This document shows positions 1 through 64,000 of a stretch of 64,000 nucleotides of DNA, piece by piece. The notes beneath the pieces are model-generated. The model did not search any database. It was given only the letters and a program-made list of their open reading frames with translations, and was not told the origin of the DNA. Position numbers and translations under genes: made by a program. The stretch comes from Roseitalea sp. (lineage in GTDB: Bacteria; Pseudomonadota; Alphaproteobacteria; Rhizobiales; Rhizobiaceae): assembly GCA_017642895.1 (NCBI GenBank), contig JAEPON010000002.1, forward strand, positions 62,001-126,000. The letters are read 5' to 3'. Each line of letters starts with the position of its first letter. Position 1 is the stretch's first letter.

Positions 1-13
1 TTTCCAGTCTCAT
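1..13 (-). CDS. First codons of a gene running off the left edge
   Basis: An ATG on the minus strand at 13-11 is preceded by a good ribosome binding site (AAGGGAA, about 6 bases upstream) and lies 18 bases past the stop of the SDR gene. Only four codons (MRLE) are visible, so the product cannot be identified. It is probably the next gene of the same sugar-uptake operon. Confidence 0.35.
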
Positions 14-30
14 TGTCGTTTCCCTTTGGC

Positions 31-807
31 TCAGATCAGGACCATGCCGCCATCGACCATCACGGTCTGGCCGGTGATGTAGTCGCTGGCGGGCGAAGCG
101 AGGAAGGAGGTCACGCCGACAATGTCGTCCGGTGTCGAGTAGCGGCCCAGCAGGATGTTTTCCGAGAAGCCGTCGATCGCCTCGTCGGGCTTTTCGGTCA
201 CGCCTCGCTCGATGAACTCGCGGTCGAGCTGTTCCCACAGTTCGGTGCGGACAACGCCGGGACCGAAACAGTTGACGGTGATCTTGTGTTCGGCGAGCGC
301 CCGAGCCGCCGCCTGCGTCAGGGCCGCAACCGCAAACTTCGACGCACAATAGTGTGCAAAGAGGGGATAGCCCTGCTTGGCGGCGATCGAGGCGGTGTTG
401 ATGATCTTGCCGCCGGTGCACTGGGCGATCATCTGCCGGGCCGCTTCCTGCGTGCCGATCAGAACGCCGCGTCCGTTGACCGCCATGATCCGGTCGAAGT
501 CCTCGTCGGTCACGTCCATGAAAGGGCAGGTCTGGCTGATGCCGGCATTGTTGAAAATAACATCGAGCCCGCCGAAGGCGTCGACCGTGGCGTCGATCAT
601 CGCCCGGGTGCTGGCGCGATCGGACACATCGACGGTGCAGGCGGCGGCGTTTTCGATGCCACCGGCCACTTTCTCGGCGGCGTCGGCGTTCAGATCGGCG
701 ACCATGACCCGTGCGCCACGCCGGGACAGATCACGCGCGATTTGTGCTCCGATCCCGCGCCCCGCGCCGGTGACGATCACGCGCCTGCCTTTGAGTTCTT
801 CGGCCAT
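31..807 (-). CDS. SDR family NAD-dependent polyol/sugar dehydrogenase
   Basis: Classical short-chain dehydrogenase of 258 residues. The cofactor motif TGAGRGIG is at residues 13-20, Asp39 after the second strand suggests NAD over NADP, NNAG is at 86-89, and the catalytic set Ser140, Tyr153, Lys157 is complete. The start has a strong site (AAGGAGGAG) a few bases upstream. It lies 10 bases after the stop of the ABC permease gene and is the downstream gene of the sugar importer operon, so it most likely oxidises the imported sugar or polyol. It resembles sorbitol/galactitol or 2,3-butanediol dehydrogenases; the exact substrate cannot be read from sequence. Confidence 0.9.
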   Translation of the reverse strand: MAEELKGRRVIVTGAGRGIGAQIARDLSRRGARVMVADLNADAAEKVAGGIENAAACTVDVSDRASTRAMIDATVDAFGGLDVIFNNAGISQTCPFMDVTDEDFDRIMAVNGRGVLIGTQEAARQMIAQCTGGKIINTASIAAKQGYPLFAHYCASKFAVAALTQAAARALAEHKITVNCFGPGVVRTELWEQLDREFIERGVTEKPDEAIDGFSENILLGRYSTPDDIVGVTSFLASPASDYITGQTVMVDGGMVLI

Positions 808-817
808 CGGCTCCTCC

Positions 818-1777
818 TTACGATTTGGACTTCTTGATGTAGAAGGCTGCGGCCAGAACGATGACCGCGCCCTTGATGATGATCTGGAACTGGACCGGGG
901 CGCCGATCAGCAGCACCAGGTTGAAGATCGCGATCAGGATCGCTGCCCCGACAACGGCGCCCGCGATGCCGCCCCGACCGCCGGACAGCGCCACGCCGCC
1001 GATCACCGCCGCGACAATCGAATCCAATTCGAAGCCGCGCCCGACGAAATTGTCGACGACGCCGGCAAACCCGGCCAGAATAAGCCCCGCCGTCGCGGCC
1101 AGTGTCGATGAGATCACATAGGCGATGATGATCACCCGGTCCGAGGACAGGCCAACCAGCCGCCCGGCGATCGGGTTGCCGCCGACGATGTAGAGCGCGC
1201 GGCCATAGGCGCTGCGGTGCAAGACGACCCAGAAGACGACGGCAATGACGAGGAAGATCACAAGCGAGATCGGCACGCCGCCCAGATTTCCTGCCCCGAT
1301 TTGCTTGAAGAGCGGCGGGATGTTGCCGGACGGCGCCCCCGATGTCATCCAGAAGCGGATGCCCTGCAACATGATCGCGGTGGCCAGCGTCGCAAGGAAC
1401 GGCGAGACGTTGCGCTTGGTGACGAGCAAGCCGTTGACGAGCCCCGTTCCCAGTGCCATGGCCAGGGCGCTTGCGACGATCAGCGGCGCCGAGGAATTAT
1501 CGGACGTATAAAGGCTCGTCATCACCGCGGCGGTCGCCATCACCGAGGCGACGCTCAGGTCGAGCCCGCGGCTGATGATCACGAATGCCTGGCCGATCAC
1601 GACAATGCCCAGCGGTGCAAGCTGCACCAGCATGTTGTTGATGTTGCCCGAACTGACGAAACTGGGCGAGATCAGCCCGCCGCCGGCGATCAGCAACGCC
1701 AGGAACAGAAAAATGCCGTAGCGGGCGAAGAATTCGCCGCCGAAAGCGGGCGCGCCGGTTTGCGTGGCTCCACTCAT
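818..1777 (-). CDS. Ribose-type sugar ABC transporter permease
   Basis: Inner-membrane subunit of the RbsC family (319 residues) with about eight to ten hydrophobic segments and the family's C-terminal glycine-rich stretch (GGRGGIAGAVVGAAI). It forms the channel with the second permease encoded just upstream; its ATG overlaps that gene's stop by four bases (ATGA). Two different RbsC-type permeases in one operon suggest a heterodimeric pore. The overlap implies translational coupling. Confidence 0.93.
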   Translation of the reverse strand: MSGATQTGAPAFGGEFFARYGIFLFLALLIAGGGLISPSFVSSGNINNMLVQLAPLGIVVIGQAFVIISRGLDLSVASVMATAAVMTSLYTSDNSSAPLIVASALAMALGTGLVNGLLVTKRNVSPFLATLATAIMLQGIRFWMTSGAPSGNIPPLFKQIGAGNLGGVPISLVIFLVIAVVFWVVLHRSAYGRALYIVGGNPIAGRLVGLSSDRVIIIAYVISSTLAATAGLILAGFAGVVDNFVGRGFELDSIVAAVIGGVALSGGRGGIAGAVVGAAILIAIFNLVLLIGAPVQFQIIIKGAVIVLAAAFYIKKSKS

Positions 1778-2748
1778 GCCAGACCCCGCTTTCTTTCGAT
1801 ATAGATCGAAACGGCGGCGATGATGATCAGACCCTGCACGACCAGTTGCAGGTGGGTCGATACCTGAAGGAAGTTGAGCAGATTGTTGAGCAGCGACACC
1901 AGAAGCACACCGAACAGCGTGCCGATGACACCGCCGCGACCGCCCGTCAGCATCGTGCCGCCGACGACGACGGGCGTGATCGAGGCGAGCGTATAATTCT
2001 GACCCTGATAGGGATCACCGATGCCAAACCGGATCGACAGGTAAAGGCCCGCCAAACCCGCAAAGAAGCCCGACATGGCGTAAACGAAGATCAACACTTT
2101 TCGCTGGCTGATCCCCATCAGGCGTGCCGCCTCCGGGTCGTCGCCATAGGCATAGACATCGCGCCCGATCGTCGTGTAGCGCAGCATCAGCGCGACGAGG
2201 ATGAACAGCAACACCGTGATGGTCGCGCCGATCGGCAGGCCCAGAAACCTGTCATAGGCGATCCATTCCAGTTCGAACGGCATCGCGCCGGTCGGCGTCA
2301 GGCTGTAGAGCAGCACGACCCCCTGCATGACGGTTCCGGTGCCCAGCGTGACGATCAGCGGGTGCACGCCAAGCCAATGGATCAGCAGGCCGTTGCCGCC
2401 GCCAATCGCCGCTGCCAAAACAAGGACTGCCGGGATCACCCACGCCGCGCGCGCAAGATCGCCGTCGATCAATCCCGACGCCAGGGTCGAGATCAGGCTC
2501 ATCATCGAGCCGACCGAAAGATCGATCCCCGCCGTCAGCACCGTCAGCGTCTGGCCGAGGCTGACCAGGCCAAGGCCGGCCGATTGCTCGAACACATTGG
2601 TCAGGTTCGACACGGTGGCAAACCGGTCGTTCAGGCCGGCGCCGACCAGGACCAGAAGGATCAGCAGCGCGATGACCGCCAGCAGCGCACCGTTGGACGA
2701 CAGGGCGCGACGCAGATCGGACCGGCCAGGCAGGGCGGGGTTCGACAT
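1774..2748 (-). CDS. Ribose-type sugar ABC transporter permease (second subunit)
   Basis: RbsC-family permease of 324 residues with multiple transmembrane segments and a GGTMLTGGRGGVIGT loop near the C-terminus. I start it at the ATG whose four bases overlap the ATPase stop codon; a GTG one codon earlier is also possible. It partners the permease at 818-1777 and the ATPase at 2748-4247 in a CUT2-type importer. Confidence 0.93.
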   Translation of the reverse strand: MSNPALPGRSDLRRALSSNGALLAVIALLILLVLVGAGLNDRFATVSNLTNVFEQSAGLGLVSLGQTLTVLTAGIDLSVGSMMSLISTLASGLIDGDLARAAWVIPAVLVLAAAIGGGNGLLIHWLGVHPLIVTLGTGTVMQGVVLLYSLTPTGAMPFELEWIAYDRFLGLPIGATITVLLFILVALMLRYTTIGRDVYAYGDDPEAARLMGISQRKVLIFVYAMSGFFAGLAGLYLSIRFGIGDPYQGQNYTLASITPVVVGGTMLTGGRGGVIGTLFGVLLVSLLNNLLNFLQVSTHLQLVVQGLIIIAAVSIYIERKRGLA

Positions 2749-4247
2749 CACGCAGCCTCCCTGTCGGTCTGCGCAGCCAGGTGCATGATGTTTTCCTCGG
2801 TGATATCCGGCCCTTCGAGCAGGCCGCTCAGCCGGCCCTCGCGCATCACCGCGACACGGTCCGACATGCCCACCACTTCCTGCAATTCCGAAGAGATCAT
2901 CAGGATGCCAATGCCCTCATTGGCCAGGTTCCGCATGATCTTGTAGATTTCCGCCTTGGCGCCGACATCGACGCCTCGGGTCGGTTCGTCGAGCACCAGC
3001 GCGGCATGGCATGCGCGCGTCCACCGCCCGAAAATGATCTTCTGCTGGTTGCCGCCGGACAGTTTGTCGACGTCGCCGAGCGGCCCGCGGCACCGGATGG
3101 CAAAATTGTCGATCTCGGTCTTGGCCGCCTTGATCTCCTGGCGCCCCGAGATCATCCAGCCCGAGACGAACTCGCCCAGCGACGCGCCGGTCACATTACG
3201 GGCGACATCGAGATTCATGAACAGCCCCTGCCCCTTGCGGTCCTCGGTGACGTAGCCGACGCCGGCCTTGATCATTGCGCCGGGAGAGACCGGATCGACC
3301 TTTTGGCCGTGAACGAAGACCTCGCCGCCGTCATGGTCAAGGACGCCGAATGCGGCATGGGCCAGCTCCGTCCGTCCAGCGCCGATCAGGCCGGCGAGCC
3401 CGAGGATCTCACCGGGCTGAACGGACAAGGTGACGTTCCGGACGCGGTCGGGCACGGAAATGTTGCGCAGATGCAGGACCGGCGGCACAGCCATATCGAC
3501 CGCCTCGGCGTTGGGCGGGAAGTAGTTTTCGATCTCGCGGCCGACCATGAGCGAAACCAGCTCGTCATGATCGGTCTCGCCGATCGGCCGGGTGGCGACA
3601 TGCTGGCCGTCCTTGAGCACGGTGACGCGGTCGCACAGTTCGAAGATCTCGTCGAGCCTGTGGGAAATGTAGATGACGCCGACGCCTTCGGCCCGCAGCG
3701 TGCGGACGAGATCGAACAGCAGTTCGACCTCCGGTTCCGACAGAACCGCCGTGGGCTCGTCCAGAATGAGCAGCTTGACATCATGGATCAGCGCCTTTGC
3801 GATCTCGACCATTTGCTGGTCGGCGACCGAAAGCACTCCGGCGCGCTCATCGACATCGATCCGAACGCCAAGGCGCGCAATCACCTCTTGGGCGGCCCTG
3901 CGGGTCGCGCGATGGTCGATCAGGCCGAACGCCGTCTTCTTTTCATAACCCTTGAAGATATTCTCGGCCACGCTGAGATGCGGGAACAGCACAAATTCCT
4001 GATAGATGATGTGGATGCCCGCCGCCTTGGCCGCCGCCGGATCGTTCCATCTGCGCGCGGTGCCGTCATAGGTGATGGTCCCGCCATCGGGCGTGTAGGC
4101 ACCGCCGATGATCTTGGTCAGCGTGGACTTGCCGGCGCCGTTTTCGCCGACAAGCGCATGGACCTCGCCGGCGCGCACCTCGAAGTCCACATTGCTGAGC
4201 GCCTTGACGCCTGGAAACGACTTTTCAATGCCGGTGAGCGCGAGCAT
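2748..4247 (-). CDS. Sugar ABC transporter ATP-binding protein (RbsA/MglA type, two ABC modules)
   Basis: A 499-residue tandem ATPase, the usual length for CUT2 systems. The N-terminal module has Walker A (GENGAGKST, near residue 36) and Walker B (LLILDEPTAVL). The C-terminal module has the degenerate Walker A typical of the family (GLIGAGRTEL), the signature LSGGNQQK and Walker B (LVLDEPTRGVD). It energises uptake through the two downstream permeases. A hairpin sits between this gene and the upstream binding-protein gene, a usual way to give more binding protein than ATPase. Confidence 0.95.
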   Translation of the reverse strand: MLALTGIEKSFPGVKALSNVDFEVRAGEVHALVGENGAGKSTLTKIIGGAYTPDGGTITYDGTARRWNDPAAAKAAGIHIIYQEFVLFPHLSVAENIFKGYEKKTAFGLIDHRATRRAAQEVIARLGVRIDVDERAGVLSVADQQMVEIAKALIHDVKLLILDEPTAVLSEPEVELLFDLVRTLRAEGVGVIYISHRLDEIFELCDRVTVLKDGQHVATRPIGETDHDELVSLMVGREIENYFPPNAEAVDMAVPPVLHLRNISVPDRVRNVTLSVQPGEILGLAGLIGAGRTELAHAAFGVLDHDGGEVFVHGQKVDPVSPGAMIKAGVGYVTEDRKGQGLFMNLDVARNVTGASLGEFVSGWMISGRQEIKAAKTEIDNFAIRCRGPLGDVDKLSGGNQQKIIFGRWTRACHAALVLDEPTRGVDVGAKAEIYKIMRNLANEGIGILMISSELQEVVGMSDRVAVMREGRLSGLLEGPDITEENIMHLAAQTDREAA

Positions 4248-4261
4248 CGCATTGTCCCGTC

Positions 4262-4293
4262 AAAAAAGCCGGGGAGCGCGTCGCGCGCTCCCC
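4262..4293 (-). terminator. Hairpin with T-run between binding protein and ATPase genes
   Basis: A perfect 10-bp stem (GGGGAGCGCG / CGCGCTCCCC, 4271-4280 and 4284-4293) with a 3-base loop is followed on the minus strand by GGC and six T residues. It has the form of a Rho-independent terminator. Because it lies inside an operon, just after the binding-protein gene, it probably acts as a partial terminator or 3'-end stabiliser that raises expression of the binding protein relative to the rest. Confidence 0.7.
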
Positions 4294-4308
4294 GCAGTGC
4301 TGGGAGGA

Positions 4309-5439
4309 TCAGTTCGGGTAATCGACCGAGTAGGTGGTCGGGTCATAGTCCGGACCCATGCCGCCGGTGATCAGAAGGTCGGCAGCACCATCGGCAACGA
4401 CCATGTCGCGTACCCACAGGTCGGCCTTGACCGACGCGGTCTCGTCGCCTTCGGTGACCGCGATCTGCGCGTTGATCTCATAGATGCACGGCACCGGGTT
4501 GCCCTGAAGCACGTCGAGCGCGACTCCCAGGCTCACTCCGCCCATGGCCGGCGGGTAACCGACTTCCAGCATCGGAATGCCATGCTCCAGCGCAAGCTGC
4601 AGCCCGCCATTGACGTCGGAATTGGTGTGGATCGGAATGTCATCGGAGGCATAGCCCGCTTCCAGGAACGCTTCGATCGAGCCGGGCGTCTGCAAACCGT
4701 GCGCGGACCAGACCGCGTCAATGTCCTCGCCATATTTGGCGATCATGGCCTGCATGACCTGCTTGCCCTTCACCGGCGACCAGTCCGAATAGACGGTTTC
4801 CAGCACATTGATGCCGGGATATTGCGCGAACACCTGGCGCGCCGGACCTTCGCGGTTCTCCGACGGGCTGGAGCCGGCCTGGCCGGCGAGCATGATGACA
4901 TTGCCTTCACCGTCGAGCTTCTCGACGATCCATTGAGCGAACATCCGCCCCATCATCGCATCGGATGCGGTCACGAAGGTCACGAAATTGTCCGAGGCGA
5001 TGCGGCGATCGACCATGACGACCGGAATTCCGCGCCGCATCACGCGGCTGATCGCCGGATCGAGAGCCTGCTGCGTGTTGGCCGACACGAGAAGCAAATC
5101 GATGTCCTGCGACACCAGATCCTGAATGTCGGCGACCTGCTTGGCATCGTCATGGCCGGCATCGGTGATGATCAGGCGTTCGATCTGGTCGGCGTTTTCG
5201 GCCGCGGCGCGCATGACGGAGTGCTGCATGACAACGCGCCAGCTATCGCCCAGCCCGGCGTTCGAAAAGCCGATCGTGTAAGGGCCTTCCTTGGCAAATT
5301 CCGCCGTCTCCTTGAAGCAAACCTCAATGTCCGGGTTCCAAAGATAGGTGCGCGGAACGCCTTCATATCCCTGGGCAAAGGCCGTGCTGCTGGCAAGCGT
5401 TGCGAAAGCGACGCCCAATGCGAACGTTCTGGCTGACAT
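4309..5439 (-). CDS. Sugar ABC transporter substrate-binding protein
   Basis: Periplasmic binding protein of the RbsB / type-1 fold, 376 residues. A cleavable signal peptide ends near the AFAQG junction (residues 18-22). The start MSARTF was chosen because GGAGG lies 8 bases upstream; a longer reading frame to 5592 would bury the signal peptide. The body has the expected GSSPSENREG ligand loop and ends with acidic repeats. It is the first gene of the minus-strand sugar operon, transcribed divergently from the dehydrogenase at 5638. The ligand is unknown, probably a pentose or polyol. Confidence 0.92.
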   Translation of the reverse strand: MSARTFALGVAFATLASSTAFAQGYEGVPRTYLWNPDIEVCFKETAEFAKEGPYTIGFSNAGLGDSWRVVMQHSVMRAAAENADQIERLIITDAGHDDAKQVADIQDLVSQDIDLLLVSANTQQALDPAISRVMRRGIPVVMVDRRIASDNFVTFVTASDAMMGRMFAQWIVEKLDGEGNVIMLAGQAGSSPSENREGPARQVFAQYPGINVLETVYSDWSPVKGKQVMQAMIAKYGEDIDAVWSAHGLQTPGSIEAFLEAGYASDDIPIHTNSDVNGGLQLALEHGIPMLEVGYPPAMGGVSLGVALDVLQGNPVPCIYEINAQIAVTEGDETASVKADLWVRDMVVADGAADLLITGGMGPDYDPTTYSVDYPN

Positions 5440-5550
5440 GGAAAACTCCTCCCGTTTAATCCGATGCTGCCGGCGGTCTTTCGAGCCCCATGGCCGATGG
5501 GCCGGCACCGGTCGGACGATAACAAACCCGATCTGGAAGAATGTGATATA

Positions 5551-5572
5551 ATTTATCCAAAATGGATTAATC
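5551..5572. promoter_or_regulatory. Palindromic operator candidate in the divergent promoter
   Basis: The sequence TTATCCAAAATGGATTAA contains inverted half-sites (TTATCCA / TGGATTA, six of seven pairing) around an AT centre in an otherwise GC-rich region. It sits between the divergent starts of the sugar-binding-protein gene (5439, minus) and the dehydrogenase (5638, plus), about 65 bases from the latter. Position and symmetry suggest a regulator site controlling both transcripts. The HTH/solute-binding fusion at 6601 is the only regulator in this cluster and is the natural candidate. Confidence 0.55.
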
Positions 5573-5637
5573 ACCGACCCATGATCCTTCATACGCTCGT
5601 AAGATCGGCAGCACGTCCACCGTCAGGAGAAGCGCCG

Positions 5638-6570
5638 ATGACAACGCAATCGAGAACGCCAAGCGAGGCGCGCGCAGGACCGGTCGGCTGGATCGGCGTT
5701 GGCAAGATGGGCGCGCCGATGGCCGGCAACCTGCTGAAATCGGGGATCGACGTCGTGGTGTCCGACACCGTGACCGCCAACGGCGACGCCATGAAAGCGC
5801 GGGGCGCGCGTATCGTCGAAAAACTTGCTTCGTTTGACGACTGCCAAACCGTTTTTTCCACGCTGCCCAACGACGCCGCGCTTTTGAGCGTCGTTCTTGG
5901 CGATGAACCGGAAGGCTCGGGCCTCGCCGATATCTTGGCGCCCGGATCGATCCTCGTGGAGATGAGCACTGTCTCGCCCCATTGTTCGTCGCAGATTGCC
6001 GATGCGCTGGCAGCAAGGGACATCGATTATCTGCGCGCACCCATATCGGGCAGCACCGCCCTCGCCGAAACGGCCAGCGTGACCATCCTGGCATCGGGCC
6101 GGCAGTCCGCTTGGGACGCGACGTTGCCATGGCTGCGAGTCATGTCCTCGCGCCAGTTCTATCTGGGCGGCGGAGATGAAGCACGGTTCATGAAGCTTGT
6201 CCTGAACACAATGGTCGGTGCGACCTCGTCGGTGCTCAGCGAGGCGCTTGTTCTGGGTGAAACGGGCGGACTCGACCGGCGCACCATGATGGAGGTGATC
6301 TGCGAAAGCGCGGTTGTCTCACCATTGATCAAGTACAAGGTCGATGCGATCGAGACCAATGACTTCGCACCGGCTTTCTCGGTGGCCCAGATGATCAAGG
6401 ACTTCTCCCTGATTACCGAAGCGGGCCAGAACAATGGCGTGCCGATGTTCAACGCCAATCTGATCCTTCAGCAATATATCGCCGCAGCAAATTCCGGTCT
6501 GGAGAAATCCGATTTCTTTGCATTGGTTCAATGGTTGAGAGACATGAGCCGTCCCGGCGCCTACAAATAG
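5638..6570 (+). CDS. NAD(P)-dependent beta-hydroxyacid dehydrogenase family protein
   Basis: A 310-residue member of the 6-phosphogluconate / 3-hydroxyisobutyrate dehydrogenase family. It has the N-terminal Rossmann signature GVGKMGAPMAGNL (residues 20-32), the substrate loop APISGST, and the catalytic-lysine segment FMKLVLNTMVG. The start at 5638 follows AGGAG at proper distance; an in-frame ATG at 5581 lies next to the palindrome and lacks a ribosome site. It is the first gene of the plus-strand arm divergent from the sugar importer, so it likely oxidises a sugar acid derived from the imported compound. The specific substrate is not determined. Confidence 0.88.
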   Translation: MTTQSRTPSEARAGPVGWIGVGKMGAPMAGNLLKSGIDVVVSDTVTANGDAMKARGARIVEKLASFDDCQTVFSTLPNDAALLSVVLGDEPEGSGLADILAPGSILVEMSTVSPHCSSQIADALAARDIDYLRAPISGSTALAETASVTILASGRQSAWDATLPWLRVMSSRQFYLGGGDEARFMKLVLNTMVGATSSVLSEALVLGETGGLDRRTMMEVICESAVVSPLIKYKVDAIETNDFAPAFSVAQMIKDFSLITEAGQNNGVPMFNANLILQQYIAAANSGLEKSDFFALVQWLRDMSRPGAYK

Positions 6571-6600
6571 TGCCAATAAAGACCGACGCACAGTTGAACC

Positions 6601-8424
6601 ATGACGAAGGCACCGAAAACCAAGAGTTCGCCGGCTGACCTGAACGGAAAAACACAGGCCCGCCCCGGCGAGGCCGGCAAGGACATCGGCAAGCTCACCG
6701 AACATGAACTGTCCCGGATCGTCACCTTTCTCAAGGCGATGCGCGCGCCGTTCGACGACATCGTGCCCGGCGCCCGTCACGATGCCTACTGGAACATCGT
6801 TCTGGAACTCGCCGCCAGCTATGTTTCACAACGCCCGCTCGATCAGTCCTCCCTGATCGCCGCATCGGGCGCCAGCTACGGGACCGGAAACCGTATCGTT
6901 TCGCGCATGATCGGCGACGGCCTGATCCGCAAGGTCCCACGCGGACCGCGCCACAAGACGGCCTTTCTGGAACCCAGCGACGAATTGCTGGACGAGTTCG
7001 TGCGCTATGCGGTCGAAGTCAAATCCCTGCTGGCGCGAACCTTCGGTCTGCGTTCGGGAGGAGAGACCGAGGAATATTATTTTGGCGGCTCCTATTTTGC
7101 TTCCCACATCATCGCGCCGCTCAGCGGCGGCGATATCGATGTCGATGCGCTGCGCAACATCCGCTTTCTTTTGAACGACGACAATTACTTCGCGTCGATG
7201 CGCGACATGTGGTCCGATTTCCGGACCGATTTCGGGCGCCGGAGCAGCTTCGACCTTCGCCGGCTGCCCGAACTTTACGATCAGGCACAGGCCGCCTTCC
7301 ACCAGCCCGATGCCGGCTATGATGTCGTCGCGATCAACATGCCCTGGCTCGGACGGTTCGCGTCCGAAGGCTTGCTGGCCGACCTGGGCGAAGTGCTGGA
7401 AGGCGCGGCCATCAACCCGCTGGATTTCCATCCCTCGGTTTGGGGCACCGGCCGGTGGAATGGCCGCCAGTACGGCATACCGATCTATTGCACGATCGAG
7501 ATTTTGACCGCACGGCGCGACCTGTTCGAGGATGCGGGCCTGCGGTTTCCCGCCACCTGCGAACAGCTTCTCGATGCGGCCGATGTCCTGCATCGTCCGG
7601 ACCAGGGGCAATATGGGATTGTCTGGAACGGCGCGCGCGGCATGCCGATCGCCCATTCCTTCATGTTCATGCTCGCTTCGCACGGCTCATCGGTCATCGA
7701 CATTCCGCGGCGCGGCGAGAACTGGACCGATACGTTCGATGCCGCCAACCTCGTCCTCAACATCAATTCCGAGGCGGGGCTCGAGGTCGTCGATTACATG
7801 CAAAGGCTCGTGGCCTGTTCGCCGCCCGACATCGCCGAAATCGACTGGAACCAGCGGATCGACTATTTCATCTCCGGCCGTGCAGCGATGGCCTATTGCT
7901 GGACCATGCGCGCCGCCCGCTTCGAGCATGAGCTGGCTTCCAAGGTGAAGCGCAAGGTGGAATATTTGCCGCCTCCGGCGCGCAGCGAGCGAGCGTCCAC
8001 AGCGCCCGTCGGTGGCTTTCTTCTGACCATTCCGGCCACACACACGCTTGAGCGGCAAAAGCAGATCATCGACGCGATCGCCTGGATGGCGTCGCCCGAA
8101 GCGATGAAGGCGCATGTGAAAAACGGCTTCCCCGTGGCACCGCGTTTTTCGGTCTGCGCCGACCCCGAAGCGCTGTCCTCGTCGCCGATCGTGCGCTTTG
8201 TCGATCGCCTCGCCCGCCACCAGAAACTCAACACCTGGTCGCGCCCGCCAGTGCCCGGCTACATGGAGATCGAGCGCGTTCTGGGCGAAGAGATCCATGA
8301 TGCGGTGTTCCACGGCAAAAAGCCGCGCACTGCGCTTGCCGATGCCGAGGCGCGGATCCTTGGCGGCATTCACGGATCGGCCAGCCACACTCAGCGTGAG
8401 ACGAGCAATCGCCGCCGCGCCTGA
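6601..8424 (+). CDS. Winged-helix regulator fused to a solute-binding-protein domain
   Basis: A 607-residue protein with an unusual layout. Residues about 60-125 form a MarR-like winged helix (two helices around LIAASGASYGTGNRIVSRM, then a basic wing with RGPRHK). From about residue 185 to 595 it reads as a family-1 (MalE-like) extracellular solute-binding protein, with YDVVAINMPWLGRFASEGL, the core RNGxxYGIP-type segment (QYGIPIYCTIE) and RRDLFEDAGL. There is no signal peptide or membrane segment, so it should be cytoplasmic. I infer a transcription factor that uses the binding-protein fold as ligand sensor. It lies 30 bases after the dehydrogenase gene and 70 before an SDR gene. Confidence 0.8.
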   Translation: MTKAPKTKSSPADLNGKTQARPGEAGKDIGKLTEHELSRIVTFLKAMRAPFDDIVPGARHDAYWNIVLELAASYVSQRPLDQSSLIAASGASYGTGNRIVSRMIGDGLIRKVPRGPRHKTAFLEPSDELLDEFVRYAVEVKSLLARTFGLRSGGETEEYYFGGSYFASHIIAPLSGGDIDVDALRNIRFLLNDDNYFASMRDMWSDFRTDFGRRSSFDLRRLPELYDQAQAAFHQPDAGYDVVAINMPWLGRFASEGLLADLGEVLEGAAINPLDFHPSVWGTGRWNGRQYGIPIYCTIEILTARRDLFEDAGLRFPATCEQLLDAADVLHRPDQGQYGIVWNGARGMPIAHSFMFMLASHGSSVIDIPRRGENWTDTFDAANLVLNINSEAGLEVVDYMQRLVACSPPDIAEIDWNQRIDYFISGRAAMAYCWTMRAARFEHELASKVKRKVEYLPPPARSERASTAPVGGFLLTIPATHTLERQKQIIDAIAWMASPEAMKAHVKNGFPVAPRFSVCADPEALSSSPIVRFVDRLARHQKLNTWSRPPVPGYMEIERVLGEEIHDAVFHGKKPRTALADAEARILGGIHGSASHTQRETSNRRRA

Positions 8425-8494
8425 GCGATCCGTTCGCGCGTCCGCTGCCCGGGATGGCCGGCAGCCTTGACAGGCAAACCAGGAGGAGCGTGCC

Positions 8495-9271
8495 TTGCAA
8501 CACATCGACAACCCATTTTCGCTTGCAGGCAAAGTCGCCATCGTCACCGGCGCCTCACGCGGCATCGGCGCCGCCATCAGCCGGCAACTGGGCGAATTGG
8601 GCGCCCACGTGGTCATGGCCGACCTGCTTGACGAGGTGGAGGCAACAGCGAAAAGGCTGTCGTCGGACGGCCTGTCGGCAGAGGCTCAACGGATCGATGT
8701 GACATCGACGGCATCGGTCAACGACCTTGCGCAGCGCATCTCTCAAAAGCATGGCCGCGTTGACATCGCAATTGCCAATGCGGGCATTTCCTATGAGGCC
8801 GAAACGGCGATGCACTCCGACGAGGAATGGAGCCGGGTCATGGCGGTCAACCTTGACGGTGTGTTCAGAACGGTTCGCGCCATCGGCAATATCATGCTCG
8901 AACAGGGCGGCGGTTCGATCGTGGCAATCTCATCGATCGCCGGCGTCAAGGCCGTGCGCCCGGAACTGCATGCGGGCTATGACGTCGCCAAGGCCGGGGT
9001 TGCGCATCTGTGCAGGGTCGTCGGCGTCGAGTGGGCCAAACGGAATGTGCGCGTCAATGCCGTCGGACCCGGCTACACCAACACGCCCATGCTGCAACAG
9101 GTCGGTATCGAGCGGCCGGAGGTCATGGCTCGCTGGATCGATGACATCCCGATGGGGCGGCTGCTTGAACCCGCCGAGGTCGCCGCCGCCGTTGCGTTTC
9201 TGGCGTCCGATGCGGCCAGCGGGATTACGGGACACGTGCTGATGGCCGACGCCGGTTATTCGGCGGCCTGA
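8495..9271 (+). CDS. SDR family oxidoreductase
   Basis: Short-chain dehydrogenase of 258 residues: TGASRGIG at 18-25, ANAG near 94-97, Ser147/148, and the pair Tyr162, Lys166. Asp43 after the second strand suggests NAD. The start is a TTG placed 8 bases after AGGAGG; no in-frame ATG lies near. It ends the plus-strand arm of the sugar cluster and converges with the deacetylase gene, whose stop is 10 bases away. Probably a second sugar or polyol dehydrogenase of the same pathway. Confidence 0.88.
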   Translation: MQHIDNPFSLAGKVAIVTGASRGIGAAISRQLGELGAHVVMADLLDEVEATAKRLSSDGLSAEAQRIDVTSTASVNDLAQRISQKHGRVDIAIANAGISYEAETAMHSDEEWSRVMAVNLDGVFRTVRAIGNIMLEQGGGSIVAISSIAGVKAVRPELHAGYDVAKAGVAHLCRVVGVEWAKRNVRVNAVGPGYTNTPMLQQVGIERPEVMARWIDDIPMGRLLEPAEVAAAVAFLASDAASGITGHVLMADAGYSAA

Positions 9272-9281
9272 AAGGCGCGCA

Positions 9282-10310
9282 TCAGCCGCCGAACCCTTCG
9301 AGCACATTGATGGTGTTGATGCCGACCTCCTCGACCGCATAGCCGCCTTCCATCAGAAACAGCGTCGGCAGGTTGAGCGCGGCGATGTCGGCGCCCATCG
9401 TCGAAAAGTCCTTTGATGTCAGCTTGAAGAAGCTGATCGGGTCCTTCTCGAACGTATCGACGCCAAGCGAGATGATGACGAGGCCCGGATCAAAGGATGC
9501 GATGCGCTCCATGGCCTTGCCGAGCGCTGCGCGCCAGACGTCGAACCCGGTCCCCGGCGCCATCGGCAGGTTCAGGTTGAAGCCCGCGCCCGCGCCACTG
9601 CCCGTCTCGTCGGCAAAGCCGAGAAAATGCGGAAACGCCTGATCCGGATCACCATGCAGCGAAACGAACAGCACATCGTCGCGATCGTAGAAGATCTCCT
9701 GCGTGCCGTTGCCATGGTGAAAATCGACATCGAGGATCGCGACCCGTTCGATCCCCTTGTCACGCGCATGCTGGGTGGCAACCGCCGCATTGTTGATGAA
9801 GCAATAGCCGCCATACTGGTCGGTCGCCGCATGGTGGCCCGGCGGCCGGCAAAGGCCAAACGCGGTACGCTCGCCGCCCATCACAATATCCGCCGCCGTC
9901 AGCGCCACATCCTTGGAGGCCAGCGCCGCCTCCCATGTGCCGTCCGAGATCGAGGTTTCCGACGCCAGGCAGTAATAGCCAAGCTGAGCCTCGAAATGGG
10001 CCGGGATGCGGTCCGAACGCATGGTGCGCGCCGGCCAGACCGTCACGATCGCTTCGCCTTCATAGCCGAGCGCGCTCCAGTTGGCCCAGGCATTTTCAAG
10101 GAATGCCGCATAGCCCGGATCGTGCACGGCAAGCACCGGCTCCATGCCGTGCGCGCGCGGCGGCACGACGGTGCCGAAACCGCGCTTTTCCGCTTCGCCA
10201 ACAATGAAGTCGATCCGCTCGGGGCACTCGAACGGCGGCACCAACTGCCCGCCATAAAGTTCGGTCCTGGCACTGCGTTTGCGATGCTCTTCCGTATAGA
10301 CGATCTTCAT
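9282..10310 (-). CDS. aphA: Acetylpolyamine amidohydrolase (class II HDAC-fold deacetylase)
   Basis: A 342-residue zinc amidohydrolase closely following the acetylpolyamine amidohydrolase pattern from its start (EEHRKRSARTELYGG, LVPPFECPER). It has RPPGHHA with the paired active-site histidines, the metal motif DVDFHHGNGTQEIFYD, the second metal Asp in SLGVDTFEKDP, and the GGYA tyrosine. The 'GYYCLASETSISDGTWEAA' stretch matches the insertion that shapes the narrow tunnel of the dimer in this family. Expected reaction: removal of acetyl groups from N-acetylated polyamines or similar small amides in the cytoplasm. It overlaps the LivM-type permease stop by four bases and is the last gene of the LIV operon. 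Confidence 0.88.
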   Translation of the reverse strand: MKIVYTEEHRKRSARTELYGGQLVPPFECPERIDFIVGEAEKRGFGTVVPPRAHGMEPVLAVHDPGYAAFLENAWANWSALGYEGEAIVTVWPARTMRSDRIPAHFEAQLGYYCLASETSISDGTWEAALASKDVALTAADIVMGGERTAFGLCRPPGHHAATDQYGGYCFINNAAVATQHARDKGIERVAILDVDFHHGNGTQEIFYDRDDVLFVSLHGDPDQAFPHFLGFADETGSGAGAGFNLNLPMAPGTGFDVWRAALGKAMERIASFDPGLVIISLGVDTFEKDPISFFKLTSKDFSTMGADIAALNLPTLFLMEGGYAVEEVGINTINVLEGFGG

Positions 10311-11338
10311 CGATGGGTGTCCGTTGCGGTGGTTGATCGGTTTTGGCTTGTCGGCCTGAAGACGAAGGCGCGCAGCCGCTCGACCCCGCCGGCTATCCCC
10401 TTGGGCAGGAAGACGACGAACAGCACGATCGAAAGGCCGAGAATGATCGAGCGGGCATCGCCCAGTTCCTTGGCGAGTTCGACCACGATCATCATCACGC
10501 CGGCGCCGATCAGCGGCCCCCAGGTCGAGCCCAGCCCGCCGACGATCACCATGGCGAGCACGAACATCAGCGTCGAGAATTCGAACAGGGAGGGACCGGC
10601 GAAGCGGAAATGGCCGGCATAGACCGCACCCGCAAGGCCGGTCAGCAGCGCCGAACTGGCGAATGCGATCAACTGGTAGCGCTGCCGGTCGATGCCGCGG
10701 CTTGACGCATAGCCGACATTGTCGCGGATGGCGCGGAACGCCAGACCCAGCCGCCCGTGAATGATGACGACGAGCGCGACAAGGTTCAGCACGAAGACGG
10801 CCCAAACGACGTAATAGTGGCCGACGATCCAGTCGCCGCGCAGGATCGGCCGGAACCCGAAATCGGCAAAGCGCGAAAAGCCGGTCGATCCGCCGAACAA
10901 TTGCTGGCAATTGTTCTGGATCAGCGTGAAACAGTGCGTGTCGGTGACGATCAGGATGCGCGCCATCTCGGCGATGGCAAAGGTCAAGAGCGCGACATAG
11001 GCGCCCGTCAGCCGCAGGCAGGCCAGGCCGATCAGAAGCGCCAGCACGATAGCGGCCAGTGCGGCCAACGGGATCGCCAGCCAGATCGACAGGCCCGCCA
11101 GTTGCGTGCCCATCGCCACGCCATAGGCGCCGCAGGCAAAGAACAGCAGTTGCGCCAGCGAGAAGACGCCCGCATGGCCCATCAGCAAGTTCCAGTTCAT
11201 CGCCACCATCGCCCAGATGAAGAAGATGATGACCTCGCCCAGAAGGTAGCGTTCGCCGACGAACAGCGGCACGGCGGCAAAGCCGACGGCAATGACAAGC
11301 GCGATCGCCAGATGCTTGTTGAGTTCTCCCGCAAGCAT
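10307..11338 (-). CDS. Branched-chain amino acid-type ABC transporter permease (LivM family)
   Basis: A 343-residue inner-membrane protein with about nine hydrophobic segments. It carries the LivM hallmark region (GLAFRAIRDNVGYASSRGID) and GGLGSTWGPLIGAGV. It starts at an ATG that shares one base with the stop of the LivH-type gene (TGATG), and its own stop overlaps the deacetylase start. It pairs with the permease at 11338-12216. A longer open frame through this region is formed only by reading out of the real gene. Confidence 0.92.
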   Translation of the reverse strand: MLAGELNKHLAIALVIAVGFAAVPLFVGERYLLGEVIIFFIWAMVAMNWNLLMGHAGVFSLAQLLFFACGAYGVAMGTQLAGLSIWLAIPLAALAAIVLALLIGLACLRLTGAYVALLTFAIAEMARILIVTDTHCFTLIQNNCQQLFGGSTGFSRFADFGFRPILRGDWIVGHYYVVWAVFVLNLVALVVIIHGRLGLAFRAIRDNVGYASSRGIDRQRYQLIAFASSALLTGLAGAVYAGHFRFAGPSLFEFSTLMFVLAMVIVGGLGSTWGPLIGAGVMMIVVELAKELGDARSIILGLSIVLFVVFLPKGIAGGVERLRAFVFRPTSQNRSTTATDTHR

Positions 11339-12216
11339 CACAGCCGCACCACCTTTTCGGTGCCGAACAGGCCCTGCGGACGCCAGATGAGGATGGCGAT
11401 CACCAGAACCAGCATGACGGGAAAGCCGAACCGCACGCCGACATAATATTGGATTGCCGCTTCCAGCAGCCCGAGCGCGAACGCGCTGACACCGGCGCCC
11501 CACGCATTGCCGAGCCCTGCCACCACACAGATCACGAACGCCTTGAGCAGCGGATCGCCGCCCATCGACGGCGATAGCGTCGACAGGGACGAGATCATCA
11601 CGCCCGCGACACCGGCCAGCGCGCCGGCCAACGCCATCACCTGCAGATAGACGCTGTTGGTGCGCACGCCCATCAATTGCGCCGCCTCGCGATTGATCGC
11701 CGTTGCGCGAATGGCCATGCCGAAACGGGTTTTCAGAAGCAGCCAGGCAACCGCGCCGATCAAGACCATCGCGACCGCGATGATCAAAAGCGACTGGCGC
11801 GCCACCGCAACATCGAACAGACGCACCACGCCCTCGATCCGCACCGGCTGCGGATAGGGATAGCCACCGAACAGTTTCAGGACAAAGTCCTGCAACAGGA
11901 TGGCAAGGCCGGCCGTTGCGACGATGACATTGGTCTCGAATGCCTTGGAGCGCAGCATGAAGCGCACCATCACAAGGTGCGTGGCAACGCCCATCGCCGC
12001 GCCCGCCGCCATCGCCGCAAGAACCGCGACCACGAGTGGCAGCCCGAACTGCTCGGCGGCGGCATAGGCAGCATAGGCGCCGATCGTCATGAACAGGCCG
12101 TGCGCCATGTTGAACATGCCCAGCGTGCCGAAGATCAGCGACAGGCCGACCGCCGCGAGCGCATACATCGCGCCGAGCGTCATGCCGGTCACGAGGATCT
12201 GGATGACGATATCCAT
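11338..12216 (-). CDS. Branched-chain amino acid-type ABC transporter permease (LivH family)
   Basis: A 292-residue permease with the LivH pattern GAMYALAAVGLSLIFGTLGMFNMAHG near the N-terminus (split over the first two helices) and the coupling segment around FGMAIRATAINREAAQLMGV. I start it at the ATG two bases past the LivF stop; a TTG two codons earlier overlaps that stop. It forms the heterodimeric channel with LivM. Confidence 0.92.
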   Translation of the reverse strand: MDIVIQILVTGMTLGAMYALAAVGLSLIFGTLGMFNMAHGLFMTIGAYAAYAAAEQFGLPLVVAVLAAMAAGAAMGVATHLVMVRFMLRSKAFETNVIVATAGLAILLQDFVLKLFGGYPYPQPVRIEGVVRLFDVAVARQSLLIIAVAMVLIGAVAWLLLKTRFGMAIRATAINREAAQLMGVRTNSVYLQVMALAGALAGVAGVMISSLSTLSPSMGGDPLLKAFVICVVAGLGNAWGAGVSAFALGLLEAAIQYYVGVRFGFPVMLVLVIAILIWRPQGLFGTEKVVRL

Positions 12217-12218
12217 GC

Positions 12219-12932
12219 TCAATGCCCGCCCAGATAGGTTTCAAGAATGTCGCGCGATCCGGCCACTTCGGCAGCCGTTCCCGACCATTCGATCCGGCCC
12301 GCATCCATCAGGCAGATGCGGTCGGCGATGCCGATCAGGCGGCTGGGATTTTCCTCGACCACAAGGAAAGCGCGGTCGGCGCGCGACAGACCACGCAGCC
12401 CTTCATAGATCTGCTCGATGATCAGCGGCGCAAGGCCGAGCGAGGGCTCGTCGATCATCATCACCTTGCCGCCGGCCATCAGGCCGCGCCCGATGCCGAC
12501 CATGCGCCGTTCGCCGCCCGACAGGCTGCTGGCCGACTGGCCGCGCCGCTCGGCAAGGCGCGGAAAGAACGCATAGACCTCCTCCAGCGCGCGCGGGACC
12601 TCCGCGCCGTCGCGCAGATAAGCGCCCATGTGCAAATTCTCCTCGACGCTCATCTCGCCGAAAAGCTGGTCGCCTTGCGGCACGTGCACGAGGCCCGCCT
12701 CGACCCGCTCATGAACCTCCGCCGTCTCGATCGCCTGGCCGAAGATGCGGATGGCGCCCGACCGGGCGGGCACCAGTCCGGAAACGGTTTTCAGCAATGT
12801 CGTCTTGCCGTGCCCGTTCGGCCCGATCAGGGCGGCCATGGTGCCCGGTTCGGTGTCGAGCGACACGCCGTGCAGCACCGGCCGGTTGTGATAGCCCGCC
12901 ACCAGATCGCTGATCGAAAGCGCGGCCATCAT
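12219..12932 (-). CDS. LIV-type ABC transporter ATP-binding protein (LivF family)
   Basis: A 237-residue ATPase with Walker A GPNGHGKTT (about residue 36), signature LSGGERRMVGIGRGL, and Walker B VMMIDEPSLGLAP, the last being the LivF form. The start is an ATG overlapping the LivG stop by four bases. It works as a pair with the LivG subunit encoded upstream. Confidence 0.94.
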   Translation of the reverse strand: MMAALSISDLVAGYHNRPVLHGVSLDTEPGTMAALIGPNGHGKTTLLKTVSGLVPARSGAIRIFGQAIETAEVHERVEAGLVHVPQGDQLFGEMSVEENLHMGAYLRDGAEVPRALEEVYAFFPRLAERRGQSASSLSGGERRMVGIGRGLMAGGKVMMIDEPSLGLAPLIIEQIYEGLRGLSRADRAFLVVEENPSRLIGIADRICLMDAGRIEWSGTAAEVAGSRDILETYLGGH

Positions 12933-13714
12933 GCCGTCTCCGCCAGCCCGGCGAGTTCGGTCGTGCCCAGATAGACCTCGCGGACAGTCCGGTCCGCCGA
13001 AAGCCCGGCGGGTGTGCCGTCATAGATGATCCTGCCCTGATGCATGATCAGCGCCCGGTCGGCGACGCTCGTCAGGAACCGCATGACGTGCTCGATGAAC
13101 ACAAGCGTCACGCCCTCGGCCTTCAACCCCAGCACCATTGCGATGAAATCGTCGATCTCCGGCGGCGTCAGCCCGCCCACCGGTTCGTCCAGCAGCAGAA
13201 GGTCGGGCTCGTTGACCAAAGCGGTCGCCACCATCAGCTTCTTGCGCGCCAGAACCGGCACATTCTCCACCAGATCGTCGGCCATGTCGGTCAGGCCGAA
13301 CTTTTCGAGCATGGCGCGTGCGGTGGCCCGGTCATCGCGCGCGGTCAGAAGCCAGCCGCCCGCCGAGCGCCGCCCGAAGGCGACCGCGGCCAGCACATTG
13401 TCCATGACGCTCAGCCCGTCAAAGCCGGAATTGAGCTGGAAGGTGCGCGCCATGCCCATCTGGCAGATGCGGTGCGGAGGCGTGCCGGCCAAGGGCTGTC
13501 CGCGCAAAGCGACGCTGCCCTCGCTCATCGTGTTCAGGCCGGAAATCAGGTCGAAGAAAGTCGTCTTGCCGGCGCCGTTCGGCCCGCCAATGCCTATGGT
13601 CTCGCCGCGCCGGACATCGAAATCGACGCCATCGACGGCGACCAGGGCGCCGAAGCGCCTGGTCACGCCCCTGCATGACAGAAGGGGCGGTCCGTCGGAC
13701 GATGCCTCCGGCAA
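12929..13714 (-). CDS. LIV-type ABC transporter ATP-binding protein (LivG family)
   Basis: An ATPase of about 261 residues with Walker A GPNGAGKTT, Walker B LLLLDEPVGGLTP and a LivG-type long insert after the Q-loop region. No ATG lies at the expected position. I place the start at the TTG at 13714, 6 bases after the binding-protein stop and downstream of AGGG; a CTG at 13723 is an alternative. The signature motif appears as VPVLARKKLMVATAL, in which the canonical LSxGxxR is degenerate, as in some LivG relatives that keep a partner with a good signature. Confidence 0.88.
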   Translation of the reverse strand: MPEASSDGPPLLSCRGVTRRFGALVAVDGVDFDVRRGETIGIGGPNGAGKTTFFDLISGLNTMSEGSVALRGQPLAGTPPHRICQMGMARTFQLNSGFDGLSVMDNVLAAVAFGRRSAGGWLLTARDDRATARAMLEKFGLTDMADDLVENVPVLARKKLMVATALVNEPDLLLLDEPVGGLTPPEIDDFIAMVLGLKAEGVTLVFIEHVMRFLTSVADRALIMHQGRIIYDGTPAGLSADRTVREVYLGTTELAGLAETA

Positions 13715-13719
13715 CGAGG

Positions 13720-15045
13720 TCAGCCCTGCATCCAGGAAGGCAGTTTGAAGCTCGCCACATTGTAGGGCGGCGGCGCCACCAGCACCCCGTCGGATGCCAC
13801 ATCCTGGATCTGGCTGAAGATGTGCGGCATCCCCAATGACGGATCGTTGGTCTCGCTGGGATAGCAATAGGCCGACTGGGTTTCGGGAACGATCCGCATC
13901 GTGCCCACCGGACCGCGATAGATCAGATTGCGCAACCGGTCGGCGACCAGCCGGTTCTGATCCTCCTCATAGGGCGCACCCGGCCCGCCGGCGAGGGCTG
14001 CGGCAACCGCATAGGCATGCATCGCCAGATAGGTCTGGCCGCCGCCATTGGGCGAGGCATTGTCGCCGAACCTGGCCTTGTAGGCCTCGGAGAACGCCGT
14101 GCCGATCTCGTCCTGCAACGCGCCGATCACCGTCGCATAGAGAACACCCTCGGAATTCTGACCGGCAATTTCACGGAACGCGGCGAGCGAAGCGCCATAC
14201 TGCATGTAAACCAGGCTGTTGGTCGGCTCGTTCATGAACTGGTTCATGAACTGCGCCTGGTCCTGGGCATAAAAGTGCGTGACCGCGATCAGCGCCGGCG
14301 GATCGGCGCGCAGCTTGGCCAGCGTCGGGCCCCATTCGGAGATCGGCACGTTGACCGTTTCGAACAGTGACACCTCGAAACCGTACTCGGCCGCCTTCTC
14401 GTTCAGTTCGTTGGCGATGTTGATCGAATAGACACCCGGGCCGGTGACGATCGCCAGCTTGTTGTTGGGCCGTGCGAACTCGCCGCGCTCTTCAAGCCCC
14501 TTGACGAAATCCAGAAGGCCGACGCCGTAGAAGGTTTCGGGCGGATCGTACTGGAACGTGCCCCAGAAGCGGTCGGGGTCGGATTTGACCAGTTCGTCGT
14601 GAACCACGACAGTGTTGGCATGCATGGCGATGACGCCGGCATCGGCGGCCACATCGTGCAATGCCGTGCCGGTTTCCAGATTGTAGCCGGTGATCAGCGC
14701 GCTCGCGCCGTCGCGGTCGATCAGCCGCTGTGCCGCCTGGATGACGGCATCGTCGCCCTTGCTTTCGGTATCGACGAACACGGCTTCGACCGTACGGCCC
14801 AGAATGCCGCCCATCGCGTTGATCTCCTCGATGGCCATCTCAAGTCCGCGCCGGAACTCGATGCCGTCGGCGGCGACGATGCCGGTCAGCGGCGCTGGAC
14901 ACCCGATGATCACCGGTTCGCCCCCATGGGCCGCCGCCGTTCCGTTCAACCCGGCCAACAGCGCCGCCGAACCGGTGGTCGCGCCCGCAAGGCGCAGAAA
15001 ATCACGCCGCGATGTGGGCGCCGTCCTGGTTTTGTCGTCGTTCAT
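13720..15045 (-). CDS. Tat-exported LIV-type ABC substrate-binding protein
   Basis: A 441-residue periplasmic binding protein of the LivJ / amide-binding type. The N-terminus is a twin-arginine signal (SRRDFLRLAG at residues 12-21, then a hydrophobic stretch to about residue 38), so it is probably exported folded. The mature part starts GEPVIIGCPAPLTGI, typical for the family. AGGAGG precedes the start. It lies between the HDAH-like deacetylase gene and the LivG gene in one operon. The ligand is unknown; the two deacetylases suggest an acylated amine or amide. Confidence 0.9.
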   Translation of the reverse strand: MNDDKTRTAPTSRRDFLRLAGATTGSAALLAGLNGTAAAHGGEPVIIGCPAPLTGIVAADGIEFRRGLEMAIEEINAMGGILGRTVEAVFVDTESKGDDAVIQAAQRLIDRDGASALITGYNLETGTALHDVAADAGVIAMHANTVVVHDELVKSDPDRFWGTFQYDPPETFYGVGLLDFVKGLEERGEFARPNNKLAIVTGPGVYSINIANELNEKAAEYGFEVSLFETVNVPISEWGPTLAKLRADPPALIAVTHFYAQDQAQFMNQFMNEPTNSLVYMQYGASLAAFREIAGQNSEGVLYATVIGALQDEIGTAFSEAYKARFGDNASPNGGGQTYLAMHAYAVAAALAGGPGAPYEEDQNRLVADRLRNLIYRGPVGTMRIVPETQSAYCYPSETNDPSLGMPHIFSQIQDVASDGVLVAPPPYNVASFKLPSWMQG

Positions 15046-15060
15046 TGAAGTGCCTCCTGT

Positions 15061-16176
15061 TCAAAGCTTGCCGGCATGGGCAGCGCGTGCCGCGGCCACC
15101 GCCTCGGCCTGATGCGGCTGCAGACCCTGTCCGCCGTAGCCGGTGATATGCGCGTCATAAGGATCGGTCACGCCGCTCACCGCGCCGCTCAGCGCCTCGA
15201 GCACCGCAAGGCCGCAGAACGGCACGTGCACCGCCGAGTAGCCGCCCTCATGGGTTGCGAGAATGCGGCCGCCGCACAGATCCTCGGCGAGCGCGGCCAT
15301 GCGCCCGGCCATCCAGCCGAAGTCGGACGAGGACAGCATCATCGTTCCGAGCGGGTCGAGCGCCGACGCATCGAACCCGCAAGGCAGCACGATCATGTCC
15401 GGCCCGAACGCTGCAATCGCCGGCGCCACCAGTTCGTCGATCGCGTGCCGATACGCGCCGCCGCCGCTGCCCGGCGGAAGCGGAATGTTCAGATTGGCGC
15501 CCTGCCCGGCACCCGTGCCCGTGTCGCCAGTGCCGCCGCGCCCGGGCGGAAACAGATTGTCCTGATGCAGTGAAATGGTCAGGACGTCGGCATCGCCATA
15601 GAAAATGGTCTCGGTGCCGTTGCCGTGATGAACGTCCCAGTCGACGGTCACGATCCGCCTGAGGCCGCGCTTTTGCGCGTGCCGCACGCCGATCGCCGCA
15701 TTGGCATAGAAGCAAAAGCCCATCGCCGTCTCCGGCTCCGCATGGTGGCCCGGCGGCCGGCACAGCACATAGGCGTTGTCGACCACCCCATCGACGATCG
15801 CGTCGATCGCCGCGATCACACCGCCGGCGGCAAGCCGCGCAATGTCGGCGGTCGACCGGCCCATCGGCGTCAGTTCGCTGGCATCGCCGCCGCCCGACGC
15901 CGCCACTTTCTCGATATGGTCGATATGGGATTTGGGATGGACGCGCATCAGCGCTTCATCATCGGCGGGCGATGCCTTCACCGGGGCCAGATGGCGCACA
16001 AAACCCGAAGCCTCGACGAGATTGCGAAAGCGCCTTTTTGTCTCGGCATTTTCGAAATGCTCGCCGGGCTGCACCGACAGGCCGGGTTCGAACAGGCCCG
16101 CCCAGTTCTGCGTGTGGTGCCAGAAATAGAGCTCCTCGGCGACCCATCCAGTGCGTTTGTTGCCCCAGTTGGCCAT
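15061..16176 (-). CDS. HDAC-fold amidohydrolase (HDAH / class II deacetylase-like)
   Basis: A 371-residue zinc deacetylase. It shows the TKRRFRNLVEASG segment and the HP..HI histidine region of the HDAH family, RPPGHHAEPETAMGF with the active-site histidine pair, the metal motif DWDVHHGNGTE, GFDASALDPL, and EGGYS with the catalytic tyrosine. The start MANWGN follows GGGAGG; six codons upstream in the same frame are excluded. It is the first gene of the LIV operon, only 15 bases before the binding-protein gene. Known relatives act on acetylated amines or similar small amides, so an imported acylated compound is the likely substrate. It is clearly a different subfamily from the enzyme at 9282-10310. 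Confidence 0.88.
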   Translation of the reverse strand: MANWGNKRTGWVAEELYFWHHTQNWAGLFEPGLSVQPGEHFENAETKRRFRNLVEASGFVRHLAPVKASPADDEALMRVHPKSHIDHIEKVAASGGGDASELTPMGRSTADIARLAAGGVIAAIDAIVDGVVDNAYVLCRPPGHHAEPETAMGFCFYANAAIGVRHAQKRGLRRIVTVDWDVHHGNGTETIFYGDADVLTISLHQDNLFPPGRGGTGDTGTGAGQGANLNIPLPPGSGGGAYRHAIDELVAPAIAAFGPDMIVLPCGFDASALDPLGTMMLSSSDFGWMAGRMAALAEDLCGGRILATHEGGYSAVHVPFCGLAVLEALSGAVSGVTDPYDAHITGYGGQGLQPHQAEAVAAARAAHAGKL

Positions 16177-16215
16177 GTAGCCTCCCTTGATCATCCGACT
16201 GTGCCGGACCTGCCA

Positions 16216-16263
16216 TTGACCGGAAATACCCCCGCATTGGTATTAGTGGTGGCGCATTTCCGG
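16216..16263. promoter_or_regulatory. Inverted repeat in the promoter region between deacetylase operon and LuxR gene
   Basis: The 8-base arms CCGGAAAT (16220-16227) and ATTTCCGG (16256-16263) form a perfect inverted repeat with a 28-base centre, lying between the divergent starts at 16176 and 16300. A plus-strand promoter-like TTGACC (16216) precedes GTATTA (16240) at about 18 bases. The repeat is a candidate site for the adjacent LuxR-type regulator; this is inference from position and symmetry. Confidence 0.4.
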
Positions 16264-16299
16264 GAGTAGGACCACCATTGTGCATGTCGGGAGGTGCCG

Positions 16300-17076
16300 A
16301 TGAAACACGACACATATGACCTTCTGGGCCGGATCGCCGTGGCCACAAAACTCGCCGAGGCCGAGCCGCATCTGGTGGCCCTGTCGATCCATGAGTTTTC
16401 GCCGCAAAGCGCCCTTGCCATCGTCTATCGCGAAGGCCGCCGGCCGGAGATCGGCTTTCGCTGGATCCCCGATGCGCATCTGCGCAAGACGTTCGACACC
16501 TATTATCGCGAAGTCGGGCACCTGCTCGATCCGTTCGCCCAGCGCGCCCGGAGCGAACAGGGCACTTCTGCGTTCCGGCTGGCCGAGATCGCGCCGGACC
16601 GGTTCGAGGCAAGCGACTATTTCGCCAACTATTTCCAGTCGACCGGCATGGTCGACGAACTGGGCGCGCTGCGCCGGCTCACGCCGCGCTCGGTCGTCCA
16701 TTTCTCGATCGGCCGGAACGCCGGCTATCCCAAGTTCACGGCGCGGGAGGTGCGCCGCTTCAAGCAGCTTCACGCCGCCTTCATGCCCAAGCTGGCCGAA
16801 TTGATGCTGGCCGAACAGGCCGATGGCGATGACGCACAGCGCACGCCCGACCTTGTCGAGATCTTCTCCCGGCTGCGCACCGGTGACGGCCAGGCGCTGA
16901 GCCACCGCGAAGCGCAGGTCGCCGCGCTGATCACACAAGGCCATTCGAGCCGTTCGATCGCCTTCAACCTCGAAATCTCGGTACACACGGTCAAGGTGCA
17001 CCGCCGCAACCTTTACCGGAAGCTGGCGATCTCGGCGCAGAACGAACTGTTCGGCCTGATCATCGACGCGCTTTAG
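16300..17076 (+). CDS. LuxR family transcriptional regulator
   Basis: A 258-residue protein whose last 65 residues are a LuxR/GerE helix-turn-helix (LSHREAQVAALITQGHSSRSIAF, then VHTVKVHRRNLYRKL, in two parts). The N-terminal ~170 residues form an uncharacterised sensor region; I do not see a clear acyl-homoserine-lactone pocket or a receiver domain. The ATG at 16300 follows GGGAGG by 6 bases. It is divergent from the deacetylase/LIV operon and probably controls it. No luxI-type synthase is in the window. Confidence 0.87.
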   Translation: MKHDTYDLLGRIAVATKLAEAEPHLVALSIHEFSPQSALAIVYREGRRPEIGFRWIPDAHLRKTFDTYYREVGHLLDPFAQRARSEQGTSAFRLAEIAPDRFEASDYFANYFQSTGMVDELGALRRLTPRSVVHFSIGRNAGYPKFTAREVRRFKQLHAAFMPKLAELMLAEQADGDDAQRTPDLVEIFSRLRTGDGQALSHREAQVAALITQGHSSRSIAFNLEISVHTVKVHRRNLYRKLAISAQNELFGLIIDAL

Positions 17077-17090
17077 GGGTGCCCGGCCGT

Positions 17091-18572
17091 CTATGCGATG
17101 GCAGACCAGTCGCGCACCCGCATCTTGATGTGCTTGGGTTCGAGATAGGGCTCCAGTCCCTCGGGCCCCAGCTCCCGGCCGAACCCGCTCATCTTCCAGC
17201 CACCGAACGGCGCCTGCAATTCGGACGTATCGTTCACATTGACGCCGACCGCACCGAATTCAAGCGCCTCGGCGATCGACCAGAGCGGCTCAAGGTCGCG
17301 CCCGTAAAGATAGGCCGCAAGGCCGTATTCGAGCCCGTTGGCCATGTCCAGCATCTGCCCCACATCGTCGAATGCGGCGATTGCCGCCAAGGGTCCGAAC
17401 GTCTCTTCGGTCATGGGCAGGCTGTCGAGCGGCGCATCGTCGATCACGGTCGGGCGGTAGAAATGGCCATGGGCGTAGGCCTCGCCATCCGGCACCGATC
17501 CGCCGGCGATCACCCGTCCGCCCTTGGTCACAGCGTCGGCCTGATGCGCCGCCACCCGGGCGATCACCGATCGGTTGAGCACAGGCCCGTAACCGATCGC
17601 CGGGTCGAGGCCGTTGCCGATCTCGGTCTCCTCGGCCAGCGTGGCAAGGCATTCGGCGAATGCTTTCTTCACCGGCCGCGCCACCAGCACCCGGTTCACC
17701 GTGATGCAGATCTGGCCCATGTTGGAGAAACTGCGCCGGTGCGCGGCCCGGGCGGCTTCCTCGATATCGGCGTCGGCCATGACGATGAAGGGGGCATGGC
17801 CGCCCAGTTCAAGGCTCAGCTTTTTCAGATTGCCGGCCGCCTCGCGGATGATCGCCTGGCCGGCCGGAATGGAGGCCGTGGCCGAAATGATGCGCACGCG
17901 CCGATGGCGGGCCAACGCGGCGCCAGCGACCGGACCAAGGCCCGGCAGATCGGCCAGCGTACCCGGCGGCATGCCAGCCTCGTTAAGGCAGTCGACCAGC
18001 ATGGCGATGGCGAGCGGCGTTTCATGCGGCGGCTTGACGATCAACGGGCAGCCGGCCGCGATCGCCGGGCCCGCCTTCCAACAGTAAAGATCGACCGGAT
18101 AGTTCCACGGCACGATCGCCGCCGCCACGCCCACCGGCTGGCGGATAACCAGATTGCGGATGTGCGGCGCCGACGCGGGCCGCAGCGCACCGCTCATGCG
18201 CACCGCCTCGCCCGCATAATAGCGCAGCACCTCGGCGCCGAAGCGGACTTCCTTGAGATTGTCGCCGACCGGCTTGCCCTGTTCGCGGGTCAACAGCACG
18301 GCCATCGCCTCCGCCCGCTCGTCGATCAGCCTGGCCGCGCGTTCGAGGATCGCCGCGCGTTCTCTGGCGGGCGTCGCCGCAAAGTCAGGCGCTACCGCTT
18401 CGGCCGCCGCCACGGCCTCGTCGATGATCCGCTCGTCGGCCAGCAGCGTCGAGCCGACCGGCTTGCCCGTCGCCGGCTCGACGATCTCGAAACGTTCGGC
18501 GCCGTCCGGCCGGTGCCATGCGCCCGAAATGAAGAAACCGCGATGCATCGGACCTTCGTTTCCCCAAATCAT
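17091..18572 (-). CDS. NAD(P)-dependent aldehyde dehydrogenase
   Basis: A 493-residue aldehyde dehydrogenase of the succinate-semialdehyde / aminoaldehyde type. It has the catalytic glutamate in LELGGHAPF, the catalytic cysteine in SNMGQICITVNR and the C-terminal PFGGWKMSGFGRE motif. The ATG at 18572 overlaps the SIS gene stop (ATGA); the reading frame extends upstream but without need. It is the last gene of the nucleoside-type operon and converges on the LuxR gene. Its aldehyde substrate may come from the sugar part released by the upstream enzymes, but it could serve amine catabolism instead. Confidence 0.9.
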   Translation of the reverse strand: MIWGNEGPMHRGFFISGAWHRPDGAERFEIVEPATGKPVGSTLLADERIIDEAVAAAEAVAPDFAATPARERAAILERAARLIDERAEAMAVLLTREQGKPVGDNLKEVRFGAEVLRYYAGEAVRMSGALRPASAPHIRNLVIRQPVGVAAAIVPWNYPVDLYCWKAGPAIAAGCPLIVKPPHETPLAIAMLVDCLNEAGMPPGTLADLPGLGPVAGAALARHRRVRIISATASIPAGQAIIREAAGNLKKLSLELGGHAPFIVMADADIEEAARAAHRRSFSNMGQICITVNRVLVARPVKKAFAECLATLAEETEIGNGLDPAIGYGPVLNRSVIARVAAHQADAVTKGGRVIAGGSVPDGEAYAHGHFYRPTVIDDAPLDSLPMTEETFGPLAAIAAFDDVGQMLDMANGLEYGLAAYLYGRDLEPLWSIAEALEFGAVGVNVNDTSELQAPFGGWKMSGFGRELGPEGLEPYLEPKHIKMRVRDWSAIA

Positions 18573-19342
18573 CACCGTGCCCTCAGCCTGCGCCACAATT
18601 CGGCATAGTTGCGATCGTTTTGAGCGGTCGCCGCTTCCTTCTGGGCCGTGTTGGGAGACACCATCACGAACGGCTCGATGCCGCGTTCGGCCAGCTTGTG
18701 CGCGGTGACGGCATTGATCGCCTGCCCGACGGCAATGGCAATCGAAGTGGACGTTGCGCCGACCTTGCCGGTCACCCCCTCAATGTCGATCGATGCATCG
18801 CCCCTGGGCACGCCGGTGTCGATGACGACATCGGCGATCTCATAGAGCCGCTTGCCGCATGAATGGCGCGACGGCGTCGAAGAGGAGTGGGGCACGGAGG
18901 TCACGCCGATCAGCTTCATGCCCTTTTCCCTGGCGCCCACGGCGATATCGAGCGTGACGGCGTTGAGCCCTGAATGCGAGAAGATCAGCATCGCATCACC
19001 CGGATCGGTCTGGTGCGACGACAGGATCGCGGTGCCATAGCCCTCCTGCGAGTGGATGAAGCGGTACTGCCGCGCGCCGGCATCGCCCAGCACCCGGTGA
19101 AAGGAGATCATCGAACTTTCGACGATCGGCCGGAAGCCGGTCACCGTGCCGGTTCGGGGATACATTTCCATGGCCGCGAACGAGCCATGTCCGGTGCCGA
19201 AGGTGAACACCAGCTTGTCGCGCGCGATCGCCTCGGCGCAGATCGCGCCGGCCGCCTCGATCGCGTCGGCCTGGGTGTCGATGACGGTCTGAAGCCGGTC
19301 GATGACGGTGTCGAAATATTGCCGGGCAATGGGAGTGGTCAT
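18572..19342 (-). CDS. SIS domain protein (UPF0309-like phosphosugar-binding)
   Basis: A 256-residue sugar-isomerase-fold protein with TFGTGHGSFAAMEMYPRTG near residues 47-65 and the SIS core FSHSGLNAVTLDIA followed by GMKLIGVTS. Such proteins bind or isomerise phosphosugars. The ATG overlaps the phosphorylase gene stop. Placed after a nucleoside phosphorylase and a PfkB kinase, it may convert the sugar phosphate they release. The exact reaction is unknown. Confidence 0.85.
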   Translation of the reverse strand: MTTPIARQYFDTVIDRLQTVIDTQADAIEAAGAICAEAIARDKLVFTFGTGHGSFAAMEMYPRTGTVTGFRPIVESSMISFHRVLGDAGARQYRFIHSQEGYGTAILSSHQTDPGDAMLIFSHSGLNAVTLDIAVGAREKGMKLIGVTSVPHSSSTPSRHSCGKRLYEIADVVIDTGVPRGDASIDIEGVTGKVGATSTSIAIAVGQAINAVTAHKLAERGIEPFVMVSPNTAQKEAATAQNDRNYAELWRRLRAR

Positions 19343-20091
19343 GCATCCTCGCTTTGCGTCTGGCGTGTCAGCGCGCCGAGCGCGAGCGCAAACAGTTCGC
19401 CCTCGCGCCCGGTGGTGGTTTCAGGATCGAGCTTGTCACGGCTGTGCGCATCGACCGTGCCGATGCACAGGCTGGTGAAGCCGGCGCCGAGCGCGTGCGC
19501 CGCATTGACCAGCGCCGAGGTCTCCATGTCGGCGGCAATCGCGCCACGCCGCTCGGCCTCGCCCAGCCGGCCCGCGACACGGGTACCGGTCTCGGGCTCG
19601 AGCGGAAACATGTCGCGATAAAAGGCATCGAACGTGGCAAAAAGCCCCCGCCGCAGCGGCAGCTCCGCCTGGCTGGCGCGCGCGGCGACGACCGCGTTCA
19701 GAGCCGGGTCGGCGGTCTGCGCGTCCGGTGCGCTGACATAGGACGCCGAGGTCCCCTCGAAACTAGCGATCCCCTCGCACAGCAGGAAATCGCCCGCCAT
19801 CGCCGGCGCAAAATACATCGCCGTGCCGATCCGCATGAAGGCGCGTGTTCCCAGATCGGCCAGTTCATGCATCACGACCGTTGCGATCGGCGCACCCATG
19901 CCGAACGAGACGGCGGTCACGGGAACCCCGTCAAATCCGCCGGTCACGGTGCGCAGGCCGCGCTTGACCGGCAGCATGCGCGGCGCATCCATCAGCGCGG
20001 CGATGCGGTCGATGCGGTCGGGATCGCCAACCAGCACGGCGCATGGCGCCACTTCGTCTGCGCGATGGCCCAGATACCATGCCCGTTTCAT
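19339..20091 (-). CDS. Nucleoside phosphorylase (uridine phosphorylase-like)
   Basis: A 250-residue protein of the PNP/UDP phosphorylase family: phosphate-site motif GDPDRIDRIA near the N-terminus, RIGTAMYF in the central strand, and AADMETSALVNAAHALG, where the Met-Glu pair contacts the ribose. It would cleave a nucleoside with phosphate to base and sugar 1-phosphate. Start and stop overlap neighbouring genes by four bases. It fits an importer with a BMP-family nucleoside-type binding protein. Confidence 0.88.
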   Translation of the reverse strand: MKRAWYLGHRADEVAPCAVLVGDPDRIDRIAALMDAPRMLPVKRGLRTVTGGFDGVPVTAVSFGMGAPIATVVMHELADLGTRAFMRIGTAMYFAPAMAGDFLLCEGIASFEGTSASYVSAPDAQTADPALNAVVAARASQAELPLRRGLFATFDAFYRDMFPLEPETGTRVAGRLGEAERRGAIAADMETSALVNAAHALGAGFTSLCIGTVDAHSRDKLDPETTTGREGELFALALGALTRQTQSEDA

Positions 20092-20960
20092 TGTCCCCGT
20101 CCCCTGTCGGTCATCGTTTGCCCCCGTCTTGCTCGCGCGCGCAGCATCGCGGCGACCATCTCCATCGCCGTCCGCGCCGCCGCCTCGGGGCCGGCGCCCT
20201 GCAAGTGCGCGGCGATGAAGGCACCGGCGAAACTGTCGCCGGCGCCGGTCGGATCGGCGACCGCCACCGGCTCGGTCGCAAGCGCCGTCACGGCGTTTTC
20301 CGCATGCAGCCGGACGCCATCGGCACCCAGCGTTTCAACAATCATGGTGTGCGCCGGGACAGCGCCGATCAACGGCCGCTCGGCAGCGTTGCAGAAGATG
20401 ATCCCGGCTCGCGCAGCAAGCGCTGCCCGGCTTTCGGGACCAAAGCAGGTCGGATCGTCCTTCATCACCCAGCACAGCGGTCTGTCCGCCGGCCGGGCGG
20501 CAAGAATGGGTTCGACCAGATGTCCCGGCCCGACGGTGAGGCACGCCATGTCGGCCTCGGCGATCAGCCGCGCTTGTTCGGCCGTCAACCGCTCTTCGCC
20601 GCCAGGTCCCGGATCATAGAGGCAGGCGGTCGATCCGTCCGCTTGATGGATCATGATCGCCGCAGGCGAACGGGCGCCGGCATGTCGCTCCAAGCCGGAC
20701 ACATCAAGGCCGGCGGCCCGGCAATGATCGACATAATGCGCGCCGAGCGCATCGTCGCCGACCCATGCGACCGGCGCTGAAGCGATGCCGGCGATCGCGG
20801 CGGCACCCGCCACATAGGTCGGCGACCCGCCGGCGCGCGGCCAGGCGGCTGGATCGCGAAACCTTATGTGCGTCGTCCGGTCGGCCTTGACCATCCCGTC
20901 CAGAACGACCGGGTAGTCGAGCGAGGCATATCCGGTGACCGCGAGCCGGGCCATCGTCAC
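20088..20960 (-). CDS. PfkB family carbohydrate/nucleoside kinase
   Basis: A 290-residue ribokinase-fold kinase with the C-terminal PfkB signature DPTGAGDSFAGAF carrying the catalytic Asp, and an N-terminal substrate lid region (GGSPTYVAGAAA). The frame opens with GTG overlapping the cysteine hydrolase stop, with an ATG two codons later; I kept the overlapping GTG. It likely phosphorylates a nucleoside or sugar taken up by this operon's importer. Confidence 0.88.
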   Translation of the reverse strand: MTMARLAVTGYASLDYPVVLDGMVKADRTTHIRFRDPAAWPRAGGSPTYVAGAAAIAGIASAPVAWVGDDALGAHYVDHCRAAGLDVSGLERHAGARSPAAIMIHQADGSTACLYDPGPGGEERLTAEQARLIAEADMACLTVGPGHLVEPILAARPADRPLCWVMKDDPTCFGPESRAALAARAGIIFCNAAERPLIGAVPAHTMIVETLGADGVRLHAENAVTALATEPVAVADPTGAGDSFAGAFIAAHLQGAGPEAAARTAMEMVAAMLRARARRGQTMTDRGRGQ

Positions 20961-21526
20961 GTCCCGCCGGCCAGCATGGTGAGCGCGTCATCGAGCGCAA
21001 CCACCCGGCCCATATACCGGTCAATGTCTTCCAGCGACGCCGCAGCCAGATGCGGCCGGTTGGAGTTGGTCGCCTCGCGCGGCACCACCACCTCGAAGCC
21101 CCAGGCAAATGCGTCCTGGCTGGTGGCGCGCACGCAATTGTTGGTCTTCACGCCGCAAATGACGACCCGCCCGATGCGATGTTCGTGCAGCAAGATGCCC
21201 AGTTCGGTGGCAAAAAAGGCGCTGTAGCGGCGCTTGACAATCTCGATCTCGCGCGGGCTCCCGGGCTGCGGGCCAAAACCGTCATAATAGGCGGCATCCT
21301 TTGTGCCCTCGATGCCGTGCACCGGCAGTTTGGGCTGCTCGAAATCCGGCACCCCCGGCCGATGCCGGTCGAGCGTATGGACGATCAGCCGGTCATGGGT
21401 GCGCGCCGTCGCGATCAGCCGTTTGACCGGTCCGATCACCTGCGCGGCCGCCTCATAGCCGTTCTCGCCGTCCGGGTGCAGGAAGGCGTTCTGCATGTCG
21501 ATGACGATCAGGGCGGTTTGGGTCAT
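20957..21526 (-). CDS. Isochorismatase-family cysteine hydrolase
   Basis: A 189-residue hydrolase. The catalytic triad is visible as Asp in VIDMQNAF, Lys in VKRRYSAF, and Cys in CGVKTNNCVRAT, preceded by the usual cis-peptide region. Relatives hydrolyse amides such as nicotinamide, N-carbamoyl compounds or ureidoacrylate. The start was set at ATG 21526, which overlaps the permease stop; the reading frame continues 50 codons upstream inside the permease gene. In this operon it may act on a base or base-derived amide. Confidence 0.87.
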   Translation of the reverse strand: MTQTALIVIDMQNAFLHPDGENGYEAAAQVIGPVKRLIATARTHDRLIVHTLDRHRPGVPDFEQPKLPVHGIEGTKDAAYYDGFGPQPGSPREIEIVKRRYSAFFATELGILLHEHRIGRVVICGVKTNNCVRATSQDAFAWGFEVVVPREATNSNRPHLAAASLEDIDRYMGRVVALDDALTMLAGGT

Positions 21527-22425
21527 GTCGCCTGCCGGCGCCTCCGTGTGTTGAGCGCGGTGATGACCAGTCCGACGATCACCATCACATAGGGCAATGT
21601 TCCGATCAGGGTCGGCGGCAGGCCGGCGGTCTGCAGGCGGATCTGGCTGGCGTCGAGAAAGCCGAACAGGAGGCAAACCAGCGCTGTCCCGACCGGATGG
21701 TTGCGCGCGAAGTAGAAAGCCGCAAGCGCGATGAACCCGCGCCCGGCGGTCAGCCCCTCATTGAAGAGGCCAAGCGAGGCCAGCGCCAGATGCGCGCCGG
21801 CCAGGCCGGAGTAGAAGCCGGCAAATGTCGTGCCCAGATCGATCAGCGACTTGTCACGCAAACCGGTTGCGCGGGCCACCGGTGCGGCGTTTCCGGCCGC
21901 GCGCAGGCGCAATCCGAGCCGCGTGTTGGCCAGTGCGAAGGGTAGGACCGCAACCGTTGCCCAGGCAAACACGGTCAGCGGATCGAGCGTTGCCAACGCC
22001 CTTCCGGCAAGCGGCACGGCGGCCAACGCCTCGGGCAGGACCTTGGGCAGCAGCGGAACACCATCGAGGCGCAGCGTACCAGACGCATCAAAGGCAACGC
22101 TCATGGTCAGTCCGACAAGGCCGGCGATCAGCACGTTCAAGCCAAGCCCCGCAATGATCATGTTGGCGCGCGCGCGCGTAATCGTCAGCGAGAACAGCCA
22201 GCCGATCGCCGCGCCGGCAAACGCTGCCGCCAAAACCGCGGCCAGCCATGATCCGGTGGCCGCGCCGGCGATCACCGCCACGAACGCGCCGGCGATCATC
22301 TTGGCTTCCAGCGCGATGTTGACGACGCCCCCCTGCCGGTTGACCAGACCGCCGATCGCGGCCAGCAGGATCGGCGTGGTCAGCACGATGGATGAGGCCA
22401 GGACCTGTTCGACAAGCGCGATCAT
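21523..22425 (-). CDS. Nucleoside-type ABC transporter permease (second subunit)
   Basis: A 300-residue membrane protein of the BPD_transp_2 type with NRQGGVVNIALEAKMIAGAF near residues 29-48, the pattern of YufQ/NupQ-type permeases that work with BMP binding proteins. The ATG at 22425 overlaps the stop of the other permease. The reading frame upstream of it is a shadow of the first permease. Confidence 0.91.
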   Translation of the reverse strand: MIALVEQVLASSIVLTTPILLAAIGGLVNRQGGVVNIALEAKMIAGAFVAVIAGAATGSWLAAVLAAAFAGAAIGWLFSLTITRARANMIIAGLGLNVLIAGLVGLTMSVAFDASGTLRLDGVPLLPKVLPEALAAVPLAGRALATLDPLTVFAWATVAVLPFALANTRLGLRLRAAGNAAPVARATGLRDKSLIDLGTTFAGFYSGLAGAHLALASLGLFNEGLTAGRGFIALAAFYFARNHPVGTALVCLLFGFLDASQIRLQTAGLPPTLIGTLPYVMVIVGLVITALNTRRRRQAT

Positions 22426-23507
22426 CGGCGCCGCCTCCGCCGCCATGTCAGACGGCCCAGTTCGACAACGGCGAAGATCATCACCGTGCCCTCGATCACA
22501 TTGACGATGTCGAGCGGAATGTCGGAGAAAAGCTGGACCGTGGTGCCGGCCGAGGCGAGCGCGCCGAACAGCACCGCGCCAAGGATGATGCCAACCGCCG
22601 AATTGCGCGCCAGCAGCGCCACTGCCATGCCGGTAAAGCCGTAACCGGCCGAAAAGCCGTCCGAAAAACGGTGCACCTGGCCAAGCGCATGGCTGGCGCC
22701 GCCGAGCCCGGCGACGACACCGGAAATCACCATGACGGTGACGATCGTCGCCGGCACGGAAATGCCCACCGAGCGGGCGAAACGCGGATTGAGCCCCACC
22801 AGCTTGGCTTCCATCCCGGCCGGCGTCAGCCGCGCCCAGATGCCGTAAGCGACAACGCACAAAAGCCCGATGATGAAGCCCGCATGCAGGGTCGACGGTG
22901 GCATCAGCCGCACCAGTTCGGCCGCCTGATGGATGGAATCGGTCGTGTTGTTGCCAGATGTTTCAGACAGCAGCACCGTGTTGACAAGAAAGCCGGTCAA
23001 GCCGAGCGCAATGAAGTTCAGCATCAGCGTGGTGACGACTTCGTCGATCTCCAGCCGCGCCAAAAGATAGCCGGGCACGTAAAGCCACAGCGCGCCAACC
23101 GCCGCCGATGCGACAAGGGCGATGGCGATCAGCCACAGGCCAAGCCCGGCGGGCAGCGCAAAGCCGATCGTCGCCGCCGCCAGGCCGGCAACGACAAAGG
23201 CGCCATCGACGCCCACATTGAAGACGCCGGTCCGGAAGCAGATGGCGGTGGCGACCGCGGTGAAGAGCAGCGGTGTTGCGGCCGACAGCGTGGCGGCCGT
23301 ACGCCGCGCCGTGCCGAACGCTTCGGTCGCCATCAGCGTGTAGATATCGACCGGGTTCTCGCCGATCAGTAGCAGCACGAGCGCGCCAACGGCAAACGCG
23401 ATCAGAACCGGGATGAGCAGTCGCACAATCTCCCCCGCCCGGACCGCCACCCCGGCACCTGTCCTTTCGCGGCCCATCGCCTGGCCTGTCCCAGCGGCAG
23501 CCGTCAT
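22422..23507 (-). CDS. Nucleoside-type ABC transporter permease (first subunit)
   Basis: A 361-residue inner-membrane protein of the YufP/NupP type, with FRTGVFNVGVDGAFVVAG near residue 90 and many hydrophobic helices. Its ATG overlaps the ATPase stop by four bases. It forms the transporter core with the permease downstream and the tandem ATPase upstream. Confidence 0.92.
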   Translation of the reverse strand: MTAAAGTGQAMGRERTGAGVAVRAGEIVRLLIPVLIAFAVGALVLLLIGENPVDIYTLMATEAFGTARRTAATLSAATPLLFTAVATAICFRTGVFNVGVDGAFVVAGLAAATIGFALPAGLGLWLIAIALVASAAVGALWLYVPGYLLARLEIDEVVTTLMLNFIALGLTGFLVNTVLLSETSGNNTTDSIHQAAELVRLMPPSTLHAGFIIGLLCVVAYGIWARLTPAGMEAKLVGLNPRFARSVGISVPATIVTVMVISGVVAGLGGASHALGQVHRFSDGFSAGYGFTGMAVALLARNSAVGIILGAVLFGALASAGTTVQLFSDIPLDIVNVIEGTVMIFAVVELGRLTWRRRRRR

Positions 23508-25075
23508 GCCGCTTCGTCCCGCACCATGCCCGATCGCAGCATCAGGCGGCCGATCGATTCCGGCGTAGCCTCGTCTGCATCAACCTGGCCGACGATCCGC
23601 CCATCGGCCATCACGACGATGCGGTGGCTCAACGCGATCAGCTCATCGAGCTCTTCTGAAACCAGCACGACCGTGCCGCCTTCGGCGGCAAACGCGCCGA
23701 TGAACCCGTGAATGGCCGCGATGCCGCCCAGATCTACGCCGCGGGTCGGCTGCGCGATGATCATCACCCGCGGTTCGTCGGCGATCTCGCGCGCGAAAAC
23801 CAGACGCTGCTGGTTGCCGCCCGAAAGGCTGCCCGCGAGATCCCGCAGACGGCCATAGCGCACACCCAGATGCGACAGGCGGCTACGCGCGGCACGGGCC
23901 ATCGCCGCCGGATTGAGGAACGGGCCGATGCGGTTGCCGGGATCGCGCTGGCTGCCGGCCATCACATTGTCGGCAATGGTCGCCGTTCTGGCGAGGCCCT
24001 CATGCGCCCTGTCCGGGCTGACAAATCCGATGCCGGCCCGTCGAAAAGCGGCATTGTCGTCGCCAGCCAGATCGGACCCGTCGAGCCGGATGACGCCCGC
24101 TGACGGCACGCGCAGACCGGCCAGACACTGGCACAATTCGTCCTGTCCGTTGCCCGATACGCCGGCGACGCCGACGATTTCGCCCGCATGGACATCAAAC
24201 CCGATGTCATGCAGCGGTTGCGATCGCGCAACGGACGGCGCGCAAAGGCCGGAGACCGACAGGAGCGGCGGGCCGGTCCGTGCACGCGCCGGCCCGGAAC
24301 CTCGCACCGCCGGCGCCACGCCGCCCTCGCCGACAATGTGGCGCGTGAGCGTCTCCGCGTCCGTGTCGGCAACAGGCGACGATGCAATCACCGCGCCGCG
24401 CCGGATCACCGTGACCCGGTCCGCCAGCGCCAACACTTCGTTCAGCTTGTGGCTGATGAAGACGATCGACGTGCCGTCATCGCGCAATTGGCGCAAGAGC
24501 GAGAAAAGTTGATCAACCTGCTGCGGGGCGAGAACGGCGGTCGGCTCGTCCAGTATCAGCGTGCGCATGCCGCGCCGCAACAGGCGGAAAATCTCGACAT
24601 ATTGGCGCACATGAACCGGCGCCCCGCCAGAGCGTCGCTCCCAGTCGATCTCGACCCGCGCGCGGCGGGCAAGCGCCTCGCCTTCGGCCCGCGCCGCCCG
24701 CCAGTCAACGAGAAACAGGCTCCCGGTTCCGGGCCGCCCCGGCTCGGCGCCGAGCACGAAGTTTTCAAGAAGGCTCAAATCCGGCGCCAGCATGAAATCC
24801 TGGTGCACCATGCCGATGCCAAGCCCGAGCGCATGGTGCGGGTCGCGCAGCCGGATGGGCCGGTCATCATGGATGATGGTGCCCGCATCGGGCTGTTCGA
24901 GCCCCTGCAACAGGCGCATCAATGTCGATTTTCCGGCGCCGTTTTCGCCGACCACCGCATGGATTTCGCCCGGCGCCACGGCCAGCGAGATGCCGCGATT
25001 GGCCTGGACGGCACCATAGCGCTTGCTGACCGCCCGCGTGCCGAGCCGGACGGCGATATCGGCGCCTGCGTTCAC
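23504..25075 (-). CDS. Nucleoside-type ABC transporter ATP-binding protein (two ABC modules)
   Basis: A 523-residue tandem ATPase of the YufO/NupO type. Module one has GENGAGKST and LILDEPTAVLAP; module two has the degenerate Walker A GVSGNGQDEL, signature LSGGNQQRL and IIAQPTRGVD in place of the Walker B acidic residue, as in this family. The start is GTG at 25075 after GGACGAGG. A hairpin separates it from the upstream binding-protein gene. Confidence 0.93.
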   Translation of the reverse strand: MNAGADIAVRLGTRAVSKRYGAVQANRGISLAVAPGEIHAVVGENGAGKSTLMRLLQGLEQPDAGTIIHDDRPIRLRDPHHALGLGIGMVHQDFMLAPDLSLLENFVLGAEPGRPGTGSLFLVDWRAARAEGEALARRARVEIDWERRSGGAPVHVRQYVEIFRLLRRGMRTLILDEPTAVLAPQQVDQLFSLLRQLRDDGTSIVFISHKLNEVLALADRVTVIRRGAVIASSPVADTDAETLTRHIVGEGGVAPAVRGSGPARARTGPPLLSVSGLCAPSVARSQPLHDIGFDVHAGEIVGVAGVSGNGQDELCQCLAGLRVPSAGVIRLDGSDLAGDDNAAFRRAGIGFVSPDRAHEGLARTATIADNVMAGSQRDPGNRIGPFLNPAAMARAARSRLSHLGVRYGRLRDLAGSLSGGNQQRLVFAREIADEPRVMIIAQPTRGVDLGGIAAIHGFIGAFAAEGGTVVLVSEELDELIALSHRIVVMADGRIVGQVDADEATPESIGRLMLRSGMVRDEAA

Positions 25076-25091
25076 GCCTCGTCCTCCGTCA

Positions 25092-25125
25092 GCAGGCAGG
25101 CGGCGCCATGACGCAGCCTGCCTGC
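25092..25125 (-). terminator. Hairpin between BMP binding-protein gene and ATPase gene
   Basis: A perfect 10-bp stem (GCAGGCAGGC / GCCTGCCTGC) with a 14-base loop lies 11 bases after the stop of the binding-protein gene. There is no T-run on the minus strand, so it is more likely a 3'-end stabiliser of the binding-protein message than a full terminator. Confidence 0.5.
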
Positions 25126-25135
25126 ATGGTGCCCG

Positions 25136-26170
25136 TTACTGCAAAAAGTCCGGATAACCCTGGGTGGAAACGTCCCAGACCTCGATGGTTCCATCGATGA
25201 TCTGCGCCTTCAGCTCCTCGACCTTTTCTAGATATGCGGCCGGTATCCGGTCCCTGGTGTGCACCATGTCCGACAGGGCGACGCCATTTTCGGCAAGGCC
25301 GAAATTGATCACCTCGCCGCCGGGGAACGCGCCCGCCGCATATTGCTCGATTACGGACTGGACCGCCACATCGACCCGCTTGAGCACCGAGGTCAGTACA
25401 TGGCCCGGCGCCATGGAATCCTGGTCGGTATCGACGCCAATGGCGTAGCGCCCCTCGGCTTTGGCGGCCTCGATGATGCCGATGCCTGTGCCGCCGGCAA
25501 CCTGGTAGACAATGTCCGCGCCCTCGTCGAACATGGCCTTGGCAAGTTGCTCGCCCTTGGCCGGATCGCCGAAGGATTCGGCATAGGCCACCTTGACATC
25601 GATATCCGGATTGATGGCGCGCGCGCCCTCGATATAGCCGGAGATGAACTTGTCGATGCCCGGCGCCTTGACGCCGCCGATCACGCCGATGACCGGTTCG
25701 GCATTGATGCCCTCGATCGACGTGTCGGTCGTCACCTGAGCGGCCAGCGCGCCGGCGAGATAGGAGCCCTGATGCTCGGCGAAGACCACCGAGGCGACAT
25801 TGTCGCCTTCACGTGTCTGGTTCATGATCACCCAGTTGGCATCGGGATAGTCGGGCGCCAGCGCCTGCATCGCTTCGCCATGGATCCATTCAAGGCTTGC
25901 GATCAGCCCGAAGCCGCCATCGGCGGCCCGCCGCATGATTTCCTCGCCCTGGGCGACGACATCCTTGGATTCGATCGTGCGGCCTTCGAGCCCCGTGCTT
26001 TCAAGACCGGCCTCGAAGCCGGCATTGGCGGTGTCGTTCCACGAGCCGTCTCCCAGCCCGCCCTGCGCGATGATCAGCGCCACGGGCGCGGTCTCGGCGT
26101 TGGCAATGATCGGCGCCAAGACGGCGCCGATGGCAACCGCCGAGGCCAGTGCTGCATGGATTGGTTTCAT
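25136..26170 (-). CDS. BMP family (nucleoside-type) ABC substrate-binding protein
   Basis: A 344-residue periplasmic protein with a signal peptide ending near IANAET (residue 25). The mature part reads VALIIAQGGLGDGSWNDTANAGFE across two segments, the pattern of BMP/Med family proteins such as nucleoside-binding PnrA. No lipobox is present, so it is probably soluble in the periplasm. The start MKPIHA follows GGGGAG; the upstream extension to 26344 runs through the end of the GntR gene. It is 28 bases after the GntR gene and is the first structural gene of the nucleoside operon. Confidence 0.92.
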   Translation of the reverse strand: MKPIHAALASAVAIGAVLAPIIANAETAPVALIIAQGGLGDGSWNDTANAGFEAGLESTGLEGRTIESKDVVAQGEEIMRRAADGGFGLIASLEWIHGEAMQALAPDYPDANWVIMNQTREGDNVASVVFAEHQGSYLAGALAAQVTTDTSIEGINAEPVIGVIGGVKAPGIDKFISGYIEGARAINPDIDVKVAYAESFGDPAKGEQLAKAMFDEGADIVYQVAGGTGIGIIEAAKAEGRYAIGVDTDQDSMAPGHVLTSVLKRVDVAVQSVIEQYAAGAFPGGEVINFGLAENGVALSDMVHTRDRIPAAYLEKVEELKAQIIDGTIEVWDVSTQGYPDFLQ

Positions 26171-26198
26171 CTCACTCCCCTTTGCTGACATTTGCGGC

Positions 26199-26990
26199 TC
26201 ACACGGTGAAACCGCCATTGGATGCGACCAGTCGCGGCCCCTTGCTGGCATCGCGGTGGCCGCGCACCAGATGGGCGTCATAGGTGTAGTAATCGGCGCG
26301 GTAGACCGCCTCGACGGCCTCGACCAGTTCGCCGGTTTCGGCATAGCTCAGGCGCATGACGACGATCACCGCCGCCGGCGCCACGATCTCGAACAGCGCG
26401 CATTCATCATCGGTTGCGAGCCGCGCCGTGACCCGTTCGCGGGCCTGATGGACCGCCAGACCGGCATCGGCGAAGTGGCTGTAAAGAGAAAAATCCGGCC
26501 GGTTCCGACCATCATCGGCATCGGACGCCAGCGCCGCGACCCGGCTGCAGACGGAAACCGGAATGCACGACACATGGATCGCGCACGGCGTATCATCGAC
26601 ATAGCGCAGGCGCCGCAATGTCATGGCCGGCCCGTTGATTGCCAACTGGCGGGCTTCGACATTGGTGGCCGGCCGGTAGTCGACCAGCCGCTGCCGCGTC
26701 CGGTGGCCGTCGAGCCGGACCGATTCCGAAAAGCTCAGAAGATGGCCCGCCTTGCGGTGCAACGACCGACTGGCGACATAGCTGCCCGACCCCTGCCGGC
26801 GATTGACCAGACCCTGGCTGACAAGTTCGGCGACCGCCCGCACGACCGTGCCACGGCTGACGCCGTGCGCGACGCTCAGTTCAGTTTCGCTGGGCAGCCG
26901 GTCGCCGGCCTTCAGATCGCCCGCATCAATCCGGCCCCGCAACAGATCGGCGAGCTGGCGATAACGGGGGGCGTGACCGGATGGCTGCAT
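26199..26990 (-). CDS. GntR family regulator (HutC-type, UTRA domain)
   Basis: A 263-residue repressor-type protein. The winged helix covers about residues 8-70 (SELSVAHGVSRGTVV equivalent region and the wing RRQGSGSYV). The remaining ~170 residues are a UTRA-like ligand domain. It is the first gene of the nucleoside operon, directly upstream of the binding-protein gene. A 14-bp perfect palindrome lies 23 bases upstream of its start, which suggests that it represses itself and the whole operon. Confidence 0.9.
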   Translation of the reverse strand: MQPSGHAPRYRQLADLLRGRIDAGDLKAGDRLPSETELSVAHGVSRGTVVRAVAELVSQGLVNRRQGSGSYVASRSLHRKAGHLLSFSESVRLDGHRTRQRLVDYRPATNVEARQLAINGPAMTLRRLRYVDDTPCAIHVSCIPVSVCSRVAALASDADDGRNRPDFSLYSHFADAGLAVHQARERVTARLATDDECALFEIVAPAAVIVVMRLSYAETGELVEAVEAVYRADYYTYDAHLVRGHRDASKGPRLVASNGGFTV

Positions 26991-27012
26991 GCAAGAACGT
27001 TAAATTGACATG

Positions 27013-27026
27013 GTTGACTAGTCAAC
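27013..27026. promoter_or_regulatory. Perfect 14-bp palindrome upstream of the GntR gene
   Basis: GTTGACTAGTCAAC is a perfect palindrome positioned 23 bases upstream of the GntR start. GntR proteins bind short palindromes in their own promoters, so this is the likely operator for the nucleoside operon. The region between here and the IclR gene (27.03-27.13 kb) shows nothing else recognisable. Confidence 0.6.
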
Positions 27027-27132
27027 TTTGAATCGTGTGGGGCTGCGCCGACCAACGCCCGATACGCACCAACGCCGGAGAAGATCCCTGCCCGGGGATT
27101 GGTGACGGGCGCAAAAACCGCTGGACCGATAT

Positions 27133-27160
27133 GTTCAAATATGCACATCTGGTTCAAACT
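27133..27160. promoter_or_regulatory. IclR-type operator candidate, two sites 19 bases apart
   Basis: GTTCAAATATGCAC at 27133 is followed by GTTCAAACT at 27152. The same arrangement, with the same 19-base step, occurs in front of the catabolic operon at 42407. Here it ends 9 bases before the start of the IclR gene, where it could mediate autoregulation. Confidence 0.65.
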
Positions 27161-27169
27161 GATTGATCA

Positions 27170-28000
27170 ATGTCACCACTTTCCGTGTCCACGCCTCAGC
27201 CCCAACAGGCAGCACCCGGCTATGACGTTCCGCCCGTCTCGCGCGCGCTGGCATTGCTGCGGCACGTGGCGGCGGGCAACCCGTGCCGCAACACCAGCCA
27301 GACAGCGCGGGCGCTCTCGATCAACCGGACGACGCTGTTGCGGCTGCTCGCCACACTCGAACGCGAAGGCATGATCGAGGAGATCGCCGAAGGCGGCGGC
27401 TACCAGTTGGGCACCGGGCTGATCACGCTGGCGGCGCAGGCGCTGGGCGAGCGCAGTGTCCTGCAGGTCGCACGGCCGGTGCTGCGCGCGCTCGTCGAGG
27501 AGTTGAACCTGTCGGCTCATCTGGGCGTCATCGAAGGGCGCGATATCGTCTATCTGGCCCGCGAGACGCCCAACTCCCATCTGGCGAGCACGGTGCGCGA
27601 GGGCACGCGCCTGCCCGCCCATGCAACGACGATCGGCCGCATCCTGCTGGCGCAGATGCCGCCCGATGCGGTGCGGGCGCTTTATGCCGACCACGCTCTG
27701 AAGGCCTATACCGAAAAGACCAGAACGGATCTTGACACATTGCTCGACCAGCTTGCCGCTGACAGGACGCGCGGACTTGCCTGGAGCGCCGCCAACTTCG
27801 AACCCGAGATCGGATCGGCGGCCGCGGCCGTCCATGATCATCGCGGCCAGGCGGTCGGTGCGATCAACGTCACCGGCCATGTCAGCCTGTTTGCCGTACA
27901 GGACGCGCAGGCACAGCGCATAGAGACCGCGCTCAAGCGGGCGGCGCAAACCGTCTCGGAGGCTCTGGGCCACCGCGAGGAAAGCCGCGCTCAGCGATAG
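27170..28000 (+). CDS. IclR family transcriptional regulator
   Basis: A 276-residue protein with an N-terminal winged helix (residues about 22-85: TSQTARALSINRTTLLRLL) and the C-terminal IclR effector domain (LSAHLGVIEGRDIVYLARE; AINVTGHV). It is transcribed toward the catabolic operon's 3' end. Paired sites in its promoter match those at the 42.4-kb promoter, so it probably controls that operon. IclR effectors are often small aromatic or organic acids. Confidence 0.92.
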   Translation: MSPLSVSTPQPQQAAPGYDVPPVSRALALLRHVAAGNPCRNTSQTARALSINRTTLLRLLATLEREGMIEEIAEGGGYQLGTGLITLAAQALGERSVLQVARPVLRALVEELNLSAHLGVIEGRDIVYLARETPNSHLASTVREGTRLPAHATTIGRILLAQMPPDAVRALYADHALKAYTEKTRTDLDTLLDQLAADRTRGLAWSAANFEPEIGSAAAAVHDHRGQAVGAINVTGHVSLFAVQDAQAQRIETALKRAAQTVSEALGHREESRAQR

Positions 28001-28590
28001 TCGTAGCCGAATGTCATGCCAAAAGCTTCAGCCGTCAGCGCGGCGTTGCCGCGCCGGGCATCCCGCAACCACAGACGGCCATGCACCTGTGTCTCGCCGA
28101 AATCGGCGTTTGCGGGAAGCCGCGCGCCATGGCACCACAGGCCCCCAAGCCATTCGGCGCCATGAAACGTCATCGCACCGGCGCCGGTCACGTCCTGCAG
28201 GGAAAAATTGCCATAGCTGACGGTGTCCTCGAAGCAGGCGCCGGCCGCAAACCGCGCCCGGTCGAAACGGCCAATGCCGCGAAACCCGACGCCCGCAAAC
28301 CGGGCCGACCCTGAAAAACCTGCATCCTCGAATCGCGCATCGTTGAGAAAGAGCGCGTCATCGAAGACTGCATCACCATCGAAGACCGTGCTGCCGAACC
28401 AGCTCAGACCGGCAAAGCGCGCGCCCTCGACAACGATTCCCTCGGCAAACCGGGCACCGGTGAAATCCACGCCCGGCAAGTCGAGCCCCGAAAGGTCGAG
28501 CTGGTCCTCACAGACAACGCCGCGCAGATCGACATGCGCGCCGTGGTGCCACGGCACATCGAGCGCCTGCCGGATTTCTTCCGCCTTCAT
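27991..28590 (-). CDS. Pentapeptide repeat protein
   Basis: A 199-residue protein built mainly of tandem five-residue repeats with Phe in the central position, from about residue 38 to 175 (DFTGARF, ARFAGLSWF, VFDDALF, ARFEDAGF and others). Such repeats fold as a right-handed quadrilateral helix. No signal peptide or catalytic motif is visible. It lies 12 bases after the flavodoxin gene and is probably the last gene of the operon; its 3' end overlaps the convergent IclR gene by 10 bases. Function unknown. Confidence 0.8.
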   Translation of the reverse strand: MKAEEIRQALDVPWHHGAHVDLRGVVCEDQLDLSGLDLPGVDFTGARFAEGIVVEGARFAGLSWFGSTVFDGDAVFDDALFLNDARFEDAGFSGSARFAGVGFRGIGRFDRARFAAGACFEDTVSYGNFSLQDVTGAGAMTFHGAEWLGGLWCHGARLPANADFGETQVHGRLWLRDARRGNAALTAEAFGMTFGYDYR

Positions 28591-28602
28591 GAGTCCATGG
28601 CC

Positions 28603-29070
28603 TCAAGCCGCCTTGCCGAACCGGCTTTCGGCCAGCGCGACGGCCTCCGTCGCCCAGGGCAGCGCCAGATCCTCGGCAAGATCAACGCCGGAGGCGTCGT
28701 GCGTCGCCCGCTCGCCAAGCTGCACGGCACCGTGTTGCGTCAAAAGCTCGGCCAGCCGTTTGCTGCCGAAATTGAACGTCTCCTCATATTCGCTGTCGCC
28801 AAGACCGAAAATGGCGAAATGGACGCCCGCCAGACTGGTCGCCCCGGCCTTGAGCACTTCGGCAAACGGCTGCGCGGACGCCGGCAGTTCGCCGTCGCCA
28901 TAGGTTGAACAGACGACCAGATAGAGTGTCTCCGCATCGAACTCGCCGACCGGAAAATCGCTGAGGTTGGTGCAGGTCACCTCATGGTCGGCATCGAGCG
29001 CGTCGCCAATGTCCTCGGCGAGCATCTCGGCATTGCCCGTCTCGGTTCCGTAAAGGATCACGATCTTCAT
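28603..29070 (-). CDS. Flavodoxin (MioC-like, FMN electron carrier)
   Basis: A 155-residue flavodoxin-fold protein. The FMN phosphate loop YGTETGNAEMLA is at residues 7-18 and the second FMN loop STYGDGELPASA follows near residue 60. GLGDSEYEETF is the third loop. The start MKIVIL overlaps the reductase stop (ATGA). It is coded with a ferredoxin-NADP reductase-like protein and a Rieske oxygenase in the same operon, so it is likely the electron shuttle of the oxygenase. Confidence 0.9.
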   Translation of the reverse strand: MKIVILYGTETGNAEMLAEDIGDALDADHEVTCTNLSDFPVGEFDAETLYLVVCSTYGDGELPASAQPFAEVLKAGATSLAGVHFAIFGLGDSEYEETFNFGSKRLAELLTQHGAVQLGERATHDASGVDLAEDLALPWATEAVALAESRFGKAA

Positions 29071-30299
29071 GACGAGGTCTCCTCTGCATGGCACGCCGCT
29101 TCGATCATGGCCGCCCGATCGCATATCTTGACCCGGCAGCGGGCGGCATCGGCGCCGGCAAGTTCGCGCCGCTCGATGCGCAGCCAACCGGGATAGTCGA
29201 CCACATCGCGCGGTCCTTCGAAAAGCGTGCCGCCCGGCCGCTCGGGCCCGGCGGAGACACCGTCCAAGTCCGCCAGAATGTCTGCGGCGAGCACTTGCGC
29301 GTCGGCCCGGTTGTCGGGAATGGTGCCGCGCGGCCCGCGCCGGAACCAGCCGGCCGCGTAGACGGGCGCGGCGCTGTCGGCTTGCGCCAGAATGTCGGCG
29401 CGCGGCAGATCGCCGATGTCTTCAAAGCCGATCGCAGTGACGATCGATGTGCAGCCGACAACGATCTCATCGCCCTGCACGGTTCGGCAGCGCAGGCCCG
29501 TCACCCGTCCGCCCTGTGTCTCCACCGCCAACGGCACATGCGAGAAGACGAACCGGATCGTGCGCGCGGCGGTGCCGTCGCCGTCGATGGCGGCCAACGC
29601 ATCCAGCAATTTCTGCCCGTGCTCGTCATCGGCGGTGCCGGCATTGTCGACGGTGATGGCAACGCCGGCCAGCTTGCCCAGTTCCTTGATCATCACGGGA
29701 TCGAATTTCGCCTGCGCTGCCGGCGAGCGGCCAAGCACGGTGATCGCCTCAATGCCGCTTTCGGCCAGCCAGCGCGTTTGCTCCGGCCCGAGATCGGAAC
29801 CGGTCAATTCGTCCGGCAGCTTGCCCAGAAGCCGAACGATGTCGACCGCAACATTGCCATTGCCGACGATCAGCGGCCGCGCGCCCAGATCAGGCAGCGG
29901 CCCGGCATCGGGATGGCCGTTGAGCGCCCGCGTGATGGCCCCGGCGCCGACAACGCCCGGCGCCGCGTCATTGGCAATGCCAAGCCTGCGGTCGGCGGCA
30001 AGGCCCGTGGCGAAGACGACCACATCATAGGCCGACCGGAGTTCGTCCCGCGTCACATCGCGGCCGACATGCACATTGCCGAAAAAGCGCGCGCCCTGCC
30101 GCTCGAAGATGCGGGCGAACTGGCGCGTCACCGCCTTGCTGCCCTGATGGTCGGCGGCAACCCCGTAACGCACAAGGCCGTAGGGAACCGGAAGCACGTC
30201 GATCAGGTCGACGCCAAGGTCGGCACGCGCCTTCAACAGAGCCTGTGCCAGATAACAGCCGGACGGGCCCGCGCCAACAATGGCGATTTTATGCGTCAT
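29067..30299 (-). CDS. Ferredoxin/adrenodoxin-NADP reductase-type flavoprotein (FprA-like)
   Basis: A 410-residue FAD protein with the N-terminal dinucleotide motif GAGPSGCYLAQAL (residues 8-20), the typical PVPYGLVRYGVAADHQ segment after it, and the NADP site GNGNVAVDIVRLL. The C-terminal AAGWFRRGPRGTIPDN is the adrenodoxin-reductase hallmark. It overlaps both neighbours by four bases. It probably passes electrons from NADPH to the flavodoxin downstream. Confidence 0.9.
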   Translation of the reverse strand: MTHKIAIVGAGPSGCYLAQALLKARADLGVDLIDVLPVPYGLVRYGVAADHQGSKAVTRQFARIFERQGARFFGNVHVGRDVTRDELRSAYDVVVFATGLAADRRLGIANDAAPGVVGAGAITRALNGHPDAGPLPDLGARPLIVGNGNVAVDIVRLLGKLPDELTGSDLGPEQTRWLAESGIEAITVLGRSPAAQAKFDPVMIKELGKLAGVAITVDNAGTADDEHGQKLLDALAAIDGDGTAARTIRFVFSHVPLAVETQGGRVTGLRCRTVQGDEIVVGCTSIVTAIGFEDIGDLPRADILAQADSAAPVYAAGWFRRGPRGTIPDNRADAQVLAADILADLDGVSAGPERPGGTLFEGPRDVVDYPGWLRIERRELAGADAARCRVKICDRAAMIEAACHAEETSS

Positions 30300-31801
30300 C
30301 GACCCGACACCGCCTTGGTCGCCCACGGATGCGGCGTACCGGTCAGATCGACATACATGCCCTTCTGCGCCATGTAGGCTCGGATGCCGTCGCGCCCCTT
30401 TTCGCGCCCGACACCGCTGTCCTTTTCGCCACCGAACGGCGTCGAGATCGAGAACTGCTTGTAGGTGTTGACCCAGACCGTGCCGGCGCTGATCGCACGG
30501 CCAACCCGCCAGCTTTTGGCAAAATCAGCAGTCCAGATGCCGCAGGCCAGCCCGTATGCATTGGCGTTGGCCTGCGCGATCACATCGCCTTCGTCATCGA
30601 ACGGCAAAACCGCCAGAACCGGGCCGAAGACTTCCCTTTGGCAAATACGCGCATCGTTGGACATGCCGGCAAGAATGGTCGGCACGTAATAGGCGCCCTT
30701 TTCGTAAGCGCCGCCTTCCGGCGCACGGCCACCGGTCAGAAGGTCCGCGCCATCCTCGAGCGCCATGGCGACATCGCGCGCCACCGCCGCGCGGTGATCG
30801 ACATGGATGAGAGGCGCCACCTGCGTGTCGGGCTCGAACGGATGGCCGATCGTCAACCGCTCCGTCGCCGCAACCAGGCGCCCGACAAATGCGTCGTAGA
30901 TCGAACGCTGCACGAACAGGCGCGAGCCGGCGATGCAGCTCTGCCCGCTCGATGAAAAAATGCCGAACATCACGCCGGCCAGCGCCTGGTCGATGTCGGC
31001 GTCTTCAAAAACGATGGTCGGCGATTTTCCGCCCAGTTCCAGACTGACCGGCATCAGCTTTTCCGCTGCCTTGATCGCCAGCGCACGGCCGGTGTCCGTT
31101 CCTCCCGTGAAGCTCACCTTGGCGATGTCGGGATGTTCGACCAGAAGATTGCCGATCTCGCGTCCCGCGCCCGGCAGCACGGAGAAAAGCCCCGGCGGCA
31201 GACCCGCCTGCTCGACGATGCGCGCCAGTTCCAGCGCCACCAGCGGCGACCAGGATGCGGGCTTGAGCAACACCGCATTGCCCGCCGCAAGCGCCGGCGC
31301 GACCTTTTGCGCGTCCGATGCGATCGGCGAATTCCAGGGCGTGATCGCGGCGATCAATCCGAGCGGTTCGTGCACCGACATGGTCAGCGCATCGCCGCGC
31401 TGGCTCGTCAGAGCTTCGTCCATCGTCTCGGCAACCGCGCCGAAATAGCGGAACGTTCCGGCCGCCGAGGCGGCGAGCGCGCCGGTCTCGCGCAGCGTCT
31501 TTCCCGTGTCGCGGCTCTGAATGTGGGCGATCCGTGCCGCATTGGCCTCGATCCCGTCGGCGATCGCGCACAGAAAGCGCGCCCGCTCATGCGGCTTCAG
31601 ATTGCGCCATGCCGGGTCGGCCTGCGCGGCCTTCGCCCTCTCGATCGCCCGTTCGCCATCGGCCACGGATGCGCCTTTGATCGTCCGGTTGACACTGCCG
31701 TCGGCCGGGAAGATCGACACGATTTCGTTGCCAGATCCCTTTTCCCAAACGCCGCCGACATAAAGATCGCCGGCGGGCATGTGCGTGTCGTGCGCCGTCA
31801 T
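30296..31801 (-). CDS. Aldehyde dehydrogenase
   Basis: A 501-residue NAD(P)-dependent aldehyde dehydrogenase, with the catalytic Glu in LELGGKSPTIV and the catalytic Cys in SSGQSCIAGSRLF; PFGGEKDSGVGREKG is the C-terminal motif. The start at ATG 31801 overlaps the aspartate-dehydrogenase-like gene stop. It may oxidise the aldehyde formed by the TPP enzyme in the same operon. Confidence 0.91.
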   Translation of the reverse strand: MTAHDTHMPAGDLYVGGVWEKGSGNEIVSIFPADGSVNRTIKGASVADGERAIERAKAAQADPAWRNLKPHERARFLCAIADGIEANAARIAHIQSRDTGKTLRETGALAASAAGTFRYFGAVAETMDEALTSQRGDALTMSVHEPLGLIAAITPWNSPIASDAQKVAPALAAGNAVLLKPASWSPLVALELARIVEQAGLPPGLFSVLPGAGREIGNLLVEHPDIAKVSFTGGTDTGRALAIKAAEKLMPVSLELGGKSPTIVFEDADIDQALAGVMFGIFSSSGQSCIAGSRLFVQRSIYDAFVGRLVAATERLTIGHPFEPDTQVAPLIHVDHRAAVARDVAMALEDGADLLTGGRAPEGGAYEKGAYYVPTILAGMSNDARICQREVFGPVLAVLPFDDEGDVIAQANANAYGLACGIWTADFAKSWRVGRAISAGTVWVNTYKQFSISTPFGGEKDSGVGREKGRDGIRAYMAQKGMYVDLTGTPHPWATKAVSGR

Positions 31802-32622
31802 CACACCACCACCGCGGATTGCCGGTTGCGCACCTCACGCAGCACCGAATGAATCGTCGTGGCCGATGTCCTGGCGTTGCCATCAGACACCTGGTTCTCG
31901 ATCCGCACCGAAATGCGCGCCAGCGGCGAAACCGCATCGAACTGGTGCACATTGCCCGGCGTGTCCGGATCGGCGACCAGTTCGACTTGCGTGGCCTCGA
32001 ACCCGGCCCCGGCCAGCGCCAGGGTCGCCGCCACGTTGGCGTTTTTCGGATAGTGCGCCGATGCCTCGCGCGCCGTCCCGCTAAAGAACACGGACGGGCC
32101 ATCCAGCCTGTCGAGATCGACGGCCTTTTCGGCAGGCGTGCCACGCCATGCGGCTGGTCGCTTGGTGCCGCGATAGCGCACATCGATCGCGCCGGCCGTG
32201 CCGAGGGCGGCAAGAAGATCGATCCCGCCAATGGCGCCCGGAGGAACGATAAGCCGCCCGCCACCCTTTTTGGCAGCGGCGCGCAGCGTGTCTTCAAGCG
32301 TCTGGTCGGCCAGCGCGCCGGCCGAGACCACCACCATGTCGAGCCCGGCTTCAAGCACCGCCGGCCCGTGGGCACGCACCGCCGAATGACCGGCGCACTC
32401 GACGATCAGGTCGCACCGTTCGGCGAGAAGGCCACCGGTATCGGTGACGATGGCATTGCTTTGCGCCGCACCGGCCAAATCGGAACCGAGCCGGTCCTGC
32501 AACGCGTCGCGCTGCGCGGGCTTGCACAACACGGCCAGATGCCCGAGCGGTGCCGGCCCCTCGGCCAAAAGCGCCATGAGGGACTGGGCGATGTTGCCGA
32601 AGCCGATCACGCCAAGACGCAT
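31801..32622 (-). CDS. L-aspartate dehydrogenase-like protein (NadX type)
   Basis: A 273-residue protein with an N-terminal Rossmann motif GFGNIAQSL, PPGAIGGIDLLAALG in the middle and HYPKNANVAATLALAG, the pattern of the aspartate dehydrogenase family (usual length 265-270). It would deaminate an amino or imino acid with NAD(P), or reductively aminate the oxo acid. There are no NAD-biosynthesis genes nearby, so a catabolic role is more likely. Start and stop overlap adjacent genes. Confidence 0.85.
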   Translation of the reverse strand: MRLGVIGFGNIAQSLMALLAEGPAPLGHLAVLCKPAQRDALQDRLGSDLAGAAQSNAIVTDTGGLLAERCDLIVECAGHSAVRAHGPAVLEAGLDMVVVSAGALADQTLEDTLRAAAKKGGGRLIVPPGAIGGIDLLAALGTAGAIDVRYRGTKRPAAWRGTPAEKAVDLDRLDGPSVFFSGTAREASAHYPKNANVAATLALAGAGFEATQVELVADPDTPGNVHQFDAVSPLARISVRIENQVSDGNARTSATTIHSVLREVRNRQSAVVV

Positions 32623-34304
32623 CAGGCGGGCTCCCTGTTCCCTGCGGCGCCCGCCGGCGGGCCGGAAAAGGCGCTCGTAAACGGTCCGATCGTGCACATG
32701 TCCACTTCCACCAGTTGCGGGCCTTTGGCGGCCAGCGCGCCGTCCAGTGCGCCGGCAAAGCCGGCTAAGTCGCCGACGCGCCGGTGCGGCATGCCGATCG
32801 ACGCGCAGAACTGCGCGAAATCCGGCGCGGCGAGCGCGGAATAGTGCCGGCGCGAGTCATATTGCGCATCCTGAATGTTCTGGATCACGCCATAGGCCTG
32901 ATCGTTCATCAGCACGTAGACGAGCGGTGCCTCTTCCTCGACCGCCGTGATCATCTCGGCAATCCCCAGCATCGTCCCGCCATCGCCAAGAAGCGTCACC
33001 GCCTTGGCCGCGCCGGACTTTGCAAGCGCCGCGCCAATGCCCATCGCCACGCCCTGCCCGATCCCGCCGCTCAGTGCGTGAACGCCCTGCCTGGGATGCG
33101 TCACCCGGACATAGCGGTTGCCGAAGGTGGAATTGGCGATCGTCACATCACGCACCCAGACATGACCGCCCGCTGACACGGTTTCCGACAGCGTGTCGGC
33201 GACGACGCGATAGGGGCCGAGCATGTCGCGCATCGTGCCCTCGGCCTGCGCACGCGCGCGCGCAATGTCGAAACTCAGATTGGGATCGGTGTCGAGCGTA
33301 TCGGGCAGCCGGTCGAGCAGGCGGCGCAGCGTGTCCGCGGCATCGCCATGGGCGAAGATATCCACCGGATAGTTGCGCCCGCCCTGCGCCGCATCGGCAT
33401 CGATCTGCAGAAGCGGCCGGGGCAGCGCCATGGCGTTGTTGCGCGTTTCATTGCCGCGCAGACGCGAACCGACAACCAGCATCAGATCGCAGCTTTCATA
33501 GAGCGCGGACGCCTCCGGCGTCATGTTGAACGCGCCAAGGCTGGCCGGCTCCTGTTCGGAAACGACCCCGCGCCCGTTTGTCGAGGTGACGACGCCAAAG
33601 CCCCGGCGCATCAGTTCGGTGGCTTCCGCGCTCGCGCCGCGCGCACCACCGCCCAGCCAGACAAGCGGACGTTTGGCTGTTTCGATCAGCGCCGTCATCT
33701 CATCGATGACCGCATCGCAGGCCCGGGGGCGCTGGATGACGGGCGGATGAATGCGTCCGTGCGGCGCGGCTGGCATGCGCTGCACGTCGACCGGAATTTC
33801 AAGGCTCACCGGCCCCGTCGGCGCGGACAGGGCCGCCGACACGGCGGCAGCCATCGTGCCGATGGCGCCGTTCGCATCCCACAGCCGGTAGACCGCCTTG
33901 GAGAGGCCACGCAGCATCTCCGGCTGGCGCGGCACGTCATGGATCGCCGCCCGGTCGCGGTCGGCATAAGCAAGGTCCACCTGTGTGGTGATGTGCAGGG
34001 CTGGCGCGCCGGCGGTCAGCGCTTCGCTCTGCGCACCAGCGGCATTGGCCGCGGCCGTTCCCGTCGATGTCAGGCAGACGCCGAGCCCGCCCGAAACCCG
34101 CGCATAGGCATCGGCCATGTTCATCGCGCCCGCTTCGCCCCGCGCCGGAACGAACCGGATGCGGCCCTGACGCGCAACCGCATCGAGGATCGGCATGTTG
34201 TGGATCGAGATGACGCCGAAGAGCGTCGTCACGCCGATCTCAGCAAGATAATGGGCGATGAAATCGCCGACCGTTCCGGCCTGTTCAATGGTTTCCATCT
34301 TCAT
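32622..34304 (-). CDS. Thiamine pyrophosphate-dependent enzyme (decarboxylase/acetolactate synthase fold)
   Basis: A 560-residue three-domain TPP enzyme. The catalytic glutamate that activates the cofactor is in ARGEAGAMNMADAYAR (about residue 50). The central domain binds no obvious FAD by motif. The TPP/Mg motif is GDGGTMLGIAEMITA, with the trailing Asn in LMNDQAYG. Three ATGs follow the GGAG site in a row; I use the second, which has a 6-base spacing. Expected to decarboxylate a 2-oxo acid of the operon's pathway; carboligation is possible. Confidence 0.86.
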   Translation of the reverse strand: MKMETIEQAGTVGDFIAHYLAEIGVTTLFGVISIHNMPILDAVARQGRIRFVPARGEAGAMNMADAYARVSGGLGVCLTSTGTAAANAAGAQSEALTAGAPALHITTQVDLAYADRDRAAIHDVPRQPEMLRGLSKAVYRLWDANGAIGTMAAAVSAALSAPTGPVSLEIPVDVQRMPAAPHGRIHPPVIQRPRACDAVIDEMTALIETAKRPLVWLGGGARGASAEATELMRRGFGVVTSTNGRGVVSEQEPASLGAFNMTPEASALYESCDLMLVVGSRLRGNETRNNAMALPRPLLQIDADAAQGGRNYPVDIFAHGDAADTLRRLLDRLPDTLDTDPNLSFDIARARAQAEGTMRDMLGPYRVVADTLSETVSAGGHVWVRDVTIANSTFGNRYVRVTHPRQGVHALSGGIGQGVAMGIGAALAKSGAAKAVTLLGDGGTMLGIAEMITAVEEEAPLVYVLMNDQAYGVIQNIQDAQYDSRRHYSALAAPDFAQFCASIGMPHRRVGDLAGFAGALDGALAAKGPQLVEVDMCTIGPFTSAFSGPPAGAAGNREPA

Positions 34305-34314
34305 GGCCATCTCC

Positions 34315-35103
34315 TCAGATATGTCTCGAAAGGCCGCCCGAAACCTCGAGCTGGGCGCCTGTGATGTAGCTGGCCGCATGCGAGCCCAGAAAGGCGATCG
34401 CCGCCGCCGCTTCCATCGGATCGCCGAGCCGGCCAAGCGGAATGCCCTTGTCGCGGGCGAGCGCGCCGTACCATTCCTCGCGGCTCTGGCTCTGGTCTTC
34501 GCGGGCGGCGAAGCGCCGGGTCCACTGGCCCGATCCGACAAGGCCCAGAAGCACCGAATTGACCCGCACGTCGGGCGCGAACTCGATGCTCAACGATTTG
34601 AGCAGGTTCTGCACACCCGCCCGCGCCGAGGAGGTGCAGACCATGTGCGCCTCGGGCTGGTAGGCGAGAAGCGAATTGACCGCAACGATGGCGCCGCGCG
34701 CTTCCTTCAGCATCGGTAGGAAGGCGCGCGCCGGCAGGATCTGGCTGAACAGCTTGAGTTCATACTCGGCGCGCCAGTCATCATCGCTCGTCGTTTCAAA
34801 GGTCGATTGCCGCCCCTGCCCCGCATTGTTGACCAGAAGGTCGCAGCGCCCGAAGGCCGCCTTCACCGCGCCTGCGAAACCGTTCACCGCGTCCGCGTCG
34901 AGCACCGAAAGCGCGCTGGCCAGCACATTGGCGTCGCCATAATCGCGCTTGAGCACGGCGGCGACATCGTTCAGCCGGCCTTCATTGCGCGCGCAAAGGG
35001 CCACCTGTGCGCCCGAATCGAGCAGCGTGCGCACCGTGGCAAGGCCGATGCCGGACGACCCGCCCGTGACGACGGCGACCTGCCCCTTGTATCCATAGTC
35101 CAT
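34315..35103 (-). CDS. SDR family protein lacking the usual catalytic Tyr and Lys
   Basis: A 262-residue short-chain dehydrogenase fold with TGGSSGIG (residues 13-20) and NNAGQG (92-97). The serine expected at the active site is Ser144, but the positions that should be Tyr and Lys 13 and 17 residues later are Thr157 and Arg161. The rest of the fold is intact. The gene lies between the TPP enzyme and the extradiol-type dioxygenase with tight spacing. It may catalyse a different reaction (for example a dehydratase or isomerase step) or be a binding protein. Confidence 0.85.
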   Translation of the reverse strand: MDYGYKGQVAVVTGGSSGIGLATVRTLLDSGAQVALCARNEGRLNDVAAVLKRDYGDANVLASALSVLDADAVNGFAGAVKAAFGRCDLLVNNAGQGRQSTFETTSDDDWRAEYELKLFSQILPARAFLPMLKEARGAIVAVNSLLAYQPEAHMVCTSSARAGVQNLLKSLSIEFAPDVRVNSVLLGLVGSGQWTRRFAAREDQSQSREEWYGALARDKGIPLGRLGDPMEAAAAIAFLGSHAASYITGAQLEVSGGLSRHI

Positions 35104-36029
35104 CAGCCGGCCTCCGCCATGGCGCGCAGTTCGGCAAAGCCGGGGTCCGGGCGGCCCTGCATCACGGCGCGCTGGGCCGGCGTCGGCGGACCGGCCGTCA
35201 TCCAGCGGTCCATCTGTTCGGGATCGGTGCGCGACCAGACCCTGGCCTCGTGCGTCGCCTCGTCGATCTGCTGCAGTTCGGAGGTGAACTCGATGACGAA
35301 GCCCGAAGGCGACACGAAATAGGCGAACGGATTGTTGCCCGGCCCGTGCCGTCCCGGCCCCCAGGTCGGCACATGGCCCTTCTGCTTCATCCGGCCGATG
35401 CCACGCATGAACTCGTCGATGGTCGGCATCTCGAAGGCGACATGATTGACGCTCGGATATTGCCCCCGCACCAGCGCGATCGAGTGGTGATCGGTGTTGC
35501 AGCGCAGGAACACCATCTGGTCGGCCGAATAGTCCGACACGCGGAAGCCGAGTACATCGCAATAGAACTTTTGCCGGTCCTCCATGTCCGGCGTGTTCAG
35601 AACCACATGGCTGACCTTGCGCGGCTTGGCCCAATCGTTCTGGTCCTCGTGCACGCGCGCCTCGGTGCGAAAGCGCAGGCGCCGGTCGTCAGGGTCCAGC
35701 ATCTCGAAGCCGTAACCGCCGATCCAGTCGTCGAAGGGCGCGGGCTGGCCGAGCAGGCAGCCATTGCGCGCCAGAACCTGGGCGTGCAGCGCATCGATGG
35801 CGGCGCGGTCGGGCATGGCGAAATGGACATGGTCGATGCCATAGACCGGCCCGTCCTTGAGCCCGTAGAGAAACGCTTCCGGCCCGGTGCCGCGAAGGAG
35901 CGCCTCGCCGTCTTCGGCATGGGCAAGGCTCAGCCCCCACATGTCCTCATAGAAGGGCAGCGTCGCGGTGATGCCGGGACCGCGCATCATGATGCCGCGC
36001 AGGCTTTCGACCCGGATTGTATCGCTCAT
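35103..36029 (-). CDS. Type I extradiol dioxygenase-like protein (two VOC modules)
   Basis: A 308-residue protein with two vicinal-oxygen-chelate modules. The second module carries the metal ligands in the order seen in 2,3-dihydroxybiphenyl dioxygenase: His141 (KVSHVVLN), His196 (VNHVAFE) and Glu247 (VIEFTS), with a catalytic-type His181/182 in between and Tyr237. This supports Fe(II)-dependent ring cleavage of a catechol-like intermediate. The start follows GAGGAG. It lies in the same operon as a Rieske oxygenase that could supply a diol. Confidence 0.86.
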   Translation of the reverse strand: MSDTIRVESLRGIMMRGPGITATLPFYEDMWGLSLAHAEDGEALLRGTGPEAFLYGLKDGPVYGIDHVHFAMPDRAAIDALHAQVLARNGCLLGQPAPFDDWIGGYGFEMLDPDDRRLRFRTEARVHEDQNDWAKPRKVSHVVLNTPDMEDRQKFYCDVLGFRVSDYSADQMVFLRCNTDHHSIALVRGQYPSVNHVAFEMPTIDEFMRGIGRMKQKGHVPTWGPGRHGPGNNPFAYFVSPSGFVIEFTSELQQIDEATHEARVWSRTDPEQMDRWMTAGPPTPAQRAVMQGRPDPGFAELRAMAEAG

Positions 36030-36052
36030 CGCCTCATCTCCTCTTGATCCTC

Positions 36053-36868
36053 TCACGCCGGCACTGCCGCCCGCATCAACAATCCCGCCACCGCTTCGGG
36101 TGCCTGCTGCGTCACCGCATGGCCGCAAAGGGGAACCTCGACCAGCACGCCTCGGCAGTCGGATGCGAGGCAGTCATGCGCCTCGCGCGCGCCGTCCGGC
36201 GGTGTGATCCGGTCTTGCGCGCCGGTGATGATGTCGGTCGGCACCGCAAGCTGTCCCACATCTTCAAGCAACCGGGCCGAGGCGAGCATGCGCACCGCCT
36301 GGCCGTAGCCGGGCATGCACACCTGCGCCATCGCTTCGCGCACGTCCGCAACGATCGCGGGATTGTCGTGCGGGGCATGGACCAGCGCGGCGGCGCGCGC
36401 GTTGGCAAAATCGTCAGGACCCAGCCGTTCGAGATCATCAATGCGGGCCTGCGCCTTGTCCGACAGCGCGCCGCTCGGATGCACGCCATGGCCCAGCGCC
36501 GGCGCGGCCAACACCAGCCGCGCCACACGTTGGCGATGTGAAACAGCGAACGAAGCGGCGATCAGCGCGCCCAGCGAGTGGCCGGCCAGAACGAAGCGGC
36601 CAACCCCCAAACCATCGACCAGTTTCAGGAGCGCTTCGGCATAGTCATTTGCCTTCGGCCAGTCACCGGCAAGCGGCCGAGAGTCGCCATAGCCCGGCGC
36701 GTTCCATGCGATCAGCCGCCAGTCAGCCGGCAGAAAAGCCATGACCGGCGCCCAGGAGGCGGCGTTGGAGCCGATCCCGTGCAACATCACCAGGGCCGGC
36801 CCGTCACCCGGGCGTTCGGCAAACGCGATGCCGTCGATCATGCGTGTGGACAGGGTCACCGGTTCCAT
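36053..36868 (-). CDS. Alpha/beta hydrolase (cytoplasmic)
   Basis: A 271-residue alpha/beta hydrolase with the oxyanion segment LHGIGSNAASW near residue 35, nucleophile Ser in GHSLGA, a late Asp in GAQDRITPP and a His in CGHAVTQQ. No signal peptide. It lies 4 bases after the SDR gene stop, with GATGAGG before the start. In meta-cleavage pathways such hydrolases split the ring-fission product; that role here is inference. Confidence 0.87.
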   Translation of the reverse strand: MEPVTLSTRMIDGIAFAERPGDGPALVMLHGIGSNAASWAPVMAFLPADWRLIAWNAPGYGDSRPLAGDWPKANDYAEALLKLVDGLGVGRFVLAGHSLGALIAASFAVSHRQRVARLVLAAPALGHGVHPSGALSDKAQARIDDLERLGPDDFANARAAALVHAPHDNPAIVADVREAMAQVCMPGYGQAVRMLASARLLEDVGQLAVPTDIITGAQDRITPPDGAREAHDCLASDCRGVLVEVPLCGHAVTQQAPEAVAGLLMRAAVPA

Positions 36869-36872
36869 CGCC

Positions 36873-37613
36873 TCATCCGAACACAAAGCCCTTGTTCACC
36901 GGCAGCACCTGGCCTGTCAGCGACAGCGCATCTTCGCCGAGCAGGAACGTGACGGTCCCGGCGACTTCCTCCGGCGCGTGCGACCCCGGCGCAGCCCGGC
37001 CGTCTGCATAGTGGCGGTGGCGCGCTTCGGGCACATAATCGGTCGATGGCGTCGTCAGAATGCCCGGCGCGATCGCGGTGACACCGACACCGTCGGGTCC
37101 CAATTCGCGGGCCAAAGACCGGGTCATGGCAATCACCGCGCCCTTGCTGGCAACATAGGACAGAAGCTTCGGCGCCCCCCAAAGCGCGGTGTCCGAGGCG
37201 ACATTGACGATACGGCCCGAACCGCTCGCCCTCAGGAGCGGCGCCATGGCGCGAACCATCAGCCAGGTGCCGCGCACATTGACGCCCATCACCCGGTCCC
37301 ATGTCTCGATGTCGATCTGCTCGAACGTCTTTCCGCCCACATTTGTCGCCACCGCGCCATTGTTGACGAGCCCGTGCAGCACCCCGTCCGTATGGGCACC
37401 GACCGCCTGTCCAAGTGCGTCGATGTAGGCCGGATCGGCCAGATCGACGGGCAGGAAATGGCCGTTTATATCGGCGGCGACGGCCCGGCCTTCCTCCTCG
37501 GCGATATCGGCGAGGATCAGCCGCGCGCCGGCATCGGCGAGCGTGCGCGCAAGCACAGCGCCCAGCCCGCGCGCCGCGCCGGTCACCAGCACATGGCGGC
37601 CTTCGAGCGTCAT
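36873..37613 (-). CDS. SDR family oxidoreductase
   Basis: A 246-residue dehydrogenase with TGAARGLG (11-18), NNGA (84-87) in place of NNAG, and the complete Ser140, Tyr153, Lys157 set. Asp36 after the second strand suggests NAD. It overlaps the Rieske gene stop by four bases. In a Rieske-initiated route it could dehydrogenate a cis-diol or an alcohol. Confidence 0.88.
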   Translation of the reverse strand: MTLEGRHVLVTGAARGLGAVLARTLADAGARLILADIAEEEGRAVAADINGHFLPVDLADPAYIDALGQAVGAHTDGVLHGLVNNGAVATNVGGKTFEQIDIETWDRVMGVNVRGTWLMVRAMAPLLRASGSGRIVNVASDTALWGAPKLLSYVASKGAVIAMTRSLARELGPDGVGVTAIAPGILTTPSTDYVPEARHRHYADGRAAPGSHAPEEVAGTVTFLLGEDALSLTGQVLPVNKGFVFG

Positions 37614-38647
37614 TCGGCGGCGACCTGGCTTTCGGCGAGTTCCGCCTCGATCTGCGTCTTGGCCGCCCGCGTCAGCATCTGCCGGATACGGCTGACGCCC
37701 AGATCGTGCTGATAGAGCATTTCGCGCTTGCGCGCATCGTCCGGCATGCCCTCCAGCATCACACGGTCCTGTTCGAGCACGTTCCAGTGGTTGGGCTCGA
37801 GCTTGGCGCGATAAAGGAACCGCCAGCTCTCGCGAGCGAGCCCTTCGACCTTGCGCAAGCGCCAGAAGAAGACCTTGCAGGTGCGCGCGTCGATCGGCGA
37901 GACGAAGCCGACAATCCGCATGAACCCGCCCGGCCCGGCCGCCGGCGGATAGGGAATGTCGAGAAAGCAGAACATGACACCCGGATGCAGCTCGAATTCG
38001 GTCCAGTCGAAATTCTCGCCGGTCTGTCCGACGCGTTCGACCCGGAACCCGTCATCGGTCTTGTCGAGCTTCATCAAATCCTGCTTGGACCCGTAAGCCA
38101 GCGTGAAGCTCTCCGAATGCAGGTAGCAGCCATGCATCGGGTCAGCCAGATTATCAAGCGCGTAGCGGTAATTGGTCTCCCAGACCGAGGTGCACAGGAA
38201 ACCCGTCCATTCGTCGCTGATCAGTTCCTTGGGCAGCACCAGTTCGGGCGGCTCGGGCTGGTCGACGGACGGCACATAGACAAAGACCGCGTCATTGGCC
38301 TCGGTGACCTTGAAGCTCTTGAGCGCCTTGCGGCCTTCCAATGCGCATTCGGGCATGGCCGGCACGCGCTGCACGACCCCTTCGCCATCGACGATCACGC
38401 CGTGATAACGGCAGCCGATATTGCCCTCATGGATTTCGCCATAGGAGAGCGGCGCGCCCCGGTGCGGACAGAAGTCTTCGATGCACTGGATGGCGCCGAA
38501 ACCGTCGCGCCACAGGACGATCTTGTTGTCGAGGAGGCGGGTGCCATAGGGCGCGTCCGCCTTGATCTCGACGGATTTTGCCACCGGATACCACTGGCCC
38601 GGAAGGCCGGAGTTGACGCGTTCCTCGATCAGGCTCTTCTTGTCCAT
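37610..38647 (-). CDS. Rieske non-heme iron oxygenase, catalytic subunit
   Basis: A 345-residue ring-hydroxylating or demethylating oxygenase. The [2Fe-2S] Rieske ligands are Cys60, His62, Cys79 and His82 (CPHRGAP and CRYHGV). The mononuclear iron site is in DNLADPMHGCYLH with His172 and His177. This is the short, one-component form (like vanillate O-demethylase or related oxygenases), and no beta subunit follows. The reductase and flavodoxin of the same operon may be its electron partners. A good ribosome site (GGAGGAC) precedes the start. Confidence 0.9.
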   Translation of the reverse strand: MDKKSLIEERVNSGLPGQWYPVAKSVEIKADAPYGTRLLDNKIVLWRDGFGAIQCIEDFCPHRGAPLSYGEIHEGNIGCRYHGVIVDGEGVVQRVPAMPECALEGRKALKSFKVTEANDAVFVYVPSVDQPEPPELVLPKELISDEWTGFLCTSVWETNYRYALDNLADPMHGCYLHSESFTLAYGSKQDLMKLDKTDDGFRVERVGQTGENFDWTEFELHPGVMFCFLDIPYPPAAGPGGFMRIVGFVSPIDARTCKVFFWRLRKVEGLARESWRFLYRAKLEPNHWNVLEQDRVMLEGMPDDARKREMLYQHDLGVSRIRQMLTRAAKTQIEAELAESQVAAE

Positions 38648-38665
38648 TTTGTCCTCCAGGAAATT

Positions 38666-39502
38666 CTAGTGCTCGGCCTTGGGCAGATAGTGCAGGACCC
38701 GTTCCTCGATCCGCACCAGGATCGCATAGAGCGCGATGCCGATCAGCGTCAGGAACAGGATCGCGTTGAACACCATGGCGGCATTGGCCTGCCCGCCGCC
38801 ATAGGAGATCAGAAAGCCCAACCCGACATTGCCGCCGACCAGTTCGCCGACCGTCACGCCGATGACGGCGAGCGTCGATGCGATACGCAGCCCGGCCATC
38901 AGGTTGGGCAACGTCGAAGGCATCTCGATCTTGAAGAAGATGCCCCAGCGCGAAAGATTGTAGGCGCGCGCCAGATTGACCAGATCGCGGTCGACGGTGC
39001 GCATCGCCTGCAGAACATTGACGAGCACGGGAAAGAACACGATCAGCACCGTGACCAGGAGCTTCGGCGTCGCATTGTAGCCGAACCACATGATGAAGAG
39101 CGGCGCGAACGCCACTTTCGGCGCGATCTGCAGCGCCAGTATGTAGGGCGACAGCACCTTCTCCCAAAACGCCGACATGCCCAGAAGATAGCCGATCGCC
39201 GCGCCCATGGCGCTGCCGATCAAAAAGCCCAGCACCGTATAGAGCGCGGTCGAGGCGATGTGCGAGGCCAGCCGTTCCTGCGCCCACATGCGCTGCAGTT
39301 CGGCCAGACAGTCGGTCACCGTGGGAATGATGAATTTCGGCACGTCCAGCGCCGGGGGCACAAACTCCCAGGCCAGCAGCACCAGCACCAGCAAGCTCAA
39401 GCTTGCCAGCATCGTGCCGTTGACCGGAAGCGATGCCCTTGGCTTGCCGGGTGAGGCCGGCGCGACGGGCGCGCCGGTGCTGGAGTGTGCCGCGTCGGTC
39501 AT
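38666..39502 (-). CDS. ABC transporter permease (taurine/nitrate SsuC type)
   Basis: A 278-residue permease with about six transmembrane segments and the loop motif LARAYNLSRWGIFFKIEMPSTL (an EAA-type coupling region, quoted in part). Its start overlaps the binding-protein stop by four bases. It forms the importer with the binding protein at 39499 and the ATPase at 41316. Confidence 0.91.
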   Translation of the reverse strand: MTDAAHSSTGAPVAPASPGKPRASLPVNGTMLASLSLLVLVLLAWEFVPPALDVPKFIIPTVTDCLAELQRMWAQERLASHIASTALYTVLGFLIGSAMGAAIGYLLGMSAFWEKVLSPYILALQIAPKVAFAPLFIMWFGYNATPKLLVTVLIVFFPVLVNVLQAMRTVDRDLVNLARAYNLSRWGIFFKIEMPSTLPNLMAGLRIASTLAVIGVTVGELVGGNVGLGFLISYGGGQANAAMVFNAILFLTLIGIALYAILVRIEERVLHYLPKAEH

Positions 39503-40482
39503 TGCACGAAGTCATTCGTATAGAGGTCTTCGACGGGAACGGCGGTGCGCACGATCTCATTGTCGAGGTAGAACTGCTGCACCTCGGCGATCCGATCGGC
39601 GTCGAACGAGCCGAGCGGCTGGCCCTCGCCTTCCGGATAGACCAGCGTCGAATAGGCCCGCATGATCCCTTCGATCTGCGCTTCCTTGCCCTCATGCTGC
39701 GGCACAAGCTGGGTGTACTCGGCAGCGGCCTGGGCCGGGTCGTCATTGATGTCGCCGATGGCCCTGATCACCGCGCCGACAAAGCCCTCGATCACCTCGG
39801 GCTTTTCCGCGATCATCGTGTCCGAAGCGATGATCGCCTGCGCCATGGCCGGGAACACGCTGTCGATGGGCATCTGCTGCATTTCAACGCCGGCGCCCTC
39901 GACGGCGGCGATCCATTCGGGAACGCCCGACATGGCGTCAAGGTCGCCCGAAATGCTCAACTGTATGATGCCGCCGGGGCCAACCGCCTGGATGTCGGCG
40001 TCAGCCTTGGTCAGGCCGGCCGAGGCGAGAACGCCCAGCAGATTGTAGTAGGTCGTGTCCTGGAACGACAAAACGCCGATCGACTTGCCGGCCAGATCCT
40101 CGGGCCCGGAAATGCCGCTGTCGGCGCGCCATGCAAGCTGCGTCAGTCCGCGACCGCCAAGCAGCGCCACGCCGCGAATGTCGAGCCCGTTGGCGCGCAC
40201 GATGATCGGCGTGTCTCCGATACCGCCGCCCATGTCGGCATTGCCGACGGCAACCTGGGTCGCGACATCGGCGCCTCCCTTGCCGACCTGGAACGTCACA
40301 TCAAGGCCGGCCTCTTCGAAATAGCCCTTGCCCTCGGCAAGCTGAAACGGCGCGAAGGCTGGCAGGAAATCGGGTGCCGGAAACAGATAGGTGACCTTCT
40401 CGGCGGCCGAGGCGACCGCAGGTGAAAGGATGGTTGCGACGGAAATCGCCATCGTCGCGATGGCGCGGCCAAGTCTTGTCAT
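39499..40482 (-). CDS. ABC transporter substrate-binding protein (NMT1/SsuA type)
   Basis: A 327-residue periplasmic protein with a signal peptide ending near ASAAEK (residues 25-30) and the NMT1/TauA-type body (FAPFQLAEGKGYFEEAGLDV quoted in part; VGNADMGGGIGDTP). It should deliver the primary substrate of the catabolic operon. AGGGAG lies just before the start. Confidence 0.91.
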   Translation of the reverse strand: MTRLGRAIATMAISVATILSPAVASAAEKVTYLFPAPDFLPAFAPFQLAEGKGYFEEAGLDVTFQVGKGGADVATQVAVGNADMGGGIGDTPIIVRANGLDIRGVALLGGRGLTQLAWRADSGISGPEDLAGKSIGVLSFQDTTYYNLLGVLASAGLTKADADIQAVGPGGIIQLSISGDLDAMSGVPEWIAAVEGAGVEMQQMPIDSVFPAMAQAIIASDTMIAEKPEVIEGFVGAVIRAIGDINDDPAQAAAEYTQLVPQHEGKEAQIEGIMRAYSTLVYPEGEGQPLGSFDADRIAEVQQFYLDNEIVRTAVPVEDLYTNDFVQ

Positions 40483-40524
40483 GATGAACTCCCTGATAGC
40501 TGGCTCTGTTTTGGTTTCGGTCGG

Positions 40525-41319
40525 TCAAAGGCTCTCGGCGATCGTCGCCAATCCCTGCGCAACGGCATCGGGGTCCGTGAGCAGCACCTCGTGTCCGCCG
40601 GAGATTTCCACGGTGGTCGCTTGGCCGAACCACATCGCCATGCCGGCCCAGGCACCCGGCGGAAGGGACGCATCATCGGTGGCCAGCAGCACGAATTTGG
40701 GGGCCTTCACATCGGCAAAGCTGCTGGTGTCGATCTCATGGGTGTAAAAGCCGAAGGGCTGCGGCACCATCATCCCGATGATCTCGGTGGCGCGGTCCTC
40801 CTCGACGCCGGCCAGCAGCACATTGCGCCAGAATTGCTCGCCGACACCGATGCTGTTGTCGCCCGATGCTTCGGCGATCTGACGGAACGTCGCCGCGATA
40901 TCCGGGGGCAGATTCTGTTCGAGCGACGTGCCATCCTCGATCAGGAAGGCGTTGTGAAAGACGACGGCATCGAGTTGGTCGGCGACCTTGCCGGCCGCCT
41001 GCTGAAGCAGAACACCGGCCGCCGAGTGACCCACGAGGATCACATTGCCGTCATGGGACCGGACGGCCTCGATCAGGGTCGCTTCGGCATCGGCGAACGT
41101 GACGCCGGCCCGGTCCGCATCCTTGCCATGGCCGGGCAGCGTAAGCGCCTGAGCGGTGTATCCCTGCGCATCCAGCCGGCCGATGACGGGCTGCCAGGCC
41201 GCCCCGACATGCCAGGCTCCGGGCACGAGCACGAAATGGGCCTTGTCGTCCGCGCTGGCCGGCACCGCCAGCAATAGCGATGCAAACCCGGCAAGCAAAA
41301 ATGTCTTCCATTGCGTCAT
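40525..41319 (-). CDS. Secreted alpha/beta hydrolase
   Basis: A 264-residue alpha/beta hydrolase with a clear signal peptide (hydrophobic to about residue 19, AxA-type site before DDKAHF). Nucleophile Ser is in GHSAAG, with GGHEV near the C-terminus as the histidine. It resembles salicylate/methylester-type esterases of plant and bacterial origin. Coded between the ATPase and binding-protein genes, it probably hydrolyses an ester in the periplasm before uptake. Confidence 0.85.
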   Translation of the reverse strand: MTQWKTFLLAGFASLLLAVPASADDKAHFVLVPGAWHVGAAWQPVIGRLDAQGYTAQALTLPGHGKDADRAGVTFADAEATLIEAVRSHDGNVILVGHSAAGVLLQQAAGKVADQLDAVVFHNAFLIEDGTSLEQNLPPDIAATFRQIAEASGDNSIGVGEQFWRNVLLAGVEEDRATEIIGMMVPQPFGFYTHEIDTSSFADVKAPKFVLLATDDASLPPGAWAGMAMWFGQATTVEISGGHEVLLTDPDAVAQGLATIAESL

Positions 41320-42095
41320 GCCATCACCTCTTCCGCCTTCTCTTCGAGCTTCAGATGTTTGAAGACCTGCGCCGCATAGGTGCTGACCTCGGGCATCACA
41401 CGGCGCTTGAGCGGCTGGTCGCGGTGCGGCAAATCGACATTGATCTCGGCGACGATCCGGCCGGGGCGTTCCGAAAGCACCAGAATGCGGTCGGACATCA
41501 GCACCGCCTCGGCCAGATCATGGGTGATCAGAAGCGTGGTCTTGCCGGTTTCGGCGATCGTGCCTGCGAACGAATTCTGCAAAAGCAGTTTGGTCTGCGC
41601 GTCGAGCGCCGAAAAAGGCTCGTCCAGAAGAATGATTTCGGGGTCGACGGCGAGGGTCCGCGCAAGCGCCGCGCGCTGGCGCATGCCGCCGGACAATTGA
41701 TAGGGAAAGTGCCGCTCGAACCCGTCCAGATGACAATGCTTCAATTCCTGCATGGCGCGGGCGCGCCGTTCGGACTTGCCGACACCGCGTGCCTCGAGCC
41801 CGAATTCGATATTGCCGACGATGGAGCGCCAGGGCAGCAGCAGATCCTTCTGCAGCATGAAGCCGACATGGGAGTTTGGGCCGGTCACGGGGACGTTGCT
41901 CACCCGAACCTCGCCCTGCGAGGGCTGATAGAGACCGGCCGTCATGCTCAAAAGGGTCGACTTTCCGCACCCCGACGGCCCGACGACGGCGACGAACTCG
42001 CCCTCATCAACCTTGAAGCTGACATCGCTGACCGCGGTCAGAACCCCGCCATTGGTCTCGAACCGTTTGGTAACGGCGTTGAACTCAAGCGCCAT
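41316..42095 (-). CDS. ABC transporter ATP-binding protein (SsuB/TauB type)
   Basis: A 259-residue ATPase with Walker A GPSGCGKST (about residue 39), signature LSGGMRQRAALAR and Walker B IILLDEPFSALD. It ends overlapping the secreted hydrolase start and begins 11 bases inside the upstream small gene, so all are likely translated together. It completes the importer of the catabolic operon. Confidence 0.93.
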   Translation of the reverse strand: MALEFNAVTKRFETNGGVLTAVSDVSFKVDEGEFVAVVGPSGCGKSTLLSMTAGLYQPSQGEVRVSNVPVTGPNSHVGFMLQKDLLLPWRSIVGNIEFGLEARGVGKSERRARAMQELKHCHLDGFERHFPYQLSGGMRQRAALARTLAVDPEIILLDEPFSALDAQTKLLLQNSFAGTIAETGKTTLLITHDLAEAVLMSDRILVLSERPGRIVAEINVDLPHRDQPLKRRVMPEVSTYAAQVFKHLKLEEKAEEVMA

Positions 42096-42387
42096 AACCG
42101 TTGGCCTGATAGGCGGCATCGAGATCGGCATTGATCGCCGCAAGCTCTTCGGCGAGCAGCGCCTCGGTCCAGTCGGCCCGGCCGGAGACCGGCGCGGCGA
42201 TACCGCGTTTGGCAAGCTCGGCGGCGACGGCCGCGAACTCATGGGTGCCGGCGCCATAAATCTCCATCAGCGCACCGGCCAGCGCGTCCTCCGCCGGCGA
42301 CATGTCCCGCCCCTTGCTTTGATGGGCCAGTTGCGGACGGCTGGTATCCCGTGCCCGCTGCGACAGGCGATCCTTGAAACCGTCCAT
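42085..42387 (-). CDS. Small conserved protein, recombinase-like helix-turn-helix
   Basis: A 100-residue protein with no signal peptide or membrane segment. The central part (DALAGALMEIYGAGTHEFAA then LAKRGI and DWTEALLAEEL) resembles from memory a family annotated 'recombinase-like helix-turn-helix', which is often coded beside Rieske oxygenase genes. It is the first gene of the catabolic operon and overlaps the ATPase gene by 11 bases. The role is unknown. Confidence 0.65.
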   Translation of the reverse strand: MDGFKDRLSQRARDTSRPQLAHQSKGRDMSPAEDALAGALMEIYGAGTHEFAAVAAELAKRGIAAPVSGRADWTEALLAEELAAINADLDAAYQANGYGA

Positions 42388-42406
42388 GATGCCCTCTCAA
42401 CAAGTC

Positions 42407-42463
42407 GTTCAAATATGAACATAGTGTTCAAAATAGATTGCAAGACATGGCTGGCACTGTCAA
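42407..42463 (-). promoter_or_regulatory. Promoter and paired IclR-type operator of the catabolic operon
   Basis: On the minus strand TTGACA at 42463-42458 is followed 17-18 bases later by an AT-rich -10 region near 42440-42434. Directly downstream are GTTCAAATATGAAC (42407-42420, arms GTTCA/TGAAC) and a second GTTCAAAAT (42426-42434). This tandem copies the pair in the IclR promoter at 27133, including the 19-base step. The sites sit 20-47 bases before the first gene, over and after the -10 region, where a bound repressor would block transcription. Confidence 0.7.
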
Positions 42464-42532
42464 GCGGGTTTCGCCAAGCCCTGGAAAACCGCGGCGGCGG
42501 CTCCTCATTCGGTGCCGCCGCCACGGTTCGGG

Positions 42533-43480
42533 TCATGCGGCGCGATAGGAAACGCCGTCATCGTCGGCCGTGCCGATCACGTGCCAGACGGTGGCTGCGC
42601 CGGCACCATCGTTGCGGAACCAGTGGGCCCGGCCGGCCGGTGTCTTGACCAGGTCGCGCGGCCCCAGTTCCACCTCGACCGACTGGCCATCCTCGTCCCA
42701 GCCGACGGTCAAAGAGCCGTCCAGCACCAGAAACGCGTCCTCGACCGGCCGCGTGAAAGGTTGCACGCCGACGCGCGAGGGAACCCCCCACATCTCCTTT
42801 CGGCATGTATGGTGCTGAAGCCCGGCCGGGCCGACATAGACCTTGCGCATGAAGCCGGCCTCTTCCCAGATCGCGGGCAGTTCATTGTGGCGCACCACAT
42901 AGCGCGCCATCAGCTTTTGCAGCGGATGGTCGCCATCGGGATCAAACGGCAGCGTCTTGCCCGGCGCGGCGCCGAATGTCCGCGCCAGCTCGGTCGGGTG
43001 GTCCTTGGGATGGTAGTGATAGACCGGCGGCAGCGGCTTGCCGACATCGACCGAAATCGACATCAACACCGGCTCCACCCCATCGACCCGGAAGCCGTGA
43101 CCGATGTCGCGCGCGTTCAGGATCATGTCCTTGGGGCCAAGATTGACCTCGACCACCTCGCCATCCTTCTCCCAGCCGACGATCAGCGTCCCGTCGATGA
43201 TCAGGAAGCTTTCTTCGATCTCATGGCTGTGACAGGCCGCATAGCGGCCCGGCTCCTTGTAGATCAGGCTCAGGGTGAAATGGTCGGGCTTGAGCGTCGA
43301 TGTGTCGCCGACCTTGGGCGACCCGCCGGCGCCGATATAGCGCATCTGCGCGCGCGCCAATTCGTCATAGCCGTCATTGGACGGAAAGGCGTTCCAGTCG
43401 AACACCTTGTCGGTGAACCGGCCGGTATGGGCCTTGAGGTCCGCAGCGAGCGCGGGGGCGGGTGCGGCATGCACGTTCAT
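42533..43480 (-). CDS. Bicupin protein, possible ring-cleavage dioxygenase
   Basis: A 315-residue protein with two cupin domains. The first has likely metal ligands His84, His86, Glu90 and His128 (HSHEIEE and DIGHGF). The second repeats the fold (LVLDGSLTVGWDEDG) and keeps only part of the histidine set. Two cupins and this length recall gentisate 1,2-dioxygenase relatives, but identity is not certain. AGGAGGAC precedes the start. It is transcribed toward the catabolic operon, 145 bases upstream of its first gene. Confidence 0.78.
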   Translation of the reverse strand: MNVHAAPAPALAADLKAHTGRFTDKVFDWNAFPSNDGYDELARAQMRYIGAGGSPKVGDTSTLKPDHFTLSLIYKEPGRYAACHSHEIEESFLIIDGTLIVGWEKDGEVVEVNLGPKDMILNARDIGHGFRVDGVEPVLMSISVDVGKPLPPVYHYHPKDHPTELARTFGAAPGKTLPFDPDGDHPLQKLMARYVVRHNELPAIWEEAGFMRKVYVGPAGLQHHTCRKEMWGVPSRVGVQPFTRPVEDAFLVLDGSLTVGWDEDGQSVEVELGPRDLVKTPAGRAHWFRNDGAGAATVWHVIGTADDDGVSYRAA

Positions 43481-43549
43481 GATCGTCCTCCTTGATCGTG
43501 GATCGCCCGACGCTATCGCGACACCGTTTTGTATGCTACGCGCCGTTTT

Positions 43550-44356
43550 ATGGGCAAAACGCCATCGCCGATCGAACTGCCATCCGCCGCGTCCTATGAG
43601 GACCGCTATCTCGTGCCCGGCCTGGTCCGGGGGCTCAAAGTGCTGCGGGCTTTTTCACCCGAGCGCCGCGAGATGAGCCTGAGCGAGATTGCCGGCCATC
43701 TGGGCATGACGCGCTCGGCCGCTTTCCGGGCGGTCTATACGCTCAACCATCTGGGCTATCTGATGCAGGACTCGCGCAGCCGGCTCTACCGGCTCGGCCC
43801 GGCTGTGATGGCGCTGGGCTACGGGCTTCTGGCAAGCCGCGAACTGGTCGAGATCGCCCTGCCCGAGCTTGAACGGCTGCGCGACGAGACCGACTGGTCG
43901 GCGCATCTGGGCGTGCGCGACGGCCGTTCGGTGCTCTATTTGCTGCGCGTGCCAAGCCGGATGGGACTGGCCAGCATCGTCCATGTGGGCTCGCGCCTGC
44001 CCGCGGTCAGCACGACGATGGGCCGTGTGCTTCTGGCAGACCTTGATGAACCCACGCTCATCGCGCTTTATCGGGACGCGGCGGACGCTGCGCGCGGTGG
44101 CACAGGCGGCTGGACCCCGCAAAAGGTGCTGGCCCAGCACAAGGTCGACCGCGATGCCGAGACCATCGTCCAGGCCGGCCGCTTCGAGAGCGGCGTGACG
44201 GCGATCGCCACCGCCGTGCGCGACATGTCCGGTCAGGCCATCGCCGCCATCAACGTGACGACCACCGCGCCGCCCGATGACGCTGCCCGACCATTCATTC
44301 GCCGGCAATTGCTGGACGCGGCCGGCCGCATCGCCCGGCAGTTGGGCGCGGGCTGA
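43550..44356 (+). CDS. IclR family transcriptional regulator (second copy)
   Basis: A 268-residue protein with winged helix at about residues 25-80 (MSLSEIAGHLGMTRSAAFRAV, quoted in two parts) and the IclR effector domain (DWSAHLGVRDGRSVLYLLR; AAINVTTT). A TTG seven codons earlier is an alternative start; no good ribosome site precedes either. It is divergent from the bicupin gene, with a 69-base shared promoter region containing CGTTTTGTATGC. It probably controls the bicupin gene or the whole pathway. Confidence 0.9.
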   Translation: MGKTPSPIELPSAASYEDRYLVPGLVRGLKVLRAFSPERREMSLSEIAGHLGMTRSAAFRAVYTLNHLGYLMQDSRSRLYRLGPAVMALGYGLLASRELVEIALPELERLRDETDWSAHLGVRDGRSVLYLLRVPSRMGLASIVHVGSRLPAVSTTMGRVLLADLDEPTLIALYRDAADAARGGTGGWTPQKVLAQHKVDRDAETIVQAGRFESGVTAIATAVRDMSGQAIAAINVTTTAPPDDAARPFIRRQLLDAAGRIARQLGAG

Positions 44357-44409
44357 AGCGCCCTCGCCCGCATCAAACCGGTCAAGCCGGCGTTCGGCGG
44401 CCGATCGGG

Positions 44410-46092
44410 TCAGGGCGACGAAACAAGTCCGATCGCAACCAGCCCCATCAGGCCGACCAGAGTGACATAGTAAAGCGTCGGCAGCAGCGTCAGGCGCAAC
44501 ACTTGCCCTTCCCGGCCGAGATAGCCGACGGTGGCCGAGGCGGCGACCACATTGTGGATCGCGATCATGTTGCCCGCAGCGGCGCCGACCGCCTGCAGCG
44601 CAACGATGGTGACCGTCGGCATCGCCAATTGCTCGGCAACGCCGAACTGGAAGGCGCCGAACATCAGATTGCTGATCGTGTTGGAGCCGGCGATGAACGC
44701 GCCGAGCGCCCCGATCGAGGGCGCAAAAAGCGGCCAGACACCGCCCACCGACTGCGCCACCCAGTCGGCCATGGCGAGCGGCATGGATGCCAGCGCCAGA
44801 TTGTTGATGTCGGAATTGACGTAGATGCGCACCATCGGAACGGTGAACATCAGGACGACGCCAGCGCCGAGCAGCGTCTTGGTGCTCTCGCCCAACGCGC
44901 GCGCCATGTCCGATGGCCGCATCCGGTGCAGCCAGAAGGTGATCAGAACAGTCACGATGAAGACGGTTGCCGGCAGATAGAGCGGTGTGCTGGCCGCCGA
45001 AATGCCGGTGCCGAAAATGTCGGAAAAACTGATCCGGAGCGACTTCAGCCAGTCGCCGAAGGGAAGCGCCGGCAGACGCGTCAGAACCAGAAGGATGGCA
45101 ATCAAGAGATAAGGCGCCCAGGCCCGCCACAAGGACGGACGTCCACCCTCGGGTGGCGGCTCGCCCGTATCCGCCTGCACCGATCCCAGCCAGAAGACCG
45201 GCCAGTCCGCGCGCGCGGGAAACGACCAGACGGTCTTCGGCATCAGAAAGCCGGCGCGCGCGGCCACGATCATCACGGCAAGCCCGACGAGCCCGCCGAT
45301 CATGGACGGGAATTCAGGACCCAGCAGCCAGCCGATCAGCGCATAGGGCACAACGAAGGCAACGCCGCCGAACAGGGCAAAGGGCACCGCCGGCAGCGCT
45401 TCGCGCCACGACCGGCTTGCGCCGAAAAAGCGCGTGGTCATGAAAACCATCAGAACCGGGATGAACAGGCCGGCCACGCCGTGAAAGATGACGACCTGAT
45501 TGGTGACCAGTTGCAGATAGTCGGCCAGTGTGAGCCCGTTTTCGGCGAGCAGCACGCCAAGCTGCGGCCCGTCCAGCCCGCCGGCCAGGCCGACCAGCAC
45601 CGGTGTGCCTGCCGCGCCGAACGTCACCGGCGTCGATTGCAGCGTCATGCCGAGCATCACGGCGGCCATCGCCGGAAAGCCGAGCGCGACGAGCAGCGGC
45701 GCCAGGATCGCAGCGGCCGTGCCGAACCCCGCCGCCCCTTCGATGAAGGCGCCGAACATCCACACGATGATGACGATCTGGATGCGCGGGTCCGGGCTGA
45801 TTGCCGAGAAACTGTCCTTGATGACGGCCAGCGCGCCCGAATGTTTGAGCGTGTTCAAAAGGAGGATAGCGCCAAAGACGATCAGCAAGATGTCGAAAGT
45901 GATCACCAGCCCCTGCAGCGAGGCGGCAACGACGCGCAGGACCGGCACCTGCCAGACGAACAGCGCCAGCAGCGCGGCGACGACATAGACGACCGGCATC
46001 GCCAACCGGGCCGGCATGCGCAGGCCGACCAGAAGCAGGCCGGCGACAAGGATCGGCAGGGCGGCGACAAACGCCTGAAGCCCGAGGTTCAT
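44410..46092 (-). CDS. lctP: L-lactate permease family transporter
   Basis: A 560-residue membrane protein with twelve or more hydrophobic segments. It follows the lactate permease pattern: FGAFIEGAAGFGTAAAILAP near residue 118 and TFGAAGTPVLVGL, plus GSNTISNLMFGAFQFGVA near the C-terminus. It would import lactate or glycolate with protons. The gene stands alone between the IclR gene and the polyamine-type importer. Confidence 0.9.
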   Translation of the reverse strand: MNLGLQAFVAALPILVAGLLLVGLRMPARLAMPVVYVVAALLALFVWQVPVLRVVAASLQGLVITFDILLIVFGAILLLNTLKHSGALAVIKDSFSAISPDPRIQIVIIVWMFGAFIEGAAGFGTAAAILAPLLVALGFPAMAAVMLGMTLQSTPVTFGAAGTPVLVGLAGGLDGPQLGVLLAENGLTLADYLQLVTNQVVIFHGVAGLFIPVLMVFMTTRFFGASRSWREALPAVPFALFGGVAFVVPYALIGWLLGPEFPSMIGGLVGLAVMIVAARAGFLMPKTVWSFPARADWPVFWLGSVQADTGEPPPEGGRPSLWRAWAPYLLIAILLVLTRLPALPFGDWLKSLRISFSDIFGTGISAASTPLYLPATVFIVTVLITFWLHRMRPSDMARALGESTKTLLGAGVVLMFTVPMVRIYVNSDINNLALASMPLAMADWVAQSVGGVWPLFAPSIGALGAFIAGSNTISNLMFGAFQFGVAEQLAMPTVTIVALQAVGAAAGNMIAIHNVVAASATVGYLGREGQVLRLTLLPTLYYVTLVGLMGLVAIGLVSSP

Positions 46093-46114
46093 GGGAGGAA
46101 GGTCCGCGATGAAT

Positions 46115-46150
46115 GGTCTTTGTCGAAAGACCTAGCCGTTTCGGACGGCT
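46115..46150 (-). other. Two short hairpins between lactate permease and PotC-type gene
   Basis: GGTCTTT/AAAGACC (46115-46121 and 46126-46132) and AGCCGT/ACGGCT (46134-46139 and 46145-46150) form two adjacent small hairpins in the 71-base gap. No T-run follows on the minus strand. They could help end the ABC operon or be chance structures. Confidence 0.3.
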
Positions 46151-46163
46151 GCGAAAAGGGCCA

Positions 46164-47021
46164 TCAGCCCGGCGACAGGCCGCGCAGGCGTTCGGAGCGC
46201 CGCCGCAGCATTTCCAGCGTGAACAGGAGCACGATCGACAGCGCCACCATCACCGAGGCGACGGCGAGGATCGTCGGCGAGATCTGCTCGCGAAGGCCGA
46301 TGAACATCTGCCAAGGCAGCGTCTTCTGCGAAGCCGAGCCGAGGAACAGCACGACCACCACCTCGTCGAACGAGGTGATGAAGGCAAACAGCGCACCCGA
46401 AATGACGCCGGGCATGATCAGCGGCATCTGCACCTTGAAGAAGGTCGTCACCGGATCGGCGCCCATGCTGGCCGCGGCCCGCACCAGCGACCGGTCAAAG
46501 CCCACAAGCGTCGCCGTCACGGTGATGATCACGAACGGCGTGCCGAGCGCCGCATGGGCGAGCACGACGCCGATGTATGTCCCTTGAAGTCCGAGCCGCG
46601 AATAGAAGAAATACATGCCCGCCGCCGAGATGATCAGCGGCACGATCATCGGCGAGATGAGGATCGCCATGATCGCCGACTTGTAGGGCACATGGGCCTG
46701 GGACAGGCCGATCGCAGCCAGCGTGCCCAGCACCGTCGCAAGGATCGTCGCCGCCGGCGCGATCGTCACCGAATTGTAGAGCGCCTGCTGCCAGTCGGGA
46801 TTGGTGAAGAAATCGACATAGTGTTTGAGCGAATAGCCGGCCGGATCAAAGCGCAGCATTTCGGGCGTGAAGGTGAAGAAGTCCTGCGCGTTGAACGACA
46901 GCGGCACGATCACCAGGATCGGGAAGATCAGGAAGAAGAAGATCAGCCCGCAAATGATCCGGAACGCATAGAACCAGGTGACCTGAAGCGTTGAGGCATA
47001 GGGCGGCAAGGGTGACGACAT
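46164..47021 (-). CDS. Spermidine/putrescine-type ABC transporter permease (PotC-like)
   Basis: A 285-residue permease with about six transmembrane helices and the coupling loop RAAASMGADPVTTFFKVQMPL (quoted within limits as AAASMGADPVTTFFKVQ). The gene follows the PotB-like gene after 13 bases and ends the importer operon. Confidence 0.91.
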   Translation of the reverse strand: MSSPLPPYASTLQVTWFYAFRIICGLIFFFLIFPILVIVPLSFNAQDFFTFTPEMLRFDPAGYSLKHYVDFFTNPDWQQALYNSVTIAPAATILATVLGTLAAIGLSQAHVPYKSAIMAILISPMIVPLIISAAGMYFFYSRLGLQGTYIGVVLAHAALGTPFVIITVTATLVGFDRSLVRAAASMGADPVTTFFKVQMPLIMPGVISGALFAFITSFDEVVVVLFLGSASQKTLPWQMFIGLREQISPTILAVASVMVALSIVLLFTLEMLRRRSERLRGLSPG

Positions 47022-47034
47022 CGCTTTGTACTCC

Positions 47035-48324
47035 CTAGCCCAGCTTCACATTGTCGATGCCGACGATGCGGTCATAGACGTAGAACAGCGCCATCACGAG
47101 AAGCAGCAGGATGGTGCCGAGCGCCGCCGCCAGTCCCCAGTTCAGGCTCGTCGAAATATGATAGGCGATGCGGTTGGAGATGAAGATGCCGCTCGTGCCG
47201 CCAACCAGTTCGGGCGTGATGTAATAGCCGATCGCCAGAATGAAGACGAGGATCGCGCCGGCGCCGATGCCCGGCACGGTCTGCGGGAAATAGACCCGCC
47301 AGAACGCGGTCCAGTCGCTCGCGCCAAGGCTCTTGGCGGCGCGCACATAGGACGGCGAGATCGTCTGCATCACCGAATAGAGCGGCAGGATCATGAACGG
47401 CAGCAGGATGTGCGTCATGGCGATGATCGTGCCGGTCTGGTTGTTGATCATGACGAGGCGCCCGGCATCGTCGATCAGATTGATCCAGACGAGGAAATCA
47501 TTGATCACCCCCTGCTGTTGCAGGAGCACCTTCCAGGCCGATGTGCGCACCAGAAGCGATGTCCAGAACGGCAGCAGCACCAGGATCATCAAGAGGTTGG
47601 CCGAGCGCGCCGGCAGGTGCGACAGAAGATAGCCGATCGGATAGCCGAGCAGCAGGCACGACAGCGTGATCATCAGGCTCATCACGAGCGTCCGCCAGAA
47701 CAGCATCAGATAGATGCGCTCGTTTTCGGGCTTCATCTCGACGCCCTCGGCGGTCAGTTCCGCATCGACGGCGTTGAGGAAATAGCCCGGCGTATAAGGC
47801 GGGCTGTAGCGCTTGATCACCGCCCAGACCTCGATATCGGCCCAATCCTCGTCGATCTCGATGAACCGCTCCTTGAACGGGCCCTCGGCTTCCATCCGGC
47901 GCACCTCGCGTCCGGTCTTGCGGAACAGGCCCGACATGCCGGACTTCTCGTAGTTCAGGCGCGAACCCAGCCGGGTGTGGATGCGCTGCTCGACGGCGAT
48001 CTGAAGGTCCTGGAACAAGGCCGCATAGACGCGCTCGTCCGGCAGGTCGCCGCTGTCGGCGTCCCAGGAGGCCAGCGTCTGGACGGTTTCCGGGATCGTG
48101 TCCTCGACGATGTTGTTCTCCACCGAGCGGAACAGCATGTCGGCGATCGGCATCAGGAACGAGATGACCACAAACGCCAGAAGCGGCGCGATCAGCAGGA
48201 ACGAGCGCAGCTTCTCCCGGCGCAACGCGCGCGCGAGGCTCCGTTTGAGCGGGGTTCCATCGGCGGCGCGCACGATGCCGTCTCCGGCAATCGCATCGGT
48301 CGAAGTGTCGGTGGCGCTGCTCAT
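47035..48324 (-). CDS. Spermidine/putrescine-type ABC transporter permease with large extra domain (PotB-like)
   Basis: A 429-residue permease, about 130-140 residues longer than usual for the family. The first transmembrane segment is near residues 41-63; then residues about 68-208 form a hydrophilic, charged region (containing DERVYAALFQDLQ and WADIEVWAVIKRYSPPYTPG) before the remaining helices. The coupling loop AAKSLGASDWTAFWRVYFPQ is intact. The start was placed at MSSATD after GGGGA. The insertion should be periplasmic and may contact the binding protein or ligand. Confidence 0.9.
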   Translation of the reverse strand: MSSATDTSTDAIAGDGIVRAADGTPLKRSLARALRREKLRSFLLIAPLLAFVVISFLMPIADMLFRSVENNIVEDTIPETVQTLASWDADSGDLPDERVYAALFQDLQIAVEQRIHTRLGSRLNYEKSGMSGLFRKTGREVRRMEAEGPFKERFIEIDEDWADIEVWAVIKRYSPPYTPGYFLNAVDAELTAEGVEMKPENERIYLMLFWRTLVMSLMITLSCLLLGYPIGYLLSHLPARSANLLMILVLLPFWTSLLVRTSAWKVLLQQQGVINDFLVWINLIDDAGRLVMINNQTGTIIAMTHILLPFMILPLYSVMQTISPSYVRAAKSLGASDWTAFWRVYFPQTVPGIGAGAILVFILAIGYYITPELVGGTSGIFISNRIAYHISTSLNWGLAAALGTILLLLVMALFYVYDRIVGIDNVKLG

Positions 48325-48379
48325 CGCAATCCCCGCTGGAAATATGTGCGGTCGAAAAATGTCTTCAAAATCAAGTCCG

Positions 48380-48402
48380 GACACGGCGCCGGGCGCCGTG
48401 TC
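48380..48402 (-). terminator. Strong hairpin after the binding-protein gene
   Basis: An 11-bp perfect stem (GACACGGCGCC / GGCGCCGTGTC) starts 15 bases after the binding-protein stop. It is not followed by a T-run on the minus strand, so it is likely an mRNA 3'-end stabiliser or partial terminator between the binding-protein and permease genes. Confidence 0.55.
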
Positions 48403-48417
48403 CTTTGTTGTTTGGCC

Positions 48418-49563
48418 TTACTGAACCAGCCAGGCCTGGAACTTGGCGTCCAGATCGTCGCGATTGTCGGCCCACCATCCATAATCGTAATTGTGGACGT
48501 TGCCGGCATTGGCCGGGTCGGTCGGCATGTGCGGCGCCATGTCGATACCAAGCTCGGCATGGGTGCCGACCAGCGGCGCGGACGACGTACGGGCCGGGCC
48601 ATAGGAGATGTATTTGGCCTGGTCGGCGAGTCGCTGCGTATCGGTGGCGAACTTCAGGAAGTGCAGCGCCCGGTTCAGGCGCGGCTCGTCCAGCCCCTCC
48701 GGAATGATCCAGCCGTCAAGGTCGAACGACTGCATGTCCCACAGCATGCCAATCGGCTGGTCCTGTTCGGCGATCGCCGAGAACAGGCGGCCATTGAAGG
48801 TCGACCCGATCACCACTTCGCCGTCGGCCAGAAGCTGCGGCGTTTCAGCGCCGGCCGTCCACCAGACGACCTCGTCCTTGATCGTGTCCAGCTTGGCGAA
48901 TGCGCGCGCAGCGCCCTCGTCGGTGCCCAGGACATCATAAAGTTCGTCCTTGGCAACGCCGTCGCAATAGAGCGCCCATTCCATATTGTCGATCGGGCGC
49001 TTCTGCAGCGAACGCTTGCCGGGGAAGGCTTCCAGGTCGAACACGTCGCATACATCGTCCGGCACCGCGCCGTTCCATTCGGCCACATCGGTGCGATAGC
49101 CGAAGGTGGTCGAATAGACGATCTGCGGCACAAAGCACTCATTGACGCGCAGCACGCCGAAATCATCGTCCGCCGAGGTGCCGTCAGGCGCCGCCGCAAG
49201 CTGGGACTCGCCGTCGATCTCGATGGCCAGACCCTCATCGCACAGGCGGATGGAGTCCGATGCGACGACATCGACGACATCCCATGTGACGTTGCCCGCT
49301 TCGTTCATCGCGCGCAGCTTGGCCACCGCCTCGGCTGACGATTCGTCCCAAACGAAGGTCACGCCGGTGACTTCCGCATAGGGCTCCGAATAGGCCTTGA
49401 TCTGCGATTGCTGGTAGGCGCCGCCCCATGAGACGAGGGTCAGTTCGTCGGCACAGTTTTCGCAAGGGGCTTCGGCCAGTGCCATGTGCCCGTCCGCCAT
49501 GGCCGCCGGGGAAGCCAGCACGCCAGCCGCCGCAGTCGCCATGAGAATTGCCTTGAGTTTCAT
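48418..49563 (-). CDS. Spermidine/putrescine-type ABC substrate-binding protein (PotD-like)
   Basis: A 381-residue periplasmic protein with a signal peptide ending near AAMADG (residue 24). The mature N-terminus has an extra piece with a CENC motif (residues about 34-37) before the usual start ELTLVSWGGAYQQSQ. The body matches PotD-type proteins (GEVVIGSTFNGRLFSAI). GGGAG precedes MKLKAI. Ligand not determined; polyamine or a related amine is likely. Confidence 0.9.
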   Translation of the reverse strand: MKLKAILMATAAAGVLASPAAMADGHMALAEAPCENCADELTLVSWGGAYQQSQIKAYSEPYAEVTGVTFVWDESSAEAVAKLRAMNEAGNVTWDVVDVVASDSIRLCDEGLAIEIDGESQLAAAPDGTSADDDFGVLRVNECFVPQIVYSTTFGYRTDVAEWNGAVPDDVCDVFDLEAFPGKRSLQKRPIDNMEWALYCDGVAKDELYDVLGTDEGAARAFAKLDTIKDEVVWWTAGAETPQLLADGEVVIGSTFNGRLFSAIAEQDQPIGMLWDMQSFDLDGWIIPEGLDEPRLNRALHFLKFATDTQRLADQAKYISYGPARTSSAPLVGTHAELGIDMAPHMPTDPANAGNVHNYDYGWWADNRDDLDAKFQAWLVQ

Positions 49564-49663
49564 CGATTGCTCCCTTTTTGTCCGGGGCGGCCGCACCGTC
49601 GATATCGTGGCGGACACCCCCATTGCCACGGGCACCACTGCCCGCGGTCAATTCCAGCCGCGC

Positions 49664-50863
49664 TCACGCCACCGCGTCGAGCGCCTTGCAGTCCGAGGCG
49701 GCCCAGCCGACCTTGACCGTATCGCCTTCGGAAATCGGCCGCTTGTCGCGCCGGTTGCGGACCTTGACGATGAATTCGTCATTGCCGGCCACATTCATGC
49801 GCACGCGTATGTGATCGCCCAGATAGATCAGTTCCTCGATCTTGCCGTCCACCACGTTTTCAGGCTCATCCGAAGGCGCCAGTTCGATCCGCTCGGGGCG
49901 CAAGGAGACCGTCGTCCGGCTGCCCGCGCCATTGATGTTGACCGGATCGGCAACCAGCAGCGTGCCGTCGTCCAGCCGCACTTCGCAATTGGCCCCGTCG
50001 AGCGCGACGACCTCGCCCGACAGCTTGTTGTTCTCGCCGATGAACTGGGCGACGAACGAGTTTTGCGGGCTTTCGTAAAGTGTGTCGGGCGACGAGAGTT
50101 GCTGGATCACGCCGTCATTGAAGACCGCCACCCGATCCGACATCGTCAGCGCCTCGGTCTGGTCGTGGGTCACATAGACGATGGTGACGCCGAGATTTTC
50201 GTGAATGTGCTTGATCTCGTACTGCATCTGCTCGCGCAATTGCTTGTCGAGCGCGCCCAGCGGCTCGTCCATCAAGACCAGTTCGGGATCGAACACCAAT
50301 GCGCGGGCCACCGCCACGCGCTGCTGCTGGCCGCCGGAAAGCTGTGCCGGCCGCCGGCCGCCGAACGCGCCCAGTTCGACCATATCGAGCGCCCGTTTGA
50401 TACGCTGTTCCTGCTCGGCCCTGGCCATGCCGCGCACCTGCAGCGGAAAGGCGAGGTTCTCGGCCACCGACATGTGCGGGAACAGGGCATAGTTCTGAAA
50501 CACCATGCCGATGCCGCGCTTGTGCGGCGGCACGTTGTTGATGCCGTCATCGTTGAGATAGATTTCGCCATGCGTTGCCGGCTCGAAGCCGGCCAGCATC
50601 ATCAGGCATGTTGTCTTGCCGGACCCCGAAGGTCCAAGCATTGTCAGGAATTCGCCACGGGCGATATCGAGATTAAGGTCTTTGACGACAAGCGTTTCGC
50701 CGTCATAGCTTTTCTGAACACTGTCGAACTTGACTGATGCGCCTCTGGAAATGGCCGTCCACTCCGATTTTTGAACCCGGGCGCCGGCCGAAACTGCTGC
50801 ATGGCCGACGCCCGCATCAAATCGAAGATCGCCCCCGGTTGTAAAGGGGTACAATGAAATCAA
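49664..50863 (-). CDS. Spermidine/putrescine-type ABC transporter ATP-binding protein (PotA-like)
   Basis: An ATPase with Walker A GPSGSGKTT, signature LSGGQQQRVAVARAL, Walker B LVLMDEPLGALD and a C-terminal TOBE domain. The similarity to homologs begins about residue 40 (ISRGASVKFDSVQKSY), but there is no ATG or GTG in frame near there. The only upstream candidates are TTG at 50863 and 50854, without a good ribosome site. The true start is therefore uncertain; the coordinates give the longest form (399 residues). Confidence 0.85.
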   Translation of the reverse strand: MISLYPFTTGGDLRFDAGVGHAAVSAGARVQKSEWTAISRGASVKFDSVQKSYDGETLVVKDLNLDIARGEFLTMLGPSGSGKTTCLMMLAGFEPATHGEIYLNDDGINNVPPHKRGIGMVFQNYALFPHMSVAENLAFPLQVRGMARAEQEQRIKRALDMVELGAFGGRRPAQLSGGQQQRVAVARALVFDPELVLMDEPLGALDKQLREQMQYEIKHIHENLGVTIVYVTHDQTEALTMSDRVAVFNDGVIQQLSSPDTLYESPQNSFVAQFIGENNKLSGEVVALDGANCEVRLDDGTLLVADPVNINGAGSRTTVSLRPERIELAPSDEPENVVDGKIEELIYLGDHIRVRMNVAGNDEFIVKVRNRRDKRPISEGDTVKVGWAASDCKALDAVA

Positions 50864-50911
50864 TTTGGCGTTGACGACAAACTTGTTGTCGAAAATGCGA
50901 CAGCGTACCCG

Positions 50912-51277
50912 CTAGCGGCCGCCCGGGACACCGGTTCGGGTTCCGATCGCGAAATCGCCGGCCAGTTCCCCCGAGCGGCGATCGAAGATCAAAAGGCGCT
51001 GCGCGCCATCGGTGTCGGTACCGCGCAGCATGATCGCATCCGCCGCCAGATCGCTTTCGGTGATCGAAAAACCGTCCGGAACGAGAAGGTCGCCGCGTGT
51101 CAGGGTCGGCGCCGAAGCTTCGCCCACCTGCCAGACAATCGCCGCCAAGACGGCGAAAAGGCCGACGAACATGATGCCGATGGAGACCGCCAGAAGGCGC
51201 ACCATCTTGCGCCGCACGCGCTCGGCGGCGGGATCGAGGGGCGCCTCTTCGGCCAGTTCGGGCGGCAATTGGTTCAT
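50912..51277 (-). CDS. Small single-pass membrane protein of unknown function
   Basis: A 121-residue protein with a charged N-terminus, one hydrophobic segment at about residues 27-50 and a ~70-residue hydrophilic tail containing LRGTDTDGAQRLLIFD, SGELAG. Small proteins of this shape (possibly DUF6476-like, from memory) are often found beside rluD in alphaproteobacteria. The ATG at 51277 is 79 bases from the divergent rluD start. No enzymatic motif is visible. Confidence 0.65.
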   Translation of the reverse strand: MNQLPPELAEEAPLDPAAERVRRKMVRLLAVSIGIMFVGLFAVLAAIVWQVGEASAPTLTRGDLLVPDGFSITESDLAADAIMLRGTDTDGAQRLLIFDRRSGELAGDFAIGTRTGVPGGR

Positions 51278-51356
51278 CTTTACCCTGTTGCGTGCAGCAC
51301 CGGCGCCCGATAGCACCGGTCGACAAGGGCCTTGCCCTACAGAGGAAAGCGACAAA

Positions 51357-52349
51357 ATGGAAGACGTGACCGCCGGACCGGATGATGCCGGCCGTCGCCT
51401 GGACCAGTTCCTCGCCACGGCCATGGACGGCACCGTTTCCCGCAGCCGGCTGAAGGGGCTGATCGAGGACGGGCGGGTGACGGTGAACGGCGCGGTGGTG
51501 GTGGAGGCAAAACGGCGCGTGGCGGCCGGCGATATCGCGCGCGTCGATTTGCCACCGCCCGCCGATGCCGAACCGCAGGCCGAGGCCATCGCGCTGTCGG
51601 TGCTCTATGAGGATGACGCGCTGATCGTCATCGACAAGCCGGCCGGCCTGGTCGTTCATCCCGGCGCCGGCAACGCGACCGGTACGCTGGTCAACGCGCT
51701 GATCCATCATTGCGGCGACACACTGTCCGGCATTGGCGGCGTCAGGCGCCCCGGCATCGTGCACCGGCTGGACAAGGACACAAGCGGCGTCATGGTCATC
51801 GCCAAGACCGATGCGGCGCACAAGCATCTGTCGGCGCAATTCGCCGACCATGGCCGCACCGGCCCCATGGAGCGGGTCTATCAGGCGCTGGTCTGGGGCG
51901 GGCCCGATCGGAACACGGGAACCATCGCGACACATCTCGGCCGCTCGGGCAGCGACCGGACCAAACAGGCCGTGGTCTCGGAAAGCCAGCCGGACGCGCG
52001 CCACGCGGTCACCCGTTTCTCGGTGGAAACGCGGTTCGGCCCGGCGGCAAAGCCGGCTGCAAGCCTGGTCGCCTGCATGCTGGAAACCGGCCGCACCCAC
52101 CAGATCCGCGTTCACATGGCCCATGTCGGCCATCCGCTGATCGGTGATCATGTCTATGGCGCCGGCTTCCGCTCCAAGGCTCGTGCGCTGCCCGAACCGG
52201 CGCGCGCGGCGGTTGACGCGCTCGGCCGGCAGGCCCTTCACGCCAGGATGCTTGCCTTCGTTCATCCGTCGACCGGCGAACCCATGCGGTTTGAAGCCGA
52301 TATGCCCGCCGATATGGCGCGTGTGGCCGACGAACTCCGACACGTCTAG
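51357..52349 (+). CDS. rluD: 23S rRNA pseudouridine synthase, RluD family
   Basis: A 330-residue protein with an N-terminal S4 RNA-binding domain (residues about 10-70) and the RluA-type catalytic domain. The catalytic Asp is in HRLDKDTSGVMV, and ETGRTHQIRVHMAH is conserved. AGAGGAAAG precedes the start. It modifies uridines in helix 69 of 23S rRNA if the family assignment holds. Confidence 0.9.
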   Translation: MEDVTAGPDDAGRRLDQFLATAMDGTVSRSRLKGLIEDGRVTVNGAVVVEAKRRVAAGDIARVDLPPPADAEPQAEAIALSVLYEDDALIVIDKPAGLVVHPGAGNATGTLVNALIHHCGDTLSGIGGVRRPGIVHRLDKDTSGVMVIAKTDAAHKHLSAQFADHGRTGPMERVYQALVWGGPDRNTGTIATHLGRSGSDRTKQAVVSESQPDARHAVTRFSVETRFGPAAKPAASLVACMLETGRTHQIRVHMAHVGHPLIGDHVYGAGFRSKARALPEPARAAVDALGRQALHARMLAFVHPSTGEPMRFEADMPADMARVADELRHV

Positions 52350-52354
52350 AAACA

Positions 52355-52385
52355 CTTGAAATCATTGGCATTCGCCACCATCTAT
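52355..52385 (+). promoter_or_regulatory. Sigma-32-type (heat-shock) promoter upstream of rpoH
   Basis: CTTGAAA at 52355-52361 and CCACCATCTAT at 52375-52385 are separated by 13 bases, close to the heat-shock consensus (CTTGAAA, then CCCCATnT after 11-16 bases). It lies about 110 bases before the rpoH start. The implied autoregulation is inference; a sigma-70 reading of the same bases would need a 19-base spacer. Confidence 0.6.
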
Positions 52386-52494
52386 AGAGCAAAGCCGCGC
52401 TCAGCGGCCCGGCGCATGCGTGCATCAATTGGCGCGTGCGCCTTTTGCTCGCCGCATTTCTGCGGGAGCCATCATGGGAGAAAGGGTGCTTTTC

Positions 52495-53403
52495 ATGGCC
52501 CAGAACACACTACCGAGCCTTGCCGGCGGCAGTAACGGACTTTCGCGGTACATGGAGGAAATCCGCCGCTTTCCGATGCTGCAGCCTGACGAGGAATACA
52601 TGCTCGCCAAGCGCTATCACGAGCATGACGACACCGACGCCGCCCACAAGCTTGTGACTTCGCATCTGCGCCTGGTCGCCAAGATCGCCATGGGCTATCG
52701 CGGCTACGGCCTGCCGATGGGCGAAGTGGTGTCCGAAGGCAATGTCGGCCTGATGCAGGCGGTCAAGAAGTTCGATCCCGAGCGCGGGTTCCGCCTCGCC
52801 ACCTACGCGATGTGGTGGATCAAGGCATCGATCCAGGAATATGTGTTGCGCTCGTGGAGCCTTGTGAAGATGGGCACAACGGCCAACCAGAAGCGCCTGT
52901 TCTTCAACCTGCGCAAGGCCAAGAGCCGCATCCAGGCACTGGGCGATGCCGACTTGAACGATGAGCAGGTCAAGAAGATCGCGACCGACCTTCAGGTTTC
53001 CGAGGAAGAGGTTCTGTCGATGAACCAGCGCCTTGGTGGCGACGCGTCGCTGAACGCGCCGATCCGCGCCGCCGAGGGCGAGAGCGGCCAGTGGCAGGAC
53101 TGGCTCGTCGACGAGAGCGACAGCCAGGAACAGATGCTGATCGAAGAGGACGAGCTGGACCACCGCCGCGCCATGCTGCGCGACGCGATGGAGGTTCTCA
53201 ATGAACGCGAGCAGCGCATCTTCAAGGCCCGGCGCCTGTCCGAGGACCCGCTGACGCTCGAGGAACTGTCCGGCGAATTCGATATCTCTCGCGAACGGGT
53301 GCGCCAGATCGAGGTCCGCGCCTTCGAGAAGGTCCAGAAGGCGATGGTCGCCGCGGCCGCCAAGCTCAACGCCCCGCCCGCACAGCTCGAACATGCGGGC
53401 TGA
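52495..53403 (+). CDS. rpoH: RNA polymerase heat-shock sigma factor (sigma-32)
   Basis: A 302-residue sigma factor. Region 2 has YAMWWIKASIQEYVLRSW, followed by the RpoH box around NQKRLFFNLRKAK that is diagnostic for this family; region 4 ends with LSGEFDISRERVRQIEVRA. I start it at MAQNTL, where homologs begin; an ATG 7 codons earlier (MGERVLF) is also possible. It directs transcription of chaperone and protease genes. A strong terminator follows. Confidence 0.95.
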   Translation: MAQNTLPSLAGGSNGLSRYMEEIRRFPMLQPDEEYMLAKRYHEHDDTDAAHKLVTSHLRLVAKIAMGYRGYGLPMGEVVSEGNVGLMQAVKKFDPERGFRLATYAMWWIKASIQEYVLRSWSLVKMGTTANQKRLFFNLRKAKSRIQALGDADLNDEQVKKIATDLQVSEEEVLSMNQRLGGDASLNAPIRAAEGESGQWQDWLVDESDSQEQMLIEEDELDHRRAMLRDAMEVLNEREQRIFKARRLSEDPLTLEELSGEFDISRERVRQIEVRAFEKVQKAMVAAAAKLNAPPAQLEHAG

Positions 53404-53433
53404 GCGGGAGCAATCAACCTGCAAAAATCGCAA

Positions 53434-53468
53434 AAAAACCCCGTGGGCTCCTGTCCCGCGGGGTTTTT
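53434..53468 (+). terminator. Rho-independent terminator after rpoH
   Basis: A 14-bp stem (53434-53447 with 53455-53468) with a 7-base loop: AAAAACCCCGTGGG pairs with CCCGCGGGGTTTTT, one G-T wobble. The T-run is on the plus strand, 31 bases after the rpoH stop, and A-run symmetry lets it also end the convergent gene at 53496. Confidence 0.9.
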
Positions 53469-53495
53469 CGTTGGTGAGCCCCGGTGGCGTCACCC

Positions 53496-55382
53496 TCAGC
53501 CCCCGCCGGCATCGGCCAGCGGCGCCGCCTCCCAGGCATCGAACACCTCGCGGAAGACCGCATCGCCCGCCGCGCCCTTTTCGAGCGTGATCAGCGCCCG
53601 CCGGCCCGACACATATTGCATCGGAATATCGACCCAGCCCTGGCTCAGCATCAATGCCGTGTTGGTCTGCACCGCCGTGTCAGCGTCAGTAAGCGCGACC
53701 AGAAAGATGTTGGTGTCGATGGGCGCCGGAACCGCAATCAGTGCGCTGCCGGGGTCCTGCTCGGTGTTCTTGAAGGTGATGCGTTGCACATCGGCGACGC
53801 CACGCCCCTCGAACGTCTCGGGGACGGTAAAGAACAGTTCGACGATATGGCTGGCCGGGAAGGTCGCATCGCCATTGCGTCGGATGGTGACCTCGAGCGC
53901 CAAGCCCAGATCGGGAATGGATGACTGGGCGCGGATCGCCGGCTCAAGCGGCAAATCGCCGCCCGGCGATTCCTGAACCACCGACCAGACCGTCGATCCC
54001 TGCATGGCCGTGCCCGGCTGCGTGCCGGTGCGCTCCTCGTAGAAAATGGTGCGCTGGCCGACGGCGACACCGTCATCGGCGTCGACGGGCGGATCGGCGG
54101 ACGTGGCCGCATCCTGGTCAGCCGGGTTCGCGTCCTCGGTGCCCGCCGTCTGTCCGGCCACCGAACTGCCCTCGCCAGGCGCGGCGGCACCGGGCGCCGG
54201 GCCTTCATCGATCTCGCGGCCATCCTCGGTCAGCCGCTGCGTGAATTTCTGGATGTCATCTTCGCCGCCACCGGCATCGATGGTCTCGGGCGGTGTGTCT
54301 TCGGCAGGTGCATCATCGCCGGTATCGGCATCGTCCGCATTGACCTGTGTGGTCTCGACCGTGCGCACCGGCACGTCGCCCTCTTCCCCCGAGCCGCTTT
54401 GCGACATGTTGGACCCGAAACCCGAAAGGAAAGCGCGCAGCGGCTCCTGATTGACATAAGCCGCATAGCCGCCACCGGCCAAGAGCACGACCAGCACGGC
54501 AGCGGCGATCAGCCAGCCGCCACGGCGTGGCCGATCGGGTGCGGGCGCAGCCTCCGATGTCGCGGCGGCCTCGGGCCGACCGGTGCCCGCATCCTCGCCG
54601 GTGCCGGATGCTCCCGGCTCCGTCGGCGCGGCGTCGGCGGCGGGATCACCGAACAGCGCATCGACGGCCCGGTCGGCATCATTGTCCACCGCAGCGATGG
54701 TTTCTCGCTCCTCGCTGAGGAAATCGAGCAGGGGATCATGATCCTCGGTCCGCGGCATGGCCGGCTCCGGGCCGCTTTCCTCCGACAATGTGTCCACGCC
54801 ATCGCCGTCCGGCGGTGTGTCGAGCGCAAACGGATCGTCGCTTGCCGTATCGGTCTGCCGGGACCCCACATCGTCAAACGATGAGAGCACGTCGTCGACG
54901 GTCGGCTCCGGCTCGACTGACGCATCCAATCGGGGCGCGTCGTCAACCATCCCGTCATCGGTAACCACCGCCAGCGGATCTGTTCCCGCCGGCGGCTCCG
55001 GCGCGACCTCCGGAAGACCTTCAGGGTCCGGATCGACCTCCGGCGCGTCGTCGGGCATGGCGGCCGGGCCGGCTTCGCTGTCCGGCGCGGGCGCAGGTTC
55101 GGCCGTGGCAGCGGGTTCGGCCACCTCCGGTTCTGACACGGGCGGCACGTCGGCTTCGGTCTCTTGGGCGGGCACCGCATAGCCGGCCTCGATCTCGGCA
55201 ATCGCCGTTTCCAGCTTTTCGAACTGACGGTCGACCGCCGCCTGCGGCGGCTGGCTCGCCATGGCATCGATCTGCCGCTGCACCGTCTGGCGCGCCTTGT
55301 CATAGACCTTGGCACGCATCTCGGGTGTCGTTTCGCCCATCTTGTCGAGCGTCTTTTTCAGAATCGCAGAAAAATCTGCCAT
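53496..55382 (-). CDS. Large acidic single-pass membrane protein of unknown function
   Basis: A 628-residue protein. Residues 1-70 are helical and charged (TLDKMGETTPEMRAKVYDKAR). About 70-285 are low complexity, rich in Asp, Glu, Pro and Ala. One hydrophobic segment spans about 289-310, preceded by RPRR, which suggests a cytoplasmic N-terminus. The C-terminal ~190 residues (from about 440) are better ordered (VWSVVQESPGG, ALEVTIRRNGDATFPASHIVELFF). It lies between rpoH and purA, and its length and layout suggest a conserved rhizobial protein. Function unknown. Confidence 0.8.
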   Translation of the reverse strand: MADFSAILKKTLDKMGETTPEMRAKVYDKARQTVQRQIDAMASQPPQAAVDRQFEKLETAIAEIEAGYAVPAQETEADVPPVSEPEVAEPAATAEPAPAPDSEAGPAAMPDDAPEVDPDPEGLPEVAPEPPAGTDPLAVVTDDGMVDDAPRLDASVEPEPTVDDVLSSFDDVGSRQTDTASDDPFALDTPPDGDGVDTLSEESGPEPAMPRTEDHDPLLDFLSEERETIAAVDNDADRAVDALFGDPAADAAPTEPGASGTGEDAGTGRPEAAATSEAAPAPDRPRRGGWLIAAAVLVVLLAGGGYAAYVNQEPLRAFLSGFGSNMSQSGSGEEGDVPVRTVETTQVNADDADTGDDAPAEDTPPETIDAGGGEDDIQKFTQRLTEDGREIDEGPAPGAAAPGEGSSVAGQTAGTEDANPADQDAATSADPPVDADDGVAVGQRTIFYEERTGTQPGTAMQGSTVWSVVQESPGGDLPLEPAIRAQSSIPDLGLALEVTIRRNGDATFPASHIVELFFTVPETFEGRGVADVQRITFKNTEQDPGSALIAVPAPIDTNIFLVALTDADTAVQTNTALMLSQGWVDIPMQYVSGRRALITLEKGAAGDAVFREVFDAWEAAPLADAGGG

Positions 55383-55421
55383 GAATTCAATCCGCTATGC
55401 GCCCGTTCCTGGGGTGCCAAA

Positions 55422-56720
<1,299 letters not shown>

Positions 56721-56889
56721 GCCGCCGTCTTCCCCTTGCCGGTTTGCTACAAACGGGCCGTGTATAGACGCGCCAGAGCCAAAGCGCGAGGCCGCGACAT
56801 CGGCGAATTGACACGGTAACGGATTTTTCCTCGCAAATCGGCCGGCGCTGGGCCATGTAGGCCGGCAGATCGCCGATCACGGAGCCTTC

Positions 56890-57807
56890 ATGACGGCCCA
56901 GGACGCACCGACCGCCCAGGTCAACCGCCTCGCCTACCTGCTTCTGGTGATGACCACCATCTTCTGGGGCGGCAACGCGGTGGCAGGCAAGCTGGCGGTC
57001 GGCCACATATCGCCAATGATCCTGACCAGCGTGCGCTGGATGATGGCGTTCGCGATCCTTCTCGTCATCGCCGGCCCGCAATTCTGGGCCGACCGGCACC
57101 GGATCGTGCGCCATCTGCCGCTCTTGTTCGCCTATGGCGCGACGGGCTTTGCCGGCTTCAATGTCGCGCTCTATTCGGCGCTCAACCACACATCGGCGAT
57201 CAATGTGGCAATCTGGCAGGCCGGCATTCCCATGTTCATCTTCGTGATGAACTTCGCCGTGTTCCGCACCCGCGTCAGCCCCATGCAGATCGTCGGCTTC
57301 TTCCTGTCGCTGATCGGCATCGGTTTTGTTGCGTCCAACGGAAGCTTCGAGCAGCTTGTCGGCCTGGTGATCAACCGGGGCGACGCGCTCATGGCGCTCG
57401 CCTGCCTGCTTTATGCCGGCTATTCGGTGGCGCTGCGCTACAAGCCGGACCTGCACTGGAAGTCGATGATGGTCGCCATGGCGTTTTCGGCCATGGTCAT
57501 CTCCTGGCCGTTCGCCTATTTCGAATGGCGTTCTCCGGCGGGCATCGTGCCCGACATGCAGGGCTGGCTGGTCGCCATCTACACCGCCGTCTTCCCGGCC
57601 ATCTTCGCCCAGGTCTTTTTCATGCTCGGGGTCGGGATGATCGGCTCCAACCGGGCCGGCCTGTTCGTCAATCTGGTGCCGGTGATGGGCACGATCCTTG
57701 CGGTCTTGATCCTTGGCGAAGTGTTCGGCCTGCATCACGCCATCGCCATGGCGCTGGTGATCGGCGGCATCTGGCTGGCCGAACGCAAGCCGGGCGCGGG
57801 CCGCTGA
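56890..57807 (+). CDS. DMT-family transporter (EamA domains)
   Basis: A 305-residue inner-membrane protein with ten hydrophobic helices in two EamA repeats (FWGGNAVAGKLAVGH near residue 23; GSNRAGLFVNLVPVMGTI near the end). GGAG precedes the ATG. Such carriers export amino acids or metabolites; the substrate is unknown. Convergent with the antitoxin gene. Confidence 0.9.
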   Translation: MTAQDAPTAQVNRLAYLLLVMTTIFWGGNAVAGKLAVGHISPMILTSVRWMMAFAILLVIAGPQFWADRHRIVRHLPLLFAYGATGFAGFNVALYSALNHTSAINVAIWQAGIPMFIFVMNFAVFRTRVSPMQIVGFFLSLIGIGFVASNGSFEQLVGLVINRGDALMALACLLYAGYSVALRYKPDLHWKSMMVAMAFSAMVISWPFAYFEWRSPAGIVPDMQGWLVAIYTAVFPAIFAQVFFMLGVGMIGSNRAGLFVNLVPVMGTILAVLILGEVFGLHHAIAMALVIGGIWLAERKPGAGR

Positions 57808-57828
57808 TCCGGGTGCCACCAAGCCCGA

Positions 57829-58113
57829 TCAGGCTGCCTGGGCGACGATCTTCAGGCCCAGCGCCTTCATGACACCGACGAAGGTGCTCAGGCGCGGATC
57901 GCCCTGTTCGGTCAGCGCCTTGTAGAGCGTGTCGCGAGAGACGCCCGCGCTGCGGGCGATCTGGGTCAGTCCGTCTGACCGTGCAACATTATCAAGCGCA
58001 AGAGCGACATGTGTGCTGTCGCCCTCCTCGAAGACGACCTCGAGATAGGCAGCGATGTGCTCCGGCGTGGTCAGATTGTCCGCTGTATCCCAGGGCGTTG
58101 TTTCAATGGGCAT
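57829..58113 (-). CDS. HigA-like antitoxin
   Basis: A 94-residue protein with a helix-turn-helix at about residues 40-75 (LDNVARSDGLTQIARSAGVS, quoted in part; RDTLYKALTEQG). It matches the addiction-module antidote (HigA/PuuR-like) family. The start abuts the stop of the toxin gene, so the pair is translated together, toxin first, as in HigBA systems. Confidence 0.85.
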   Translation of the reverse strand: MPIETTPWDTADNLTTPEHIAAYLEVVFEEGDSTHVALALDNVARSDGLTQIARSAGVSRDTLYKALTEQGDPRLSTFVGVMKALGLKIVAQAA

Positions 58114-58404
58114 TCATATCTCCCTGGCCATTTGTTTGGCCCGCGCAATATCGCGACGTTGGGTCCCCTTGTCACCGCAACATAGCAAAATGATGATCGA
58201 TTGGCCGTGGCGCGCCAAGTAAAGTCGATAGCCCGAACCGTAAGCGAGCCTCAACTCCGAAACACCCTCGCCAATCGCCTTTGCGTCTCCAAAATGTCCA
58301 AGCGATAGCCGGTCGATCCGCGAGTCAATGCGGGCTTTGGCACGGACATCGCGGAGCCTTTCATACCAAGCCTGAAAGACCGCCGTCTTCCGCACCTCCA
58401 CCAT
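58114..58404 (-). CDS. HigB/RelE-like toxin
   Basis: A 96-residue RelE/ParE-superfamily protein (the phage-derived Gp49-like group). It has the KARIDSRIDRLSLGHFGDAKAIGEGVSELRL region (quoted in parts: RIDRLSLGHFGDAK; GVSELRL) and YLARHGQSIIILLCCGDK, typical of the mRNA-cleaving HigB fold. It is the first gene of the toxin-antitoxin pair, sitting between the DMT gene and serA. Confidence 0.85.
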   Translation of the reverse strand: MVEVRKTAVFQAWYERLRDVRAKARIDSRIDRLSLGHFGDAKAIGEGVSELRLAYGSGYRLYLARHGQSIIILLCCGDKGTQRRDIARAKQMAREI

Positions 58405-58472
58405 CCGGGCAATCTACTACATGCCTTGCGGGTGGACAATCTGGCGGAAGATGACGGCCCGCATTTTTGCCC

Positions 58473-60068
58473 TTAAACGTCGAACACCAGCGGTTTGGCC
58501 GACAGGATTTCCGGGAATCCGCGCACCTTGTCGAGCACGTTCTGGGGCACCGGATCATCGACATACAAAAGCGCGATCGCATCGCCGCCGGGCCGGTTGC
58601 GGCCAAGCTGGAAGTTGGCGATGTTCACGCCATTGTCGCCGAAGGTCGTGCCCAGAATGCCGATAATGCCCGGCGCATCATTGTTGGTCGTATAGACCAT
58701 GTTGCGGCCGATCTCGGCGTCCAGATTGATGCCCTTGATCTGGATGAAGCGCGGCTTGCCGTCGGCGAAGACGGTGCCGGCCACCGAGCGGGTCTGGTTG
58801 GCGCTCTTGACGGTCAGCTTGATATAGCCGTCGAACACGCCCGACTTGTCGCGCTTGACCTCGGAAACGATGACGCCGCGCTCTTTGACCATCACCGGCG
58901 CGGAGACCATGTTGACATCGGCCACCTGCGGGCGGATCAGCCCGGCGAGTGTCGCGCTGGTCAGCGCCTTGGTGTTCAGCTCCGCCGTCACGCCGTCATA
59001 GAGGATTTCAACCTCGAGAATGGCCGATTCGGCCACCTGGCCGACAAAGGCGCCCAGCACCTCGGCCAGCTTGACGAACGGCTTGAGGATCGGTGCTTCC
59101 TCGGCGCTGATCGAGGGCATGTTGATCGCATTCGTCACCGCGCCCTTGACCAGATAGTCGCTCATCTGCTCGGCCACCTGCAGCGCGACATTCTCCTGCG
59201 CTTCGCTGGTCGAGGCGCCCAGATGCGGCGTGCACACGACGTTGGGGATGTCGAACAGCGGGTTGTCAGTCGCCGGCTCGGTCTCGAACACGTCAATGCC
59301 CGCGCCCGCCACCTTGCCGGCCTTCAGCGCGTCGGCCAGCGCCGCCTCGTCGACAAGGCCGCCGCGCGCGCAATTGACGATGCGCACGCCGTCCTTGGTC
59401 TTTTCCAGCGCGGCGGCGTCGATCACATTGCGGGTCTTGTCGGTCAGCGGCGTGTGCAGCGTGATGAAATCGGCGCGCTTCAACAGATCGTCCAGTTCCA
59501 CCTTCTCGACGCCCAGATCCCTGGCACGCTCTTCGGAGAGAAACGGATCGAAGGCAATGACGTGCATTTTCAGCCCGATCGCGCGCTGGGCGACGACCGA
59601 ACCGATATTGCCGCAGCCGATCACGCCCAGCGTCTTGCCGGTGATCTCGACGCCCATGAATTTCGATTTTTCCCACTTGCCCGCGCGCGTGGAGATGTCG
59701 GCGGCCGGTATCTGCCGCGCAACGGCGAGCATCATGGAAATCGCATGCTCGGCGGTGGTGATCGAATTGCCGAACGGCGTGTTCATGACGATGATGCCGC
59801 GGCGCGAGGCGGCTGAGATATCCACATTGTCGACGCCGATGCCGGCGCGGCCGACCACCTTGAGATTGTCGGCAGCATTGATCAGCTTTTCGGTCACCTT
59901 GGTGGCCGAGCGGATGGCAAGGCCGTCATACTGGCCGATCACGTCGAGCAACCTGTCCTTGTCCTTGCCAAGATCGGGTTCGAAATCGACCTCGACGCCA
60001 CGATCCTTGAAGATCTGGACGGCGGTGGGCGACAATTTGTCGGAAACGAGAACACGGGGTTTTGTCAC
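58473..60068 (-). CDS. serA: D-3-phosphoglycerate dehydrogenase
   Basis: A 531-residue enzyme for the first step of serine synthesis. It has the nucleotide motif GCGNIGSVVAQRA, the catalytic set around NCARGGLVDEAAL and TPHLGASTSEAQENVA, then an intervening domain and a C-terminal ACT domain (VNIANFQLGRNRPGGDAIALL), the long form of the enzyme. It is coded in the same direction as serC, with a repeat element in the 203-base gap. Confidence 0.96.
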   Translation of the reverse strand: MTKPRVLVSDKLSPTAVQIFKDRGVEVDFEPDLGKDKDRLLDVIGQYDGLAIRSATKVTEKLINAADNLKVVGRAGIGVDNVDISAASRRGIIVMNTPFGNSITTAEHAISMMLAVARQIPAADISTRAGKWEKSKFMGVEITGKTLGVIGCGNIGSVVAQRAIGLKMHVIAFDPFLSEERARDLGVEKVELDDLLKRADFITLHTPLTDKTRNVIDAAALEKTKDGVRIVNCARGGLVDEAALADALKAGKVAGAGIDVFETEPATDNPLFDIPNVVCTPHLGASTSEAQENVALQVAEQMSDYLVKGAVTNAINMPSISAEEAPILKPFVKLAEVLGAFVGQVAESAILEVEILYDGVTAELNTKALTSATLAGLIRPQVADVNMVSAPVMVKERGVIVSEVKRDKSGVFDGYIKLTVKSANQTRSVAGTVFADGKPRFIQIKGINLDAEIGRNMVYTTNNDAPGIIGILGTTFGDNGVNIANFQLGRNRPGGDAIALLYVDDPVPQNVLDKVRGFPEILSAKPLVFDV

Positions 60069-60102
60069 GGGTCTATTCCTGTGGTTTTGAATTCGGGTTG
60101 GC

Positions 60103-60258
60103 GCCGCCCCTCACCCTCGCCCTCTTTCCGCAGGCGGGGAGAGGGGCACGGAGACCGCAGCGCCTGTTGGTTCACCATTCCGCTCCGGTGACGCTTGCGT
60201 GCGGTGTCGAGGTCTCCCTCTCCCCGCCTGCGGAAAGAGGGCGAGGGTGAGGGGCGGC
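60103..60258. repeat. 43-bp perfect inverted repeat between serC and serA
   Basis: Arms at 60103-60145 and 60216-60258 are exact inverse complements over 43 bases with a 70-base loop. The arms are G/C-rich (beginning GCCGCCCCTCACCCTCGCCC). The element fills most of the serC-serA gap. Its form resembles the intergenic palindromic repeats of rhizobia and brucellae, but it could also form a transcript hairpin. No transposase is near. Confidence 0.85.
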
Positions 60259-60271
60259 ATAAGGCGGAAAA

Positions 60272-61450
60272 TCAGGCGGCCTGCTTCAACGTTGCCTTCT
60301 GCATGTCGAACGCCCATTGCAGCCAGGGCATCAGCGCCTGGAGATCGGCGGTCTCGACGGTGCCACCGGCCCAGATGCGCAGGCCCGGCGGCGCGTCGCG
60401 ATAGGCGCCGATATCGAGTGCTGCGCCTTCGGCGTCCAGCGCCGACACCATCGCCTTGGCGAACGCGGCCTGGCCGGCCTCGTCCATCGCGGTCACGGCG
60501 GGATCGGTGATCTTCAGGCAAACCGATGTGTTCGACCGCGTTTGCGGATCGGCGGCGAGATTGTCCAGCCAGTCGACCTGGTCGACGAAGGACTGGATCG
60601 CACCAAGATTGGCGTCCGCCCGGGCGATCATCGCGTCCAACCCGCCGATCGATCGGGCCCATTCCAGCGCGTCGATATAGTCCTCGACGCACAGCATGGA
60701 GGGCGTGTTGATCGTCTCGCCCCTGAAGATGCCCTCGATCAGCTTGCCGCCCTTGGTCAGGCGGAAGATCTTCGGCAATGGCCATGCGGGCGTATAGCCC
60801 TCCAGACGCTCGACGGCGCGCGGCGAGACGATGATGACGCCGTGGCCACCCTCGCCGCCCAGCACTTTCTGCCAGGAGAAGGTGGTGACATCGAGCTTGG
60901 CGAAATCGAGCCGCTGCGCAAAGGCCGCCGATGTGGCGTCGCAGATCGTCAGCCCCTGCCGGTCGGCCGGAATGAAGTCTGCATTCGGCACCCGCACACC
61001 CGAGGTCGTGCCGTTCCAGGTAAAGACGACATCGCGATCGAAATCGACCTGCGACAGGTCGGGCAAGTCGCCATAATCGGCCGTGATTGTACGCGCATCG
61101 GCCAGCTTGAGCTGCTTGACCACATCGGTCACCCAACCCGCTCCGAAACTCTCCCAGGCGAGCATGTCGACGCCGCGGGCGCCCAAGAGCGACCACATGG
61201 CCATTTCGACCGCGCCCGTGTCGGACGCCGGCACGATGCCGATGCGGTAATCGTCCGGAACGCGCAGCACCTCGCGCGTCAGCTCGATCGCCAGCTTCAG
61301 CCGGGCCTTGCCGGTCTTGGATCTGTGGGAACGGCCGAGTGCTTGCGTTGCGAGCCGGTCGGCGGACCAGTTCGGACGCTTTGCGCAGGGGCCGGATGAA
61401 AAACGGGTATCGGCCGGACGAATGTCCGGCTTGACGGGGTCAGCTGTCAT
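60272..61450 (-). CDS. serC: Phosphoserine aminotransferase
   Basis: A 392-residue PLP enzyme for the second step of serine synthesis. The lysine that binds PLP is in [13 protein letters not shown], with the phosphate-binding region [11 protein letters not shown]. This is the longer form of the enzyme found in alphaproteobacteria. The start [20 protein letters not shown] is typical. It lies upstream of serA in the same direction. Confidence 0.94.
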
Positions 61451-61564
61451 GTCCCTATCCTTTCAGATAGCTGCCTCTCGTTGGGGAGAGGTGTCCCGCC
61501 GCCGGGATTACGGCCGGCATGACGGCTCGTCAAGCGATGATTTGGTGACATTTGCCCGCACGGC

Positions 61565-61597
61565 AAAAGGCCCGGCTGTCGGACAGCCGGGCCTTTT
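61565..61597. terminator. Long terminator hairpin, usable on both strands
   Basis: AAAAGGCCCGGCTGTC and its perfect complement (16-bp stem) flank a single G at the centre. Both sides end in A- or T-runs of four, so it can end transcription from either strand. It lies 23 bases after the stop of the outer-membrane protein gene, whose terminator it most probably is. Confidence 0.85.
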
Positions 61598-61619
61598 GGG
61601 TCGTATCGGTTGATGCCGC

Positions 61620-62480
61620 TTATTTGTAGACGACCGGAGGATCATAGATCGGCGGGGGCGGCGGCGTGTAGGGCTGGTGCGCTTGGCCGAACTTGTAGCG
61701 CAAGCCGGCACGCACCTCATGCACATTGATCGCGCGATCAAAACCGGGACCGGTCGCGCTGGCATATTCGAACATGCGTCCGCCGGAAATGTGCTTGTAG
61801 CGGTAGCCCAGATCGACCGACAGCCGGTGGTTGACCGCATAGGACGCGCCGGCCATCAGGGCGTAGGCAAAGCGCCAGTCCGACGTGCCGCTGTGGGTGG
61901 TGGTTCCCGACTGGTCAAAGCCCGGCGCGATCGTGTTTTCCAGATCGTGCCACTTCATGTAGACACCGCCGATACCGGCGCCGACATAAGGGGTGATGCC
62001 CTTGTAGGTGCCCAGATCGACATAGGCATTGGCCAATAGCGTCCATGCATCGTAGCCCGACGCATCGGTTGATGAACAGGCAACGAGCGCGCCGCCGGTC
62101 GTACAGGTGCCTGTCGAGCTGCCGTGGAAATCGGACTTGAAGTTGTAGTCGAGCGTCAGGTCGGTGCGCAGGTAATGGCTGATCTGATAACCGACACCGC
62201 CGCCGACCGAGAACGAGCCCTTGAGTTCGCCTTCCAGCAAACCCGGATGACCGGCGATGCCGGCGCCATAGGTCAGATAGTCCGCGCCACGAAAATCGCT
62301 CCACAGATAGCCCACATCACCGCGAATATACCAACCAGAGACCTTCGCAGGAACCGCTTCGGGGTAGTGGACCGGTGTCTCGATGACGACCGGCTCGATA
62401 ATGTCGGCGGCGTGCGCGGACACGCCAAGCGTGACCACCATGGCGGCCGACGCAGCAAGTTTCATGGCTGCATGGTTCAT
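61620..62480 (-). CDS. Outer-membrane beta-barrel protein (Omp25/31-like)
   Basis: A 286-residue protein with a signal peptide ending near SAHAAD (residues 21-26). The mature part alternates aromatic and polar residues as in an eight-stranded barrel, opens with SGWYIRGDVGYLWSDFRG and ends with the run YTPPPPPIYDPP. GAGGGAA precedes MNHAAMK. It belongs to the Omp25/Omp31 group that is abundant in Rhizobiales outer membranes. The 173-base gap before glmM shows no other gene. Confidence 0.88.
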   Translation of the reverse strand: MNHAAMKLAASAAMVVTLGVSAHAADIIEPVVIETPVHYPEAVPAKVSGWYIRGDVGYLWSDFRGADYLTYGAGIAGHPGLLEGELKGSFSVGGGVGYQISHYLRTDLTLDYNFKSDFHGSSTGTCTTGGALVACSSTDASGYDAWTLLANAYVDLGTYKGITPYVGAGIGGVYMKWHDLENTIAPGFDQSGTTTHSGTSDWRFAYALMAGASYAVNHRLSVDLGYRYKHISGGRMFEYASATGPGFDRAINVHEVRAGLRYKFGQAHQPYTPPPPPIYDPPVVYK

Positions 62481-62653
62481 ACTCGTTCCCTCGAACAACC
62501 CGGCATGGCAAATGCGGGCAAGGTTAAAACTCGCCGAGAGAATGAGCGGGAAAGGTTAAAGTGCGCTTAACCGTGTCTGTTGACCATGTTCATTGACCAT
62601 GACGTGCGAAAGCCGACATTCGGGCGCCGGCGGGCCGAGTGGATTTTTGGGGA

Positions 62654-64000
62654 TCAGGCCGCCGTTTTCAGGTCGGCAATCACATCGACAATGCCGTCGA
62701 CAACGCGCTCGACCAGCACCGGATCATCGCCCTCGGCCATCACCCGGATCAGCGGTTCAGTTCCCGAAGGCCGGATGACCAGGCGGCCGGTATTGCCCAG
62801 CTTTTCGCGGGCGTCATCAACCGCGCTCCTGACCCGTTTGTCCTCCAGCGGCTTGCCGCCGCCAAAGCGCACATTCTTGAGCACCTGCGGCACCGGCTCG
62901 AATTTGGCGCACACCTCGCTGGCCGGCCGGCCGCTGCCCACGATGCAGGCCATGATCTGCAACGCGCTGACCAGCCCGTCGCCGGTTGTCGCATAATCTG
63001 ACAGGATGATGTGGCCCGATTGCTCGCCGCCAACATTGTAGCCATGGGCACGCATGTGCTCGACGACGTAGCGGTCGCCAACCTTGGTGCGGGCCAGTTC
63101 GAGACCCTGCGCATCCAGATAGCGTTCAAGGCCCAGATTCGACATGACGGTTGCGACGATTCCGCCGCCGCGCAGCAACTCGTTGCGCTTCCAGTCCTCG
63201 GCAATCGTCGCCATGAGCTGGTCGCCATCGACCACCGTGCCCTTTTCATCGACGATCAGCATGCGGTCGGCGTCGCCGTCGAACGCAATGCCCAGATCGG
63301 CGCGGACCTCCAGAACCTTGGCGCGCAGCGAATTGGGATTGGTCGAGCCGCAATCGCGATTGATGTTCAGACCGTCCGGCTTGTCATGGATCGGCACGAC
63401 ATCGGCGCCCAGCTCCCAAAGTGCCGTCGGGGCCGCCCGGTAGGCCGCGCCATTGGCGCAATCGACCACGACACGCAGGTTGGACAGCGACATGGCGCGC
63501 GGAAAGGTCCGCTTGGCGAACTCGATATAGCGGTAAAGATCGCCCTCGACGCGCTTGGCCCGGCCTATGTCGGCGGGCCTTGCCATCTTGCCGGCGAGAT
63601 CCTCGTGCATGTGCCGTTCGATCTCCATCTCGATCTCGTCGGACAATTTGTGCCCGTCCGGACCGAACAGCTTGATACCATTGTCCTGAAACGCGTTGTG
63701 GGAGGCCGAGATCATCACGCCGATATCGGCCCGCAGCGACCGCGTCAGCATGGCAACGCCCGGCGTCGGCACCGGGCCGAGCAGAAACACATCCATGCCC
63801 GTGGCGGTGAAGCCCGCGACGAGCGCGTTCTCGATCATGTAGCCCGAAAGACGCGTGTCCTTGCCGATCACCACCCGGTGGCGGTGCCGGCCGCGCTGGA
63901 AGGCGACGCCGGCGGCCATGCCGACCTTCATCGCGATCTCCGGCGTCATTGGCGATTTGTTGGCCGTGCCGCGAATGCCGTCCGTGCCGAAATAGCGTCG
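62654..64000 (-). CDS. glmM: Phosphoglucosamine mutase (5' end beyond the window)
   Basis: At least 448 residues of the alpha-D-phosphohexomutase fold. The visible N-terminus reads [17 protein letters not shown], missing little more than the start codon. The phosphorylated serine is in [12 protein letters not shown]; the metal loop is DGDADRML, and [14 protein letters not shown] is the C-terminal phosphate site. It makes glucosamine 1-phosphate for peptidoglycan and lipopolysaccharide. The gene begins just past the right edge. Confidence 0.97.

Follow-up and report, generated by a model that had tools for sequence, protein, structure and literature searches.

We found that the gene at 6601-8424 of the window (the whole 64,000-nt stretch of Roseitalea sp. 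DNA that was analyzed) joins a predicted MarR-type winged helix to a complete MalE-like family-1 solute-binding domain, and that this combination is a natural regulator family, mostly misannotated as "extracellular solute-binding protein." A conserved operator-like site accompanies the family. We proposed that the protein is likely a cytoplasmic one-component, ligand-responsive regulator, which would sit as a dimer on the palindrome at 5551-5571 and free two units, one of importer and catabolic genes and one of dehydrogenase, regulator, and short-chain dehydrogenase (SDR) genes (table 1).

Table 1. Features of the regulator and its surroundings, in positions of the window
Feature	Positions	Strand	Basis
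Regulator gene: winged helix + family-1 solute-binding domain, 607 aa	6601..8424	+	single open reading frame
MarR-type winged helix-turn-helix, residues ~31-150	6691..7050	+	fold and sequence profile
Linker, residues ~151-181, with conserved YYFGG motif; low model confidence	7051..7143	+	alignment, model
MalE-like family-1 solute-binding domain, residues ~182-596; presumed sensor	7144..8388	+	Pfam, PDB, fold
Presumed operator: palindrome ATTTATCCAAAATGGATTAAT, whose core TATCC-R-N3-Y-GGATA is conserved around family members	5551..5571		sequence
Divergent intergenic region with the palindrome, between start codons chosen at 5439 and 5638	5440..5637		starts picked from sequence
NAD(P)-dependent dehydrogenase, 3-hydroxyisobutyrate dehydrogenase type, ending 30 bp before the regulator gene	5638..6570	+	Pfam
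SDR, downstream of the regulator	8495..9271	+	Pfam
The importer's own binding protein, Peripla_BP_4, type I; N-terminus export-like by eye	4309..5439	-	Pfam
RbsA-type duplicated ATPase of the importer	2748..4247	-	family scan of cluster representative
Second RbsC-like permease	1774..2751	-	by eye
RbsC-type permease	818..1777	-	family scan of cluster representative
SDR; same-strand genes continue leftward beyond the window	31..807	-	family scans

The open reading frame call gave 607 codons in one frame, exactly from end to end of the gene. The whole protein was modeled with AlphaFold2 from an 84-sequence alignment, which comprised 78 of the 80 loci kept from the genome collection together with P0001 and P0006-P0010; L107, truncated at a contig end, and L050, whose frame was too long, were excluded. 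The mean pLDDT was 82.6, and because pTM was 0.72 and the linker was modeled with low confidence, the relative placement of the two domains was not used. The N-terminal part gave no match at E≤1 in the full-protein Pfam scan. Scanned in isolation at the same threshold, it matched only DIP2311-like_C and MarR_2, the latter with E 0.04 and 14.5 bits, below the curated cutoff of 27; matches to MarR_2 at E≤1 were obtained for 31 of 41 family members (the alignment thinned to <85% identity, with the kept row L111 left out), the best at 3.1e-6. Against solved chains, a profile of these 41 members ranked a MarR-family chain first (0.0039) and TubR second (0.0046). Folded alone from the same members, the domain was modeled at pLDDT 91.7 as a winged helix, with three helices, a recognition helix (residues ~93-105), a two-stranded wing (109-125), and a long helix. 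The best solved fold matches were mostly of MarR type, at a modest level (7kfq at 2.5e-4 by Foldseek; MepR-DNA 4lll by VIA, with Z 9.4 and rmsd 5.3 Å over 93 aligned residues), and since AspA and TubR, which are other winged helices, tied with them, "MarR-type" is a description and no proof of descent. R98 and P125 were invariant in all 84 aligned sequences, and K119 of the wing was found in 78 of them. We concluded that the N-terminal part is predicted to fold as a MarR-type winged helix; a sequence-only reading of this DNA had placed a MarR-like winged helix at residues ~60-125, and although the fold stood, the span proved wider, at ~31-150.

The C-terminal part is a complete MalE-like family-1 binding domain, as had been read from the sequence for some 400 residues. 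Pfam assigned SBP_bac_1 (E 1.6e-24, 87.9 bits with a cutoff of 26, residues 224-503) and SBP_bac_8 (E 5.3e-20) and, at E≤1 over the full protein, nothing beyond these two. In a sequence search of the PDB, 5iai_A matched residues 192-584 at 2e-34; residues 176-590 of the model were superposed on 5iai with Z 45.8 and rmsd 2.3 over 394 aligned residues, and Foldseek gave a TMt of 0.89. Aromatic residues were retained across the 84 sequences, with W249 in all of them and W286, W342, and W546 in 82 each.

The same reading had held that the protein lacks an export signal, and none was found: over the first 45 and the first 60 residues, the best 13-residue hydropathy mean was 0.46 and 0.78, respectively, compared with 1.5 or more in 17 and 20 of 23 stand-alone binding proteins, of which 6 and 3 remained below 1.5 with start codons as called. 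Sequence evidence thus supports the view that the regulator of this window would stay in the cytoplasm. Over the first 45 residues, the family median of the best hydropathy was 0.58, and 10 of the 84 members reached 1.5, which leaves location less certain for these relatives; they probably do so because the helices of the DNA-binding domain start right at their N-terminus. In the linker, each residue of the YYFGG motif (Y159, Y160, F161, G162, and G163; ~7075-7095) was present in at least 90% of the 84 sequences, and the motif was not placed by the model, with residues 161-170 at pLDDT below 50.

The distribution of the fusion was addressed in several genome samples. A scan of a genome collection gave 467 relatives, of which the best 80 were kept; in each of the 80, a single open reading frame, matched from query residue ≤36, led from the winged helix to the binding domain, and one locus was truncated at a contig end. 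Among 61 related genomes, the full fusion was found in 10, own genome included, and the nine others were 31-91% identical; at least four of these nine loci were also among the 80 (L011, L012, L013, and L014 correspond to L039, L077, L075, and L114). In the own genome, the other 12 matches started at query residue 146 or later, that is, they covered the binding domain only. Full-length members occurred in 8 of 385 genomes of an even sample of the class (E≤1e-40) and in 6 of 398 of an even sample of the phylum (E≤1e-30); both counts include the own genome, and the remaining matches in these two samples were stand-alone binding proteins. One full-length member (G563) lay outside the class, the joint was also seen in genomes of other families, and three full-length members were found in 1.4 Mb genomes. 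In 32 of 32 plasmid records, a single place accounted for 80% or more of the query. A tree was built from the binding domains of 33 fused and 24 stand-alone proteins; its root is not fixed, and several stand-alone rows form long branches. In this tree, the fused domains made up one group with support of 100/99 and were united in 100% of 200 bootstrap trees; thus, one fusion event suffices. The regulator was named as such in none of the 27 plasmid records that carry a name: 26 of the 32 read "extracellular solute-binding protein," 1 read "periplasmic component," and 5 were nameless. This naming would hide a transcription-factor family from regulon maps, and hundreds of genomes may carry such regulators (467 relatives in one scan, with the best 80 examined).

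Two arrangements within the family were observed in passing. The genome G729 has three family copies, two of which (L159 8949-10784, plus strand, and 16659-18416, minus strand) flank one ribose-type importer. In L151 and L152 (G397 and G090, ~1.4 Mb), a 561-residue regulator adjoins a ribose-type importer, with an operator-like TATTC variant.

A conserved operator-like site was observed with the regulator family. An operator palindrome at 5551-5572 had been suggested earlier; it lies in the divergent region and recurs in relatives, but its end is at 5571. We searched for the core TATCC-R-NNN-Y-GGATA near the operon starts of 81 loci (the 80 and the window), where "near" covers ~500 bp before and 210 bp after the called start, and expected values were derived from random windows of the same loci, not from shuffles. 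The core was found without mismatch in 19 loci (0.42 expected), with ≤1 mismatch in 46 (1.25 expected), and with ≤2 mismatches in 63 (4.66 expected); no site near the operon start was found at ≤2 mismatches in the other 18. Many of the 81 loci are closely related; among 13 representatives <65% identical, the core was present in 6 at ≤1 mismatch (0.23 expected) and in 9 at ≤2 (0.93 expected). These statistics are not blind, since the 15-mer was fixed after inverted repeats had been seen in the loci. Fifteen further starts yielded some site at ≤2 mismatches in 9 and none in 6, and several of the 9 were weak matches of TATTC type or lay at unfavorable positions, as in L159 (-478 and +95). In the own genome, the core at ≤1 mismatch was found in 9 places and was rarer than a reversed control (21), with no genome-wide enrichment that would outline a regulon; therefore, the core convinces only by its position. 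The 21-bp pattern occurred once in the window and in 0 of 100 shuffles, the pattern being drawn from that very site, and the palindrome was absent from the list of an exact-seed inverted-repeat finder. A scan of 5400-5680 for sigma-70-like promoters and terminators found nothing, so repression by promoter overlap is without sequence support. An earlier pattern with the wrong spacer, TATCCRNNYGGATA, was rejected, having been present in 7 of the 81 loci only.

Pairs of sites 21 bp apart were found in four of the six loci of a divergent clade, L113-L118, which includes Roseibium and Marivita among others. These tandem operator-like sites, two helical turns apart and upstream of the regulator, were seen in L113, L115, L116, and L117, and also in L154 and L158, hinting at two dimers side by side.

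We analyzed the gene neighborhoods of the 80 loci and the window over up to 10 kb per side, less on short contigs, counting family loci alone, without control loci, and naming each neighbor cluster from a family scan of one representative. Part of a ribose-type importer lay within the flank in 75 of 81 loci and none in the other 6 (L074, L078, L090, L101, L106, and L107, some of them on short contigs); permease counts are low estimates, because in L039, L112, and the window the gene caller reported a shadow open reading frame where a permease lies. As had been noted before, the binding protein of the adjacent importer has a different, type-I fold (Peripla_BP_4 vs. the MalE-like sensor). The dehydrogenase cluster of the gene at 5638-6570 immediately preceded the regulator, in the same orientation, in 56 of 81 loci, and in the window the two genes are probably cotranscribed. 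Other frequent neighbors were zinc alcohol dehydrogenase (60 loci), SDR (44), a second zinc dehydrogenase (41), Gfo/Idh/MocA (38), PRISE-like (37), and YciI (35); an intradiol dioxygenase or a maleylacetate-reductase-like iron alcohol dehydrogenase (Fe-ADH) was found in 28 loci, with both in 21. Annotated plasmids likewise show an intradiol dioxygenase and "maleylacetate reductase" beside members. The partners in the Roseibium clade were E1/E2-type 2-oxoacid dehydrogenase genes, an M24-family hydrolase, and an aldehyde dehydrogenase; some of them (the 2-oxoacid dehydrogenase set) also occur beside members L087, L088, L091, and L093 of the other clade, and since this set is in both clades, partners do not track clades strictly. 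A MalF/MalG-type importer adjoins two distant members. Probably the regulator was kept while the chemistry changed, and the ligand differs between branches.

The leftward genes, all on the minus strand, extend past the window edge in the order SDR, zinc dehydrogenase, PRISE-like, YciI, Gfo/Idh/MocA, zinc dehydrogenase, and intradiol dioxygenase. On this stretch (L119 9917-16422, minus strand, and window 31-5439, minus strand), a ribose-type importer, several NAD(P) dehydrogenases, and an intradiol ring-cleavage dioxygenase stand together. Past the dioxygenase, a LysR-type gene (L119 8982-9887, plus strand) is divergent from two CoA-transferase genes, a thiolase, and an Fe-ADH; the thiolase scores above the curated cutoff for 3-oxoadipyl-CoA thiolase, and the Fe-ADH is maleylacetate-reductase-like. 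Together with the CoA-transferases, thiolase, and Fe-ADH, the leftward genes may form a cyclitol-to-aromatic catabolic route.

We proposed that a dimer of MarR-type winged helices would bind the palindrome in the divergent promoter region and that the MalE-like domain would close around a small, polyhydroxylated molecule, likely the imported substrate (a polyol or cyclitol) or an early oxidation product. Such a ligand would be likely because import is of sugar type, the binding domain most resembles proteins that bind sugars and polyols, and several NAD(P) dehydrogenases in a row lie alongside. Closure would be relayed through the linker and alter DNA binding, and both putative units would be freed, with the importer and catabolic dehydrogenases leftward and the dehydrogenase, regulator, and SDR rightward; as the second gene of the rightward unit, the regulator would therefore be autoregulated. 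The regulator probably controls how a sugar-like compound, perhaps a cyclitol, is taken up and broken down. Tentatively, and with more doubt than belief, we envisage an undescribed route in which a cyclitol would be imported, oxidized, dehydrated to a trihydroxybenzene, and cleaved at the ring toward the beta-ketoadipate pathway; the captured MalE-like protein would sense the cyclitol inside the cell. Loss of three waters from an inositol would give the formula of a trihydroxybenzene, and an intradiol dioxygenase could open such a compound. No description of a cyclitol-to-hydroxyquinol operon was recognized in open-licence literature (titles and abstract starts). The association of a conserved operator-like site with unexplained gene sets, which combine sugar-type import with aromatic ring cleavage, makes the substrate testable.

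A protein of this same architecture may instead activate, the ligand-bound form recruiting RNA polymerase, which we regard as possible but the minority view. SgrR has been described as an activator of sgrS, and the divergent region here shows no strong promoter; however, palindromic MarR-type sites in divergent regions are more often repressor sites. Activation would also be in line with PMC13060122, in which SgrR, a helix-turn-helix (HTH) with a solute-binding protein, regulates sgrS transcription and represses itself. In our judgement, the regulator would nevertheless more probably act as a repressor than as an activator. A separate question is whether the ligand is a late intermediate or product, such as an aromatic or ring-cleavage compound, so that the domain would report flux and not substrate. 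The closest solved MarR winged helices include structures with aromatic acids, and an intradiol dioxygenase stands at the end of the leftward genes, but MarR proteins bind aromatics in their own pocket and not in a separate domain, and the binding domain lies nearest to sugar and polyol binders; we thus consider a late ligand improbable, and an imported substrate or early oxidation product is preferred.

More radical readings question the fusion itself. If the protein were a decayed or moonlighting solute-binding protein that had lost its signal peptide and whose N-terminal part does not bind DNA, the word "extracellular" in 26 of 32 plasmid records would be apt, but the winged helix is conserved (R98 and P125 in 84 of 84, K119 in 78 of 84) and modeled at pLDDT 91.7, and the family co-occurs with the conserved palindrome, which makes this reading very unlikely. 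The chance that an assembly or annotation error fused two genes is negligible: no point in its favor was found, and the joint, in one frame in 80 of 80 kept loci and 32 of 32 plasmid records, in other families, and in one other class, refutes it. The sequence-only reading had itself raised both the failure of the N-terminal part to fold as a DNA-binding domain and the joining of two genes in assembly; structure prediction and fold comparison gave a DNA-binding fold, and the joint proved conserved in many genomes.

The regulator was compared with known systems. MarR proteins have ~140 residues and no separate ligand domain; the regulator shares their winged helix fold, but it has 607 aa with a full binding domain. 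LacI combines a LacI HTH with a type-I fold, and in LacI/GalR regulators, too, an HTH is joined to a periplasmic-binding fold, which senses sugar; in contrast, this protein pairs a MarR-type winged helix with a type-II, MalE-like fold, and neither a LacI HTH nor a type-I periplasmic-binding sensor was found in it by Pfam at E≤1. Compared with MalE-like family-1 proteins, the regulator has the SBP_bac_1 profile and fold but no export signal, and the importer adjacent to this member is ribose-type, with no MalF/MalG-type permeases beside it. The closest solved structure to the sensor domain is Arad_9887 (PDB 5iai), whose ligand we take to be ribitol; Arad_9887 is without a DNA-binding domain, and although 5iai was outside the tree set, the treed stand-alone proteins all fell outside the regulator group. 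Other pairings of an HTH with SBP_bac_1 may occur in Gram-positive genomes.

The principle of an HTH with a solute-binding domain is already known from SgrR/DsvR, and a winged helix on a family-1 binding protein is another variant of it; the earlier judgement that this pairing is unusual was fair, with SgrR/DsvR as a precedent in principle that it did not name. SgrR/DsvR proteins are likewise one-component, with an N-terminal HTH and a C-terminal solute-binding domain (PMC13060122), but the SgrR type has SBP_bac_5 (PMC13060122) and SgrR_N, whereas this protein has a MarR-type winged helix and SBP_bac_1. By Pfam at E≤1, SBP_bac_5 was absent from the full protein and SgrR_N from the N-terminal part, and, unlike SgrR/DsvR, this protein sits with its own importer and catabolic genes. 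LysR-type regulators also join a winged helix to a type-II periplasmic-binding-like domain, which spans ~200 residues (PMC5882156), whereas here a full binding protein of ~415 residues is present; a LysR domain was absent from the Pfam scan of this protein. Synthetic chimeras, in which a periplasmic binding protein is linked to a DNA-binding domain as a biosensor, are laboratory constructs (PMC6079105), whereas this family is natural. The family would be the natural counterpart of that synthetic goal, and its linker may teach how the two parts are coupled. Among the titles and abstract starts of open-licence literature, no paper on a winged helix joined to a family-1 binding protein was recognized.

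Elsewhere in the window, two Hist_deacetyl genes (9282-10280 and 15061-16191, both on the minus strand) flank another ABC importer at 10307-15045, which is of branched-chain type by eye and has a Peripla_BP_6 binding protein; this importer perhaps serves acetylated polyamines.
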